This document shows positions 1 through 64,000 of a stretch of 64,000 nucleotides of DNA, in pieces. The notes beneath the pieces were generated by a model that saw nothing but the letters and a program-made list of their open reading frames with translations, did not search any database and had not been told where the DNA came from. Origin of the DNA: Rhizoctonia solani (Eukaryota; Basidiomycota; Agaricomycetes; Cantharellales; Ceratobasidiaceae); assembly GCF_016906535.1 (NCBI RefSeq), contig NC_057383.1, positions 1,674,001 through 1,738,000 of the forward strand, written 5' to 3'. The position numbers and the translations under genes are program-made. Each line of letters begins with the position of its first letter. Within the stretch, counting starts at the first letter, position 1.

Positions 1-25
1 ACTGACTCCCGATTTGGGGATTTAG

Positions 26-445
26 CTTAAAGGTGCTGATGCAATCCTGTATCACGCGGTCAAAGTTTACAAACTCCAACCCCAGCTCCGTTATTGTGCT
101 GGTGGCTACATCTGGCCTGTCGATAAGCCGGCATTGATTCTGGATTCAAACCGTGGTCCTCAATCCGCGACTCCCTTCAAACGTGCTGGTCGTTCTCGTT
201 CCCTTACTCGCGATACCCAGCTTCAGATTTATCAGCGCCGCGGAGAGCATGAGGAAGATGCTGAGTTGGCAGAAAAGGTTCAACGCGGGGGAGCTGTCCC
301 CTTGGCTGAAGAGAATATCACGCTTCTTCATTCTCCTGAGCAAGGTCATATTGCCAAGGAGCGTGTCCCATTCTTGGCCAACGACGCGGAAAACACACTT
401 GACCACTTGTATGTTAATGTTGTGTTGGTCGTCTTCATCCCTTGA
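26..445 (+). CDS. 3'-terminal exon of an unrecognised protein (partial, 5' end outside window)
   Basis: The window opens inside an intron: a CTGAC branch-like site (positions 3-7) is followed by a TTTAG acceptor ending at base 25, and an open frame runs from there to a TGA at 443-445 (about 139 codons). The encoded tail is charged in the middle (Arg/Glu-rich, e.g. RRGEHEEDAELAEK) and ends in a hydrophobic VVLVVFIP. I do not recognise a domain. The start lies to the left of the window. It could be the last exon of a repeat-family gene; its coding status rests only on the long open frame and the clean acceptor. Confidence 0.4.
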   Translation, partial: LKGADAILYHAVKVYKLQPQLRYCAGGYIWPVDKPALILDSNRGPQSATPFKRAGRSRSLTRDTQLQIYQRRGEHEEDAELAEKVQRGGAVPLAEENITLLHSPEQGHIAKERVPFLANDAENTLDHLYVNVVLVVFIP

Positions 446-737
446 ACGGGCAGATGTTAATCTTTGAAACGATATTGAAATGGCCTGATTGATAGATGGA
501 AAGTGCCCATAATTTGTGTTTCTCGTTTTCTTTCAATATTGTTTTATGTTGTATTAGATGCTGAATGCGTCTTGTAGCCTTGTCCATTCATTCTCCAATT
601 CCCCTTTAGTTGCGTTGTCGTTGTCAAGCTGTTCGGTAATCGTGTTCGAATGTCAATTTTTCTGGTCATAGTGAAGTGACAATGTGTACTGGAGCTGCGT
701 ATATAGAAGGGGGTAGAAGTCGCCCGGCGGTCTGTGG
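446..737. other. Intergenic, convergent 3' ends
   Basis: AT-rich sequence between the stop of the left partial gene (+) and the stop of the methyltransferase gene (-). It presumably holds the two 3' UTRs. I see no further gene or repeat. Confidence 0.5.
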
Positions 738-2543
738 CTATTGCTGCTGCTGTGCCGGTCTCTTGGTGGCAGTCCAGAAAGACGCCTGATATACGTATCC
801 CAACATAGACTCCGAATTTCCCGTATATGTTGTTGGTATTGTTCGCTCATTCTGTACCGCATAAATTGAGATACGGTTCAACATTTCCACGGGTGGACTC
901 ACATATATCTCAAATCCTATTTTACGCGCAAGTTCCTTGACCTCCTCTAGATCCAATTCGATAGACATATCATTTGTGTTGTTGTTTTCCCAGTGCCACA
1001 ACAGCGGCCCTTGGGCTATTTTCAGCTATGCTATTGTATATGGACTCCATTAGCTTCTCACCAAGGTTAATCCAAACACCTCCTGGGGCAAGTATTTTAT
1101 GTATCGTCTTGAGATAACTGATGATGTTCTTGGCAGTATCGATAAAGAAACATGTCAGGACCGCATCCCATTCGCCAGCATGAGGTTCAGGTTCGGAGGA
1201 CAGGCCCCCCTCAGGGTCAGAATCGACCCCGTAAATTTCCTCGAAATCTCCTGTAGATCTTGATCAGTTTAAGATAGCAATAGTCATACAGGATGTATGC
1301 ACCTGCGACCAAAGAGAAATTAGATCCTGGGGGTAAATCCGAGGGGAGTACGTCCGGAACTTGAACGGCCCGTAGCAACGATCGTGCGGATACAGTGTTA
1401 GATATCGAGTGGATAAAGGGATGAATGGTGTGTTCAAATTTTGCTCGTGTTCTGGGCCATGAGTTTAGCTCGAGCTATCGTTATAGGATTCCCGAGACAT
1501 ATATACCGATTTAGGACAAAGTAGGAAGCGAGTAGCATATAGTGTGAAAACTCGTTTCCTTGGCAAGTAAATCCTATTCTACGGTCAGACCTTGGTAAAT
1601 TTATATATTAAAACATAATACTTTACCTTTGGCTGCTACATCCCAGGCCAAGCGCCCCAGCCCAGCACCGGGGACGAGAACACGGAAGTTACCACTGAAA
1701 ATCGCGTATTAGCTCCTTTCGCTGGATGAATAACATTATCTTACCGCTCCTCTACTGGGACGTCGTGGAAATATTCGCAGAGCGCATCCAGCATAGGCCC
1801 ATAACATGCATCACGTTCAACTTTCCCCTGCGTTGGAAATAGGTTATAAGTTTGACACCCAGGTGATTTGTTACGTACCTCAACACCCCAGTCTCTTACA
1901 AATTGCTTCAAAGTCGAACGAACTTTGTCCATGTCGAAATCCATCTGGGGAGAGCGCTTACTCCGGCGAGGTTGCTGCACCGAGTGACTGTGATTGTGAT
2001 CATGCTCGTGCTCATGTTCACGAGCTCCGGTAGGGTCCCCATGATCATGATCGTGACTATGTCCAGGCCCATGGGAGTGCACTCCATGGTCATGCTCGTG
2101 ATCGCCTGAGGCCAGAGCTTTCGGAACAGCCCAAACTCAAAGTGTGGAACCTCATACCGTGACCATGACCGCCCTCTAAATCCATTCCTTGAAAAATCAT
2201 GGGATCATCGATAATCTTGAGTAAAAACTCGGCATTTCGCTCGATTGCCGCATCAATGTGCGAAACCTTTTGTTTCCAGCCAACGGAATCTAGAAGCACC
2301 CGTTCAGACTCAGGAAGCTTCAGGTAGTCTTGCCTTCGACGCTGGTTCGCGGATAACTTTGTGAGCACCGCCCAAGATTAAGATTATGAACATATCAAGA
2401 GAAACGGGGGTTTGGCCAGTTAATTTACGCGGAAGATCATCACACGAGTAGCTTACAGAATATTGCCTATAGTGCCTGAATGATTCTAACACTCTGTTTA
2501 AGGCGGCTGCTTCGAGTTCGGCGTCTGTTTCTTTCGTGCTCAT
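738..2543 (-). CDS. Carnosine N-methyltransferase-like protein (N2227 family), with His-rich insert
   Basis: S-adenosylmethionine-dependent methyltransferase of the N2227/CARNMT1 (yeast YNL092W) family, which methylates the imidazole of carnosine-type dipeptides; the natural substrate in this fungus is unknown. About nine exons can be joined through good GT-AG sites. In order they give an N-terminal helix (FRHYRQYS), the NQRRRQDYLKLP segment, a very His-rich linker (about 1980-2110), the VERDACYGPML segment, the SAM-binding motif VLVPGAGLGRLAWD (about 1640-1690), GNEFSHYML, the VPDVLPSDLPPG region, GDFEEIYG, and the C-terminal signature GPLLWHWENN followed by SIELDLEEVK. The stop is TAG at 738-740. 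Family-typical order and motifs are complete, so I expect an active enzyme. One junction (2369-2456) uses a weak AAG acceptor, and the last uses CAAG. A 12-kb transposon sits 92 bp upstream of the ATG and may have displaced its promoter. Confidence 0.88.
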
Positions 2544-2634
2544 GGTGGTTGGATGATGTACGGATGGGATACTTCCAACTGATTAGATAATACGGGCCAT
2601 CGGATAAAAGGGACCACGGATTCCAGGAAATACA

Positions 2635-2642
2635 GGAGCTAT
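2635..2642. repeat. Left 8-bp target site duplication of the KDZ element
   Basis: GGAGCTAT directly abuts the outer end of the left terminal inverted repeat. The same eight bases directly follow the right repeat at 14812-14819. Eight-base duplications are known for Zisupton/KDZ-class transposons. Confidence 0.93.
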
Positions 2643-2878
2643 CACCTGTGTCTCGAAGACCCCAGAGGCTAAAAGCCTTCCAGGGACAGCTGACCAAGCA
2701 GGCCATTTAGCGTTGAGTTCCTGTGGGATTCGGCCTCCGGGTTCGTCAGAAAAGATTGCGGTCCTTGGTAGGAATACAAGCTACTTGAATATTGTATTTA
2801 CTGTGATTTATATAAATGGTTTTAATAATCATTATCCCTCGGGGGCCGTCCGATCCCCGCCGACACCGTGCCGACGCC

Positions 2879-2932
2879 ATCAGATTGATCATCGCTTCCG
2901 ACGTCTTCGAAGCGATCATCCCGCCATCTGAT
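2879..2932. repeat. Subterminal imperfect palindrome in the left TIR
   Basis: Two nested inverted pairs: ATCAGAT (2879-2885) with ATCTGAT (2926-2932), and a 12-base arm (2887-2898) with its partner (2909-2920, one mismatch). A GACGTC-containing loop lies in the centre. It lies about 240 bp from the transposon end and recurs in the right repeat, so it could be a protein-binding site or a structural element. Confidence 0.6.
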
Positions 2933-3160
2933 ACCGATTGATGCCGCCCTCACCGTTGGTTGCGGCGATCCCTACCTCCGTGGTTAAGCGCCGCCCGCCT
3001 CCTGCCCGCCTCCCGCCTTTGTTTACCGCGGAGATAAGCCCCGCGGGATTACGCCATCGCCCCAACGGCTTGACGATGACGCGATATGGGCGCTCAGTCC
3101 ACCGTGGACCTGTCAATTGGTAAGCGTTGGTAAGCAGGTACCAAGCTCTTCTAATGACAG

Positions 3161-3460
3161 CTATTCATTTGACCGCGAGATAATATCCCCCCTCGACACC
3201 GACATTCTCCCCGCCATCGTCTCTCCCCTGCCCTCCACCGCCTCCCTCAGAGGGTACTTCCTATGGTCTCCGCTCTGATTTTCACTCGTTTGCCCTTGCT
3301 CGCTTGTATGTATTGTGTCTACTACGTCCGAGCTGGCTATGTCGTCTGGACTATCGTCTGAGCTGTCTTTCTCGCTTGCGTCCGTGTGTGTCCCGACGAC
3401 GACCTGTGTGCCCCCGACTACCTCGGGGACTGACGGCTGGGAGTTTTGTTTTGCTCGGTG
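3161..3460 (-). other. Acidic Ser/Asp-rich open frame within the left TIR (possible exon)
   Basis: A 99-codon open frame ending in TAG, identical to the one in the right repeat (13994-14293). The translation has a compositionally striking stretch (DASEKDSSDDSPDDIASSD) and then DHRKYPLREAVEGRG, which looks like real protein rather than chance translation. It has no ATG at its start, so it would have to be a last exon or a relic. No family recognised. Confidence 0.35.
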
Positions 3461-4131
3461 TTACTACATACACGGCTCGCGGTAAGTTCTACTCATCGAT
3501 GTAGCCGCTTATCCTGACGTTGCCGTTGACCAGATCGCTCCCCCGTCGGCGTTATTTGTTGGTACCAGTAGTGGTATGTGTATTGCATGGCAAGTTGATT
3601 CCGTGCATCGTCATCGTTAATGATGCGTTCGCTGACGCTGCTCACGTCCAGCATTCCTCATTGTCTATTCGGTCATCTGTGTCGCCCTCGTAGACGACGA
3701 CTTACTTGGTTGTTGTACTAAGGTACGTACAGCTGTCTTGATGTCTCCACCATCACCGATTCTAACGTAATCAATATCCCAGTCCCCACCGGTACATGGT
3801 CGACGCCTCGTTGTGAATGTAAGTTCATACATATTACATATTACATTGGCTCCCTCACTGAAACGATTCCACCAAACAGACGCATCTGTTTGCTGTGCCA
3901 AACCTCCCAACCTCGCCTTCCGTAACCGTGTCCAGTATACCGTCGTAATGACTATACGACGCAGTATCGCCCGTGTGCTGTCGTGGCTACTCGCAGCTCA
4001 GACGCCCATTGCCCCCCCCCTCCACCTCGAACCCACCGACTCCACGCCCCTCCTCGTCGCCGACCTTCTCGTCCCAGACGCCGTCGTAATGCCCGTTCGT
4101 GGACCACCTGCCCCTCGTTCGTACGCTGGAC

Positions 4132-4761
4132 ATCGCCATGCCCCAATGGTGTCGTAGATTCTTTTATTTGCTCACGCTTGCCCTGATGGGTTGTGTGCTG
4201 GGTGACGTCGCAATGTTGGCGTGCAATCGGGTGGCTGGGGGAGGGAGGGGCAGTGTCCCATTGTGCCTCACCACGCTCGCAAGTACTGACTATGACGTGC
4301 GGACATTCCACATTCCGTTTGCGCATAGCTGTTTATTGGACGCTGGACATTATCAGGATGCTTGCGAAATGGCTACTATTATCTGCGACCTCTAGTTGTC
4401 TCGTTTCTATTCGATTGTTGTGTAGATTACGCCTGCTGATTTTCAATTACATTATTTTGTCTGTCTACTTATGCGACCCATAAGTTCATCCAACCGGTTC
4501 AAATCAGTTTAGCTTTTTGCCTTGCGCTTATATAGGAGTAAGCCAACGTCTGGGATCTACTTGCTAATAGATGACTTTACCTTGCATCCACTCTATATCT
4601 TGTAATGCTTGAATACCTTACACAAAGTAGTCAATTTTCGTTCTAAGTACATGCCTCGGAAATATACTTTACGAAAAACAACAAAAATGTCCAAAAATAA
4701 ACAAGGCAAAAACAAATATACCACACGCAAAACTCCAGCTAGGAGCGCTCAGTCGATTAAA
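4132..4761. other. Unique transposon interior without a gene
   Basis: Between the inner border of the left repeat and the stop codon of the first passenger gene. The right part is AT-rich and presumably holds the passenger's 3' UTR. No convincing coding sequence; the small plus-strand open frames lack splice or codon support. Confidence 0.5.
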
Positions 4762-6295
4762 CTAGTCGTCCTCACCATCCGAATCTGTTGTTGACGAGCG
4801 TTCACCGTCCGAATCATCTTCAGGTGGTTCAGACGCCGCTTCGGACTCAGAATCATGGATAATTTCACGGGATTTGACCTTCCCGTTCTTCCTCTTAGCC
4901 TTGGCCACCATTTCGGCTTTGGGAGCCTTGCGCTTGCAAGAGTCATTGCGAGAGACCCCAGAATCCTCCGTAGTTGGAGGGTCTACCGATCCTTTCTTGA
5001 ATTCGCTACCAGGGACCGGAATGTATGGTGCGGGGGGGATTTCGGTATCGTAAGCCATGGCCTTGTCGTACTTCAGCTTCCATTCGTTGTGCGAGTCAGC
5101 AGGCAGCTCCTCGAAGCGCCAAACTTCGGACGCAAGCTTGTTATCAGCATGCATCAGCCCCTTTATACCCCCGGGGAAATCGCTGGGCCGGACCATCTGT
5201 CGCCCATTCGAGGTAACAGGATAGCCGACAAGGACAATACGGTAGTCATATACCATTTTGTCATAATTTGCGTACTTGACACAACTAATAGTTGAAGGGT
5301 TGATTCCGATCTTCTCAAGTGTGTTGGCTAGCAAAATATTTCAATGAGAAACAAACATATCCACGACATATAACGAGGGTGGATGGCTTACAAAGAGAAT
5401 TTTTTAATCTCGTACGAACGCTGCTACGAAGTGCCTGTTTTTTGCCCTGAATCTTGGTGACTCCGGCTATTGCATGCGCAAACGTCAGATTTTGCGAGAA
5501 TAAGAATAAAAAGTAGCTTACTGGCTTCCTTGCCGATAACATAGAAATCCAGGTGCGTCAAAAGGTCTTTCATCGGCATATTCATATGGCCTTGTAGGAA
5601 GGTGTCGACCTTGTCGGAGCTAGCATATAGGGGAGCCATGTCGTCCTCAAGCTTTCCGCGTGTCGTGACAAGCATATATTGAAGTCCGAGTTTATTATGC
5701 AGAGTTTCAAGCTATTTATCTTTGAATATAGTCCATGATGATCTAAGTATTACATACCTGATTATGTATCCGCACAAGGTCATCTTGTGCTGATGTTACT
5801 GCCTGTTTCCGAGTGAGACCGGTGGTTTTCGAATCCTTGTTTTTAGCTCGTGTCTTTGCAGCTAGCTCTGCATATCGAGTCTTTTCTTCGTCGGTAAGAT
5901 CGTGGGCAAGTCCCTTCTCACGAATCTGTTGGGCCACCCAAGAGAGGTACTGTCGACCCGGTCCAACTAAGACAACATCAGGTAAGCTTGTTTCTTTCAT
6001 GGCGTTGATTGGATAGGTACGACCCACCGTATTCTTGCTTCCATTCGGAGGATTTCTCGGCTATCAAGCCGTTCCACCACATAGGCGAGCGCTGTTCTCC
6101 AACTGGGGAGATCAAGGTGAAGCGTTGGAAGACGTCGTCTTTTGGGACGCCCATCTCGGTAGCCACAACCTCAATGTGAGCCCGTAGAGCAGCATCGGCT
6201 TCAGTTGCCGCTGTGTTGATGCGTCGGTTGGTGGCGCGTTGTTGACGCCGCTTTGACACGGGTTCAGGGGGTACGAGCGCTGCTGCCTGGGACAT
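4762..6295 (-). CDS. KDZ-element passenger gene 1, nuclear-type protein of unknown function
   Basis: Five exons joined by good splice sites, start ATG at 6293-6295 (MSQAAALVPPEP), stop TAG at 4762-4764. Exon 1 has a basic stretch (SKRRQQRATNRR) and the segment MWWNGLIAEKSSEWKQEYG. Exon 2 gives GPGRQYLSWVAQQIREKG then LTDEEKTRYAELAAKTRAKN, loosely like helices of HMG-box proteins, though I would not assign that domain. Exon 3 holds LETLHNKLGLQYMLVTTRGK. The last exon has a conserved-looking block (YDYRIVLVGYPV, then FPGGIKGLM and WRFEELPADSHNEWK). The C-terminus has a Lys/Arg nuclear-localisation-like cluster and a long Ser/Asp/Glu tail ending DSDGEDD. It lies within the transposon, on the transposase strand. 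Function unknown; a DNA- or chromatin-binding accessory factor is an inference from charge pattern and context. Confidence 0.7.
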
Positions 6296-7108
6296 TAGAA
6301 TTATCAATAGTAAGCGGTGAGTGAGGGAATGTTCGAAGAGTGAAGCAACAAATGCTGCTGTGTTATATCGTACATACTTAAGTTTGTTCACTTTGTCATA
6401 TAGACAGCTCATCCCTTAGTCGATTGTCAACAGAAACATGTACTGATTGACGGTCACCCAATTTGGTACAAAAATAGACGGATTTAGGAGTACCGAATAC
6501 AGGCAACAGCTAAGTTTGGTGGTAGATTCCCCTGTCCAGTCATTTCCGAGTCATCAATCAACTGGTGGGGTTCGGAGGTTGTTTGTCAAACTTTGCCATT
6601 ATGTATGGTACTTGTTTTTGTGTGCGATACGACCGCTAGTTTGTTGTGTTATATTTATGACATTGTCTCGGACTTTTACCGCGTGGAATATATTTTATGC
6701 TTGATAAGTGGGCTTTTACAAAATTTTCTGGAACGCGATACGGTAATAATACGAGGGAACAACAAAAATCGTCCAAAAAACCACGAGTGTGGTACCAAAA
6801 TTGTAATAGTGCAAACGCAGCCCTGCACAAGCAATACTTACGACAAAAATCGAGCCTAGCTATCTCCTATTAAACTGCCGAGACTTGGTCTGCCACAGCA
6901 TTCATAATTTCTGCAAGGCCCTCTGCAGTAAAATCACCTAGAGGATACAACGTAACGTGAGAGAATTCCAGGTGGTTTGAGCTGGTCACGTACTGGATGC
7001 AAGCAAGTGAAGGATTACTTCGGTACAAACCTGGGATTCGACGCTGGGGTCCCTGTTGCGCATGTTGCTGAGAATGCGCATACGATGACGGGCCTCGCGA
7101 CTAACAAT
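6296..7108. other. Spacer between passenger genes 1 and 2
   Basis: AT-rich inter-gene sequence of the transposon: upstream region of passenger gene 1 and 3' flank of passenger gene 2. The open frame of gene 1 extends upstream to an alternative ATG at 6410-6412, which I consider less likely than 6295. No other gene is supported. Confidence 0.45.
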
Positions 7109-8264
7109 CTACACGATAACGAGTGAGTCGAGTACCAAGGTAAGTACTATCACATTGCGTACTTGTGATTGGCTTGTTGATTCCTGGGAGCCGGTGAGTT
7201 GTAGGCTACTACAAATCGACGTCTGCGAGCTGGTATATTGCTGTGAGCCCGATGGCTGATTGTCAGGAAGCGAACATTCAGGAGAGCGTTCGGGAGATGA
7301 CATGGCAATTGTGGGACTCGCGACGTATGTTGATCGATGAAAGACCCATCTATCATCGTCGCCACGAGAAACCCAAGTTGAGGGTTGGGGGGAGGGAGGG
7401 CGCGAATGCGCGGTGGCGATGGTTGGTGGAGGCGGGGACACTTGGCTGATACGACGTGTGGCTGCGGCCCTTCCTCGAGCACTGGGATGGGAGCGTATCT
7501 CGTGAGCGGATGTAGCAGAAGGTGGCGCGGCATTAGGAATTGTGCCTGCCAGCTTGCTAGCAGTGGTATTGGATTGCGAAGGTGCCTCTGGGGCCACACC
7601 AGTACCTGAGAGAAACGGGTTGAGTTCGTTGTTGTCGTCACAAGTATGGCTGAGGGCGTCATCGTTCTCGTTGTCACTAAAGTTGGCACGAGGGATCATA
7701 AGGACGTGGCTAAGTCGAGGTTCACGACCAGTGTACGGTAGGATAACATCGTTATCATTGTAGATTATGGTAGTCCCACGGGGGTAAAGAGCAGAGAAAA
7801 TTTCGCCAGATAAAATTTGTCGGGGTGGGCATGGTAGTTCGCCAAGTTGAGCGGCGGCATCATCTACACGTAGAGATCTTGTTAAAACATCCAGAACTTT
7901 TGAATTGTGCATATACCATTGAGTCTAATACCAGTCTCTCGAAACCAAACAGCGGCGTTCCAGAGGGCAAATCGAGCGAATACGGGGTCGACGAACTTGC
8001 GAGCCACGCTTGATTTTAACAGAGTATGTATGTATGTCCTAATATTTATTGTTGGTAAGTTTTTCCTTGACTTTGTGCGTCGACATACCAATCGTCAGAA
8101 TTGTAGACACCGTTTACAACGCCACAGTGCACCCCAAAGAATGGCCCTCCTTGCTTTGCTGTGGCCTACAAATGCGCTGTAAGTCTATGTATTACATCTA
8201 CATCGTGAAAAATGCAAACCTGTTGGGGAATCTCAATAGTTAAACCAGTGGGTACGACTGCCAT
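7109..8264 (-). CDS. KDZ-element passenger gene 2, viroplasmin/RNase H1 N-domain-like start with disordered tail
   Basis: Likely four exons. Start ATG at 8262-8264 (MAVVPTGLTIEIPQQ). A TTTGTAG acceptor leads into GGPFFGVHCGVVNGVYNSDDW, then after an intron VARKFVDPVFARFALWNAAVWF, and a final long exon ending at 7109. The pattern of a small beta strand with GVY-S--W followed by ARKF and an Ala-rich helix resembles the caulimovirus viroplasmin / RNase H1 N-terminal domain, which binds RNA-DNA hybrids. This is similarity by eye, not a confirmed match. The remaining 250 residues are Ser/Pro/Thr/Gln-rich and probably unstructured. The exact intron inside the domain is uncertain. It lies between passenger gene 1 and the transposase, on the same strand. 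Confidence 0.5.
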
Positions 8265-8656
8265 TGTGGTATTGACAAGGGTTAGAGGCGGAGGGAGAGT
8301 GACAGAGGGGGTAGCAGGCAGCTCAACGAACCAGGGCCAAAACTAAATGACCACGACGAGGCAATTGTATTGTCTACCGAGATTCAATACAGCAGGCACA
8401 ATAAGGTCTACGGATATTCGTGAATGAGGCATTTACAAGCTAAATTGGGAGTCGATTTTACCTGTTGGGTGTAATCGCCAGCCGCCGAATCAATCTATCC
8501 CTTGGCAACGTCAAAATGATTTGCCAGTGCGTCAATCCCTACGGAAGTGGTGCAATAAAGCAATAAGTGAATTCTCGAAGCACTTCAAGTGACACTTGTG
8601 CATACCCATATGTGCTTTGGAGCAATGGCAACCAAATGAGAGCATTCTGGCATCTC
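8265..8656. other. Upstream region of passenger gene 2
   Basis: No gene recognised. It should hold the promoter of passenger gene 2; the nested MITE begins immediately after it. Confidence 0.4.
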
Positions 8657-8830
8657 TACAGGGTCCCCAAAATCTCTGGAGCGCTCTAGAGTGCTCCGGT
8701 TTTGGGAACCTCCTTGTTAGGATCCAACGGAGCACTCCACGAGCACTTCTGAGCGTCATAGTAGACACTCCGGAGTGCTCGCCAACAATAGCAAGTCTCG
8801 GAGCGCTCCCAATATTTTTGGGACCCCGTA
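8657..8830. mobile_element. Nested MITE (170 bp) with TA target duplication
   Basis: The body at 8659-8828 begins CAGGGTCCCCAAAAT and ends in the near reverse complement (ATTTTTGGGACCCCG). The terminal repeats match at about 23 of 28 positions. A TA dinucleotide flanks each end (8657-8658, 8829-8830), as in Tc1/mariner/pogo-type elements. The interior repeats GGAGCGCTC/GAGTGCTCC motifs that can fold back. It has no coding capacity. It lies between passenger gene 2 and the transposase inside the larger transposon. Confidence 0.75.
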
Positions 8831-9332
8831 GAAATGGTCAAGAAAGTTATTGATTCGTTTGGCTCAAAGGCACAACTTAGAGTGGAGTTCATACTTGCCT
8901 ATATTTTATTGAATTGGTGCAGCCATCCGATATGAGTTTGTCATAATTCCGCAGCCATGTGAGCTCACGGCCCACACGTATTCAAGGAAGATCTTTGTTG
9001 AATTAAACTTTGATAATGACGTGTCATTCTTTCAAGTGCTGATCATGAGGACAAATCAAATTAAAATTTGTTCACACCCGGTATGTAGCACACATGGCCC
9101 TGCGCCAATATCTTTGACGCCGAAATGCTTGCCTCTCACTTGTCCCGCTTTTCCTCTTGTTGTCTCCTTCTCTTTCTCTCTCGCCGTTACTCTTTGGTTT
9201 GCGCGTTTTGTAACAGTGTTTTTTGTTTGTATTACCACAAGCGGTTTGCCTTGTTTGCATGTAGCTCCTGTTCTCCGCAATAGAAGTGTATTCAAAAATA
9301 AATAAATATGTAGCACACATATCATTCAATCA
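8831..9332. other. 3' flank of the transposase gene
   Basis: AT- and pyrimidine-rich spacer (for example CT-rich tracts around 9125-9190) that probably holds the 3' UTR of the transposase. The overlapping open frames on both strands at 9021-9329 look like composition artefacts. Confidence 0.4.
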
Positions 9333-12300
9333 TCACTGCGACTGGCAACATGTTTCAAATGCAGTCAGTGCATCATGAGCTGCCTCCGGAAACTCATCAT
9401 CCATGAGAGAATCGTCCACCAGTCCTGCATCTTCCGTGTCACCCAAAGCAAGGTTTGGCTCTAACGTTGTCTCCGGGGTGTTGTTTGGCTGTGGATCACC
9501 AGCTTTGGTTGAATCAGTACAGTGTACTCCTACGCCCAACGAAAGACTTCCTGAGAACTTCTTCAGTTTGGCCAAGTCCTCAAGGTCTTTTTTAACACGT
9601 TGGTTAACTTGTTGTGTAAGCTGGAGGCGATCACAGAGAATATGGGCAAGGTTTGGGTTAGACAACTTCAGTACTTCACACTGAGCCGATAAAAAGGCCT
9701 CCTCGTCGCGAATGTGGGTGAGTACTCGAGTTATTTCAATATTGAGCCGGATAATCTCCTCTTCAGCACGTTGAATACGTTGCCATAGCTCAACGCAACG
9801 CCGATTCACAGGGCGACTCCACTCCGCTTCCAGTGTACCGTGTTCAGAGTACTTCAAGAAGTCAAAATTAGCGAGGTAGGCGTATTCGGAGAGTTCATTG
9901 AATGAAATAATTGGTCGCGGAGGGTTGACAGCCTGGGCAGCAGCATTGTATTGATTTAACGCTGTATTCAACGCTTTTTCCCTCCGTTTGATAGCTTTTG
10001 ACATTTGGACACGAGCTTTGTAACCTACACTGATATGTCAGACAACGGACGAAACCCAAACAAGATACTTGCCTGTTCCAATTGCGTTTGCTTTTTCAAG
10101 CTCGGCAATACGCTGAATGACTAGCAATTCAAGCATACGGAGAGCCTCGTGGTAATCCTCCAAAGCCTCACGTTCAACAGCTGCTTCCCACTCCTTACAT
10201 CCAGGTGTCCATCGGGGATTAATAGCATGCTCTTGTTCCAGGCGTTCAACTTCAGTCTGGATGACTAAGAGCTGCTCGGAGGCGGCCATCCGCTGTGCCT
10301 CAATCTTTCTAACTTGAGTAGCAATACCATGCTGATATTCATCCTCTTGCTCGGTGTTTTGGATGGAAGGATGCTTGCGGTAAATATCAATGTGACTGGC
10401 AAGTGTATGAGCCATATTGGTTGAGAATGCATCAGTGAAGGCCTTCCTAATTACAATGTAAATTAAACATAAAAGATTTGAATAATATACTTACTTTTTC
10501 TCAGCCAAAACTCGAAGTCGCTTCACGTAATGCATTGCAAACAAGCTTTTGGGGGTTGGATCTTTAAGTGCCTCAAAATGCTGTTTTTCTGATTCAAACA
10601 TGGCACGCCAGTCATTGTCGCTTTTTCCGCGACCAAGTTTGAGCAATTCCTTGGGTAAAGTTGACATGATGCGCAGTGCTGAAGTATACCGTCCTTTTAA
10701 AACTGAGCCTACTCAGGAAATAAACAATTGGCGTGTGATAGTAACAAAAAAGGCTCACCTATTGCGCAACGGCGCCCAAAATCCCACCCTTCCAGATGTA
10801 ATGCTAGGAGTTGCCGCCGATGGTAGCTGGAAGCATGACGAGTCGTGCGAGCAACCGAATTGGATGACGAGAACAGCTGCTCGTTCTCCTCAAAGGACTC
10901 TAATCCCGCACCCTCAACGTTTAACGGGTGATTTGCTAATTGGCACTTCCGGTTGTGAGCATACCCGTGGAACGATCCAACAACAAAATTAGTGTTATGA
11001 CGGCGCACCACAGGCCCAACAAGCGGGCTGCGTTCCGCTGTGCCACGAAAAGTGCACCCAATGTCATAGCCAATGAGAAGGTCGTCGCCAAATACTTGGC
11101 ATAATCTGTCAACAGCTGCAAGTGCATACTTTGCCCTTGATATTGAAATGTGTCATCGATGTTCCCCAATAATCATCAAAATAAAATAAAATATATAGAA
11201 ATACTCACAGTTCACCCGACTGACGCATGTCCTCTACAAGTAGGACGAAGCCGTGACGGCATGAGGCTACAAAAATCCCGGTTTCATCGAAGACCACAAT
11301 TGACTTTTTATTGTCGTCGGCGCGTGCATTCTTCCATCGTTCGTGACAGGCCGTACTTGTGGATTCCAAACCATCCGCGCCCTCATCCACGCCTAATAAT
11401 CGGGCTGATTAGACAATAGAGTGCTAAATTGAATCCAATACCCTAGTAATACATGAGATGGGGATAAGCAAACCATATCATACCTCCCAACAAAGTACAC
11501 TCACTGGTTCTTGGTTGGTATCGCTGACATTTGCTTTAGATGGAGCTATCTGTTTGGGGATCCGGGTTGTCAAAATCTGAGTAAAGTACAGGAGATTAAG
11601 TGCTACGTTACCTGCGAAGCCACTGTATTTTTGGCCTTGGGCCTACGTGGCACCTCATTCTCAAATCTGTCGACATACTGGGAATCAAGAAAATAACTAT
11701 GGTCGAACTTTCGGCAATCAACGGTGCAAGACGCAGCTACACGCTTGATCGAATCGTTTCCGTCACATGTACACAACACCGAAAATTTGAGCTTTGGTTC
11801 ATTCTTTAACTGTGAGTCCGTAATTAAGTGATAATCGTGAGAAACTACGCAGTACTTACACGATAACTACATGCCGGGCATGTGTTTGCCATCCTCCAGT
11901 CAGGGTGGTCTCGCGATAGAGCTTTGTCGAGGTTTGCTTCGGCCATCCAATGGATTATTAAATAATAATCAATCGCGGCAGAGAGTTGCTTGCGTATATG
12001 GGGTGTATAGATAGTCTGAGGAGAGAAACGATAATGAGTGTATATACGATGAGGCAAGACAACTACCCACCCTGTGCATGTCGCAGATGGCGGTCGCGAT
12101 ACCCTGTATACTGATAGTAGATGCATGACGTCGTAGCGCGACACAAAACCTCAGCAAGTCAACGTGTATTGCGCAGGAAGGCAGGGAAGGGGTCGGCGCA
12201 AAGTAACCGTGGCGTGCAAGGGTTACAACTCGAGGAGTACTAGCGTCAGATGTGAACGTGGTCCATACTTTGGCTGTAAATAATGAGCCAATGGTTAAAT

Positions 12301-12977
12301 GTTCGATAAAGGATAACTCACTCGTGAAATTGATACACAATATGGCAAAAGACCGAGATTTCGATGATGCCGCAGGAGATGTTGGGGATGCTGGATCGGA
12401 CAAGGGAGCTCCGGTACGATTATACTCCAAATAAGCTTCGTAAACTTGATCCCGTGTTTGACCCCATGAGTATTCTTCCCGGGTAAACCGCTCAGTCCAC
12501 GATTGTGAGAGAGCCTTGAAACCAATCCGACGCAAAATAGCGACCGAGATCGACTCGTACCCTCCCTCGGGGTCATCAAACCAGTCGTCCTCGGTGTTGT
12601 CGTCAGCGGGTTCACCCGTGTCGATAGGCTCCCAAGTGCCCTCGGAAAAAGCACCACTCCATCCAACCTCATTACGAATTGCTTCGACGTCTTGCCGACG
12701 GCTGGCCGGGTGACCTGGATTCCAAGCATTCAAATCAACAATATGGTGCATGGGGATGAGAGTACTTACTTTCAATCAGGGCGTGGTAAGATTGTTGCAA
12801 CGTTCGAGTGCGACGATCGAAAACGCGCCCACTAATTTCCTCAACTTTACTAGGAGTCAATAACGACCTACTGCCGCCCCTCGCTGAAGTCTTAGTCGAA
12901 TAAGGGGATGGAGATACACGGAAATGTGTACTACTTGAGACCTTGCCACGATGTACTCTCTTGGGGAGCAGGGACAT
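9333..12977 (-). CDS. KDZ transposase (CxC2-associated type), apparently intact
   Basis: Catalyses movement of the surrounding element. About ten exons join in frame from ATG at 12975-12977 to TGA at 9333-9335. In order: a basic start (MSLLPKRVHRGK) with the usual PSPYSTKTSARGG; a zinc-binding-type segment ending CPACSYR (about 11880); the catalytic-core motifs DGNDSIKR (11741-11764), FDETGIFVASCRHGF (about 11260), YALAAVDRLCQVFG, GYDIGC (11054-11071) and SFHGYAHNRKCQ (about 10940-10975); then GAGLESFEENEQLFSSSN. The helical C-terminal half has NDWRAMFESEKQHFEAL and AVNPPRPIISFNELSEYAYL, followed by a Glu/Asp-rich end. These blocks are the hallmark of basidiomycete Kyakuja-Dileera-Zisupton transposases. 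I saw no stop or frameshift. An alternative start at 13014-13016 would add 13 residues. Inverted repeats and target duplications around it fit its role. Confidence 0.9.
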
Positions 12978-13321
12978 CCTGTGAAGTATGTGGGAATGTA
13001 GTTTATCTACACACACCAGTTGGTCCCGTTATATACGAAGTATACCAGGGCATAGTTGTAGAGTTTTCTGTACAGTCGACTTATGGACAGCAGGTTCCCA
13101 AAACGGTCGTTGAAGATCGATTAAATTGAAACAACGTGGATACAAACAACAAACACAAGCAGACAAACAATGGGGCCAAGACGTACAGTGGGGATGTGCG
13201 CGTACGACAACAACTAGGGTGGGAGAGATTTCCTTCGCCAGGTAATGTAGCGTTGACCTGCATACGAGCGAAGTTGCAGGGGATGAGGCCTTGCCGACCA
13301 TCTGGTGACCAGTCTCACGAC
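12978..13321. other. Transposase promoter region inside the right TIR
   Basis: Unique sequence between the transposase start codon and the inner border of the right inverted repeat; presumably the transposase promoter and 5' UTR. No clear TATA box or other motif stands out. Confidence 0.4.
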
Positions 13322-13993
13322 GTCCAGCGTACGAACGAGGGGCAGGTGGTCCACGAACGGGCATTACGACGGCGTCTGGGACGAGAAGGTCGGCGACGAG
13401 GAGGGGCGTGGAGTCGGTGGGTTCGAGGTGGAGGGGGGGGGGCAATGGGCGTCTGAGCTGCGAGTAGCCACGACAGCACACGGGCGATACTGCGTCGTAT
13501 AGTCATTACGACGGTATACTGGACACGGTTACGGAAGGCGAGGTTGGGAGGTTTGGCACAGCAAACAGATGCGTCTGTTTGGTGGAATCGTTTCAGTGAG
13601 GGAGCCAATGTAATATGTAATATGTATGAACTTACATTCACAACGAGGCGTCGACCATGTACCGGTGGGGACTGGGATATTGATTACGTTAGAATCGGTG
13701 ATGGTGGAGACATCAAGACAGCTGTACGTACCTTAGTACAACAACCAAGTAAGTCGTCGTCTACGAGGGCGACACAGATGACCGAATAGACAATGAGGAA
13801 TGCTGGACGTGAGCAGCGTCAGCGAACGCATCATTAACGATGACGATGCACGGAATCAACTTGCCATGCAATACACATACCACTACTGGTACCAACAAAT
13901 AACGCCGACGGGGGAGCGATCTGGTCAACGGCAACGTCAGGATAAGCGGCTACATCGATGAGTAGAACTTACCGCGAGCCGTGTATGTAGTAA

Positions 13994-14293
13994 CACCGAG
14001 CAAAACAAAACTCCCAGCCGTCAGTCCCCGAGGTAGTCGGGGGCACACAGGTCGTCGTCGGGACACACACGGACGCAAGCGAGAAAGACAGCTCAGACGA
14101 TAGTCCAGACGACATAGCCAGCTCGGACGTAGTAGACACAATACATACAAGCGAGCAAGGGCAAACGAGTGAAAATCAGAGCGGAGACCATAGGAAGTAC
14201 CCTCTGAGGGAGGCGGTGGAGGGCAGGGGAGAGACGATGGCGGGGAGAATGTCGGTGTCGAGGGGGGATATTATCTCGCGGTCAAATGAATAG
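13994..14293 (+). other. Acidic Ser/Asp-rich open frame within the right TIR (possible exon)
   Basis: Counterpart of 3161-3460: 99 open codons ending in TAG, same translation. Upstream on this strand, 13760-13800 reads YEGDTDDRIDNEECW in another frame before a GTGAGC donor-like site. The repeat may therefore preserve a multi-exon gene or its relic. Confidence 0.35.
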
Positions 14294-14521
14294 CTGTCAT
14301 TAGAAGAGCTTGGTACCTGCTTACCAACGCTTACCAATTGACAGGTCCACGGTGGACTGAGCGCCCATATCGCGTCATCGTCAAGCCGTTGGGGCGATGG
14401 CGTAATCCCGCGGGGCTTATCTCCGCGGTAAACAAAGGCGGGAGGCGGGCAGGAGGCGGGCGGCGCTTAACCACGGAGGTAGGGATCGCCGCAACCAACG
14501 GTGAGGGCGGCATCAATCGGT

Positions 14522-14575
14522 ATCAGATGGCGGGATGATCGCTTCGAAGACGTCGGAAGCGATGATCAATCTGAT
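14522..14575. repeat. Subterminal imperfect palindrome in the right TIR
   Basis: Mirror copy of the hairpin at 2879-2932, about 240 bp from the right end of the element. Confidence 0.6.
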
Positions 14576-14811
14576 GGCGTCGGCACGGTGTCGGCGGGGA
14601 TCGGACGGCCCCCGAGGGATAATGATTATTAAAACCATTTATATAAATCACAGTAAATACAATATTCAAGTAGCTTGTATTCCTACCAAGGACCGCAATC
14701 TTTTCTGACGAACCCGGAGGCCGAATCCCACAGGAACTCAACGCTAAATGGCCTGCTTGGTCAGCTGTCCCTGGAAGGCTTTTAGCCTCTGGGGTCTTCG
14801 AGACACAGGTG

Positions 14812-14819
14812 GGAGCTAT
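14812..14819. repeat. Right 8-bp target site duplication of the KDZ element
   Basis: GGAGCTAT, identical to 2635-2642. Confidence 0.93.
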
Positions 14820-15232
14820 TGACAACAGCGGGTGAGCAGCGGGGGTAACCCATAATTGATATTGTTGCTTGATTTATTGGTCAATTGGTGTGTACATGCG
14901 CATTTATACACACGTAAGGAATCACGGTTCCGCAATGGATAGCCGCTCGCCAGATATGAGCACTGTTATATCACATTTCAGGCAAATGTCCATGCGCAAA
15001 CATAAGGAATTCGTCTAAAACCGACACATGATACACAACCGGCGGCCTTACACAAATGCATAAGTGTTTCATCAGGCAATGAGATAGAATAGAATGGCCT
15101 TTAGCATTGAAGGGTGGTGATTCAATACCGATTACCCCATTTATACAATAACTCCGGGCCAGTGTTCTTATGGATTTATTCAATGTTGTGTCTACTACAA
15201 TACAAGAATGTATGCGTAGAATTTTAATTATA
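14820..15232. other. Former upstream region of the methyltransferase gene; 3' flank of the transporter
   Basis: Before the transposon inserted, this sequence lay directly upstream of the methyltransferase gene (738-2543), so it may hold that gene's original distal promoter. The transporter gene ends at 15233. No gene seen here. Confidence 0.45.
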
Positions 15233-17350
15233 TCAATAGACAAATCGAAATCCCTTGCGTCTATGCTGGATTTCTTCCGTTGAAACTTCTTGTGTTTCCA
15301 CTGCGTCATCGACAAAATCCCTCATGTCGCAAATGCCATCGACTTCCTCTCCTCTCTCGAGTCGACTACGAACTCATTATTCTCAAGATACCAGAAACAC
15401 AATATATCAGCCACACACCTATTTAAAGATATTAGATGTTGTCTGAAAGCGAAGCACATAGTGATGGTCAACCCAAAGCATGCGGTACATATCCCATATG
15501 AGTTACGGTACTGCGCAAAGCTTTCGGTTAAAATATTGCCTGAACTATAAGCCAAAAAACTTGCCGTATTTCCCCACTTGGTCGGCCACACATATGATCC
15601 AGATACGTTTCCTAGTTGAGAGAATGAATTAATGAGCGCCAGCGCAACAGCTCGTTTCGAGGGTGGACGCGGCAACGAATTTGAGCACCATGCCCAAAAA
15701 ATGATAAATCCCGCATAAGATTGCGCCATCTATAATACCTAAGAAATTAGGACCATCAAGGAACTTCAAAGAATACGTACTAAGAAAAGGGCGATGTAAC
15801 GTGCTGCCACATTCATCGTCACTTCAGCAATAACGAAACCAATAATACCGACGAGATATGAACCGGCGATATGTAAGAATCGTTCGCCAGTTTTATCAGC
15901 ATGTCGTGAACAGATAAACGAAACAACTCTTGGGGAGTGTCAATGCGCGGTCGTGTAGCAAAGCACTGGTTCACTTACGATGCAAACGCCCATGGCGGCG
16001 CGCATAACAATAGAGAGATAGTACGATTGAAACCGAGGGTTGATGTAAGGGCTGAAAAGGAATAAATCAGCGTGAAGTCCGGGTCAATGAAAACTTAATG
16101 GCGTACTTGGGAAATACGAGTTAAAGCTTAATCCAACAACTTGCGCGGTCAATGCGACAGAAAGCCACCAGACCTTCCAGTCCTTGACAGTAAGAATAAA
16201 CCCATAGAATGGTCCTTCCGTACTAGAGTCGTGATCAGCCTCTCCGCCAGCGTCCTATTCATAGTTTCATATTTAAAATCTTCAAATGCTGATGTTCCTT
16301 GGACAATTTACTATCAAAAACACTTACTTCGATCATACGCAGCTCTGCGAGCCTCTGTTCTATCGGAGATAGCCACCGACTACTTGTACTCGGAAAGTCC
16401 GGAAGTACAAAAACAGCCAGAATAGCCACTGCAATTGTAATCGCGCCCTCCAAGTAGAATAACCAACGCCAGGCAGCGTGACCTAATTTCCCCTCCATAC
16501 CATCTAGAATTCCAGCCGCAAGTAGACCGCCGAAGGCATTTGAAGAAAGACTTCCACAGTAGAGTATTGCGGTCCGTAAGCCGAGTTCTTCTCGCTTATA
16601 CCATTTAGACAAAATGAAGAGTGCTCCGGGAAAGAATGCGGCTTCGACAAAGCCGAGGAAGAAGCGGGTTAGAAGTGCTGGAACAAAACTGCAAAAAGCC
16701 AAACTGTTCAGTCGACCTTGAATGTGACACTCATGCGATACGAAATCACATCACCTGTGTGTGATACCTGTAAGGCACGAGATTCCTCCCCAAAGTATCA
16801 TGCATACAGGAAGGTACAAGGAGGGTTTTCCTATATCTGTGAAAGTATTATTAATACGCTTCTTATCGCATATCTCTGACTTGCAATTTAAGAACATGTT
16901 ACTAGGAAACAATGATTAGTTTGCCAAATCAGACGCAGCTATGAGCTCGCATACCTAGGCACCTGCATTAGAATGTATCCTACATAGAAAATCGAAAGGA
17001 TGGTTGCAAATTGCTGGCCTTGAAGCCCTAGGTCTTCTTCAAAGCCCCGCAGTCTTGCCGCAGCTGCATTGTTCCTATCGATCTGCCCGTTGAAAGAACG
17101 AGCGAGGTGAACTCAGGTTTACGTCTCCCATACTGCAAGAGCCTACACTGTTTAAGATGTATATGATCACCATAATGCTCATTCGAGCGTCTATCTTGCG
17201 CACTAGTTTTCTTTCTAATTTTCTCCGCTCCTCGGTTCCACCAAACTCGGCGTCGTTGTCAATGCTCGCCTCTTTGAATGGGATGCTGGACGTTCTACTT
17301 GTCTCAAGGTGTTTCACCTCTAAGCTTGCCTCCTTGTCGACCTCAGACAT
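15233..17350 (-). CDS. MFS transporter, allantoate/nicotinate permease type (anion:cation symporter family)
   Basis: Plasma-membrane importer of small organic anions (Dal5/Tna1-like); substrate not predictable. Start ATG at 17348-17350 (MSEVDKEASLEVKH), acidic N-terminus, then the first membrane segment (SIMVIIYILN) and the typical DRNNAAAARL and ILSIFYVGYILMQVP blocks. The middle has RFFLGFVEAAFFPGALF, LSKWYKREELGLRTAILY, SNAFGGLLAAGI and WRWLFYLEGAIT. A later exon gives NSFSQLGNVSGSYVWPTKWG and the last membrane helix (FGLTITMCFAFRQHL). A final intron with acceptor TTCGTAG restores the frame to a charged tail ending RRKGFRFVY, stop TGA at 15233-15235. The first intron's borders are unresolved; the family's usual YLDRNN junction falls there. 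Confidence 0.82.
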
Positions 17351-18485
17351 CCTTCCAGAAACTTGTTTGTCTGGATGATAGATAGGAGCTCGAGGGCGGC
17401 TCTAGGTTACAGCAAAGAGAGGGCTCAGATGCAGAGCACAAGTATTTGATCACCCAGCAAGCAGTTATATAGATTCAGAGGGGCCGCACGTAAGCCTTCC
17501 CAAATCGCCTACACGCTTCCTTAAGATCGCATTTCATCCTACGAGTAGTCCCAATGGGATTCCGGGCACCACAGAAGACTTCTATCGGTAAGCATGTCGT
17601 TCGTAGCCCAGTTGGTATAAAACACCGGTAGCTCCTATGTTAGCAAATGCATTTAAAAGTATTGTCAATCACGCTCTATATCCCAGGTATTCATAGCTCC
17701 AATTGTAACTCGAAGCTCCTAGAATCTGAAGTCCGCGCCAGTCGATTGTCCATTGGACTAAAAGTATAGTGTTTAAGGCAATGCAATCGAACCTTAGGAG
17801 TTGCTACTCTGGTCCAAGCCGTCATACTCTGGCTGTGAGAAGTCTAATAATGGAAACAGTAATCGAAATTTACCGATGGGTTGATATCCATTGGTTTGTC
17901 CATCGGTTTGCCCGGAGCTCAGAATCGCTCAACAGGCCCAGAAATTCCACCCGACACTTAGCTTGCTCCTCACGGCTCCTAGTACCTTTGGAGAATTAGG
18001 CTTCCATAATAAAGCGTGTGATGAGCTACATCTATTTGAAGCCAGCTCTGAGTCTCTTACGACCTGTGATGGGAGTTTGAACTTCCGGGCACCTTTGAGG
18101 TTCGAGAAGACAAGACGGCCCTCTAGGGAAAGTCTGATATTATTTAGGACCGGCCACAGATATTTGTTTTGAGCAGTGTTATTCACTTCAGGTGGGAGGT
18201 ATGAGATAGGGTAAGGGGTCCGGGTTAGGTCCCATAAAACCTGTGTGCCAAATAAAAACCGGCCCTCGTTCATAAAAAAAGAATGGATGTATATATGACC
18301 AGTACGGGCTCAGTATTGATGTCAGCTGTTTCGAAAAACGCAAAACTACCCCGGGTACTCAAAGACCATTTCGAATAAGCTCCGCGTGTAATTCAGATCG
18401 GGGTCTGAGTGTACATTTAAAGGGCTTGGGGTGACTAAGCACGCTCTAAGTCGCACTATTCGTAAGCTCTATGATGTATAACTCA
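17351..18485. other. Intergenic: transporter promoter and P450 3' flank
   Basis: No convincing gene. Several short open frames (17769-18273) on both strands lack splice or domain support. A tRNA D-arm-like string near 17592-17605 (TAGCCCAGTTGGTA) is not followed by the rest of a tRNA. Confidence 0.4.
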
Positions 18486-20602
18486 CTACACTAGCGTGTT
18501 ACTACTAGGCTCTGTGCTTGGGATCGTCTTGGTCCCATCAGGATTGATTGTACCCGAAATATTGAAGGTGGCAAGTATGGATGCGATTGCCATGAAGATA
18601 GCAGAATCTGCAAGGTGTATTCCAGGGCATAACCTTTTCGGGTCAGTGAGAAATACAGAGGTGATCTATAGCATACATGATCATACCTGCTTCCCCAGCC
18701 AAACGCGGGCAAAACAGGGACTGCATCGTCAAGATATCGATCCGGGTTAAATCTATCTGGATCGACATAAATTCGCTCATCACGACTCATTGCCCTAGAT
18801 TGTTGGAAGGGAAGCAATACATAAAAGATGGATCGACGAGATATTTGCTCACCACAAATTGCCGAACCTAGTTTAGCCAGTCAGCCATCACTTAGTCATC
18901 ATGTACTACTTTACTTATTTACACTATTGTGTCCTTAGGGATACGATTTCCGCAATACGAATCTTCCCGAGCAGCGACGTGGGGGACTCCTAAAATAGAA
19001 TAAGGCTCGCCCTCTTTGATTGAGTGAAAGCTGATAGACAGACGAACCAAGTGGACTAACAGGCTGCCACCTCAACACCTCAGATGTCAAGCGCTCCACG
19101 TATGGTAATCCGGATCGGTCTTTCAGTGTTGGGAGTCGGTTTTTGCCGGTAATAGAGTCAATTTCTTGCTGCGCTTTCGCCTGGGTATCTGGAAATAAAA
19201 TCATTGCCAGAACAAAGGTGACAAGGGCGCTGGCCGACTGTTCGCTTGTTCAAGCATAGTTTGGAGTAGATCAAAGATAAACACCCACCGTATCAGTACC
19301 ACCTATTAAATAATAAAATTTAAATACTCTAACAAAACACCAGCCAATTACTTGAGACGTGGTGACTACTTACCCATATATAGGACCATTCCTAGTTGTT
19401 TGCCAAAATCGTCTACCATATTCTCGTCCCATCCCCACGCTTTGGTCTCTCGTAAGGTAGAAGCAATGATAGAGTAGTCGTCTACCTCATCAACCTTTAT
19501 CGCCGGTCAGTTTTGTTTGTATAGCTTACAAGGCGTACTCACCACACGTTGCTTAGTCCACTTGTAGATGCCACCGAACGTTCGCTCCTTGTGCTCCCTC
19601 CAATCGCGTGCAACCTTTTTCCAGCTGGTGCCGGGTAGCCACTCAGGAGCGTATTGAAGCCACGGTATAAAGTTGACGAGAAAATCTAATTCAATGCCAG
19701 AAAATTGATAAGATGGTGCTCCTTTTGCATAAACTACAGTACTCCCTAGAAGGCTGAAGTGCCAGAGCAAGTCGGTTAACAAAAATAGCGGCGTTGTTAA
19801 CGAAGTCATCAGAAGGTTCTCGGCCGTACCCGTATATTGAGTCGAGCATAGTTGCTGCCATTGTCCTAGTCGAGTCCGAATTCATTAGCATATAACGCTC
19901 CAGATCGGTCAAAGAAGCTTTGCCCACCTTGTAAATTCGGCAGAAAGGAAATCTGAAGACCTTGTGTCCCGGGAGCTCGCGAGGAAACGTTGTAGTAAAA
20001 GTCGAGCCTGGAGCTCCTGAGATTCACTAAAATTAACTACGCCTTGTTTATTGAGCCATGAGTGCAGCGCTTTCCGGTACTTCCTCCACAAATCATTGGG
20101 GTTCATAACTGTCATCAGATCATGCATGTCAAGACTAAAAGAAGTATCGATCGATCGAAAGGAAGAGTTTTCCGCTTGCTTATGCCACTTACCCTATAGG
20201 AGAAATGATCATCTAGGGAGCAAATCGATTCGAATAGATTGCGCTCCTTTTTTCAAGGAGATCTGTGGCTGCTTCCATCGAGTTCAGCACGACTATGGTT
20301 TTTCCTAAAAAGCTCAACGAAATAACGTCGCCTATTAGAACAAAATATGGAATAAGCATAATTCCCCATCTGTATAAAACTTTATGGCTACTTTTCACTT
20401 TTCTTGATATGTCTCGAAACCCGAACTGTTCATTCTGAGTTGGCATGGAGAGTAGCTGTCCAATTATGGGATATGATGGAGGACCAGGTGGCAGATCAAG
20501 TCTCGAAGAACTGTAATATCTTTGAGTCAAATAATAAATGGAGAATGTCCCAGTAAGTAGAACAGTAGCCCATGGCCAGGTTCTGAAATATTCGAGTTCC
20601 AT
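18486..20602 (-). CDS. Cytochrome P450 monooxygenase (O-methylsterigmatocystin oxidoreductase-like, CYP64/CYP5037 type)
   Basis: Membrane-anchored haem monooxygenase. Start ATG at 20600-20602, followed by a hydrophobic anchor (WATVLLTGTFSIYYLTQ) and the proline hinge LPPGPPSYPIIGQLL. Oxygen-binding helix I reads GGTDT, joined across an intron to SASALVTFVLAMILFPD. Helix K has the ExxR motif (SEVLRWQPVSPL), then FNPDRYLD. The haem loop FGWGSR joins through a GTATGA...AAAAG intron to LCPGIHLADSAI, so the Cys ligand is present. It ends TAG at 18486-18488. All P450 landmarks are complete at normal length. The subfamily name is a guess from overall style; the substrate is unknown. It lies tandem to the MFS transporter on the same strand, which may reflect a shared pathway. 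Confidence 0.85.
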
Positions 20603-23600
20603 AACGTATGTGCCTCAAACAAGATGTTCCCAGCATCGCTATCTACTTTATACCATCCATCAAGCGGAATTTGACCTTGAATCTTTAGGTGGCTTTGAAA
20701 ATTGACCGAGGAAACGGGCAGACATGTCCGACTATCGGTCTTGAAGCCGAGCTTCGTGCTTCTAAACACGCAATCTGCTGGCGGATCATTAGTATTGAGA
20801 TTACCCTAACTGCTTATACCGTAGAAACCACTCCTAAAGTCTGGGGGCATCCATAAACTAAACCCCCGGATCCGTGAGTCTCTGCATGTATTTCGCTTCC
20901 CACGCGCACCAATGGGTCAGCAGTTACAGAGATTGGGCTGTATTACAGGTTACGCAGGGGATCGAAGCCCGTATTAGAAACTTAGAAATTTACTAGGAAA
21001 GAGCGACTTGACACGTAAAATATCCACTGATAGATGCACACTTATTTGTGACACACATAGACGAAGTGCATATATATAGTAACTTCCACGACGGCAAGCA
21101 GCTTGCTTCTCGGAAACTTTCAACACTACCATATAAGAACTAAGCTGGGATGAATCTTCATATGAAATGGCAATCAGCCTATCTGGTTGCTTGCTAAATT
21201 GATTCTGGGGCGTAAATCGGGGGCTATCCCAGCGAGCGAGCCAAGTTACGGGTGGGCGCCTCGTACCTAAACACACATTTTTCGGATTTTGGCCTATAGC
21301 GGAACCGTGCAACTCCCTGTCTGTTTTCGTGTTTTATTAACCAGCACGACCCAGGAGCAGCTACAAATCAACTACCAGCTTTAACTAAAGATTAGACACA
21401 GGTGTGGGAAAGGCTTAGTCATAAGTGTGAAAGCTTAGATAATCAGATTCCACCCACCTGAACCCATGTTGAGTGAGTAGGGTGCTGGTGGTATGATTGC
21501 CTATGGCGGAGGAAAAATCAGGTAATCGTACCATGCTATCCGTGGGCCCGTAAAATATTTCTATGTCCTATCATCACGGAAGTATGATGGGTCGGAAAAG
21601 CTTGCTTATGATAAATAAACGGTCTATACCTCCGCTCAAGTCGTGGTATTCATTCCCTTTAATATATTCACCCAAGTTTTGAATCAGTGTTGCATGAACA
21701 GTTCTACTTGCCGTATCCCGAGCTATAGTACGCATACACCGCACGACTCCCAAGGATGGACGAGCCACCGAGCAAATGCCCACCACATAGCCAGCAGTTA
21801 ATTGGTGCAGTGCCCAAAGTTCGATCACCTTCGTCCCTGGTATCTATAACATGGCGCAAGAATAAGTCGGAATTGACTGCTGCGAGTAGTTTCCCACGAG
21901 CGATTGAGGTGTCACGATGGGTTCGCTTGAGCCAAGGTTTCCGTTTCCACAATCTGTCTAGTGTATATCCGATTGTGAGATTCGCTTCGGAATGTCTTGG
22001 CAGGTCCTACACCCGAGATACTGCATTTTGTCAACACAAAGGCTCACCAACTGGAAGTTCTACTTACCGATATGCGGACCTATGGACACGAAGCCGCCGG
22101 CTAGTGATCATGATTTGGTACTAGCGTCACTATTTAGGGTGGAATAAAGACCAGTGATCCGGGATCATAAAAGCATATGTGCTCATGACAATAGTGTGCT
22201 TTTGAAGAGCATCTTGAACTTCATTATTGCCTTTTGTGCGCCATCCGGCCAGGTCAATCCACGATTATCAGCCATAAAACAAATTCCTACTTGTTGTTGG
22301 TTGAGTGTTTTGACTTTGAGCTTGCGATAGAGAGATCGTGGATAGCAAGATAAAAACCATTTATATCTTATAGTTAATTACCAATCACACTTCTATGCAT
22401 TTCTATTAGCAATCCCTGGGGACGATCTTTGTATATCAATAGCTTAGCCTGGTCCATTTATGCGACTATGCGCACCTCAAATTAGCTTCAACAAGCAACT
22501 GGTGTGCTACTCAGTCTGAGATTTGTCGGCCTGTGTGAGACAATCGATGGTTTCAAGCACTTGATAGATACCTAAAACTCCAAAATGCCGGGAAGCCCTT
22601 GCGAAGCTGAAGAATCTGGTCCCACCGTCAAGCTTTGACATGTCCCTAGGGGGAGTTCTGTCTGACTACAGTACCCCTAAGAATACACGAGGGAGTGTCA
22701 AAAGCGAAATTCCTTACTTTTCTTCTGGGTGAAGAAGGCTTCAAGCTTGCGTTACCTCTTTGTAGCTCAGATCCCGTTCAAATGAAATTGTAACAGTAGC
22801 ACCATTGTGGAAGCGAACGTCATGTTCTCTCTCATTCCACAATGATAAGCGGTAAAGCCAATGTCCATCATATTCTTCAAAATGAAGGTTCCTTTGAAGG
22901 TAAAAATAAATAGAACACGAGAAGTAGCGCAAATCGTTGTTGATAAGCCACATGTGCTACAGCACAGTCATTGAATGAGAATTACGCAATTGGCTGTCAT
23001 GAGCGTCAAGCTATGGGAGTGTGAAAATATAGGACCAAGCCGGAAACATATGAGGGATATCTCGGGAGAAATATGGGACATTCCGGAGTCAAGAAGAGGA
23101 TAAAGACATCGCGGATGACATTGAACGAGGGAGGATGGGAGTGAATAACGGCGCTTGGCATCCCTACCACATAGAACCTCGATATTCTGAACTGTCGCGC
23201 TTTCGGAAATAGAGAAGCGGAATCCGCGGCGGGCGGAAAAGATACGCGGATGTGGACATGTGGGCTGGATGAGGAGCCGGCGGTGGGTGTATGCATATGT
23301 GGGGGATGGGAACGGGGTCCGGTCGTTCCCGAAGGAATGGCACGTGTGGGGTTCGATCGCGGTCACACGCCTCGAGATTCACATTTGGCCTAGTTGTCGA
23401 GCGTGATGACCGACAAGATATAATGCACAAGCCAACCGCTCTCAAGGTTCACTCACACCTTGCTGCGGCTATCTTTTCTCATCACCACCATCACTTATCA
23501 GAACATCAAACGCCAGCCTGCTCCGCCCGGATAGAAATAGCTCAAATTCAAACAGATTAGTTGTGAGTACGCGTGCTTGGGAAGCTCGCATCACTTCATC

Positions 23601-23706
23601 ACTTCCGAAAGACATCTCCTTCCGTCCCGTGCAGTATATAACTAAATAGACTGTCAGACTCATCTCTCCACCACCCCACCCCACTCCACCCCACCACTCT
23701 GCAACT
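20603..23706. other. Long intergenic stretch without a confirmed gene
   Basis: Three kilobases between the P450 start and acetyl-CoA synthetase. Two stretches look faintly protein-like on the minus strand: 21574-21952 (e.g. ARGKLLAAVNSDLFLRHV, then GEYIKGNEYHDLSGGIDRLF in another frame) and 22741-22953 (HFEEYDGHWLYRLSLWNERE). Both are short and cannot be joined into a gene. They may be decayed or missed genes. The right end (about 23450-23706) is the acetyl-CoA synthetase promoter. Confidence 0.4.
23635..23641 (+). promoter_or_regulatory. TATA box of acetyl-CoA synthetase
   Basis: TATATAA, 65 bases before the ATG at 23707. A pyrimidine-rich leader of CCACCCCACCCCACT type lies between them, a common fungal start-site context. 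Confidence 0.5.
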
Positions 23707-26139
23707 ATGACCGCTGAAGATACCGTTCACGAGGTCCACGACGTCGCCCCTCGCCTGAAGGGTACTGATGGCCGCCCCAAGCCCCATGTCGGCCCCGGCT
23801 TGGACGATTATAAGGCGGTCCATTCCAAGACTGTCGGTGATGGCTCGGATGAATGGTGGGCAAAGGTGAGACAGCGCGCTTCGATGCGGAGCTATGACTA
23901 ATGGTAACTTAGACCGCGAAAGAAACCCTCTACTGGCATCGTCAATTTGAGACCGTTCGCGCCGGTTCTTTCGAAAATGGTGACATTGCATGGTTCCCCG
24001 AAGGCGGACTCAATGCCTCCTACAACTGCCTTGACCGTTGGGCATTTAAGAACCCAGACAAGGTGCGTATTCCACGCGAAACCTAATTTATGTCGGTACT
24101 AATGCCACTTCCCAGCCTGCAATCATCTACGAAGCCGATGAGCCCGGTGAGGGTGTCATCGTGACCTATGCCGAACTCCTCCGTGAGACATGCAGGATTG
24201 CCAACGTGCTCAAGGAATTCGGTGTTCGCAAGGGCGATACTGTCAGCATTTACCTTCCTATGACTTGGCACGCTGCCGCTGCCTTCCTCGCTTGTGCTCG
24301 TATCGGCGCGATCCACAGCGTCATCTTCGCTGGTTTCAGTGCTGAGTCGCTCCGTGATCGCGTCGTGGACTGCGGATCGCGTGTAGTGATCACCACCGAT
24401 GAAGGTCGCCGTGGTGGAAAGACCATCGCGACCAAGGCAATCGTCGATGCTGCCCTCAAAGGTGTCCCGAGTGTCGAGCACGTCTTGGTACTCAAGCGCA
24501 CCGGCGGCGAGGTGAACATGGTCGAAGGACGCGACAAGTGGTGGCATGAGGAGGCTGCAAAGGTTCCTGCTTTCTGCCCTCCCGAGATCGTGAGCTCTGA
24601 AGATCCCCTCTTCATCCTCTACACTTCGGGTTCGACTGGTCGCCCCAAGGGTGTCGTCATGTAAGTTCTCCGTTCCTCTCTATTCAACCCGGGACTTAAT
24701 GATTCTCGGTTAGACCACTGGCGGGTACCTCCTTGGTGCAGCACTCACCGTCAAATATGTCTTCGATGTGCACCCAGAAGATAAGTTCGCCTGCATGGCC
24801 GACATCGGTTGGATCACTGGGCACACCTACATCATCTATGGTCCTCTCTCAATGGTGTCACTACAACCGTATTCGAGAGCACTCCTGTCTACCCCACCCC
24901 CTCGCGCTACTGGGATGTCGTCCAACGCCACAAGATCACCCAATTCTACACTTCTCCTACTGCCATCCGTCTCCTCCGTCGCTTGGGCGAACACCATTTC
25001 GAGGGTTATGATCTCAGCACACTGAGGGTCCTTGGATCCGTCGGTGAGCCCATCAATCCCGAGGCATGGCACTGGTACAACGAAAACGTCGGTAAGAAGC
25101 AGTGCGCGATTGTCGATACCTTCTGGTAAGTCAAACACGCTTCGTATGCGGGGCAAAGAGTATTTGACTGATCCATAATGTACACCCAAAAGGCAAACCG
25201 AAACCGGCTCGATCGTAGTTACCCCGCTCCCGGGAGCCGTTCCGACCAAGCCTGGATCCGCAACCGTTCCATTCTGGGGTGTCGATCCTGTGATTTTGGA
25301 CCCGGTATCCGGCAAGGAACTCGAGGGCAACAATGTTGAGGGTGTGTTGTGCATCCGCAAGCCTTGGCCATCGATTGCCCGTTCGGTGTACAAGGACCAT
25401 GGGCGGTACTTGGATACGTATCTCAAGGTGAGCCGAGAGCGATATTAAATCGTGCAATTTCGGGGCTAATCAATCATATGTGATAGCCGTACCCCGGATT
25501 CTACTTCACCGGCGACGGCGCCGCTCGCGACCAAGACGGCTACATCTGGATCAAGGGCGTGTCGATGGTGCGTTTCCCCCCACTCACCTCGCTTGATCTG
25601 ACTTTAATGTAGATGTCATCAACGTATCTGGTCATCGTCTCTCGACTGCTGAAATCGAGTCTGCGCTCATTATGCACGCCGGTGTGGCCGAGACTGCTGT
25701 TATCGGAACTGCGGACGAGTTGACTGGTCAAGCCGTCCACTCGTTTGTTACGCTCAAGCCGTACGCTCCCATTCCATCTCACCCAATGCTGATTGATTCT
25801 GATCATAAAAAATTATTAGTGAATTCGAGTACGATCCCTCGCAGAGCGGAGCGCTCATCAAGGAACTCACTCTTCAAGTCCGCAAAGTCATCGGTCCTTT
25901 CGCTGCCCCCAAGCAGATTTACATTGTCAATGACCTCCCTAAGACTCGCTCCGGAAAGGTGCGCCCATTCTCTTTCTCTCTTCTACTCGCACTAACCCTT
26001 TGCCTACCAGATTATGCGCCGTGTAATGCGCAAGATTGTCGCAGGCGAGGCCGACCAGCTCGGTGACCTCAGCACCCTCGCCGATCCTTCCGTTGTAGAC
26101 CAGATCAAGGAGCAGGTTGAAAAGGCTCCGAAAAAGTAG
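23707..26139 (+). CDS. facA: Acetyl-CoA synthetase (EC 6.2.1.1), with three apparent 1-base losses
   Basis: Activates acetate to acetyl-CoA via acetyl-AMP; needed for growth on acetate or ethanol. Nine exons: 23707-23865, 23913-24062, 24116-24660, 24714-25125, 25193-25427, 25487-25568, 25613-25760, 25820-25958, 26011-26139. Motifs: [11 protein letters not shown] phosphate loop, [36 protein letters not shown] (junction of exons 4 and 5), [20 protein letters not shown], and KTRSGK with the catalytic Lys at the end of exon 8. Length and order match the family. Three places need one extra C to keep the conserved frame: near 24658 (GVV-HTTGG across the intron), near 24850 (GPLS-NGV) and near 25558 (IKG-RVDD). 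Each would turn C into CC. Assembly errors are the simplest reading; otherwise this copy is broken. Confidence 0.9.
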
Positions 26140-26260
26140 AGTGATTTTTGGGTTGTTGGGCCATTTTTATACGTGTATATCCTCGCTGGTTCCTTGTATT
26201 ACAGTAGTAAATGAAGAAATGTTGCATATCAATCTGATTGGGGCCAGATGGTTAATACGA

Positions 26261-28085
26261 TTAGAACGTGTCTAGAAAGCAATACATAAGTCCGAGCAAG
26301 TTAATTGTGCGTAGGGACACCCTCTTGATGATTTTCAGCGCGCGCAAATCGTCCTGTAAAATCTTTGTAACGTGCGCTAGCCCGTTTTGTTGATCCTTTA
26401 GGATCTGTACCATATATGATAAGAACTAAGTCATTTTTTCGTTATTGTAAGATGAGACGCACCTGAGCAATGCTGGCCAGCCCTTCTTCATCGACAACAG
26501 CCCACTCCACTCTACCTCCCGCAGCCTCTTTACCACGAGCCTGAACACTTCCTGCCATAGCCCAAAGTTCGTTCATCCTCCCCGCAAGCCTAGCCAACCC
26601 AGCCCCTTCCTCCAACGCCAACAACTTTCTCCTCACTCCTCTTCCTCGGAGTCAACGCGCTCCTGCGCACGGCTGGGATAAGCATGTGCAACTGCCTTGC
26701 GAGGGCCCGCACTCTTCTCGACAACTCGGTGTGGGTCTGAGCCAGACGGGCGAGACGGGTCGTGTCGTGTTTTGCTGTTACGGCGGCGAGTCGCGTGCGT
26801 AGTTGAGCAAGGGCAGCCATGTGAGATTGGTTTTCTTGTTGTTGCGAGAGGGTTCGCTTTTTAAGGTCGTCGAAACCTATTGCCAGGGCCGGGACTAGTC
26901 TATTACCGATCATAGGTTGATTAGTTCGATGGAAGGAAGGAGGGGGGGGGGACGAGAACGCATTACCGTTCTGGATTTGGATTCTCGCTGATCGCGCGTT
27001 TCCATAGTGCTTCGTTTGTAGCGTTTGCAGGACGCCCATAGGCTTGTGGGTTTTCAACCAGGTTGTAAAAGTAGTACTACGTCCCAGTGTAGGTTAGTTT
27101 GAAGGATTGGGGGATCGTGTCCCGTCAAAGAACGCACCTGGAAGCGACAATCAGGTGAAGCCGGACTCCATGCCTGGAAGATGGCTTCGATCCTTTGTTC
27201 AAGTGTCAAACCACCAGAACCAGGCGTTCCAAACACCGAGACCTGCAAGTTATTCTTCGCGGGTTGGGCAGGGGGAGGACCGAGTGTTGAGGCTGATAAT
27301 GTCGACTGCGCGAGCGGATTTGCCGCAGGCTGACCGAACAAGGAGGGGGCAGCTGGTTTGGCACCGAAAAGACCGCCCGAGGTAGGTGCAGTGGTAGTGG
27401 AGCCAAACAATCCGCCAGACGGTTGTTGGGTAGTTGTTGTATTCCCGAAAAGCCCACCCCCGGTTGCAGCAGTAGGCGCGGTAGTAGTGGAAGCAAAGAG
27501 TCCACCCGAAGCTGGGGCAGCGGCGGCAGGATTGGTGTTACCAAACAAGCCTCCTCCTGTGGTCCCGGTCGTATTGGTATTCGCTGCGCCGAATAACCCA
27601 CCAGTTGCGGGAGCAGAGGCGGTCGCTGTAGTCGTGTTGTTCCCAAACAGACCGCCGGTCGTGCCAGTTCCAGCCGTGGTTGTGTTTGTATTACCGAAAA
27701 GTCCTCCTCCGGCTGTTCCTGTCGTCCCGGAAGTCCCAGTGTTACCGAATAATCCAGTACCAGTGGCCGTGCCCGTGCCCGTGGTAGGTTGCGTAGCTGT
27801 TGCTTGACCAAATAGTCCTGTCCCGGTGGTACCCGCAGCTCCTGTCGTTCCTGCAGTGTTTGGGTTGTTGGCTCCAAAGCTGAATGTTGAGCCGCCTACA
27901 CATTTTGTGTTAGTTTTCTTGCTGGTTTGTTTATTATTCCAGGTGGTGGCAGTATGAATACATACCAAACGCCGGCGCCGAGGTTGTAGTGGGTGCCGAG
28001 GTAGAAGGTTGCCCTATAAAACACATATTTTCATTAATACACGATTAAGATATTATCTTTAAGACTCACCGAACGAAAAGGCCAT
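26261..28085 (-). CDS. NUP57: FG nucleoporin Nup57/Nup54
   Basis: Central-channel subunit of the nuclear pore (Nup62-Nup58-Nup54 complex), which forms the selective FG barrier. Start ATG at 28083-28085 (MAFSFG, then an intron). The N-terminal half is a Thr/Gly/Ala-rich repeat domain with about ten GLFG or SLFG units (27290-27900). Then come LTLEQRIEAIFQAWSPASPD, FYNLVENPQAYGRP, ALWKRAISENPNPE, the conserved LVPALAIGFDDLKKR block and a long coiled coil. The last exon reads ILKDQQNGLAHVTKILQDDL and RALKIIKR, ending at TAA 26261-26263. It converges with acetyl-CoA synthetase (121 bp between stops) and diverges from the ERT1-like gene. Complete. Confidence 0.92.
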
Positions 28086-28343
28086 GGTGACGCGAGGATA
28101 ACAAACCGTGAACCTTGGTTCTTTGATCACAAACGTCGGCGCTTATGAATCTTCTTATCTTATCTAACCGGCCAGACCCGCGTCTCACACAACATTTGGA
28201 CATTCGGCACATGACCAAGACCAGACCTGCAACGATCGGCGACTTCTAATATCTGGGCCTGGGATCTCAACTCGTCTTCGATAGCTCGGGTTTCTGCTCT
28301 CACTAGGCATATTTTGTTTTACTATTACTAGACATCGGCTACT
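28086..28343. promoter_or_regulatory. Divergent promoter between NUP57 and the ERT1-like gene
   Basis: Only 258 bp separate the two start codons, so the genes probably share a bidirectional promoter. No clear TATA box or named binding motif was found. Confidence 0.5.
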
Positions 28344-30507
28344 ATGACTGAGGATGATAGACCTACCGACCCCAGCGACCAAAGCGGAATTGAAGGCGGC
28401 AAGAAGTCAGCAGCCACAACGACCAAAGGCCAGAAACGACGCAAAGTCAACCATGCATGTTTATATTGTCGGAGAAGCCATATGACCTGCGATGAAGGTA
28501 TATATGCCTCTTATTCATCCAATGTACGGGTTCTGACGATATGGCAGGCAGACCTTGTCAGCGGTGGTAAGCACATATATCACTCGTACATAACATACAA
28601 GTCAACAGCTTTGCGGCAAGCATAAAGCGTGATATAGGCCATCTATGCCATGACGAAAAGAAACCAGGTCCATCCAAGAATAACTCCTCCACCTCAACTC
28701 CTCAGCCCCAGCCGACAGTAGACATAACAGCAACGCCAAGCGTGATTGATTCTTCAGCTAATCCGACACCTATTCAACCCCCTGAAGGATTCCCCATGGC
28801 AGGTGGTAAGCCAAGCCGTTCCAGCTTCCTACTTGGTTTTGATTCTTGCTTAGCACCTCAGCCGTTCGCACCCGTACTTCCCCAATCAACACCCCAATGG
28901 CCTCTGTTCTCGAACCCTCCCTTCGGATTAACCGGAGATACAACAACATTAGGGAACGAGTTCTCCGTCTTGAGCGACTTTTTGCAGAGCCTGGACAGTC
29001 GAGGATTCCAGCCTTTTGCTCCAGGTTCGATCGTCCAGGACTCTCCGCAAGCACCCTCGCAGACGCCAGGTCCACAACCAACGATGGATATCGACCCCGA
29101 TCAATCGCAGCCATCACCAGAATATCCAGGCCAAATCCAGATGCCTTCTCCTGCCCCGGCTCCACACACTGAGCTTACAGAACCCTTGCTCCCGAGTGCG
29201 ACAAAGCAGGAAAAGTTCTTGTTGACTGCTGCTGATCAAGAGCCTGGTGGGTTTTATTACCTGTTTCGCGTCTGGAATATTAGGTGACAAGTGGCTCGTA
29301 TCCTAACTTGGACGATTTTGGCTCGGAATGGATAGGCACGAGAGACGAACGACTTGCGCGCGTCATTCATGCCAAATATGAGGCTGGTCTTCTTAGGCCG
29401 TACAATTATGTCAAGGGGTATGCGAGGTTGTCCAGGTGGATGGATCACAAGTATGTTGCTTCTCCTTGCGCGTCTCCAAAGTGTTAAGGATAATCCGATA
29501 GTGTATCGCAAGAGTCTAAGAAACAGATTCTCCAACCACTCTCTGTCTTGCGTCCCAAGTTCCGGGTAGGATTCCCCCTTTCTGCCCGGTTATCTGTACC
29601 TACTAACGAGCCAACCCAGGCAATTGCGCAATCCTTGACCGATATCGTGAGTTTCCCTCGATTCCTTGTCCAGCGCATTATCAATTGCTGGACCCCGATA
29701 CTCACTCGCGATGATTTACAGGATCTCGTGTTCATCGAAGAAGCCTTTGAGCGCCTTCTGCTCGACTATGATCGAGTTTTCTCGGCCATGGGAATCCCAG
29801 CGTGCCTATGGCGTCGCACAGGCGAAATTTATAAAGGAAATAGAGAATTCGCAGAGTTGGTCGGCGTGGATGTTGGGCGATTACGAGATGTAAGCTTCAT
29901 TTTCCATTCCAAAGGCTGACCAAGCTAAGATATGTTATAAAGGGCAAGATGTGCATATATGAACTGATGTCTGAAGAATCGGCCGTTAATTACTGGGAGG
30001 TATGCCAAACTCCTGTATCTCTCTGAACTTCATTTTCACACGATGATCTCAGAAATATGGCCACGTTGCATTCGATCCTGCCCAGAAAGCGGTCCTCACA
30101 TCATGTGTGCTCAGATACAAACCAACAAGTAACTCGGGCCTTGCGCCTTCTAACGGATCTAACGGGAGTACGCATGTACGTATACTACGATTATGATTTG
30201 CCTGATTCTCAGCCTCAACGTTGATGGTACCTTAGTCTTCGCCAGTTCTCCATCGCCAAGTCACGGGCGCCGAGTCCACCTCCACCTCCCAGAGTGGATT
30301 TATCAATTGTTGTTTTTCGTTTACGATAAGGAGAGATACATGGGGTATTCCGAGTGTTATTGTTGGTAAGTCGATGATAGCGCTATCCGGCTCCTGGACC
30401 CCTTACCACCCCCTATGCCCTTGTATTCCTTGCCCCCTTTTGATCTTTTAATCAATTCTCATGCGCCATACTGAATTTTGCTCTCAGGGAATTTTATAAT
30501 GCATTAA
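28344..30507 (+). CDS. ERT1: Gluconeogenesis transcription activator, ERT1/AcuK-like (Zn2Cys6 plus PAS)
   Basis: Nuclear DNA-binding activator of gluconeogenic and non-fermentable-carbon genes. Exon 1 (28344-28497) and mini-exon 2 (28548-28566) join to give CLYCRRSHMTCDE-GRPCQRC and, with exon 3, IKRDIGHLCHDE: a complete six-Cys zinc cluster preceded by the basic KRRKVNHA. A Pro/Gln/Ser-rich linker follows, then KFLLTAADQEPG, ERLARVIHAKYEAGLLRPYN and KGYARLSRWM. A PAS-like domain follows (FSAMGIPACLWRRTGEIYKG, REFAELVGVD, MCIYELMSEESAVNYWE). Exons after 30240 give GFINCCFSFTIRRDTWGIPS and the end VIVGNFIMH, stop TAA at 30505-30507. The order matches the ERT1/AcuK/Rds2 family. About ten introns. 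Lying 2.2 kb from acetyl-CoA synthetase, a plausible target, is suggestive only. Confidence 0.88.
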
Positions 30508-30952
30508 TCTCGGATGTACTGTTATTGATTCATTATTAGAACGTTGTTGTACGAGTTCCGCTATCGATGTTTTTGGACCGGCATTCGTGTGCGAGCGCTC
30601 GAAGATGTAAGAGTGGGGTCATCAAACGCTTTATGTAAACACATGCGCATGATGTGGATCTCATGAGATAGATCCCCGAAGTCCCTTCTTTCAAATGTGC
30701 AATGTTCGCACCCGCGTGTGGAAGCAATCCCATCTACGCCCAGGCTACTATAGTTGTGCTGCGCCTTTTTTTTCGGCGCAGCGTAAAATTCCGCTTAAAA
30801 CTTTGGCTTCTTTCTACGTCTATATATTCTGCGTCTGGACGCCTCGTTTTCGGGATTATTACCTTATTTTAGAGTGATTCCCAGCTGTCTGCGGGGCCTT
30901 GCCTTTTCCTTCTCTCCACCATACCTCCCACTGTCGCCTCTCACGCATTACA
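30508..30952. other. Intergenic 3' flank of the ERT1-like gene
   Basis: AT-rich with T-runs near 30770; no gene seen. Confidence 0.4.
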
Positions 30953-31625
30953 ATGGGTCTAAATAATGATTGGAACGAAATTTCTATAGCAGACTTCTTT
31001 ACCATATCGTTGGCGATAAAACATCGTATAGCCAGGAACTCGAGAACCTATTCGTCTGCTACACACTGACGCGTGGTCTACGACAAGAGAGCCCCTGTCG
31101 TCGTCGCCCTAGCCTTCCTCTAGAGATAATTTTATCTATCATACGATACGCTGGCTTCATGTCAGTTAACCCTGATCCTGCCTTGGCCCTCGAAACCCAG
31201 ATAGTGCCCTGCAAGCATCCTCATTTGTTCTGCGGGGGCTACTCGACTCCACCACTCAGTCGCATTCATTTGAACTTTATGGCGCGCTTGCGGCTATCTT
31301 ACGAACCTGGGGTCTTGTCTCGGAGTTCCCGGTGAGCGCCACAGTAACTCCATATATGGGTTCTTTATTCTGACTTTGCGTGCGCGCGCCTAAAAGCGGC
31401 TACGAACATAACATCGCCTGGGACCAACACGCCAGCGAAGGCCACCTCGTACTCCGACCGTGCATTTCCCCCACATCCCGCTCTCCAATCTATTCGCTTC
31501 CTCGGGCCCCAAATCATTTCACACCGGACAATGAGATATTTGACCATACGGACAAAATCATCCGTGTCGTCTCTTCTAGGCCAGCGCGTTTGTTAGTTTG
31601 GAGGTGGTGGGAGCCCAAGTTTTGA
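30953..31625 (+). CDS. Hypothetical protein with LPLEIILSIIRYAG motif (F-box-like start?)
   Basis: Two or three exons likely. One open frame (30970-31335) reads YSQELENLFVCYTLTRGL and then RRRPSLPLEIILSIIRYAGF, the Leu-Pro-x-Glu-Ile-Ile-x-x-Ile pattern common to F-box-like basidiomycete family proteins. A second frame (31380-31625) gives GYEHNIAWDQHASEGHLVLR, FTPDNEIFDHTDKIIRVVSS and ends RWWEPKF. This layout is familiar from expanded, uncharacterised Agaricomycete gene families. The start is uncertain (ATG at 30953 opens a different frame from the motif) and the joining intron was not resolved. It could be a pseudogene. Confidence 0.35.
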
Positions 31626-31772
31626 ACACCTTTTTTCTCGGTAATGGACTCGCTTTTATTGTAATTTTACTTATTACTCTCATTCAGACGTGTATTTAAT
31701 GGGCATAGTTCAAGATTCATTTACCGTTATACATGTAAAAGCATTCCCGTTTGCCTCAATGGATATGGGACC

Positions 31773-33108
31773 TCACTCCAGGACCAGATCGACGGTAACC
31801 GGTCGATGATCGCTCAGGTAGATACCATCATCGTAGAGAACCTCATCTGCCTTGTAGGCAACACTTTGCCTTGCGTCAAAACTAGAATCAGATCGTTCAA
31901 CCCCAACCCTGCTCGTGAACTTACCACTTGACATGCGACGCTCCAAAGACAAAATCTATTCTCCCATACGAGTTTGTGTAGCCAGGAGCGGAGAACCCTG
32001 AATACCAATATTAGCATTTACTTATCAGACAATCCTAGCCAACTCGTACCTGTGTATGTGGCAAAATGTCCGAACACCTTCTCGCGTGGCGTCGCTCCCC
32101 TCGTGTCGACCATCTTGAATCCCTCGGGCAGGGGTTTGTTCTTGGGTACAGCAAACTTTTGCGCAAAAGTGGCATTGATAGCGACTGGTGCAATCACGCC
32201 AGTGAATATCTTGTATGCGCCGTTATCTGTCCCTTCTGCAGGGCTGGTGAGACGTCAATAACCTGCAACTCTGGATAAATCATCGCGTACCTGTTGAAGT
32301 CTCCGTTAACAAATACGGGCGCTTGGGTTGTCGCGGCCTCGTATTTTGCCCGATACAAGATAAGTGAGGCCGCAAGGCGCCGTTGTGCATCAGATTGGTC
32401 ATCAAAATGTGTGTTTAGTAGTGTGAAATCTTTTCCACTGATGGACAAACGGGCAACTGTGCAAATTCTGTATGACCCAGCGCCTGGATATTTGGATACA
32501 TCGAACGGAGTGTTGCTATAGCCAGCCCGGATTATCAGTAAACGAATCGTCGGAAAGCGCTAGCGATATACCCACGTAAGCCAGAACGTATCCCACGACT
32601 TGAGTTCCACCACAGATCTGATTTGCAAAGTCAATATTTTAATGTGGGACTGGGTATACAATCATACTTTTTGAAGAATATTGGGCTAAACTCCCCGCGT
32701 TCTACCCCATCGTCGCGACCAACGCCAACCCAACCCCATTCCTTGCCGAGGAGCTCCTGTAGATCATGCACTTGCCTTACCACGCCTCCTGGAAAGCTAT
32801 TGGGATCTTTAAAAATATGTTGCGAGCTAATTCTGCCATTGTAACTCACATATAATTGACGACCCTTGAAATTTCAGCAGTGCGGCAACCCCAATTCGCC
32901 TCGTACTCCAGGGTTTCTCGTGAGAGGCATCAGCATAGTAAGGCTCTGGCTCTATCAGTCGGTCGGGTAGGTTTGCAATAGAATCGGTCACGGTTAAATT
33001 GTTAGATTGAGAGTCGTATCGGAGATTCCAAGTGGTAAGGCGCAAGGAAGTAGCCACTGTCAAAGTAGCGGTAAGCACCAAAGACAACACGAGCCCGACA
33101 AAACGCAT
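31773..33108 (-). CDS. Secreted endonuclease/exonuclease/phosphatase-family hydrolase
   Basis: Metal-dependent phosphoesterase fold (DNase I/exonuclease III/sphingomyelinase superfamily); substrate unknown. The start at 33106-33108 gives a clear signal peptide (MRFVGLVLSLVLTATLTVATS); an upstream in-frame ATG at 33157-33159 would place 17 polar residues ahead of it, so 33108 is preferred. Motifs in order: RLTTWNLRYDS near the N-terminus, STRRIGVAALLKF, LLGKEWGWVGVGRDDG, FTLLNTHFDDQSDAQR (catalytic N-T-H), VFVNGDFNR (G-D-x-N), SYGRIDFVFGASHVK, and YLSDHRPVTVDLVLE with the catalytic S-D-H just before TGA at 31773-31775. All active-site blocks are present. About five exons. Probably extracellular. 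Confidence 0.85.
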
Positions 33109-34002
33109 GACTGAGAATAGGTGAGTGGAGGTTGATATGCTTTTTCCTCGCCGGTCCACCTTTATAATGATCTAGACTGTTGGCTTTAAAGAAGTCCCAG
33201 GCAGGAGTGTGGTATCATATGGCTATATGGAAGGTCGAGAACCAGGACGAGAGCACAAGCGACTGGAATCGATATGCGAGCTTCACAGAAGTTCGCTTTT
33301 CCCGCCAGGAAGTGGGAGGGAGAAGAAAATCCGTATGAAGAACGCACGTTCAGCATGGTCCTCAGGCCAGGGCCTTGTTCTCGGGTGTGGTCCAAGTCAG
33401 TTGCATTCAGCAATATATATTAGGGAACGTTCGTCGGCCGAGTCGGACGTAGCACGATGGCAGTAGTCCAAAATATGTCATCTCGATGGTTCGTGCGGGA
33501 AGTAGGAAGGCGGTCAAATTACGTAAGGAAATTGGGAATAATGCATATAGCCAACCCAAATAAACGAACACTAAATTATCTGTTTCCCCTACTACTGGCG
33601 TGATGAGTAAACTTGCGGAATTGAGCGTCAATTGCTAGTGAGCTGTCTACTTGAACACGGATATACAATGTTACATATCTACAAGGATAAGGATGGGGAT
33701 TGAAGAGCCAAAGAAAAGAGCAAAGAAACAACACCAAATGAGAGACAATGCTAGGCAAACCAGTCACAGACAGTTGATTACAGAGTGTAGTCCATTGGGT
33801 TCATGAATAAAAAGAGTAAAAATCTTGTGGATGAGTCCAACGCAAATACTTAGGCATGACAGTCACCTTGGCGATTGCCAAGACAGCGTCTTCGTACACT
33901 AATCGGACAAGGATAGAGATCTTGATTCGGGAGATGGCCACGCTCAACGCAAACACTAGTTTATTTCTTTGTCAGTGGCGTAATAAATAAACACAAAACA
34001 CC
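33109..34002. other. Intergenic
   Basis: Promoter side of the hydrolase gene and 3' flank of the next gene. Short open frames only; nothing convincing. Confidence 0.4.
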
Positions 34003-34628
34003 TCACATTCGGATCAGATCCCATGCGCCATTACCATCTCCGCAATCGTTTTTCGATACAACTTGCGGCGTGTGCGGCATGCAACATCTAACGAGAAAAT
34101 TAGACAAGAACTACTGAGGTTGATTACTATAATTACCCGAGACTGTAGGAAAAACTCCAGTCGATAGGACAGTAATAGCCCGCCGGAGGCTGGATGAAGT
34201 CCTCGGTACCCGTTCCACCAACACACGTTTGTTTTGGTCCGAACCAGAACTGATCCTCTGCGCATTTCCGTGCTGACTAGGACGGAAGGATTGGTAATAG
34301 CATCATGGAGAGTGTATCAACACTCGATCCTTGGAATTCATTGCCGCGTATGGCACTCCATAACGATGAAAGTGGTAAGCGAAGTGAGCCGTAGGTGAAT
34401 AGGATCGCATTAAATCTAGTGTCGAGTTGTGAGTGAATTATGCCAGAACAAAGACACTCACGAGCTGGCAGCAATTGTGATCAATCCAGCATAGCTTGGC
34501 GACGCGACCTGCTTTTGTAATTCGGCCGTCGCTCGTGTGGGAGAGGTAGGCCTCGGTCGAGTGGGGTATTGAGGAAGTGCAGCCACCAGTGAAACAAACA
34601 ACAAGATAGAAAAAGTACAGAATTTCAT
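34003..34628 (-). CDS. Small cysteine-containing secreted protein
   Basis: Start ATG at 34626-34628 opens a signal peptide (MKFCTFSILLFVSLVAALP), followed by a Pro/Thr/Arg segment (YPTRPRPTSPTRATAELQKQ). Later exons on the same strand read KCAEDQFWFGPKQTCVGG, then YYCPIDWSFSYSLG, joined to RCCMPHTP and VSKNDCGDGNGAWD, stop TGA at 34003-34005. The spacing C-x11-C, then C-PIDW, then CC, resembles a family of small Cys-rich secreted proteins in basidiomycetes. A middle region (about 34270-34455) is intronic, or holds one more short exon needed to keep the frame. Role unknown; an apoplastic or effector-like function is conjecture. Confidence 0.6.
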
Positions 34629-36099
34629 ATTGAACACGACCAAAGAGAACGGAGGGGAGTTGGTGAGCAGGAAGACCCCATGTGTTGTTTTATAGCAAAT
34701 GGCGAGATTAAATTGGCTTATCTCCAAAGGTCTATCTCGTTTATTTTAGGCGCCGGTTGACACTGCGTGAAACAGTTGTGTGAGATGATCGAAGGGACAA
34801 AGTGTACTTTATCACCCGAACATTCTTCTGACCAATTTGTTAATAGAATCACGCCTCCGTGCCTGGAGGGCGGATGACCCGATGCGGAGCCGAATCCTAT
34901 TTGCCAAGCTAGGGGAGGGATTTTGTTCCTGGAATCTCAGGCAATGTCAGCCAATCAGTTAAAGGTAGACATAGCGCCTGTTATGCATGCGCATTTGCAC
35001 AATTTGAGTCAACTCACAAGCCACAGTATGGATGCCCGAGATGAATAGAATTATGTTACTGGTGAATCCGGGGTAGTGCCTGGTGTCAAATGAAATATAG
35101 GTACACCCCCATCGGCCAAATACCGTTTTGTCATGTTCCTTGGTAGCACAAACGTAAACAACAAAACACCGATGGTCCTACATTGAATTAAACATGTCAA
35201 CACCCTCGTCTCGGGGTTGCCTGACCGAAGGTCAATGGAAGACAAGTACTACACCACCACCGAAGTGGCAAACGAGGCCGATGGTAGCGCCTGTAACTAA
35301 ACAATATACCGTGGCTTCCCGGTAGCATACTCGCAGACCGCGGCCGGAAGTCAACTTGAAAACTGCTGTTAGCCCCTTGGTATATATACCTCATTTGATA
35401 TAAAACCGGGTATCAACCAACGCGGCTAACCGTTGGCCCACTCCCACAGATGCCCTTTAAATCCAATATTCCTAAATACTCCTATATATATGCGCTACTC
35501 TGCGTTAAGGTATATCATCTGGTTCACATGACAGTGTCGCATAGTGCTATTAACAACCCACGGCCTCTGTCTTTGCGCAAATACTACAGGGAATAAATCA
35601 GGCCTGGTGCTATATCGAACAAGACATGTAGTCTTGCTTAACGACCCACTTTAATCCACCTACACTACCAATTGATGTGAGAGTACTGGTGCTCTTCCTT
35701 ATAAATTTCTTTGGGTTATAAGCAGTGAATCAAGCGTCAAGTTACTTCCAAATAAAGGCTGATGGTCAAGTCTGGGCTCCTTGTTACGAATACCTCGATG
35801 TTCGGATCCCCCGAATGCCTCGATATTCTAGTTACATGGAACCTTGTAGTACATTTTCGAGCTTTGAAGCTATGGGTATAACTTCAGTGGCTCTCCAAGT
35901 TTGAGCCCCTGTGTCGCGCCAAATACTCATTTTATATATGTTTACCCAAAACAACCATTTTGACCTTGATTCACCTTGAAGGCAAGCGATTATTTGTACT
36001 ACCCATAAATGCGTTCTTCAAGTTCGGCGTATCACCAGCTCGGGCCTGATATAAGTATAATTGGTGCTAGATTACCCAGACTAATTAGTACTTTGGGGT
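34629..36099. other. Intergenic
   Basis: About 1.5 kb with scattered stops in all frames; no gene, RNA or repeat recognised. Confidence 0.4.
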
Positions 36100-37312
36100 T
36101 CATCCGCAGAGAGTTGTCGTACCTGGTAGTTGTCGGAGGTCTTTCGACGAGTCCTGCTTGCTATCCGCCGAGACAGGAGGAGTGAGTAAACCAGTAGTAC
36201 TTCCCGGCAAGGGAATGGCCAAATTGTCCCTGGAAATGGGTTTCTTGTGCGTACTTGCCCTGTGACCCGATTCCGGCGAACTTCGTACCGATCTTGTTTT
36301 GATACCGCGACACTTACGAGGGGAGCGAATAGTTACATTGGTATCTATGATGTTTTCAAGAACAAACGGGGAGTTCAGGACCAGCGACCCTGATGGTTCA
36401 GCCCTTGGGATATCCAGAGTATTCGAGTTGTTGTTTCCCGCATTCAACGCTCCCATATCTGGTGTATTTATAATATGGCCATTCTTCCGGCTGGACATAG
36501 AGCTCCCCCCCCCCCCAAACACAGCGCTTTGCGATTCGGTTGAAACAGCAAGATCAGACTCAATTTCTGGAGGAAGCAGGTCCCTTGCAGGCGGATTGAA
36601 CGACGACCTCCATGAAATGGCAGCTTCTATACCACTTATACGCGCTGTGAGAAGCTTCCTAATATGATCTAAAACAAAGCGATCTCCTACGGGGTCGTCG
36701 ATTATTTGAGTTAGGTTCTTGATTAAATTCTTATGATTGACTATCAGTAATCGCTGAAGCTCTGAGGCGGGTATCGTTCGAAGGTCGTTTGAGACTTCAG
36801 GCGGTATGGGAGCAACAGGTAGTTGCCTAGTTTGAGACGATGCCGTGCAGTTGGAAGGTTTGCCAGAGGGAAAGTGACGAAGGAACGGGCGAAGTCATGA
36901 GATCGGCTGATGTTGACGGAGGTCGGGTTCTGGGCTGCGGCCCGGCGCGTTTGGCAGGTTGAACTGGCAGAAGTTTGTTGAGGCACGGGCTTGGGGGCTG
37001 AAGCAGATACAACAGGAGACAGCGAGTGGGTGTCACTGATAATCCCTCCTTCGGCGGTGTCAATGATAAATTTAACATTCACTTCACTCGAGTTACTCAT
37101 CAGAGCCAGTGAAACTCGTGTTTGAAAAGGATGGTCAATGCTGGATGGGTTCTCCAAAAGCAACAAAAGTATAGCTAGATAAAGCTCTCCTTTGCGGCTA
37201 TATCAATATAGCAAGGTAATTAAATACTCCATACTGGTTCTATCCCATGCCAAAACCAGCTCTAGAGAATAAATGACTCACCCCCCCCCCCCGAAGGGAG
37301 AAGACTTTCCAT
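36100..37312 (-). CDS. Unrecognised protein, Gly/Ser/Pro-rich, with two poly-G tracts
   Basis: Start ATG at 37310-37312 (MESLLPSGGG). A 12-G tract (37281-37292) runs straight into a GTGAGT donor. Exon 2 reads GELYLAILLLLENPSSIDHP, NSSEVNVKFIIDTAEGGIIS and a Pro/Ser/Thr-rich region to about 36850. After another intron comes RTIPASELQRLLIVNHKNLI, KNLTQIIDDPVGDRFVLDHI and LTARISGIEAAISWRSSFNP, then a second 12-G tract (36505-36516) coding GGGG, and a disordered tail with SRDNLAIPLPGSTTGLLTPP. Stop near 36100. The helical IDDPVGDRF...ISWRSSFNP block is protein-like, but I do not know the family. The exact 3' end is uncertain. Confidence 0.5.
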
Positions 37313-40088
37313 TTTAGACAGAGGGTCCATCCAACGTCGCGGGATCAACGTGAAATGTCAGAATTTTCGAACAGATCATCGATCCAAAGGGACCAGGTTA
37401 TTCTCGCGCCGCTTAGTTGCCTTATCCGTACGGGGAGATCAATATGAGCCCGCACAAGCTGACGTTGATGAGTTGTCTGTGAAATATCGGAGATCGGCCA
37501 ACGTTGCTCTGTTTTTCTGGTCGATCTCCGTATGGGGAGATTGGTTCTGTAGATTGAGTTGACACTGTCAAGAGCGGCGCTTGCGCTGGCTTGAATGTCA
37601 ATCGGTGGATAAGGCTGAGTTATAACGTGATATGGTCTTGATCTAACCGATACAGCCAATCGCACCGTCTTACGTCAAGTGGCTAACTCGACTGAGTGTT
37701 GTAACGGCTACACTGCAGGTCATCTGGACTAACGAGCGCATGAAATCCAAAAAGACACTCGACAGACTCAGAGAACCAATGTTTCAAATGCAGAAATGAA
37801 AAGAGCATAACCCTGATTTGGTAAAGTACCGCAAACTGAGCAAGTAGAATAGTGTGCTCCCATACTTTTTGGAGTCATTTCATGTGGGCCCATACTATTG
37901 AGCCGGTCACACAAGCGCTGGGCGTTAAGTGATTGGTATAGAGATTCACAGGAGATAAACCCCGACTGACGGCCAAGGCAAGTTCATGCATTTAGTAGCT
38001 CTCAAGTACATTTCAATGATTAATCTATAGCGCTATACGATAAGTCGGCAGTGAAATCCTCAGAGCACACATCACCAATGAAATTGACCGGTATAAACCA
38101 TACCGTTCATGATCAACCCCAAAGTAAACCAAGCATCATCGGCACATCAATTTCCCCACATTCGCCTACACAAAGAGGACCAGTCAGTTCAACTTCAAAA
38201 CAAACTCGGACCGAAAAACAAAAAGATCAGACAGAAAGTGGTATGTAGTTCACACCGCACACAACGTGCTCGATTAAACGAGATTCATGTTATAGGAACA
38301 TCCTATCTATTCGTCCGCCAAAGGGAACCAAACCTACTCACCATGTGTACATGTGTGCACGTTGAGGGAGGCGGAGAGGGCGCTGGCCCCCAAAACCAAA
38401 AAGACACCACCTAGAGAACGAGGCGCAAGAGCATCAGAAAAATGAGGGCTGACGTCTAACGTGGTCTTTAAATCCCGCCGACTAGGTCACAAGGACACAC
38501 GAAAAAAGACGGACAGATGTGGAAGGGTAAAGAATGCTTCTTTCTGATTTGGGGTGTCCTTGCTTTGCTTGCAATTGCGTGTGAGTGGAATGTATATTTG
38601 CCGGCTGACTGATGATGCTGTATAGTTCCATCTTGGGTTCCAGAACGGGGTGTACGGTATATGCGCTATAAGGAATGTGGATCCTAGGTGCGCCGAAAAT
38701 GGAAATCGCCTAGACAGGTCGTATCTCTCGGTGCTTTTCCCTAGAGACAAATGTCGATTGTCGGATTGATTTAGCGCAAAGCGCTCGCGTTTCAGCCGGG
38801 TGAGATGGGTCGATCAAGAACGGGGAGCTGTGGCTGATATCGATCGTGTGCTTAGATTTGGTTGGGCCATGTATATATGAGCAGTGTCCTTTGTGAACAA
38901 TGGCGGTGTGGAAAGTGTACGAGTTGGGAGCTCGACTTTCAAAAAAAAGTGAAGTCTTTGCGTACTGCCTGAGCGGTGTGCTTTGTTCCTCATCCCTAGA
39001 TACTGCAATGCTCACTCTTTGGGCAAAGGAAGTACCCCCCTCCCCATCCAACGAAATAGACTCTCCTATTGAATTCGACCGGATGCGTAAACGCCGCGTG
39101 CATGCGAAATGAAAAAGTGCCACACTAGACTTGAATTGAAGTCATGCCCTCGCCCCGTGAGGGGCGATCTATCGTCATGCCGGACGATCCTGTGCCTGCG
39201 TCACCGAGTATGTGTTCTGGCGAGGGGACGAGTTCGGGAACGTAACTTTGAAGCACGATGATATCATTCTGTCTCAGCCGGTTGAATGACCCAGCTGTAT
39301 TCCAAACTAGGGAAGCAGTGTGCATACACATGAATTATCTAATATGGATATGGATTCATCGCAAGGGTGATATCATGCTCCTGATTCGGGCCCGTGAGGC
39401 CGGCCAAGTGAGGTCGCCTAGGTGCGTAATGAGTGTCCATCGGTTTGATCGATGGTGGTCCAGATCGCATTTGTGCATGTATGATAGCGCGGCGATGGTT
39501 AAACGAGGTAGGATATCGCTTGGGGTCGGCCGAGAACGGATTCGGAGGGGGGGGGGAGCGCCCTATCACATAGAACCCGGGACATCGAAAGTCGTTTGTT
39601 CTCCGAGGACGGACGAATGGGACCGTGTGCTGAGCGTCTAGAAATGTAAAGAGAATGGACATTGCACGGCCATTGGGACATGGAAGGATTGATGAGCGCC
39701 CGTGGAAGGTGGTACAAAATTGGGCAGGGGAAGAAGAGGTGTGGCACAGAGGAAGTGCGAGTGGCTAGATAGAGTTGTGGACTCTCACGACGAGCTTGCT
39801 TCTAGTGGCACGTGTATCGAGCGTGGTGAGTGTGTGACGCGTGTAGATTCGTCAAGGTGTGGCCTATTTGGGAACGAGGGATTCGGCAGGAGGGAGTAAT
39901 TTGCCATCGTCATCCGCCATCGCCACCTCACAGCGGAAGAGCGAGAGGAGAGAGAGGACGGATTATTGAGGGAATAAATCGGGAGGATATTGTACCAGAG
40001 TGCTAGTGAGAGGATTGCGTACATAATTTGTATCCGTGGCGCTTAACTCATGGTCTGCCCTCACCCACACCTCAGTTGACACAGCCAT
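37313..40088. other. Long intergenic stretch
   Basis: 2.8 kb without a supported gene. Minus-strand open frames at 38710-39123 and 39339-39662 lack splice signals and domain-like sequence. A nine-G tract lies near 39550. The right end (about 39890-40088, with repeated GAGAGAGG) is the upstream region of the deubiquitinase gene. Confidence 0.4.
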
Positions 40089-42952
40089 ATGTCCCGCCGG
40101 CCGTTTTCGATCGCTGAACTGGCGGCGCGCTCGCGACCAACGGGATACGATGCCTCCAGATCTCTCAAGGACCTACTGCGCATCGCCACTGCAGAGCGCA
40201 ACGCAGGCGACGATGCCAGAGCAGCCGGAAACGTTGAGGCCGCGTTTATCCATTTTGCCAAGGCCTCCACCCTCATGCTCGAGGAGCTCCCTGGACACCC
40301 CAAGTTTGCGGAATTGACGAATGGACAGAAGGAAGCCGTCCAGGTGGTGAGTGTTATTTATTCTATTTTCCTTGTTTTTGTTTTTTTTTCTGCGATGGTT
40401 GGCTGATAAAAGCACAGCAAGGCCAAATCATACAGGACCAGCTGGGGCAGGTCAAGTCGCTGGTGACCGATCGATTCAACGAGTCGCGTGCCAGACACCA
40501 GGAGGCAGAGATTCTCCCCCCACCAGTGCAGACGCCCACTCCGACCCCGCAGCGACAACGACAGCGAACACAGGATGCAAACCGACGGAGCACAGAGGAG
40601 CAGCGGCGACAGGAGGAAGAGAGCCGTGCACGACGAGCAAGGCACCAACACGAGGCACAGATGCTCATCGCAGAGCAGCGCAGACGACAACAGACGACGA
40701 CCAATGGCCATGACCAAATAAACAATATTGTGGCAAATGCACGCATCGCTCGCCAGGAAAAGGACCGACTCGAAGAACAGAAGCGATTGCAGGAGGCCGC
40801 CATGCTTGGATACCCGACACCCGCATCCTTGCGCACTCGCCCCGAGTCCTACGAGGCCCCGCCCCAGCCTACCGTTCCCCCAGCCCAGCACTATGTTCCC
40901 GAACGATCAGCCTCGGCTGCGGGTCTCCAGCGCACCAATAGTACTGCGAGGGTCCACGCCCCAGTCCCGGTCCCGCCCCCCACAACAGCACCTGCCCCCG
41001 CCCCCATCCCCCGTGCACCCTCCCGAACCGCTTCCCGAGCAGACAACCATTACCATCGACCCATATCGGACCCTCGCTCCCGGGAAAACCCTACTGCCTC
41101 TGCACCTCCCCGCTCCAGCTCCAGAGCTGACCACAGGCCGGTCCCCACCGCGATACGAACAGATGCCTTTGCCATACGGAACGAGTCGGCTCCTGCGGCC
41201 TACGGTGCTTCAGCCGCTACCAATGCTGCGTACAATGCTGCCTATGGCCCTGGACTGGCATACGGCGCAAATCCGCCGACTGGGACGAGTGTCCGACCGC
41301 GAAAGATGAGTGTCACTTCGCCCGTCAAAGAGCGGCCCCCGGGAGGCGGTTTCAACGGTCCACCACCCACCACCCATGCCCCTGTCCCACGACGACGAAC
41401 CGCATCCACAGGTCCTCAGAAGCCCCCTGTGTTTGCACCCGGTCAGTCCTACCATCGCACTCATAATTTTTGTCCTAACACCCCCCTTTGACAGACCCAC
41501 GCGCAAACGGCGTGTTTCCGACTCTGGAAAAACGACCCCCCGAACAACGATCTTCATACCCGACTCAGTCCCCCATTAAACACCCTGCTCCTGCGTTTCC
41601 TAATCCCGAACCAGCGACCAGGCCCGAGCCTCAGGGGATTTTACCTCTCGAGAGCCCCTCTCACACATTGGCGCGCGAGCCCGAGGTACATGCACCTGCG
41701 CCTAGGAGAAATGGTCCAAATGGGCATGGGCCGGTCAGAGGGTAAGTTCTACCATGTTCTAGTAATTCCATCAATTCAATTTAATTCGAGTAGTTCGTCC
41801 TATCCTCCGCCCGTGACGACCACCTCTCCACCTCCTGGCCCAATCTCATACCCGACCATTATGACAATGCACCAGCGCGAACAAGGATACTACCCTTCTT
41901 CCCACTCGATGTTCTCTCTAGCAGGGCTAGCAACGGCCTTGACGGCCGAACGAGACATCCAAGCATTCGGTTCTCCTCCAAAGCAGCATCTAAACACACC
42001 CCCTGCTCTCTTATTCCAGCCTAATCCGGATCCTACGCCCCCCGGGTCAAAGGCACAGCTACCAGGCGGCTACGGGACACCGCCATCCCAGACCCAGACC
42101 AATTATGCGACCCGTCCCCCGCCCGCAGTCCCCATCTCCACACCACCCGTTTCTATCCCGACCCACGAAGACGAGGATCCGAGCCGTCTCCGCCAGGTCC
42201 TTCTCCCCGAAGAAGTCATCCAAAAATTCATGTCCATCGCGAAACCCAACACTCTCCGCCGGACCGAAACGTGCGGTCTGTTGCTCGGGAAGGCAAGGGG
42301 CGCCGGGTTTGCGGTCACGACCTTGTTAATCCCACGCCAGCGCGGGACGAGCGATACGTGCGAAATGATCGAGGAGGAGCTTATTTTGGATTTCCAAGAG
42401 ACGCGAGGGCTGATTACCCTCGGCTGGGTGAGTTTTGCCCTGCTATTTGGGGTACTTATTAGATTTTATTTGATTGACGGTTGTTTGGATTAGATACATA
42501 CCCATCCGACCCAGTCGTGTTTCATGTCTTCGATGGATTTGCATACCCATTCGGGATACCAGGCTTCTCTCAAAGAGGCATTTGCGATCGTTTGTGCCCC
42601 GTCTTCGAGTCCCAAGTGCGTTTCAAATCCATTCTTTGGTTTACATAGAGGCTAATGGGGATGGGCAAAGTGTGGGAATATTCAGGTTGACGGATCCGCC
42701 GGGTATGCAAGTGATTCTCAAGTGTACGGCCAAAGAGTCGTTTCATCCGCATTCGACTGGGAACATTTATACCGTGAGTCTCGAGTCTTGGGAATAGTCG
42801 TCCTGTCCGTGTTTATTCTCGGACATGATGATGGACCCGCACAAGAACCCAGCCTGACTCGAATCAATTTACAGGACGCAGACCAAGGACATGTCAAAAT
42901 GGTCAAAAAGCTCGAACTCTCGATTGTCGACCTTCGAAGACACAGTGGCTGA
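40089..42952 (+). CDS. sst2: AMSH/Sst2-type K63-specific deubiquitinase (MIT-like N-domain plus JAMM)
   Basis: Zinc metalloprotease that trims K63-linked ubiquitin chains on endosomal cargo, working with ESCRT. Start ATG at 40089 ([15 protein letters not shown]). The N-terminal helical USP8/MIT-type domain includes [21 protein letters not shown] charged coiled coil ([20 protein letters not shown]) and a long Pro/Ala/Ser-rich disordered middle (40860-42150) follow. The catalytic domain starts at [18 protein letters not shown], then [15 protein letters not shown] joined by an intron to [15 protein letters not shown] (JAMM: H-x-H, S and D zinc/catalytic residues, 42498-42540), [31 protein letters not shown], and [14 protein letters not shown] before TGA at 42950-42952. 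About six introns. All metal ligands are present. Confidence 0.92.
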
Positions 42953-44291
42953 TTCTTGACCGACTCTCATGTTTTATGCTGTATGTTTTATGCTTTATGA
43001 GTGTTTCACGACTTGGTTTTGGGGCTTTAGCATTGATTCCGCTCTTTTCTCCCTCTCCTTTCCTTTATTTTTCATTCCTCCCCTCCTCAATTTGACGTAC
43101 CTTATTTCATCCTAACTCGCCTCTTATTACGACTCTCCTCTCCACACTATCTAAATCATTTTATTCCACACACACGCACGCACACGCACATAAACTGTAC
43201 ATGACCTCCCTCGCTTGTTGTACTCGTATGGATTCATACCCCCCTTTCCTTTTGTGTACTTGTTAGTCGGTTGGTTGGTTTGCTCTTTGTTCGCTTTATC
43301 CTTTTTTTTTCTGCAGCTTGAGATTGAGTTTTGCGCGTTTCTTTCTTAGAGATCAAACGAGAGATTATTTTTGCGCTTTTTTTTTTCTTAGTTTGGTGTG
43401 TCAAGTTGCTTGTGAGGGCCAGTTTAGATTTCGCAAGTGGGAAGCATGTGTATTCTTGGAGAGGAGGGGTAGGTAAAAACTGTCAGATCTCCCCGATTGG
43501 GAGAGTTCAGAGGTTTCGAGTCGGATCTATCGAACAAGGCCTTGAGGCTCGTTCTAGTGTATTATGTTTGTGTTTATCGTTCCGTGGTGGTACATTTGGA
43601 GCGTTGCCCATGCGTGCCAGAGTAGGTGAGCAATTGTTGCTATCACTGAAACGAGGTAGGTAATAGGTACCGGTTTGTTTTGGATGCGGTATCATAAGTG
43701 CCAAAGTGGCTTAATTAGGGAAACTGGGAAAGCGTGGTGTTAAGATGACGGTGGTGGTGATGCGATATGACAACCGATGCACTGAGTGTTGTACGTACTG
43801 TACGTACGAACCCAATGATTATGGCTGGGCTATATGGCAAAAACGTTCGTTCGGAAGCCCTGGTTACAGATGTATGCACCAACCAAACCGGGCACAATAT
43901 TATATCTTTAAATCCGTGTTTATGCCCTAGAACGGAGTTGCTGCTCTGTCAATCGTTTAAACGTGGTCGAAAAGCCTCTCGAATTGGCCTTGAAAAAGGA
44001 AAACAATAACATGGGGGTATCCTAGTATACTACGTAAAATACCCATCATTAGGTTTTAGCCTAGCATGTATGAACTGAATTCGAAAGGGTAGCTACACCT
44101 CCATCTGATCTTTCAAGGGTAATTATAGGATCACCACACCGCCACATCATGAGATTGGGTGTTCTCGGCGATGACCAAGCTCGAGCCCCTCATCATCGGA
44201 ATAGCACCACTCTCTCGACCGGGATGTCCGATGTCTGTGGTGTATTTAAATGAGGGTGAGCCCCTCTGTTTCTATTGATTCCCTCTGCATG
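42953..44291. other. Intergenic
   Basis: T-rich 3' flank (runs of T at 43301-43390) of the deubiquitinase, then the upstream region of the glutathione transferase. ACGTACG repeats near 43793-43808 (GTACGTACTGTACGTACG). No gene supported. Confidence 0.4.
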
Positions 44292-45204
44292 ATGGTTGAA
44301 AGGATCACTTTATACTGGTGGGATGTGCGTCCACTTTGTTAAGAAAAAGTGTTTCAGGAAACTGTTACTCATGCATGGCTTTGAGATTAGACATGTCCGT
44401 CCGCCCAGCGGGTGATTATTGCGCTCGAAGAGGCCAAAGCTGATTATATCAAGTACGAAGTCGACCCTTGGAACAAGCCAGAGTGGTATGTTCCAAAGGT
44501 GAACCCTGCCACTGGCAAAAGTAAACCACCACCACTTTCTTTCTCACAACAACATCACTCACATCATTTCAGTCCCAGCACTCACATACGGAGGCCCCCC
44601 AGTCGACCCCTCGAACCCATCCCCCGAATCAGCAAAACTCACCGAATCCCTCGTTTTACTCGAGTTTATCGCCGATTTATACCCCGACTCGGGACTGTTG
44701 TCCGCGAACCCCGTTGAACGTGCCCATGCGCGGTTCATCACCGATGTCTTTCACACCAAGGTTTTCGATGCGTTTTATGGCATCATATGGGGTGGAGGGT
44801 CTCCGGATACATTGTACGATGGTTTGATGGCCTTGCAGGACCAGCTGCAAGCGCATCTCAAGTCTGGTCCGTTCTTGGGTGGCGACAAGATTAATATCGC
44901 GGATGCTGCCGTGGCCCCCTTTCTCGCTCGTATCCGTACACACTTTCATAACGGCGTGGGTATCTGGGAGGACGGACAAGGCAAAAATATATATGCCGAG
45001 ATATTCGAGAACGAGCGGTTTGGGACGTTGCAGAAGTATACCGAGGCATTGCTGAGTAGGGACACGGTTAAAAACAGCTTCCCAGAGGTAAGCTGTGCAT
45101 TTAGGTTACTAAAGTGGTTCGGTGTTGAGGTTTGTGTTTTGTAGGACAAGTACCTTGGCCAAGTCAAGACGTATATTGAAAGTAAGGGAAAAGGAAAGGC
45201 GTGA
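44292..45204 (+). CDS. Glutathione S-transferase, omega/Ure2-like with active-site Cys
   Basis: Cytosolic thiol transferase. The short exon 1 (from ATG 44292) gives MVERITLYWWD and joins through GTGCGT...GATTAG to TCPSAQRVIIALEEAKADY. The CPSAQ motif places a Cys at the active site, as in omega-class enzymes. It continues with NPATGK-IPALTYGG (cis-Pro, glutathione site, across an intron), SAKLTESLVLLEFIADLYP, and the C-terminal helical domain (RAHARFITDVFHTKVFDAFY, GPFLGGDKINIADAAVAPFL). Exon 4 begins DKYLGQVKTYIESKGKGKA and ends TGA at 45202-45204. Complete at about 230 residues. It probably acts in dethiolation, reductive dehalogenation or detoxification; the substrate is not predictable. 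Confidence 0.88.
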
Positions 45205-46380
45205 AGAGGTTGTATCAGTGCATTTTGCACTTTTGGATCGAATCTGAAAAAAAAAATGTTTTCTTTGTGATGTTTACCTTGTAATAATTTCTCAAGAGTA
45301 TCAACACTTGTCCGGAACTTGATATTAAAACTATTAAAACCTCGACCTGTCTTGTCATTATGTCGATGTGTACAATCGCGCTCCTTTGGGAAACAGTTTA
45401 CGAGAAGAAACCACACAACCGTCCTCGGGAATCGCGAAAAAACTAGCTTATATGCGTTGCCATTCAGGACGGAGTCATGCCACAGACGTATAAACTTGTT
45501 GTTATAAACCCCCTAAGGACCTACTTGGAATGATACGCATCAAATATATCGCGATCGTAACTGCAACGACTTGGTTGTGCACAAGGCACATGATTGCATT
45601 CCACCGATTCCCCTTCAATATTTGCTATCTTCTTGATAAAGCAAGAGTAAAATATTTCATACCCTTGCAGTAGCATATTTTGAGACCAACCGAGTGCAGC
45701 TGAAGAGTATTACAAAAAAGGAAATACGAGGTCTACTTGATTATAATACAAGACATCAACGAACAACAGCACATTCAATACATAAAACTATCTTTTCGAG
45801 CAAAGTCAATAATTTAAAGCGGCTCGCTATTGGCGGCCTATAAGTCATGGAAGAAAAAAAGCGGGTATAGTACGAGTAATCAATAACGTAGGAAACGCTA
45901 GTAGCGAAACATGACAAGCAATAGGGATTCAATATAAAAGGATCCTAGAAGCTAAGCATACAGCAAATGGGCCCGGAACGAAACCAAATCCAATTTACCA
46001 AGCGATAGGAGCAGCGAGCGAGACTAAAGCTGGGTTTAGGGGTGACGGCGAAGTAACCGAGCTTGAGCGGACTAGCGAGAAAACCAAGTTATATAGCGAC
46101 ATATCCAAGGTGGGCATAGTCAACAGCCCGTGCCAGACGGTGCTGAAAGACTAGCAGGTGTTACGAGCCAGACCTTAATGTCTTCAAGCTCACCCCAACA
46201 GGTGAAGCGATCACATCCGCCAACCCCCGCCGTGCTGGGGCCAGGCAGCACGGTTGGCCCGGGCGTGACAGGAATCATCATCACGTGTGGTTAGAGCCTT
46301 CTGATATCCAGGCTGGTCGCACCTAGCTATATGTGGTATCTCACTTGGTCACCGCCATTATTGGTCTCTGCGTATTCTAC
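45205..46380. other. Intergenic
   Basis: Convergent 3' flanks of the glutathione transferase (+) and the membrane-protein gene (-). No gene recognised; stretch 45700-46270 has no long open frame. Confidence 0.4.
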
Positions 46381-47684
46381 TCAAGCTCGCCAGCAGCTCG
46401 TTCCTAGACCGGTCCCTGCACTCGGTTGCCATTTTGCCGCGTACTTGGCTTTCGTCTCAATCCAAATCATACGTTCTCTTGCTCCGCTCAACGCCCTCCA
46501 GCGCACGCAGGAAGCCTCTTCGGCGGTTGATGAGTCGCACTGAAGTTGGACGAGATTGGGAGCGGGCGCTAGTAGGGAGGGGTTGGATGTGATATGTGGA
46601 AGTACTATTGTGAGCACATCCTTGCGTGACATATACTTCTCGCCAGTGGTCCACCAACAATCTTGCTCGCTAGTACTGAACCCAACCTGTTCGAACAAAA
46701 GGTGAGCTGGTGTACGAGCTGCTGCTGGTAGGCCACCACAATGTGAGCCGGTAGATGTATCGTACTCTAGCGAAAAGTGTTTAAACACAGAAATAAATCA
46801 TGCATGTGACAAAACTCACCAATTGACTCGGCTAACCTCTTGCGCCCCTGAAATAGCATACCAGATAGCACAACCAAAAGCATAAGAGTATACACATTGA
46901 GCGAGACTCGTGTAATAGAATGCATGACCTCGCCGGTAGGGATGTGCTTGGTTAGGACACTGAGAAGCTTGTGTAACATCCAACCATTGCGGCTAAAATC
47001 GCCTGGGTGCTTTGGCTTATTAAACGCGGTGGGCTTGACGAGTCGTACTGCACAGGTCTTGGAGGCAATATGATACAAACTCGGATCCAATAGAAGCCAA
47101 TCGTAGTATGCTGGCCCGGAGTAGAGGGCAAGGGAACTGGGGCGGTCGTACAAGGCCAAATCATTGGGAGTATCTACGTAGATGGCGAGGGCCCGACGAT
47201 GATCGTACACTGCTAGATCCTTCGGGCCATCGTAGTAGTTGACAGTTAGTATTACACGCTCATGAATAGAGGTGGAATCTGGCCAGGTGGCATTTGAGTA
47301 CAGCGAATGATGGTCTGGGTGAGACTGGGGACGACCATCGATAGTTCTGGGTCGCTTGTACCACTTGATGATATTTTTCGGGGTGACCATCCGAGAGACA
47401 GGGAGAGAAATTCTGCCTCTGATTTGGTGGGTGATCAGCCACTATGCTTCCTCGACTCGGTCGCCAACTTACTTGCGCGTCACAGGTGTGGAAGGGAACG
47501 CGAGCCGCGTCGTGCTTAGGGACCGGTGACCTTGGCGAACGAAACTTCAAGCAGGGTTATTATGTGCCACACTTGTCGAAAGGGTTACATACTGAACAAA
47601 GTCTCCGGGCTCCGGCCGGCTAGAATGGCGCACCGAAGTCATGAGGGCTCCGGCCGCGATGATCAAGTGAGAAAAGAATAGCAT
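46381..47684 (-). CDS. Putative single-pass transmembrane protein, function unknown
   Basis: Start ATG at 47682-47684 gives a hydrophobic leader (MLFFSHLIIAAGALMTSVRH) that could be a signal peptide. Exons then give RSPRSPVPKHDAARVPFHTC, a central domain (KNIIKWYKRPRTIDGRPQSH, RVILTVNYYDGPKDLAVYDH, RRALAIYVDTPNDLALYDRP, with repeated LALY-type strands), and a membrane segment (VYTLMLLVVLSGMLFQG, about 46850-46900). A last exon with WWTTGEKYMSRKDVLTIVLP and ARERMIWIETKAKYAAKW ends TGA at 46381-46383. The signal peptide plus lumenal domain plus helix suggests a type I membrane protein. No family recognised. Confidence 0.6.
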
Positions 47685-48931
47685 TATATGAAGAAGTACA
47701 GCTGACAATCTCCCTGAGGCAATGAGGTGGTTGAGATCAGGAGCAGGGGTAATTAGGGAGCTTTATATACACCACAGGAGTCGGTGGGGGAGGAGATTCA
47801 GCTAGGTGGATAGGGGGCGCCCCTATGTGTAAAACACGCTACCAAGTCACGGGAATACTCGTCCTCCAATTATTTTTATATTAACACGAGCTTAGTGTTG
47901 AGAGCTTCCAAAAGTTTGGAGCAAGATAACGGTCAATGCTTGCAAAAACACTGGTCAGTGCATACAGTCACAATAGACCCCGACGCCGGCGGGATGCGTC
48001 GAAGCACGTGACCCTGATGAGCGGGAGTTGTTTGTTAGAGCTTGACAAGAGTGACAGCGGTCCTATGATGCCATCATGCGTTCATAACAGAACGCTTGTA
48101 TGGGCTTGGTGGCATTTTGGTAGGTGTGCCAGCCCTGTGCGGCGTTCTATATAGCATTATGCATACTGCCGCCCATAATATTACTTCCCGGGGATTATCA
48201 ATGCTTGCTGGTTTTTCGATAGGCTACTACAGATTTATGTAGAAATACCGAGCAAGCCCCAGATATAGTATTTTAAGGAGCTAAATCACTAACACCGAAT
48301 GAATTTTAAAGCATTTGTTCAACACCGACGGCATAAGCAATGGAATATTCGATATATACTAGTCTTATCTATGCTTGTATCACTGTATGTTTTCTGCTGG
48401 TATATTATTGTGGTACAATATATTACCTCGAGACGATTGATGGAGAATTTATATTAAGTTTGGCCCCCATGAGACGACATCAAGACCTGATTCAGCCACG
48501 GTTCCTGTGGATCATGGCGGAAGTATGGGCGGGATTGAAACATTGATATGAACACTGGAATTGACGACCGTCGGAAGTGAAGCTAAATTTCAGAAGAAGG
48601 AAAACCTTCCCATTCACTGATTATTCCGTCCTATGTATCCCAGAGCTTATACCTAATAACGCAAAACGCTCTGATACAGAAGTAGTAAGACACATCAGCC
48701 ATTTGTCTTTTTGTGTTTGTAGAACTTATTCTTGGGGTGGCGGATTCTGCCGAATATATCTACTTCCGCCACTAAAGTTACTTTATTATTTCACAACAGC
48801 CCCTCACACTGACAACTGAATCGAGATCCAGACCTAGTACTCCCCCGGTGTTGCTCTGTATATATAGAGCAACAAGCAAGACATTTATCAGCCCCTCTAA
48901 CCTCAGGATTGTGTTCTAACGCTCGCCCATT
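47685..48931. other. Intergenic between divergent genes
   Basis: Promoter regions of the membrane-protein gene (-) and P450-1 (+). Small frames at 48340-48546 (hydrophobic start YTSLIYACITVCFLLVYYCG) and 48577-48819 have no support. No repeat recognised. Confidence 0.4.
48851..48872 (+). promoter_or_regulatory. Palindromic TATA region of P450-1
   Basis: Seven-base arms TTGCTCT and AGAGCAA surround GTATATAT, centred about 70 bp before the ATG at 48932. The TATATA core is a likely TATA box; the symmetric arms could be a dimeric regulator site. Confidence 0.4.
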
Positions 48932-51624
48932 ATGTCAAATTTTTCCTCAATGCAGTCCAACTCAGTGTTTTTCCAGCTAGGAATTTCGCATCACTATCAG
49001 CTTTACTGTTTTTTACTTGGCATCGTTGGCGCAACGGGTATACTGACTCTATACAAAACATTGACCACCAAGTCGGATATCTTGGTGTTGGATGGCCCCA
49101 CTACAAATTCAATAGTTTGGGGTACTTAGCCTATTGAGAAAATATTTTCTCTGTATAACCAATTGTGTTGCCTTTTGCAGGGAGCGCGTCTGACATGTTC
49201 GACGATGAAGGGGGCCTCGAGTTTCAAGATAAATTAAAGAATACTTACGGTTCAGCGTGCCGAATACGAGGCCCCTTCGGGGTGAGTCAATAAAACTGTT
49301 AGCGATGTCTCGTAACTATACTTTTTACATAGGCGACTGAGCTGTGGGTTTCAGACCCACGGGCACTCCAAGAAATCCTGGTCAAAGGGCATGATTCCTT
49401 TAGGGAGCCTGATTGGTTCACCACGTGAGTCTATCACTCATTTGGTTTGGTTACATACTAAATGTCTATATTTAGTTGGCTAGAACTTGTATTTGGGCCA
49501 GTAGTAGCCACGGTCTATGGTAAATTCCACGACTTGAAACTTCATTATTATGACTAACTCCCGCTAGGACATCAACACAAAATTCAGCGCAAAGTATGTA
49601 TGAACCGTCCCAGTCGTAGCTTAACTAAATTTTGGAAAGATCCTAAACCCGGTTTTCACCACAAACCATGTTCGCAATTGTGAGTATGGATGTATAGCAT
49701 CGTTGCATAATCTCACTTCTATTCTCTCTACGCGTAGTGGTAAAACTTTAATACTCAGGCCTTCTTCACGGCATCTAATATTGTTGCATTCAGACGCCTA
49801 CCATAACAACAATCGGACAAAAGGTGAATCGTTTATTAGAGTTTGGGGGGTTTGATCGAGCTATAAGCCAATACAAATGTTTCCAGTTCGTTGAGATCTT
49901 GAAATCGGAAGTTGAAACGAACGAAACCAATACGGAGATAATCGACATCTTTAAATGGGTTCACCTGGTTTCTCTTGAGATCATTGGTCAAGCAGGTATG
50001 TTACAAAAAGCCGTGGTGGAGATAAGCTGAGTTTCCCTGTTTAGGAATTGGCCACTCGTTTGGTATATTGGAAGGAAACGTGCCAGACTATCTGGCCGCT
50101 TCTCGTGACTTTTTGTGAGTATGCGCGTATTATAGTCCCCTCGCGTCTCTAACCATTCTTAAAGTGCGTTGATGGCCGAGATGTGGTATTTCCATCCGTT
50201 TGTTACCTTTTTCTCCCGGATAGGAACTGCTTCCTTTCGACGAGCCATTGTAGAGTGGATCCCGCACCGGCCTGTTCAGAGAATAAAGAATGTGTCCGAT
50301 ACTATGCATAAAACGGTCAGTATGATGCAAGCGGTTTGTGGGCGAGACGCTGATGACCGAGATTTAGGCAGTGGAGATCATGAGGCACAAACGAGAGGCA
50401 ATGCACAATGGGACCTTGGACTCGGAGGTGGCGGCTGGAAAGGATATCATGACAGCACTCTGTAAGCACTCCTGGTTCTACCGTTTTTGTCGTTTTCGAC
50501 TTGACGTTGACCACACTTAGTGAGTCAAAATCTTGTCGTGGCACCTCATGATCAGATGACGGATGAGGAGATATTATCACAAGTCAAGTGTGTGCCAACA
50601 ATTGAGCCAGCAAAAATATAATACTAAGGCATACTCCCTTCCGATCATTAGTGGGCTGGCATTTGCAGGACATGACACTACAAGGTACTGAAGCTATGCA
50701 TGCTAAGGTAATAGGTGATAATTAATTTTCATGAAACCTTAGCTCTGCTCTCTCGCAAGCAATCAACATGTTGGCCGAGTACCAGGAGGTTCAGACAAAA
50801 CTTCGGGATGAAATTCGTACAGCGCACCGCTCTTACGGGAAGAATCTGGATTACGACCAACTCAATTCACTCTCTTACTTGGATGCAGTTTGTCGAGAGT
50901 GCTTGAGGCTTCATGCTCCGGGAGCGTTTGCAATCCGTGTCGCAACTGAGGATTGGACATTACCTCTCCATTACCCAATCAAAACCAAGGACGAAAAGGT
51001 CACGCTATCGACAATACGGATTCCAAAAGGTACCACCCTGCATATAGCTCTTCGAGCTGCGAACAAGGATGAGTAAGTATTAAAAGTCATGCTGTGGGAT
51101 TTTGCTGACTTGATGCTTCAGAAGAACTTGGGGAGTCGATGCTGAGGAGTTTAAACCTGAGCGCTGGCTTGAGCCATTGCCAGCAAGCGTTTCAGATGCT
51201 CGCATGCCGGGAATATATTCGTCGATGTACGTATCGCTAATGAGAGAAATGACGTTCTTGAGTAATTTTTGTTGGTGATCGCTAGGATGACATTCTTGGG
51301 AGGACCGCGAGGGTGTCCGTGAGTGGCCTTATATTGATTCGATTAACAAGCAGTGATAACCGTTGCTCTAGAGGCATGAAGTTCTCTCAACTAGAGATGA
51401 GTTGGTAGCTTCTCCTGAGACACAAAAAACCGAATACTCATACTAAATGTGTAGAAATTGTACTCTCGCGCTTGGTGTCGTCGTTCGGTTTCCGTCCTTC
51501 CGGAGATGCAATCAGGTGGAAGGCTACTGGGATCGCCAAACCGCATGTCCAGCGACCCGACGGGAAATTTAGTGAGACTCCCATGATGCCTATTAGAGTG
51601 ACTGTGTTGGAAGAGACAGAGTAG
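48932..51624 (+). CDS. Cytochrome P450 (paralogue of the one at 61406-64000)
   Basis: Haem monooxygenase; substrate unknown. Start ATG 48932, N-terminal hydrophobic anchor (YQLYCFLLGIVGATGILTLY), then SDILVLDGP. Next exons give DMFDDEGGLEFQDKLKNTYG, ELWVSDPRALQEILVKGHDS and FKWVHLVSLEIIGQAGIGHS. Helix I reads GLAFAGHDTT; helix K YLDAVCRECLRLHAP has ExxR; then IRIPKGTTLHIALRAANKDE and FKPERWLEPLP. The haem loop FLGGPRGCP-GMKFSQLEM spans an intron. A GTTGGT donor joins to KIVLSRLVSSFGFRPSGDAI, and the gene ends VTVLEETE, TAG at 51622-51624. About fifteen short exons; all P450 landmarks are present. A Copia element inserted 59 bp past the stop. It faces the paralogue, with a Zn2Cys6 regulator between. 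Confidence 0.86.
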
Positions 51625-51678
51625 GTAGCCATAGATATGCATACACACACGCGCGTACTTGGCTTCGGTTTGCTTCTC

Positions 51679-51683
51679 GTTTA
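51679..51683. repeat. Left 5-bp TSD of the Copia element
   Basis: GTTTA, repeated at 57220-57224. Confidence 0.9.
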
Positions 51684-51951
51684 TGTAGAAATCTCTTGTA
51701 AGTACTAGAACAATCTAGTACGTTCTTACGCAGTAATCGAGTCAAGTGTCGAGTCACTTGGTACATGCGCAGTAGAAAGCGCAGCCTTCTACGGTATGAC
51801 TCGAGAGAGTCCATAAGGTATATATAGCCCTACCAAGGCTCTTATACCGTATCTCTCTCTACTCACTTAACTCTCTGTCATTACTCTTTACTTAACACGA
51901 CTTGTATTAGTTACAGTATATACATTTGTCTATTAACGATCTATTTCTACA
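51684..51951 (+). repeat. 5' LTR of the Copia element
   Basis: 268 bp, TG...CA ends within a perfect 9-bp terminal inverted repeat (TGTAGAAAT/ATTTCTACA). A TATATATAG sequence near 51820 is a likely promoter. Confidence 0.93.
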
Positions 51952-51963
51952 GGTTATGAGCCC
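51952..51963 (+). other. Primer binding site (initiator tRNA-Met half-molecule type)
   Basis: GGTTATGAGCCC directly follows the 5' LTR. It is complementary to GGGCTCATAACC, the anticodon stem-loop region of initiator methionine tRNA (anticodon CAT). This is the arrangement known from elements primed by a cleaved half-tRNA, such as Drosophila copia. Confidence 0.6.
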
Positions 51964-52026
51964 CGCTTGTACGCTTTATAACCTAAAGTAAATAGATAGA
52001 TATATATACTTACCTGTGTACACATT

Positions 52027-54486
52027 ATGGCCGATAATACTGCTAGTACATCGACCAATACTGGTATCAGCGGCTTACACCGGATACCATCCCTACGAGG
52101 GACCGAGAATTATAATGTGTGGCGAATACAAATGGAAGACATACTCACAGATCTTGATTTGTTCGCACACGTCAATGGTACCAAACAGCGACCTAACAAA
52201 ACGATAAATGTAAAGTTAACAGGTCGAAAGGATGCCAATAATAAGGACTTACCTGACCTTGAAGTTGGCAATGAAAATCCTGAGTATACATCGTGGGCTA
52301 AAGACGATCGCAAAGCCTTATCGAACATACGTCTCCGAGTCGACGGACACGTACTAACGCATATACGAAGCTGTGAATATTCTGCAAACGCTTGGCAGAT
52401 CCTGGAGGCAACATATCAGGTTCAAGGCACCGTCGGATTAATCGACTTACGGAGAAAATTCTTCAGTCACCGAATGACCGATGGAGAAGACGTCGAGGAA
52501 CATATCCAACGTATGCGCGGATGGTTCCAACAAATAAACTCAATAAGCCCTAACTCGTGCACCGAAATCGACTGGATTACGACGCTCATAGCGAGCCTAC
52601 CTGACTCATGGGATAGCTTTACGCAGTCCGTAAGCTTCCAATTCGACTCAGCAGACACAACCAAGCTAACAACTCAAATAAGCGACTTACGTTCACGAGT
52701 CTTAGCCGAAGCTCACCGGCGGAACACTAGGAGCAATGAAGGAAAGGCTTTCTTTAGTACAAACAAGCCTCTGTTCAATAGAACCGTACGTACCAATTCG
52801 GGTCACAAAGGACCGGATAAATCGAAGTCCAAATGCAATAACTGCGGGAAGATAGGCCACTGGGCAGCCGAATGTAGAGGCCCGGGTGGTGGTGCATACA
52901 AACACAGTCAGAACAATAAGGGGAATCAGACGAACAGGAAGTTCAACTCACCAAACAGACCCCGGAACAATAACGCCCGCGCGCATATAGCAGTCGCAAA
53001 TAACGATACTAATGACTACGCGTTCTCGAACTTCGAGAACATTCCCGAAGGCCTACGTAAAGCCGCGAACGAATGGATAGCCGATAGTGGAACGACGACT
53101 CACATAGCAAATAATCGGAACTCTTTTTCCGACTATAGTAAGACATCTGGTTATGTAACCGGCGTAACCGGTAAAGAGCCGATCTTGGGCCGAGGCACCG
53201 TAGAACTGGAATGCCTGATTAATAATGATACAAACGAATATAGGACAATTAGGCTTACAAACGTAGCTCACGTGCCGAGCTCCCCGGCTAATTTGATAAG
53301 TTTATCACTAGTCACAGATAAAGGCTATCGAGTCTCAATGGACCGAGACCAATTAGTAATACATGGTACAAACAATGAAGTGATCACCTATGGTTCGAAG
53401 CTCCGAGACCGTGATCAAGGAAGTCTGTGGAAAATAAATGCTAAGGCAGTTAGCAAAACAACGGCAAAACAAAAGGCTCAAAATGTACCCACTGAACTGG
53501 CGCTAGTTAAACAAACTGGTCGAACTTGGCTCGACTGGCATAGAGTACTCGGGCACATCGGCCCGCAAGCACTCCAACGAATAAAGAATACAGGCGCAGT
53601 TAGCGGAATGGAAATAGCGGAAGATAAGGACGGACTCAACTTCGAATGTGAGTCCTGCATTCAAGCGAAGGCGCATACACGCCCATTCCCGAAGGAATCA
53701 ACCACCAAAACGAACAAAATCGGCGAACTCGTAGTGACCAATGTATGGGGACCCGCCCGAACCCCCTCAATCGGACGCTATAAGTATTATGTATCATTTA
53801 CGGATGTAGCCACTCGTTTCACGCGTTTAGGATTCTTGAGGCACAAGGACAAAACTTTGAATGAATATAAATTGTTCGAAGCCATGCTAAATACACAAAA
53901 GAATAAGAAAATTAAACGCGTACAATTTGATAACGGCGGGGAATTTGTGAATAAGGAATGGGAAGAGCATGCAGCACAGAAAGGGACCGTTTTAGAAACA
54001 ACGGCCCCGTACTCATCTCAGCAAAACGGTATCGCTGAACGATTAAACCGTACACTTACCGATAAGGCCCGAGCAATGCTACTCGAGTCAGCAGCCCCGA
54101 AGTTCCTTTGGAACGAGGCTATCGCGTACGCATGTTATCTCAAGAACCGCGTACCTACGCAAGTGCACGGTAAGTTCTGGAAAACACCGTTTGAGGCGTT
54201 TTGGGGAAACAAACCGGACGTTAGCGTGCTGCGGCCTTGGGGAACCAAGTGCTACGTACTCGACCAAGGCGAGAACAGGTCCAAATTGGACCCGAAGACC
54301 TTCACGGCAACATTTGTAGGAATATCGGACGCTCAAGGTAAGAGCTGGCGTTATTATAAACCCGGAGCTAATCGCATATTGCACTCACGCAATATATTGT
54401 TCCCTAGGAGTCATGCGACCATAGAAGAGGTCGACGACAGTACCGATTGGGGGGAATTGGTCGCTCCGCCCGCTGAGGGGAGATGA
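52027..54486 (+). CDS. Copia Gag-protease-integrase polyprotein (first part of pol)
   Basis: 819 codons from ATG 52027. Residues about 1-230 are the Copia-type Gag (YNVWRIQMEDILTDLDLFAH). A CCHC zinc knuckle CNNCGKIGHWAAEC starts at about residue 270. The protease active site is IADSGTTTH (about 351-359). The integrase zinc region is WHRVLGHIG...CESCIQ (from about 503). The integrase core has FDNGGEF and GIAERLNRTL. At the place of the first catalytic Asp the sequence reads VVTNVWGP, with Asn at residue 572, codon AAT at 53740-53742. The frame ends TGA at 54484-54486, and the next open frame begins at an overlapping ATG (54483). Copia elements normally have one continuous gag-pol, so this is either a frameshift or a frameshifting site. 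Confidence 0.9.
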   Translation: MADNTASTSTNTGISGLHRIPSLRGTENYNVWRIQMEDILTDLDLFAHVNGTKQRPNKTINVKLTGRKDANNKDLPDLEVGNENPEYTSWAKDDRKALSNIRLRVDGHVLTHIRSCEYSANAWQILEATYQVQGTVGLIDLRRKFFSHRMTDGEDVEEHIQRMRGWFQQINSISPNSCTEIDWITTLIASLPDSWDSFTQSVSFQFDSADTTKLTTQISDLRSRVLAEAHRRNTRSNEGKAFFSTNKPLFNRTVRTNSGHKGPDKSKSKCNNCGKIGHWAAECRGPGGGAYKHSQNNKGNQTNRKFNSPNRPRNNNARAHIAVANNDTNDYAFSNFENIPEGLRKAANEWIADSGTTTHIANNRNSFSDYSKTSGYVTGVTGKEPILGRGTVELECLINNDTNEYRTIRLTNVAHVPSSPANLISLSLVTDKGYRVSMDRDQLVIHGTNNEVITYGSKLRDRDQGSLWKINAKAVSKTTAKQKAQNVPTELALVKQTGRTWLDWHRVLGHIGPQALQRIKNTGAVSGMEIAEDKDGLNFECESCIQAKAHTRPFPKESTTKTNKIGELVVTNVWGPARTPSIGRYKYYVSFTDVATRFTRLGFLRHKDKTLNEYKLFEAMLNTQKNKKIKRVQFDNGGEFVNKEWEEHAAQKGTVLETTAPYSSQQNGIAERLNRTLTDKARAMLLESAAPKFLWNEAIAYACYLKNRVPTQVHGKFWKTPFEAFWGNKPDVSVLRPWGTKCYVLDQGENRSKLDPKTFTATFVGISDAQGKSWRYYKPGANRILHSRNILFPRSHATIEEVDDSTDWGELVAPPAEGR

Positions 54487-56807
54487 CTTGCGCTAACAGC
54501 GCTGCGGAACGACCGAAGGAAGATGCTAGAACAGGGGGAGAACATGTAGTAAGAAAAACCGAGAAAAATGAATTAAAAATCGAGAGCGAACCTGAGAGTA
54601 TAAAAGAAGAGGTGAAAGTCGAACCAACATCATCCAACTCATCTACTGAACCTGTTCGACAACCTGCACTACACAAACCTACCACCTCTCGCTCTAGGTC
54701 TGCTATGCGCCCTAACCTTAGTGCTACGGCTGCTGAATCGCTCAAAAGAATCAACTCACTTACTACCGGGAGCTACGACGGCGTTTGAACACGCCGACAG
54801 AACCCAAACGCCCCCGCGATCTCACTCAGCAAGGAACATGGCAAGCTCGAGATCAATGTCGATGACACCTCCCCATCCGGTCAGTTTAATCCTAGCATAA
54901 GGAACGAACAAACTAACCTAGCTCTAGAAATCTCCGATATATTCACCGGCTCCAGCGACGCCAACAGCTCCGACAGCAAGATCAACTACTCATACGATCT
55001 CCCCACTGACGACACCTCCACCTTACTCTCCGCACCTTCCATCCCGTCCGAGTACGCCTACGCATTGGAGACGCCGACAACACCCAAATCGACCTCGACT
55101 ATCAACGATAGACTGGTCAAGAGATTCAGCCATCTCAGGCTATCAGACGCGACTCCAACCGAGCCGGATTCCCCCTTGGCGTCGACCGGGGATCTGGAAC
55201 AACCCTGGTCCCTCGCGGCCATTACCAAGGCGGCCGACAACCCAACCGTGGAGGAGGCCCTTGCGGGACCACAGGCACTCGAATGGTGGAAGGCGATGCA
55301 GAATGAGGTCAGTACCTTTGACAAACTAGACACGACCGAACTCACCGAATTACCCTACGAACGCAAGGCAATGGGGAACAAATGGGTTCTCACGCTCAAA
55401 CGCGATGAGAACGGTGAACCGGTACGCTATAAAGCACGATTAGTCGTCCAAGGTTTTAGCCAACAGCCAGGTATCGACTTCGATAAGACATTCGCACCTG
55501 TTGTACAATTAGATTCCATTCGTACACTTGTATCGCTTGCTAACAACAACGACTGGGACGTCTGACAGCTAGACGTCAATGCCGCCTACTTACACGCACC
55601 TATCGAAGAAGACTTATACATGCGACAAATTCCTTACTTCAACGACGGTACGGACCGAGTTCTTAAACTCAAGCGATCTATATATGGACTGAAACAAGCA
55701 GGCCAAATGTGGAACAAATTTTACGATACCAAACTCAAGACAATCGGTTATAAACCTTGCCTTACCAACACATGTGTCTACCAACGTATCCAAGAATTGA
55801 ACGGTGAGCAATACGTATCCATTATTGCCACCCACGTTGATGACTCAATCGTAATTACATCGACAAACCACACTGACTTCGCAATATCAGAACTCCTGAA
55901 CATATTCAATATGCGCGACTTAGGCCCCATTCGTCACTTCCTGGGTATCACATTCAAGCGCGATCGTAAACAAGGAATTATGCACCTTAACCAAACCGCA
56001 TACATCAACAGCTTAGCCGAATTCGCAGGTCTTAAAGATGCTTACCCCGCCGACACTCCACTCAGCCCTAGTGTTCAGCTTACACGTTTCGAGGGCACCA
56101 AACCAAAATTTAACTATGGGACTTACATTGGTAAGCTCCTATATGCGGCCTTGTGTACCCGTCCTGACATCGCATTCGCCGTCGCACACCTTGCTCAATT
56201 CACTTCGTGTTACGGACCGGCACACGTGACTCAAATCAAACGTGTCATTCGCTACCTCTTAGGCACTCCGACGCTAGGACTTACGTATCGCCGATCAGCC
56301 GAAGACTTCGGCGAAATCGGTTATTCCGATGCTGACTGGGGAAGCAACCTCATAGATCGTAAGTCCGTCTCCGGTCATGTCTTTATGCTTGGAGGCGCTG
56401 CGATTTCTTGGTCAGCTAAGAAGCAGGCCACAGTCGCATTGTCGACTATGGAAGCCGAATATATGTCGTTGGCACACACATGTACTCAGGCTCTTTGGCT
56501 TCGTCAATTCTTTGAGGAATTGCACTTATACGCCGACGCCCCTACTCTCATATTGTCCAATAATATCGCCGCATTAACATTATCCGTAGAATCCCAATAC
56601 CACGGACGCTCAAAGCATATCGATATACGACACCATTTTATGCGCGATATCATCGAGCAACGTAAGGTATCTACCTTGTACGTACCTACTCATGAGAACT
56701 TAGCCAACGCTTTTACTAAAGCTCTGCCGGCTCCTCAATTTAGGTATCTCATGCGATCAATCATGGGAGAGATTACGGAGACGTCGATCGAGGACGAAGT
56801 TGATTAA
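54483..56807 (+). pseudogene. Copia reverse transcriptase/RNase H region with in-frame stops
   Basis: Frame 0 continues the polyprotein after a one-base backward shift. It is interrupted by TGA at 54786-54788 (in a Ser/Thr-rich linker) and TGA at 55563-55565, inside the reverse transcriptase, just before QLDVNAAYLHAPIEEDLY. Upstream of that stop are AMGNKWVLTLKRDENGEPVR and KARLVVQGFSQQPGIDF. Downstream are SIYGLKQAGQMWNKF, the HVDD catalytic box and RNase H (YSDADWG, TMEAEYMSL, SKHIDIRHHF). The third RNase H acid is Asn in LSNNIAAL (56559-56561) where DN is usual. Last stop TAA near 56805. Each stop could come from CGA, and each Asn from GAT, by CpG transition. Confidence 0.85.
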
Positions 56808-56940
56808 CCAAATCAACTTAATCAATCATAAATAGCTGTATAACTGAAAATAGTAAAGCCATGTATATGAACGGCCATTGGTTTCGAAATATGATTGAAT
56901 TTATTGACTCGTCTTTAATGTATCTACACTTAACTCGCTT

Positions 56941-56949
56941 AAGGGGGAG
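56941..56949 (+). other. Polypurine tract of the Copia element
   Basis: AAGGGGGAG immediately precedes the 3' LTR; primes plus-strand synthesis. Confidence 0.8.
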
Positions 56950-57219
56950 TGTAGAAATCTCTTGTAAGTACTAGAACAATCTAGTACGTTCTTACGCAGT
57001 AATCGAGTCAAGTGTCGAGTCACTTGGTACATGCGCAGTAGAAAGCGCAGCCTTCTACGGTATGACTCGAGAGAGTCCATAAGGTATATATATAGCCCTA
57101 CCAAGGCTCTTATACCGTATCTCTCTCTACTCACTTAACTCTCTGTCATTACTCTTTACTTAACACGACTTGTATTAGTTACAGTATATACATTTGTCTA
57201 TTAACGATCTATTTCTACA
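56950..57219 (+). repeat. 3' LTR of the Copia element
   Basis: 270 bp, identical to the 5' LTR except for one additional TA within TATATATATAG near 57085. Confidence 0.93.
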
Positions 57220-57224
57220 GTTTA
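57220..57224. repeat. Right 5-bp TSD of the Copia element
   Basis: GTTTA, matching 51679-51683. Confidence 0.9.
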
Positions 57225-57518
57225 TATGGATCTTTAGCGGATATCTAGGCTCTTTTTCTTCTTAAAATACAATCCCGTTTTCCTTGCACCTCCTTACTTA
57301 ATAGTAGAAACAATAAACTCGACCATGCGCGCTTTCAAGCCTCATGCATAGGTGAAATGGAAAATGCAATACTTGACTAATCCTGATGACCACAAATGAA
57401 TCCAAGTATCCATTCTACGACAAATTCCAAGGAGAGCGCCAAATGTGAGACTTATTCCCCACCATGCTACAAACTTCGGACGCCAGGCAGCGCCCACTCA
57501 CCATTCCTTTCGCCCACA

Positions 57519-59713
57519 ATGTCTAATAGATCGAGGGCTGGGTGTTATACATGCAAAGCCAAGTAAGTAGAGAACATACGACCTTCTAATTGTCAGATCA
57601 CGGTACTACTAGTCATCATAGGCGCAAGAAATGCGACGAGGTAGAACCCAGATGTCTCAGGTGAGCTTCCGTTCTCTGAAAGTGGCTAGCTCTGTTAACC
57701 AGCCAATTAGATGTATACTGAGTAGAATGGAGTGCCGTTATGAGTATGTCGAATCCAGCGAGGGGACCCAAAAACGAACAAGACCAGCACCGAGACCCCC
57801 AGGGCGAGCAGGCAAAAAAACTTGCCAAACAGCAAGCGAGCTTGGCCCAGGCATTGAGTCTCACAGATAACTCACTGCTGGCCCCTGATAGGCTTGCTGG
57901 TTCATTCGACTCCCGCCACGTCCCCTCTCTCGGCGCCACGCCGCCCCTTGGTGCACACTTGGACACCACACTATATGAGCTAGCCATGATGCCTTCCCTC
58001 AACTTGACATCTTACCAGCCGACCCTACTTGCTTCGTTCAGCCCGGAGAACAATGATTTCCTTTCACAGGAAGATCATTCAACCCACACGTTAACATATT
58101 CTCTGCCATCATCGAATGAAAATCTCCGTTCACTAGACCTACCAAGCTTGTATTGCCCACCCGACCCAAGTTCCAGCCTCTATATTCACAAAAGTGAAAA
58201 TGTGGAAGACCTCGAGGGGGTTGGTGAAATTGTTTGTCGAACTCCACTTGGCCTGGACCGTATGGTAGATAGCAACTCATTGATATTCGTTTTATACGCG
58301 TGTGAGTCCCAGATCTTTTTCCCTATCTCACAACTCTTACGTGTTTCCGTTAGATTCCCAATGGATTCTATTGGCCGTTTTCGACCCTCTTCAAATAATT
58401 CATACATCACAAGAAACAATAATAAATCAATTTTTAGACTCCTCTGCTTCACGGTGCAGGCTCATACTAATCTCGGAATTAATGATGAGATTAATCGAGT
58501 CCCAGAGCTTGGATGAAGGAGGAAAGAGGATGCTTGCATTGCTAGAAGGCGAGATTTGTCGAAACATAGTAGGCTATCAGACTCAGCAAAAGCTTTTGAG
58601 TCAAGAAGAACGGAGACGCGCAATTACGGCGTTGGATCACTTGGTAGAGGCAAGTTCCTTCTCATGTAACTTTGAACATATACTGACTGGCTGAACGGAC
58701 AGCTGCTCAGTATACGTCTATTTTCAGCCCCTCTTGCCCCTACCCTCCATCTCCTCCAATTGACAGCCCCCGTATTTCTAAGCACCTGTTCCCTACCTCA
58801 TCCCCCGGATATGTCAATGGCTCTCCTTGATCCCAGTATTAACTTACGACATTTTGTGGTGATGGATGTTGTTACAAGTATTACGACCGGTAGACCACTT
58901 TTGTGCAGGTTAGTCGTATCTCAGTCTTGACTATAGTGCTTGATGGTGACATTGGTGGGCACGAACCGCGAAACAGATATCGTGTGCCCTGGTCCCTCGA
59001 TTTATGCGGCAGATTTACAAGGACAAGAGAGGACCAGGGTTTGCAATGGATGTTTGGCATCCCGGATCAATTCATTTTGCTCCTCGGGTATATGACTGGT
59101 CTCCGGGATGATGCTGACACTACCGGCATACCAACGGCTCCCAGAGTTATCGAGCAGATTGAAGAAGACATGAGAAGCATGATCATCTTACCATGTGAGG
59201 GCGGAGACGCATCATTAACAGTTGCAAGGATGATCGTACAGGCATGTTGGCGCGGGGCCACCTTTATTTATCTTTACATGGTGAGCTCGTGCATAAGATG
59301 TTTGTTGATCCCGCTTAAACATGATATAGGCATTGTGCGGAGCGGACGCGTTCGATCCTCGAGTAATGAGAGCACAAAGAGGCTTCATGAAGCTCGTAAA
59401 TGGAACCAGACCCGGACGTAACCCCGATACATTCTTACTTTTCCCCATGCTAATAGTAAGATCTTGCTTACGATGTGACCCTGTACCTGTCTTCACCTTA
59501 TTTGACCAGGTGGGCTGATCAGCAACCAAGTCTACCCATCGACAAACCATCATATCTCGTATCCTTACCACACCCCATTTTATGAACCCAAATACAACTG
59601 GAAACGATTATCTCCGTATGTTAGAGGATATTTGGGCCCGGACAAACTCAGAAGGCAGGGCAGCTCGATGGGAGGATCTCCGAGAAGCGTGCGTGAGAAT
59701 TACGGGAATCTAG
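57519..59713 (+). CDS. Zn2Cys6 fungal-specific transcription factor
   Basis: Nuclear DNA-binding regulator. Exon 1 (ATG 57519) gives MSNRSRAGCYTCKAK, exon 2 RKKCDEVEPRCLR and exon 3 CILSRMECRYEY: a full six-Cys binuclear zinc cluster (C-x2-C-x6-C-x6-C-x2-C-x6-C). A Lys/Arg/Pro linker follows. At a seven-A run (57816-57822) the frame of the zinc-cluster exon closes within about 45 bases, while the next frame (AKKLAKQQASLAQALSLTDN) continues for 500 bases, so an intron or a one-base indel lies there. Further exons give QFLDSSASRCRLILISELMM, TAPRVIEQIEEDMRSMIILP, VQACWRGATFIYLYMALCGA and the end DIWARTNSEGRAARWEDLRE to TAG at 59711-59713. The C-terminal pattern is that of the fungal transcription factor domain common in Agaricomycetes. 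It sits between two paralogous P450s and may control them. Confidence 0.75.
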
Positions 59714-61405
59714 GGGTTTGCCTTGGCCTCTTGGAAATGAATCAGAGAGTTGTGCATTAACGAGATTGGCGGTACGGGATGAACTGTTGAGTAGCATATA
59801 TGCCCATTCGAATTCAGCACATCAACGAGCACAGGGCCAGGCCCATAGAAAGATAGATGTTTACGATTGTAGCCTTCGTCCTGAACCACGATAGACGGGC
59901 AGGAATCAAAATCTTCAGGGCCAGTTGCAATGAGATCTTCAAATCAGATTGGATTGTTGTGGCTATAAGAGTCCTGGATGTACTATATCTAATCAGAAGA
60001 TATTCAACTTGACCTAGGCTGTTTCCAATAATAGAGGCCGATGTTCCACATGACTTATATGGGGTCACGGACTCCTAACCAGAATAGTGTTGAGACAGTG
60101 CAACCAGCAACTTGGCCTGGGATAAATTTGCCCAAGTACATGGTGTGATATGCACTATGGATCTTAGCCCATCCCACATTGCGATCCCCCTAATTCATCT
60201 TCATGCCTTCATGTATACTTGTTGAGCGACAAGCGTATTATAGTTATGTATATTGGATAGATACGTATACCAATAGCTTGTTCCCAATGTTAATGACTGG
60301 CACTATAGAGTCACTGTGGTGTGATAAGATCCTGAAAATCAGTACATCAGTAAAAGATTCCTTTTTTCAGTAGGATATGGCCTGAAAATAACAATGTTAG
60401 TATGCCTCCCTCAGCATGAATCAGACTATGGAAGAATTGATACCTAAAATCAATATGTATTGATCTTGATTTCAGCTCAATTCTCACTTAAACACACGCA
60501 CTGATTTTCAGCATTATAACCTTGTACAGTGAGTGGCAAAGAAATATTGACGTATCAATGCCCGATGTTAGGCTCAATCTAGCTGGAAAGTTAAGTGAAC
60601 TTCTTTTGAATGATGCAGTATAGATCCGGAATACATAGCATTTAGTATGTGCATTAACTGCTTCCCTAAATGGCCAGCAAGGTGCAGAGTTTTTGGATCA
60701 TGCTAGTACGGGGTGGCTGGGATCAAAAGAGAAGTGCGCACAAGAATTGCATCGCTTAGCGGCTCCAGCCTGAAGTGGAACTATTACCAAACCAAGGGAC
60801 CGGTGAACTTACAAACCAAAACACGCTGCACAGGAAGTAGCATTCAAGGCCTTTAAGAAACGTATAGCTCCTATTAGCCACGCATATGCGCACAACCCCC
60901 AAGTCTCCATGAGGTCATTCAGAACCCGTTCCTGCTTGATGATCCCGCCACTATACAAAACCAAAATCAGAACTTGATATTGACTGATCAGAACGTCAAA
61001 TGCATGGGCCCTTGTAAAGTGCTGAAAGGCCGCTGAAATATGAATCCAGTCAACATCAGTTACCATTGTTAGATATATTCCCGGGTCAGCATTTTTATTG
61101 TGGACCAAATGTCTTAGGAAATATTGCCAACACTGGAGGCTGCCCTGGATATTCAGCGCATCATAGGATTCAGGTTTACACTGCAAATGCCCACAAGAGA
61201 CAAGTATGAAGTTATTTATTGTCACTTATGATATCTACCCTTCCACCAAGTAAGCAAGGGGTCAAAATTACCTTGGGACCATTTCCAAGACGACCAGCTC
61301 CAAGTACTCCTACTGTTGATGCAAATCAACGTCGCTAGTTAACCCAGGAACATACTACACAAGCGCTACATTTTGAATACCTCCCGCAACCACACATTGT
61401 TTGCA
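59714..61405. other. Intergenic, with one doubtful minus-strand open frame
   Basis: Convergent 3' flanks of the regulator (+) and P450-2 (-). One longer open frame at 60809-61225 (-), 138 codons, reads VTDVDWIHISAAFQHFTRAH and TWGLCAYAWLIGAIRFLKAL. It could be an unrecognised gene or the relic of one, but nothing else supports it. No repeats recognised. Confidence 0.35.
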
Positions 61406-64000
61406 TTATCCAGACTCTCCCATTATAGTCACGTTGATCAGCATTTTGGGGTCTTTGCTGGTTGTCCCATCCGAGTATTGTGTGTAAGGTTTGGCGGTGG
61501 TGTCGTTCTTCCAGTTGATGTTTTCATTAGATAGTTCAAACTTGAATGATGAAACAAGATTTGAGAGAACCGTCTCTGTTTGAACCAAACTCTGCTCAAC
61601 CTTTGCACTTGAGCCTGTTAAAGGAGGACACTCACTCATCTCCAGCTGGGCAAACTTCACACCCCTGGCGTTACTGGAGCTAAATATCAGTCAATCAGGC
61701 GGATGAAAAAACACTCACGGGCATGCCCGTGGCCCTCCGAGAAACGTCATACTAAGTTGATTAGCTGGGTTTACTGTTTTGACAAGCTCCTTTTTGAGAC
61801 CTGCACTTACGTTGATGCGTAGATACCAGGCATTCTAGAATCCATAACACTCTTGGGCAATGGCTCAAGCCAGCGATCTGGCCTAAACACTTTGGCGTCA
61901 TCTCCCCAGGTTCGTCTGGGACCGATCTTAATACCACTCCTTTAAGCAACTTCAACACCTACCGATCTTGGTTTGCCGCACCAAGAGACACATGCAGCGT
62001 GGCACCTTTGGGAACATGAATGTTCAGCATCATGGCCCTCCCTTCAGCCGACCTGGCAGGATAGTGAAGAGGTAGTATCCAATCCTTCATTGCAACACGA
62101 TCCAGAAAGAACACAGGGGCATGAAGCCTTAATGACTCTCGACACACCGCGTCCAAGTAAGGAAGTGAGTTAAGCTGATCATAGTCAAGATTCTTTCCAT
62201 AGAAATGGTGTGCTCTACGAATTTCGTCTCGGAGTTTGGATTGTATACACGGGTGTTCGGCTAAAAGATGGATCGTGCGTGAAAGAGCAGAGCTGGGGTT
62301 CCAGAATCACATGAATGTCAAGGCGAAAACAAGTTGCTATAAGTACAAGTACCTTGTGCTGTCATTTCCAGCGAATGCCAATCCGCTGTTGGGTTTAATC
62401 ACAGTTGTATATCAATCACAGCTCAAGCTTTCAATGATTGCCTACTTGATTTGAGCCAACACGTCCTCGTCGGTCATCTGATCTTGAGGCGCAGCCATAA
62501 GATTGTGCCTCACTAGATACAGTTGGTATGTATTCGAGGGCCGATAGGGAAGGGGGTGGCAGTCACTCACGAAGCGCTGTTGTGATATCTCTTCCGGCCG
62601 CCACCTCTGAGTCTAGAGTGCCACTGTTCAGCGCCTCCCGTTTCCGTCTCATAATATCAACCGCCTGGATAGACCATGACCAATCGTACATGAGCGCAAC
62701 GCTAAGATGATACTAACCGTTTCGTGCATGGTGTCAGCCACATTTTTCATCCTCTGGACAAGGCGATGGGGAATATGTTCTACCACTGCCCTACGGAGGA
62801 AGGCAGGCCCAAGCTGAACCAAAAACGCTATGAATGGATGAAGGTACCACATCTCCGTCAGTAACCCGCTTTGGGACGGGACAAATCAGCGAGGTCAATA
62901 ATATGTATACATTCAGGTACACACAACAAATCTCGGGAAGCAAAGAGGTAGGCGGGAACTTTGCCATCCAGTATTCCAAAAGAGTGGCCCATTCCTGAAG
63001 AAGGATGTCCATGCCATACTCTTCTATAAAACGATCGAAAACATACCTGCTTGACCGATGATCTCGAGTGAAATAAGATGGGACCACTTGAAAAGATCAA
63101 TCGCCTGACTGTTGCCGCCGTTGGTCTGAACTTCTGAGGTTATAGCATCAACGAGCTATCTCAATTACGACACTGAGTCTGAAAAGCAACTAATGACCAG
63201 GATAGCTCACCCGTTGAGCAATCGTTGTCATTGTGGGTGTCTAAATTCGGGCACCGTTAAGAACAATAAAATGGATCGAATATACAACCCTACCACTGGA
63301 TGAATAGTTGATAGTACATATTTTAATTTTGGACCCGGTTATTAAAAGGCCAACTCACAGTTACGCATATGACTTGCGCCAAAAACCGGATTTAGAATCT
63401 TGGGCAGTTTTTGATAGGATATAACTAGATGAAAAATGCAAGCTTGTACATACCTTGCGTTGAACTTCATGTCGATGCCCTGGGAGACCTGAGAATGGTT
63501 TCCGAATGTGGGAGTGTATTACTGACCATAAACCGTTGGCATTACTGGTCCAAAGACGAGTTTCAACCAACTTGGAGCAATATTCAGTAGACGGCCAACT
63601 AATAGAACACCACAACTGACGTTATGAGCCAGCCGGGCTCTCTGAAATCATCATGGCCCTTGATGAAGATTTCCTGGAGGGCTCGCGGGTCAGATACCCA
63701 GAGTTCTTCTGCCTTCGCACAAGACGTAAGACTGAAGTATCACCTCGGGGATCTCAAACTCACTCCGAATGGGCCTTTTATTCGGCATACTGAGCCGTAG
63801 GTATCCATTAGTTTGTCTTGAAAGTCAAGGGCTGTATCGGGATCAAACATGTCTTCAGTGCTCCCTGAGCAATGTACTCGAGTCAGTGATACGGAAATCA
63901 GAGACAGCCTGAACCAATGTACCCCAGATCGCGGAAGACGGAGCGGGGCCATCGAGCATTGAGATATTGGATTTGCCCCTTACTGCTCTAGATAAAACGA
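61406..64000 (-). CDS. Cytochrome P450, second paralogue (5' end beyond the window)
   Basis: Haem monooxygenase on the minus strand. The rightmost exon has ISMLDGPAPSSAIWG, then DMFDPDTALDFQDKLMDTYG, matching P450-1 (DMFDDEGGLEFQDKLKNTYG) exon for exon. It continues with helix I GLAFAGNDST, helix K YLDAVCRESLRLHAP (ExxR), HVPKGATLHVSLGAANQDR, FRPDRWLEPLP and the haem loop FLGGPRACP joined across an intron to GVKFAQLEM. A CAAACAG acceptor gives KTVLSNLVSSFKFELSNENI, and the end is LINVTIMGESG, TAA at 61406-61408. Only the N-terminal anchor exon (about the first 40-60 residues) is missing. Helix I has D-S where most P450s have D-T, a tolerated variation. Close similarity and the same intron positions mark it as a duplicate of P450-1 in inverted orientation. 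Confidence 0.85.

Follow-up and report, generated by a model that had tools for sequence, protein, structure and literature searches.

Among the KDZ transposons described to date, three from Cryptococcus neoformans, each with KDZ and CxC1 domains, were each caught inserting into FRR1: KDZ1 is about 11 kb long with 241-bp terminal inverted repeats (TIRs) and 8-bp target-site duplications, KDZ2 about 9.2 kb with 139-bp TIRs and 4-8-bp duplications, and KDZ3 about 10 kb with 169-bp TIRs and 4-8-bp duplications (PMC12810828). Elsewhere, Zisupton and Zisupton-1_PGr (a Puccinia Dileera) make 8-bp duplications, while two Kyakuja families make 7-bp duplications and lack TIRs, Kyakuja termini being CA..TG (PMC12730594). 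In Marasmius oreades, KDZ and Plavaka elements have been characterised for their TIR motifs (PMC8290104). From Pleurotus ostreatus, 36 KDZ-type transposons are reported, some truncated and others seemingly intact, the latter preceded by CxC2 (PMC7641404), and KDZ insertions are reported at mating-type loci (PMC12510652). Because complete, mobile fungal elements have been published, intact KDZ transposons are no longer rare in print, and an earlier note on the DNA analysed here overstated the case in calling them seldom described. For Rhizoctonia, searches of the literature outside subscription papers gave, among the titles listed, none on KDZ elements.

Here, we describe a KDZ element with both borders defined and its genes open, from the plant-infecting basidiomycete Rhizoctonia solani AG1-IA RhiXN, whose RhiXN.1 assembly has 16 chromosomes (PMC8992008). 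The genome searched comprises 40.7 Mb in 16 contigs, and the window, the whole 64,000-nucleotide stretch analysed, corresponds to C14:1674001-1738000 on a contig of 2,094,219 bp. We put the probability that the locus is a complete, structurally autonomous DNA transposon of the KDZ superfamily at about 93%, since an 8-bp duplication abuts both TIRs, the transposase gives a full-length Pfam match and the gene set recurs in relatives. The features, in window coordinates, are as follows.

2635..2642, left target-site duplication, GGAGCTAT, identical to 14812-14819
2643..4135, plus strand, left TIR, 1493 bp, 99.87% identical to the reverse complement of 13318-14811
4762..6295, minus strand, gene C, 5 exons, 435 aa, open spliced frame
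6870..8264, minus strand, gene B, 6 exons, 375 aa, spliced frame equal to RhiXN_11147 (P0040)
8653..8832, nested MITE-like repeat between the transposase gene and gene B
9147-9309, second short repeat between the KDZ gene and B, at least 4 of the 43 genome matches of the interior
9333..12977, minus strand, KDZ transposase gene, 11 exons, 1028 aa, open spliced frame, putative D336, D501 and E556
13318..14811, minus strand, right TIR, 1494 bp, pairing with the left TIR
14812..14819, right target-site duplication, GGAGCTAT, identical to 2635-2642

Borders, terminal repeats and surroundings

The element spans window positions 2643-14811 (12,169 bp), and the two copies of GGAGCTAT abut the outer TIR ends without a single mismatch, an identity reached by chance in 55 of 2,000,000 draws of random 8-mer pairs from the window. 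The near-perfect likeness of the arms that the earlier note had pointed out was confirmed at 99.87%, the only two differences being a C9/C10 homopolymer and an A/G change three bases from the inner edge; the KDZ identity, borders and duplication that it proposed likewise stood, and its description of the TIRs as unusually long agrees with the 139, 169 and 241 bp given in the accessible text on the Cryptococcus elements (PMC12810828). Each TIR has CACCTGTGTCTCGAAGACC as its outermost sequence. With up to three mismatches this terminal 19-mer matches the genome seven times, two of them exact and equal to the element's own ends, and as the reversed pattern gives nine matches at the same tolerance, the remaining five lie at chance level. 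Apart from these arms, the window yielded a single further inverted repeat, a 182-bp pair of 76% identity. Within the TIR, a search for direct repeats that might serve as transposase sites gave just one chance-like 15-mer pair. The left TIR has a CpG observed/expected ratio of 1.18, against 0.96 for the interior and 0.94 for the flanks, and CpG depletion is therefore not indicated.

The 400 bp on either side of the element are unique within the genome. To the left lies a gene transcribed leftwards, in which three of the five frames scanned match Pfam CARME (carnosine N-methyltransferase) and whose likely ATG is at 2543; as the element sits 99 bp upstream of this probable start codon, it may alter expression of the carnosine N-methyltransferase-like gene. 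On the right flank, one of the three frames scanned (16259-16750) matches an MFS transporter.

The transposase and two accompanying genes

The element carries three co-oriented genes, KDZ followed by B and then C, all of them on the minus strand; B and C are absent from the earlier note's listing. KDZ transposases are RNase H-like, and DDE chemistry is presumed for them. In the present case the Pfam KDZ family (PF18758) is matched over its full length (1-217 of 217, E 4.1e-71, 239.6 bits where the cut-off is 26.6), while CxC1 scores 13.8 bits over residues 206-262, under the Pfam cut-off of 26.9; one relative, P0013, has the UniRef entry name CxC1-like. D336, D501 and E556, the putative catalytic residues, fall in conserved columns of a 12-sequence alignment, with no variation in either D column and almost none in the E column. 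The transposase gene had been called unbroken, and this is true of its 1028-aa spliced frame, which runs from 12977 to 9333 through 11 exons with no internal stop, but only once 10 proposed introns of 35-96 bp (nine GT-AG and one GC-AG) are removed. The annotated protein RhiXN_11148 (P0011) aligns with residues 32-1028 with one mismatch and 44 gap positions. The least certain splice junctions are those in the 11612-11404 region, because one intron there measures only 35 bp and RhiXN_11148 skips the exon between. We judge the annotated start of RhiXN_11148, within the right TIR, to be an over-prediction, since P0012 begins at MSLLP as does the 1028-aa model.

Among the 7988 candidates sharing most words with the transposase, which formed the scored set, 29 relatives were matched, all with a precomputed PF18758 assignment (29/29); 11 are from Rhizoctonia or Ceratobasidium by name and the other 18 from other fungi, presumably Agaricomycetes. 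The MSLLP motif also occurs in P0014, after an upstream extension of that protein's own, a counter-example as regards the position of the start.

Gene B (exons 8264-8220, 8165-8089, 8038-7917, 7863-7163, 7108-6994 and 6937-6870, with introns of 50-56 bp) is identical to RhiXN_11147 over all 375 aa. A 359-aa model used as query gave eight matches, seven of them in Rhizoctonia or Ceratobasidium, and the annotated relatives, several of which are partial models, are 41-97% identical to P0040. This protein has zero Pfam matches, its relatives give weak, unrelated ones (HI0933_like in 2/8, E 0.038, and FlgE_3rd in one), and comparison with solved structures returned a single irrelevant chain at E 0.31. 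The predicted structure is of low confidence throughout (mean pLDDT 36); an N-terminal domain of RNase H1 (viroplasmin-like), hinted at by the order of strands and helices alone, was left as a lead.

Gene C (exons 6295-6028, 5966-5758, 5711-5522, 5466-5392 and 5327-4762, with introns of 46-64 bp) differs at three of 435 residues from RhiTH_003229 (P0001), which is encoded on a 1,784,637-bp R. solani contig. Since the genome studied here holds one C locus, that tag and contig would place a near-identical gene C, presumably with its element, in at least one other assembly. All 10 matches to C are from Rhizoctonia or Ceratobasidium, and annotated relatives, again including several partial models, are 40-69% identical to P0001; the searches for relatives of both B and C depend on shared exact words. 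AlphaFold2 modelling followed by structure comparison weakly suggests HMG-box-like and MADS-like segments in C, both of them DNA-binding folds, and the conservation of B and C among relatives suggests that the two genes are under selection.

Two or three of KDZ, B and C occur together on six contigs, the element's own included, as judged indirectly from contigs of the same size, mostly with neighbouring locus tags. C, B and KDZ are RHS04_08975/08976/08977 (a 10,877-bp contig); B and KDZ are RhiXN_11147/11148 on the 2,094,219-bp contig that carries the element described here; KDZ and B are P0012/P0041 (an 11,336-bp R. solani contig); C and B are RSAG8_13514/13515 and RSOLAG1IB_11145/11144 (one pair on a contig of 10,833 bp, the other on one of 73,765 bp); and KDZ and C are CTheo_6666/6668 (a 35,215-bp contig). 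The remaining matches to the three proteins have no such pairing, and many are on short contigs. This recurrence supports a three-gene element conserved in the Ceratobasidiaceae.

Copy number, age and related loci

No second copy of the element was found in the genome, whether with the left TIR, with the 9.2-kb interior (40 of 126 candidates scored) or with the terminal 19-mer at three mismatches, and the matches outside the element are merely chance-level 19-mers and short internal repeats. The further copies with the same ends for which the earlier note proposed to look are thus missing here; the borders rest on a single copy, and no amplification is visible. Its second check, for an empty site, fared similarly: a query of the two 400-bp flanks fused, containing a single copy of the duplication, matched only the element's own two flanks in this genome. 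Searches with the proteins P0013, P0040 and P0005 found no further B, C or close KDZ locus in the genome.

At least 38 of the 43 genome matches of the interior are accounted for by the MITE-like repeat at 8653-8832, a lower bound given that 40 of 126 candidates were scored. By eye, this repeat has the TIR CAGGGTCC and a TA duplication, and the nearest of the 19 copies compared are about 94% identical to it, in two blocks around an indel.

The earlier note took the identical TIRs as a sign of recent movement, an argument that does not hold. In retrotransposons, both long terminal repeats derive from a single template when the element inserts, and for this reason their identity serves as a measure of age; cut-and-paste transposition does not itself render the arms identical, and because it does not re-copy them their identity is no clock for insertion. 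Near-identical 1.49-kb arms therefore point to a recent common origin or conversion of the arms, whether or not this coincided with insertion. The youth of the element is accordingly unproven: its open genes and the perfect match of its duplication agree with a fairly recent insertion but do not date it. An old, static and perhaps silent insertion, with arms lately homogenised by gene conversion, is a serious contender to which we give somewhat less than even odds, and it concerns age only, being compatible with KDZ identity. It would account for the lack of a second copy, for arms whose identity cut-and-paste does not itself produce, and for a nested MITE some 6% diverged from its nearest compared copy in an element whose arms carry no internal substitution; yet all three spliced frames are open, the 8-bp duplication has stayed free of mismatches, and the MITE divergence may mirror that of its source copy rather than the time since its entry.

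A search of the genome with the KDZ family gave five matches in three places, two of which are distant loci, C14:1309401-1310200 and C15:829622-829984, with large inverted repeats around or near them. We rejected both as sister elements, no flanking duplication being seen by eye. In tblastn, the KDZ model, the B model and P0001 matched nothing at E 1 in the two joined distant loci, and with an enlarged C14 locus and E values up to 10 the best KDZ match had an E of 0.058, at the KDZ place, while B and C reached 2.4 or worse; the KDZ model does match the window itself. These two loci belong to a distant lineage. Their inverted repeats, with arms of about 4.5 kb at C14:1302072-1322981 and of 1500 bp at C15:819647-822813, neither flanked by a duplication visible by eye, lend some colour to the idea that the TIRs here arose by chance, as an inverted segmental duplication to either side of a KDZ gene, and are no transposon ends. 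We consider this highly improbable, as the arms abut, to the base, an 8-bp direct duplication, the size of which is known from published KDZ elements, they enclose a gene set that recurs in relatives, and the DNA outside them is unique in the genome. No better are the prospects of an assembly artefact, in which one arm was collapsed or duplicated, for while near-identical 1.5-kb inverted arms are difficult for short reads, these differ at the C-run and the inner edge and each adjoins different DNA on both sides.

A complete KDZ transposon is thus the preferred reading, and the points that count against it are the single copy, the CxC1 score under its cut-off, the 35-bp intron and the two small repeats inside.

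Proposed transposition and comparison with described elements

For this KDZ transposon we infer a cycle, and with it possible present activity, in which the transposase would recognise the CACCTGTG ends, excise the 12.2-kb unit and insert it where the target has been cut in a staggered manner, the 8-bp duplications arising from repair of that cut. Accessory functions would fall to gene C and perhaps to B, probably as aids in binding the long TIRs or in regulation. The simplest explanation of the long identical arms is that one was recently copied onto the other, through repair with a template switch or through conversion, rather than insertion age alone. Accessory proteins are known from other transposon systems, En/Spm and MuDR being available for comparison. 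By such analogy, KDZ transposition in the Ceratobasidiaceae could be a multi-component process, served by gene C as a dedicated DNA-binding protein encoded by the element (HMG-like and MADS-like), by B and by the transposase, with kilobase TIRs kept identical by element-linked repair, a proposal that we regard as doubtful in this full form. The delimited element, its long TIRs and its two recurring genes allow questions to be asked about the role of KDZ accessory proteins and the origin of long identical TIRs.

Long TIRs on a DNA transposon are shared with Galileo of the P superfamily, whose TIRs are Foldback-like and whose structural variation has been ascribed to gap repair and template switching (PMC4168063); transposase superfamily and host are different, and the likeness is one of analogy only. 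Closer at hand, TET+ Dileera, Zisupton and Kyakuja also have KDZ transposases in Basidiomycota (PMC12730594). The TET/JBP family is not among the Pfam matches of 10 exon frames, the spliced KDZ and C proteins, P0040 and the relatives of B and C, and the presence of TIRs and an 8-bp duplication is at odds with the two described Kyakuja families. The KDZ elements of Marasmius oreades are likewise agaricomycete transposons with TIR motifs (PMC8290104).

Cryptococcus KDZ1-3 resemble the Rhizoctonia element in having a KDZ transposase, a similar size (about 9-11 kb in their case) and TIRs, KDZ1 also sharing the 8-bp duplications, and they differ in their demonstrated mobility. B- and C-like genes go unmentioned in the accessible description of KDZ1-3 (PMC12810828), which on that description sets them apart, and the Rhizoctonia TIRs, at 1493/1494 bp, are about six times the longest of theirs (241 bp). 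Within the known KDZ group, it is the length of its TIRs and the conserved gene pair B and C that make this element stand out.

Gene models at the edges of the KDZ element

The public model of the element's transposase gene, RhiXN_11148, starts within the right terminal inverted repeat (window 13318-14811), and a related KDZ transposase protein, P0012, suggests that the true start would instead lie at 12977. On the left, 99 bp (window 2543-2642) separate the insertion from the likely ATG of a methyltransferase gene with a CARME (carnosine N-methyltransferase) domain; the element lies upstream of this gene and could possibly influence its expression.

Short repeats nested in the element

Two short genome-wide repeats lie between the transposase gene and gene B:

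8653-8832, first repeat
9147-9309, second repeat

The former, which by eye looks like a TA-flanked mariner-type MITE, accounts for at least 38 of the 43 listed genome matches to the element's interior, and the latter for at least 4 (40 of 126 candidates scored).

Other repeat structures

A distantly related KDZ gene on the same contig (C14:1302072-1322981) sits between inverted arms of approximately 4.5 kb that are 99.8% identical and contain internal repeats; inspection by eye revealed no flanking duplication at these arms. An additional inverted pair was observed at the left edge of the sequence examined there. Elsewhere in the genome, C15:819647-822813 is a large near-palindrome, consisting of two identical 1500-bp inverted arms separated by 167 bp.

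The window also contains an LTR retrotransposon (51684-57225), the direct repeats of which (~276 bp, 98.9% identity) enclose frames of 828, 258 and 413 aa that, judged by eye, look Copia-type.
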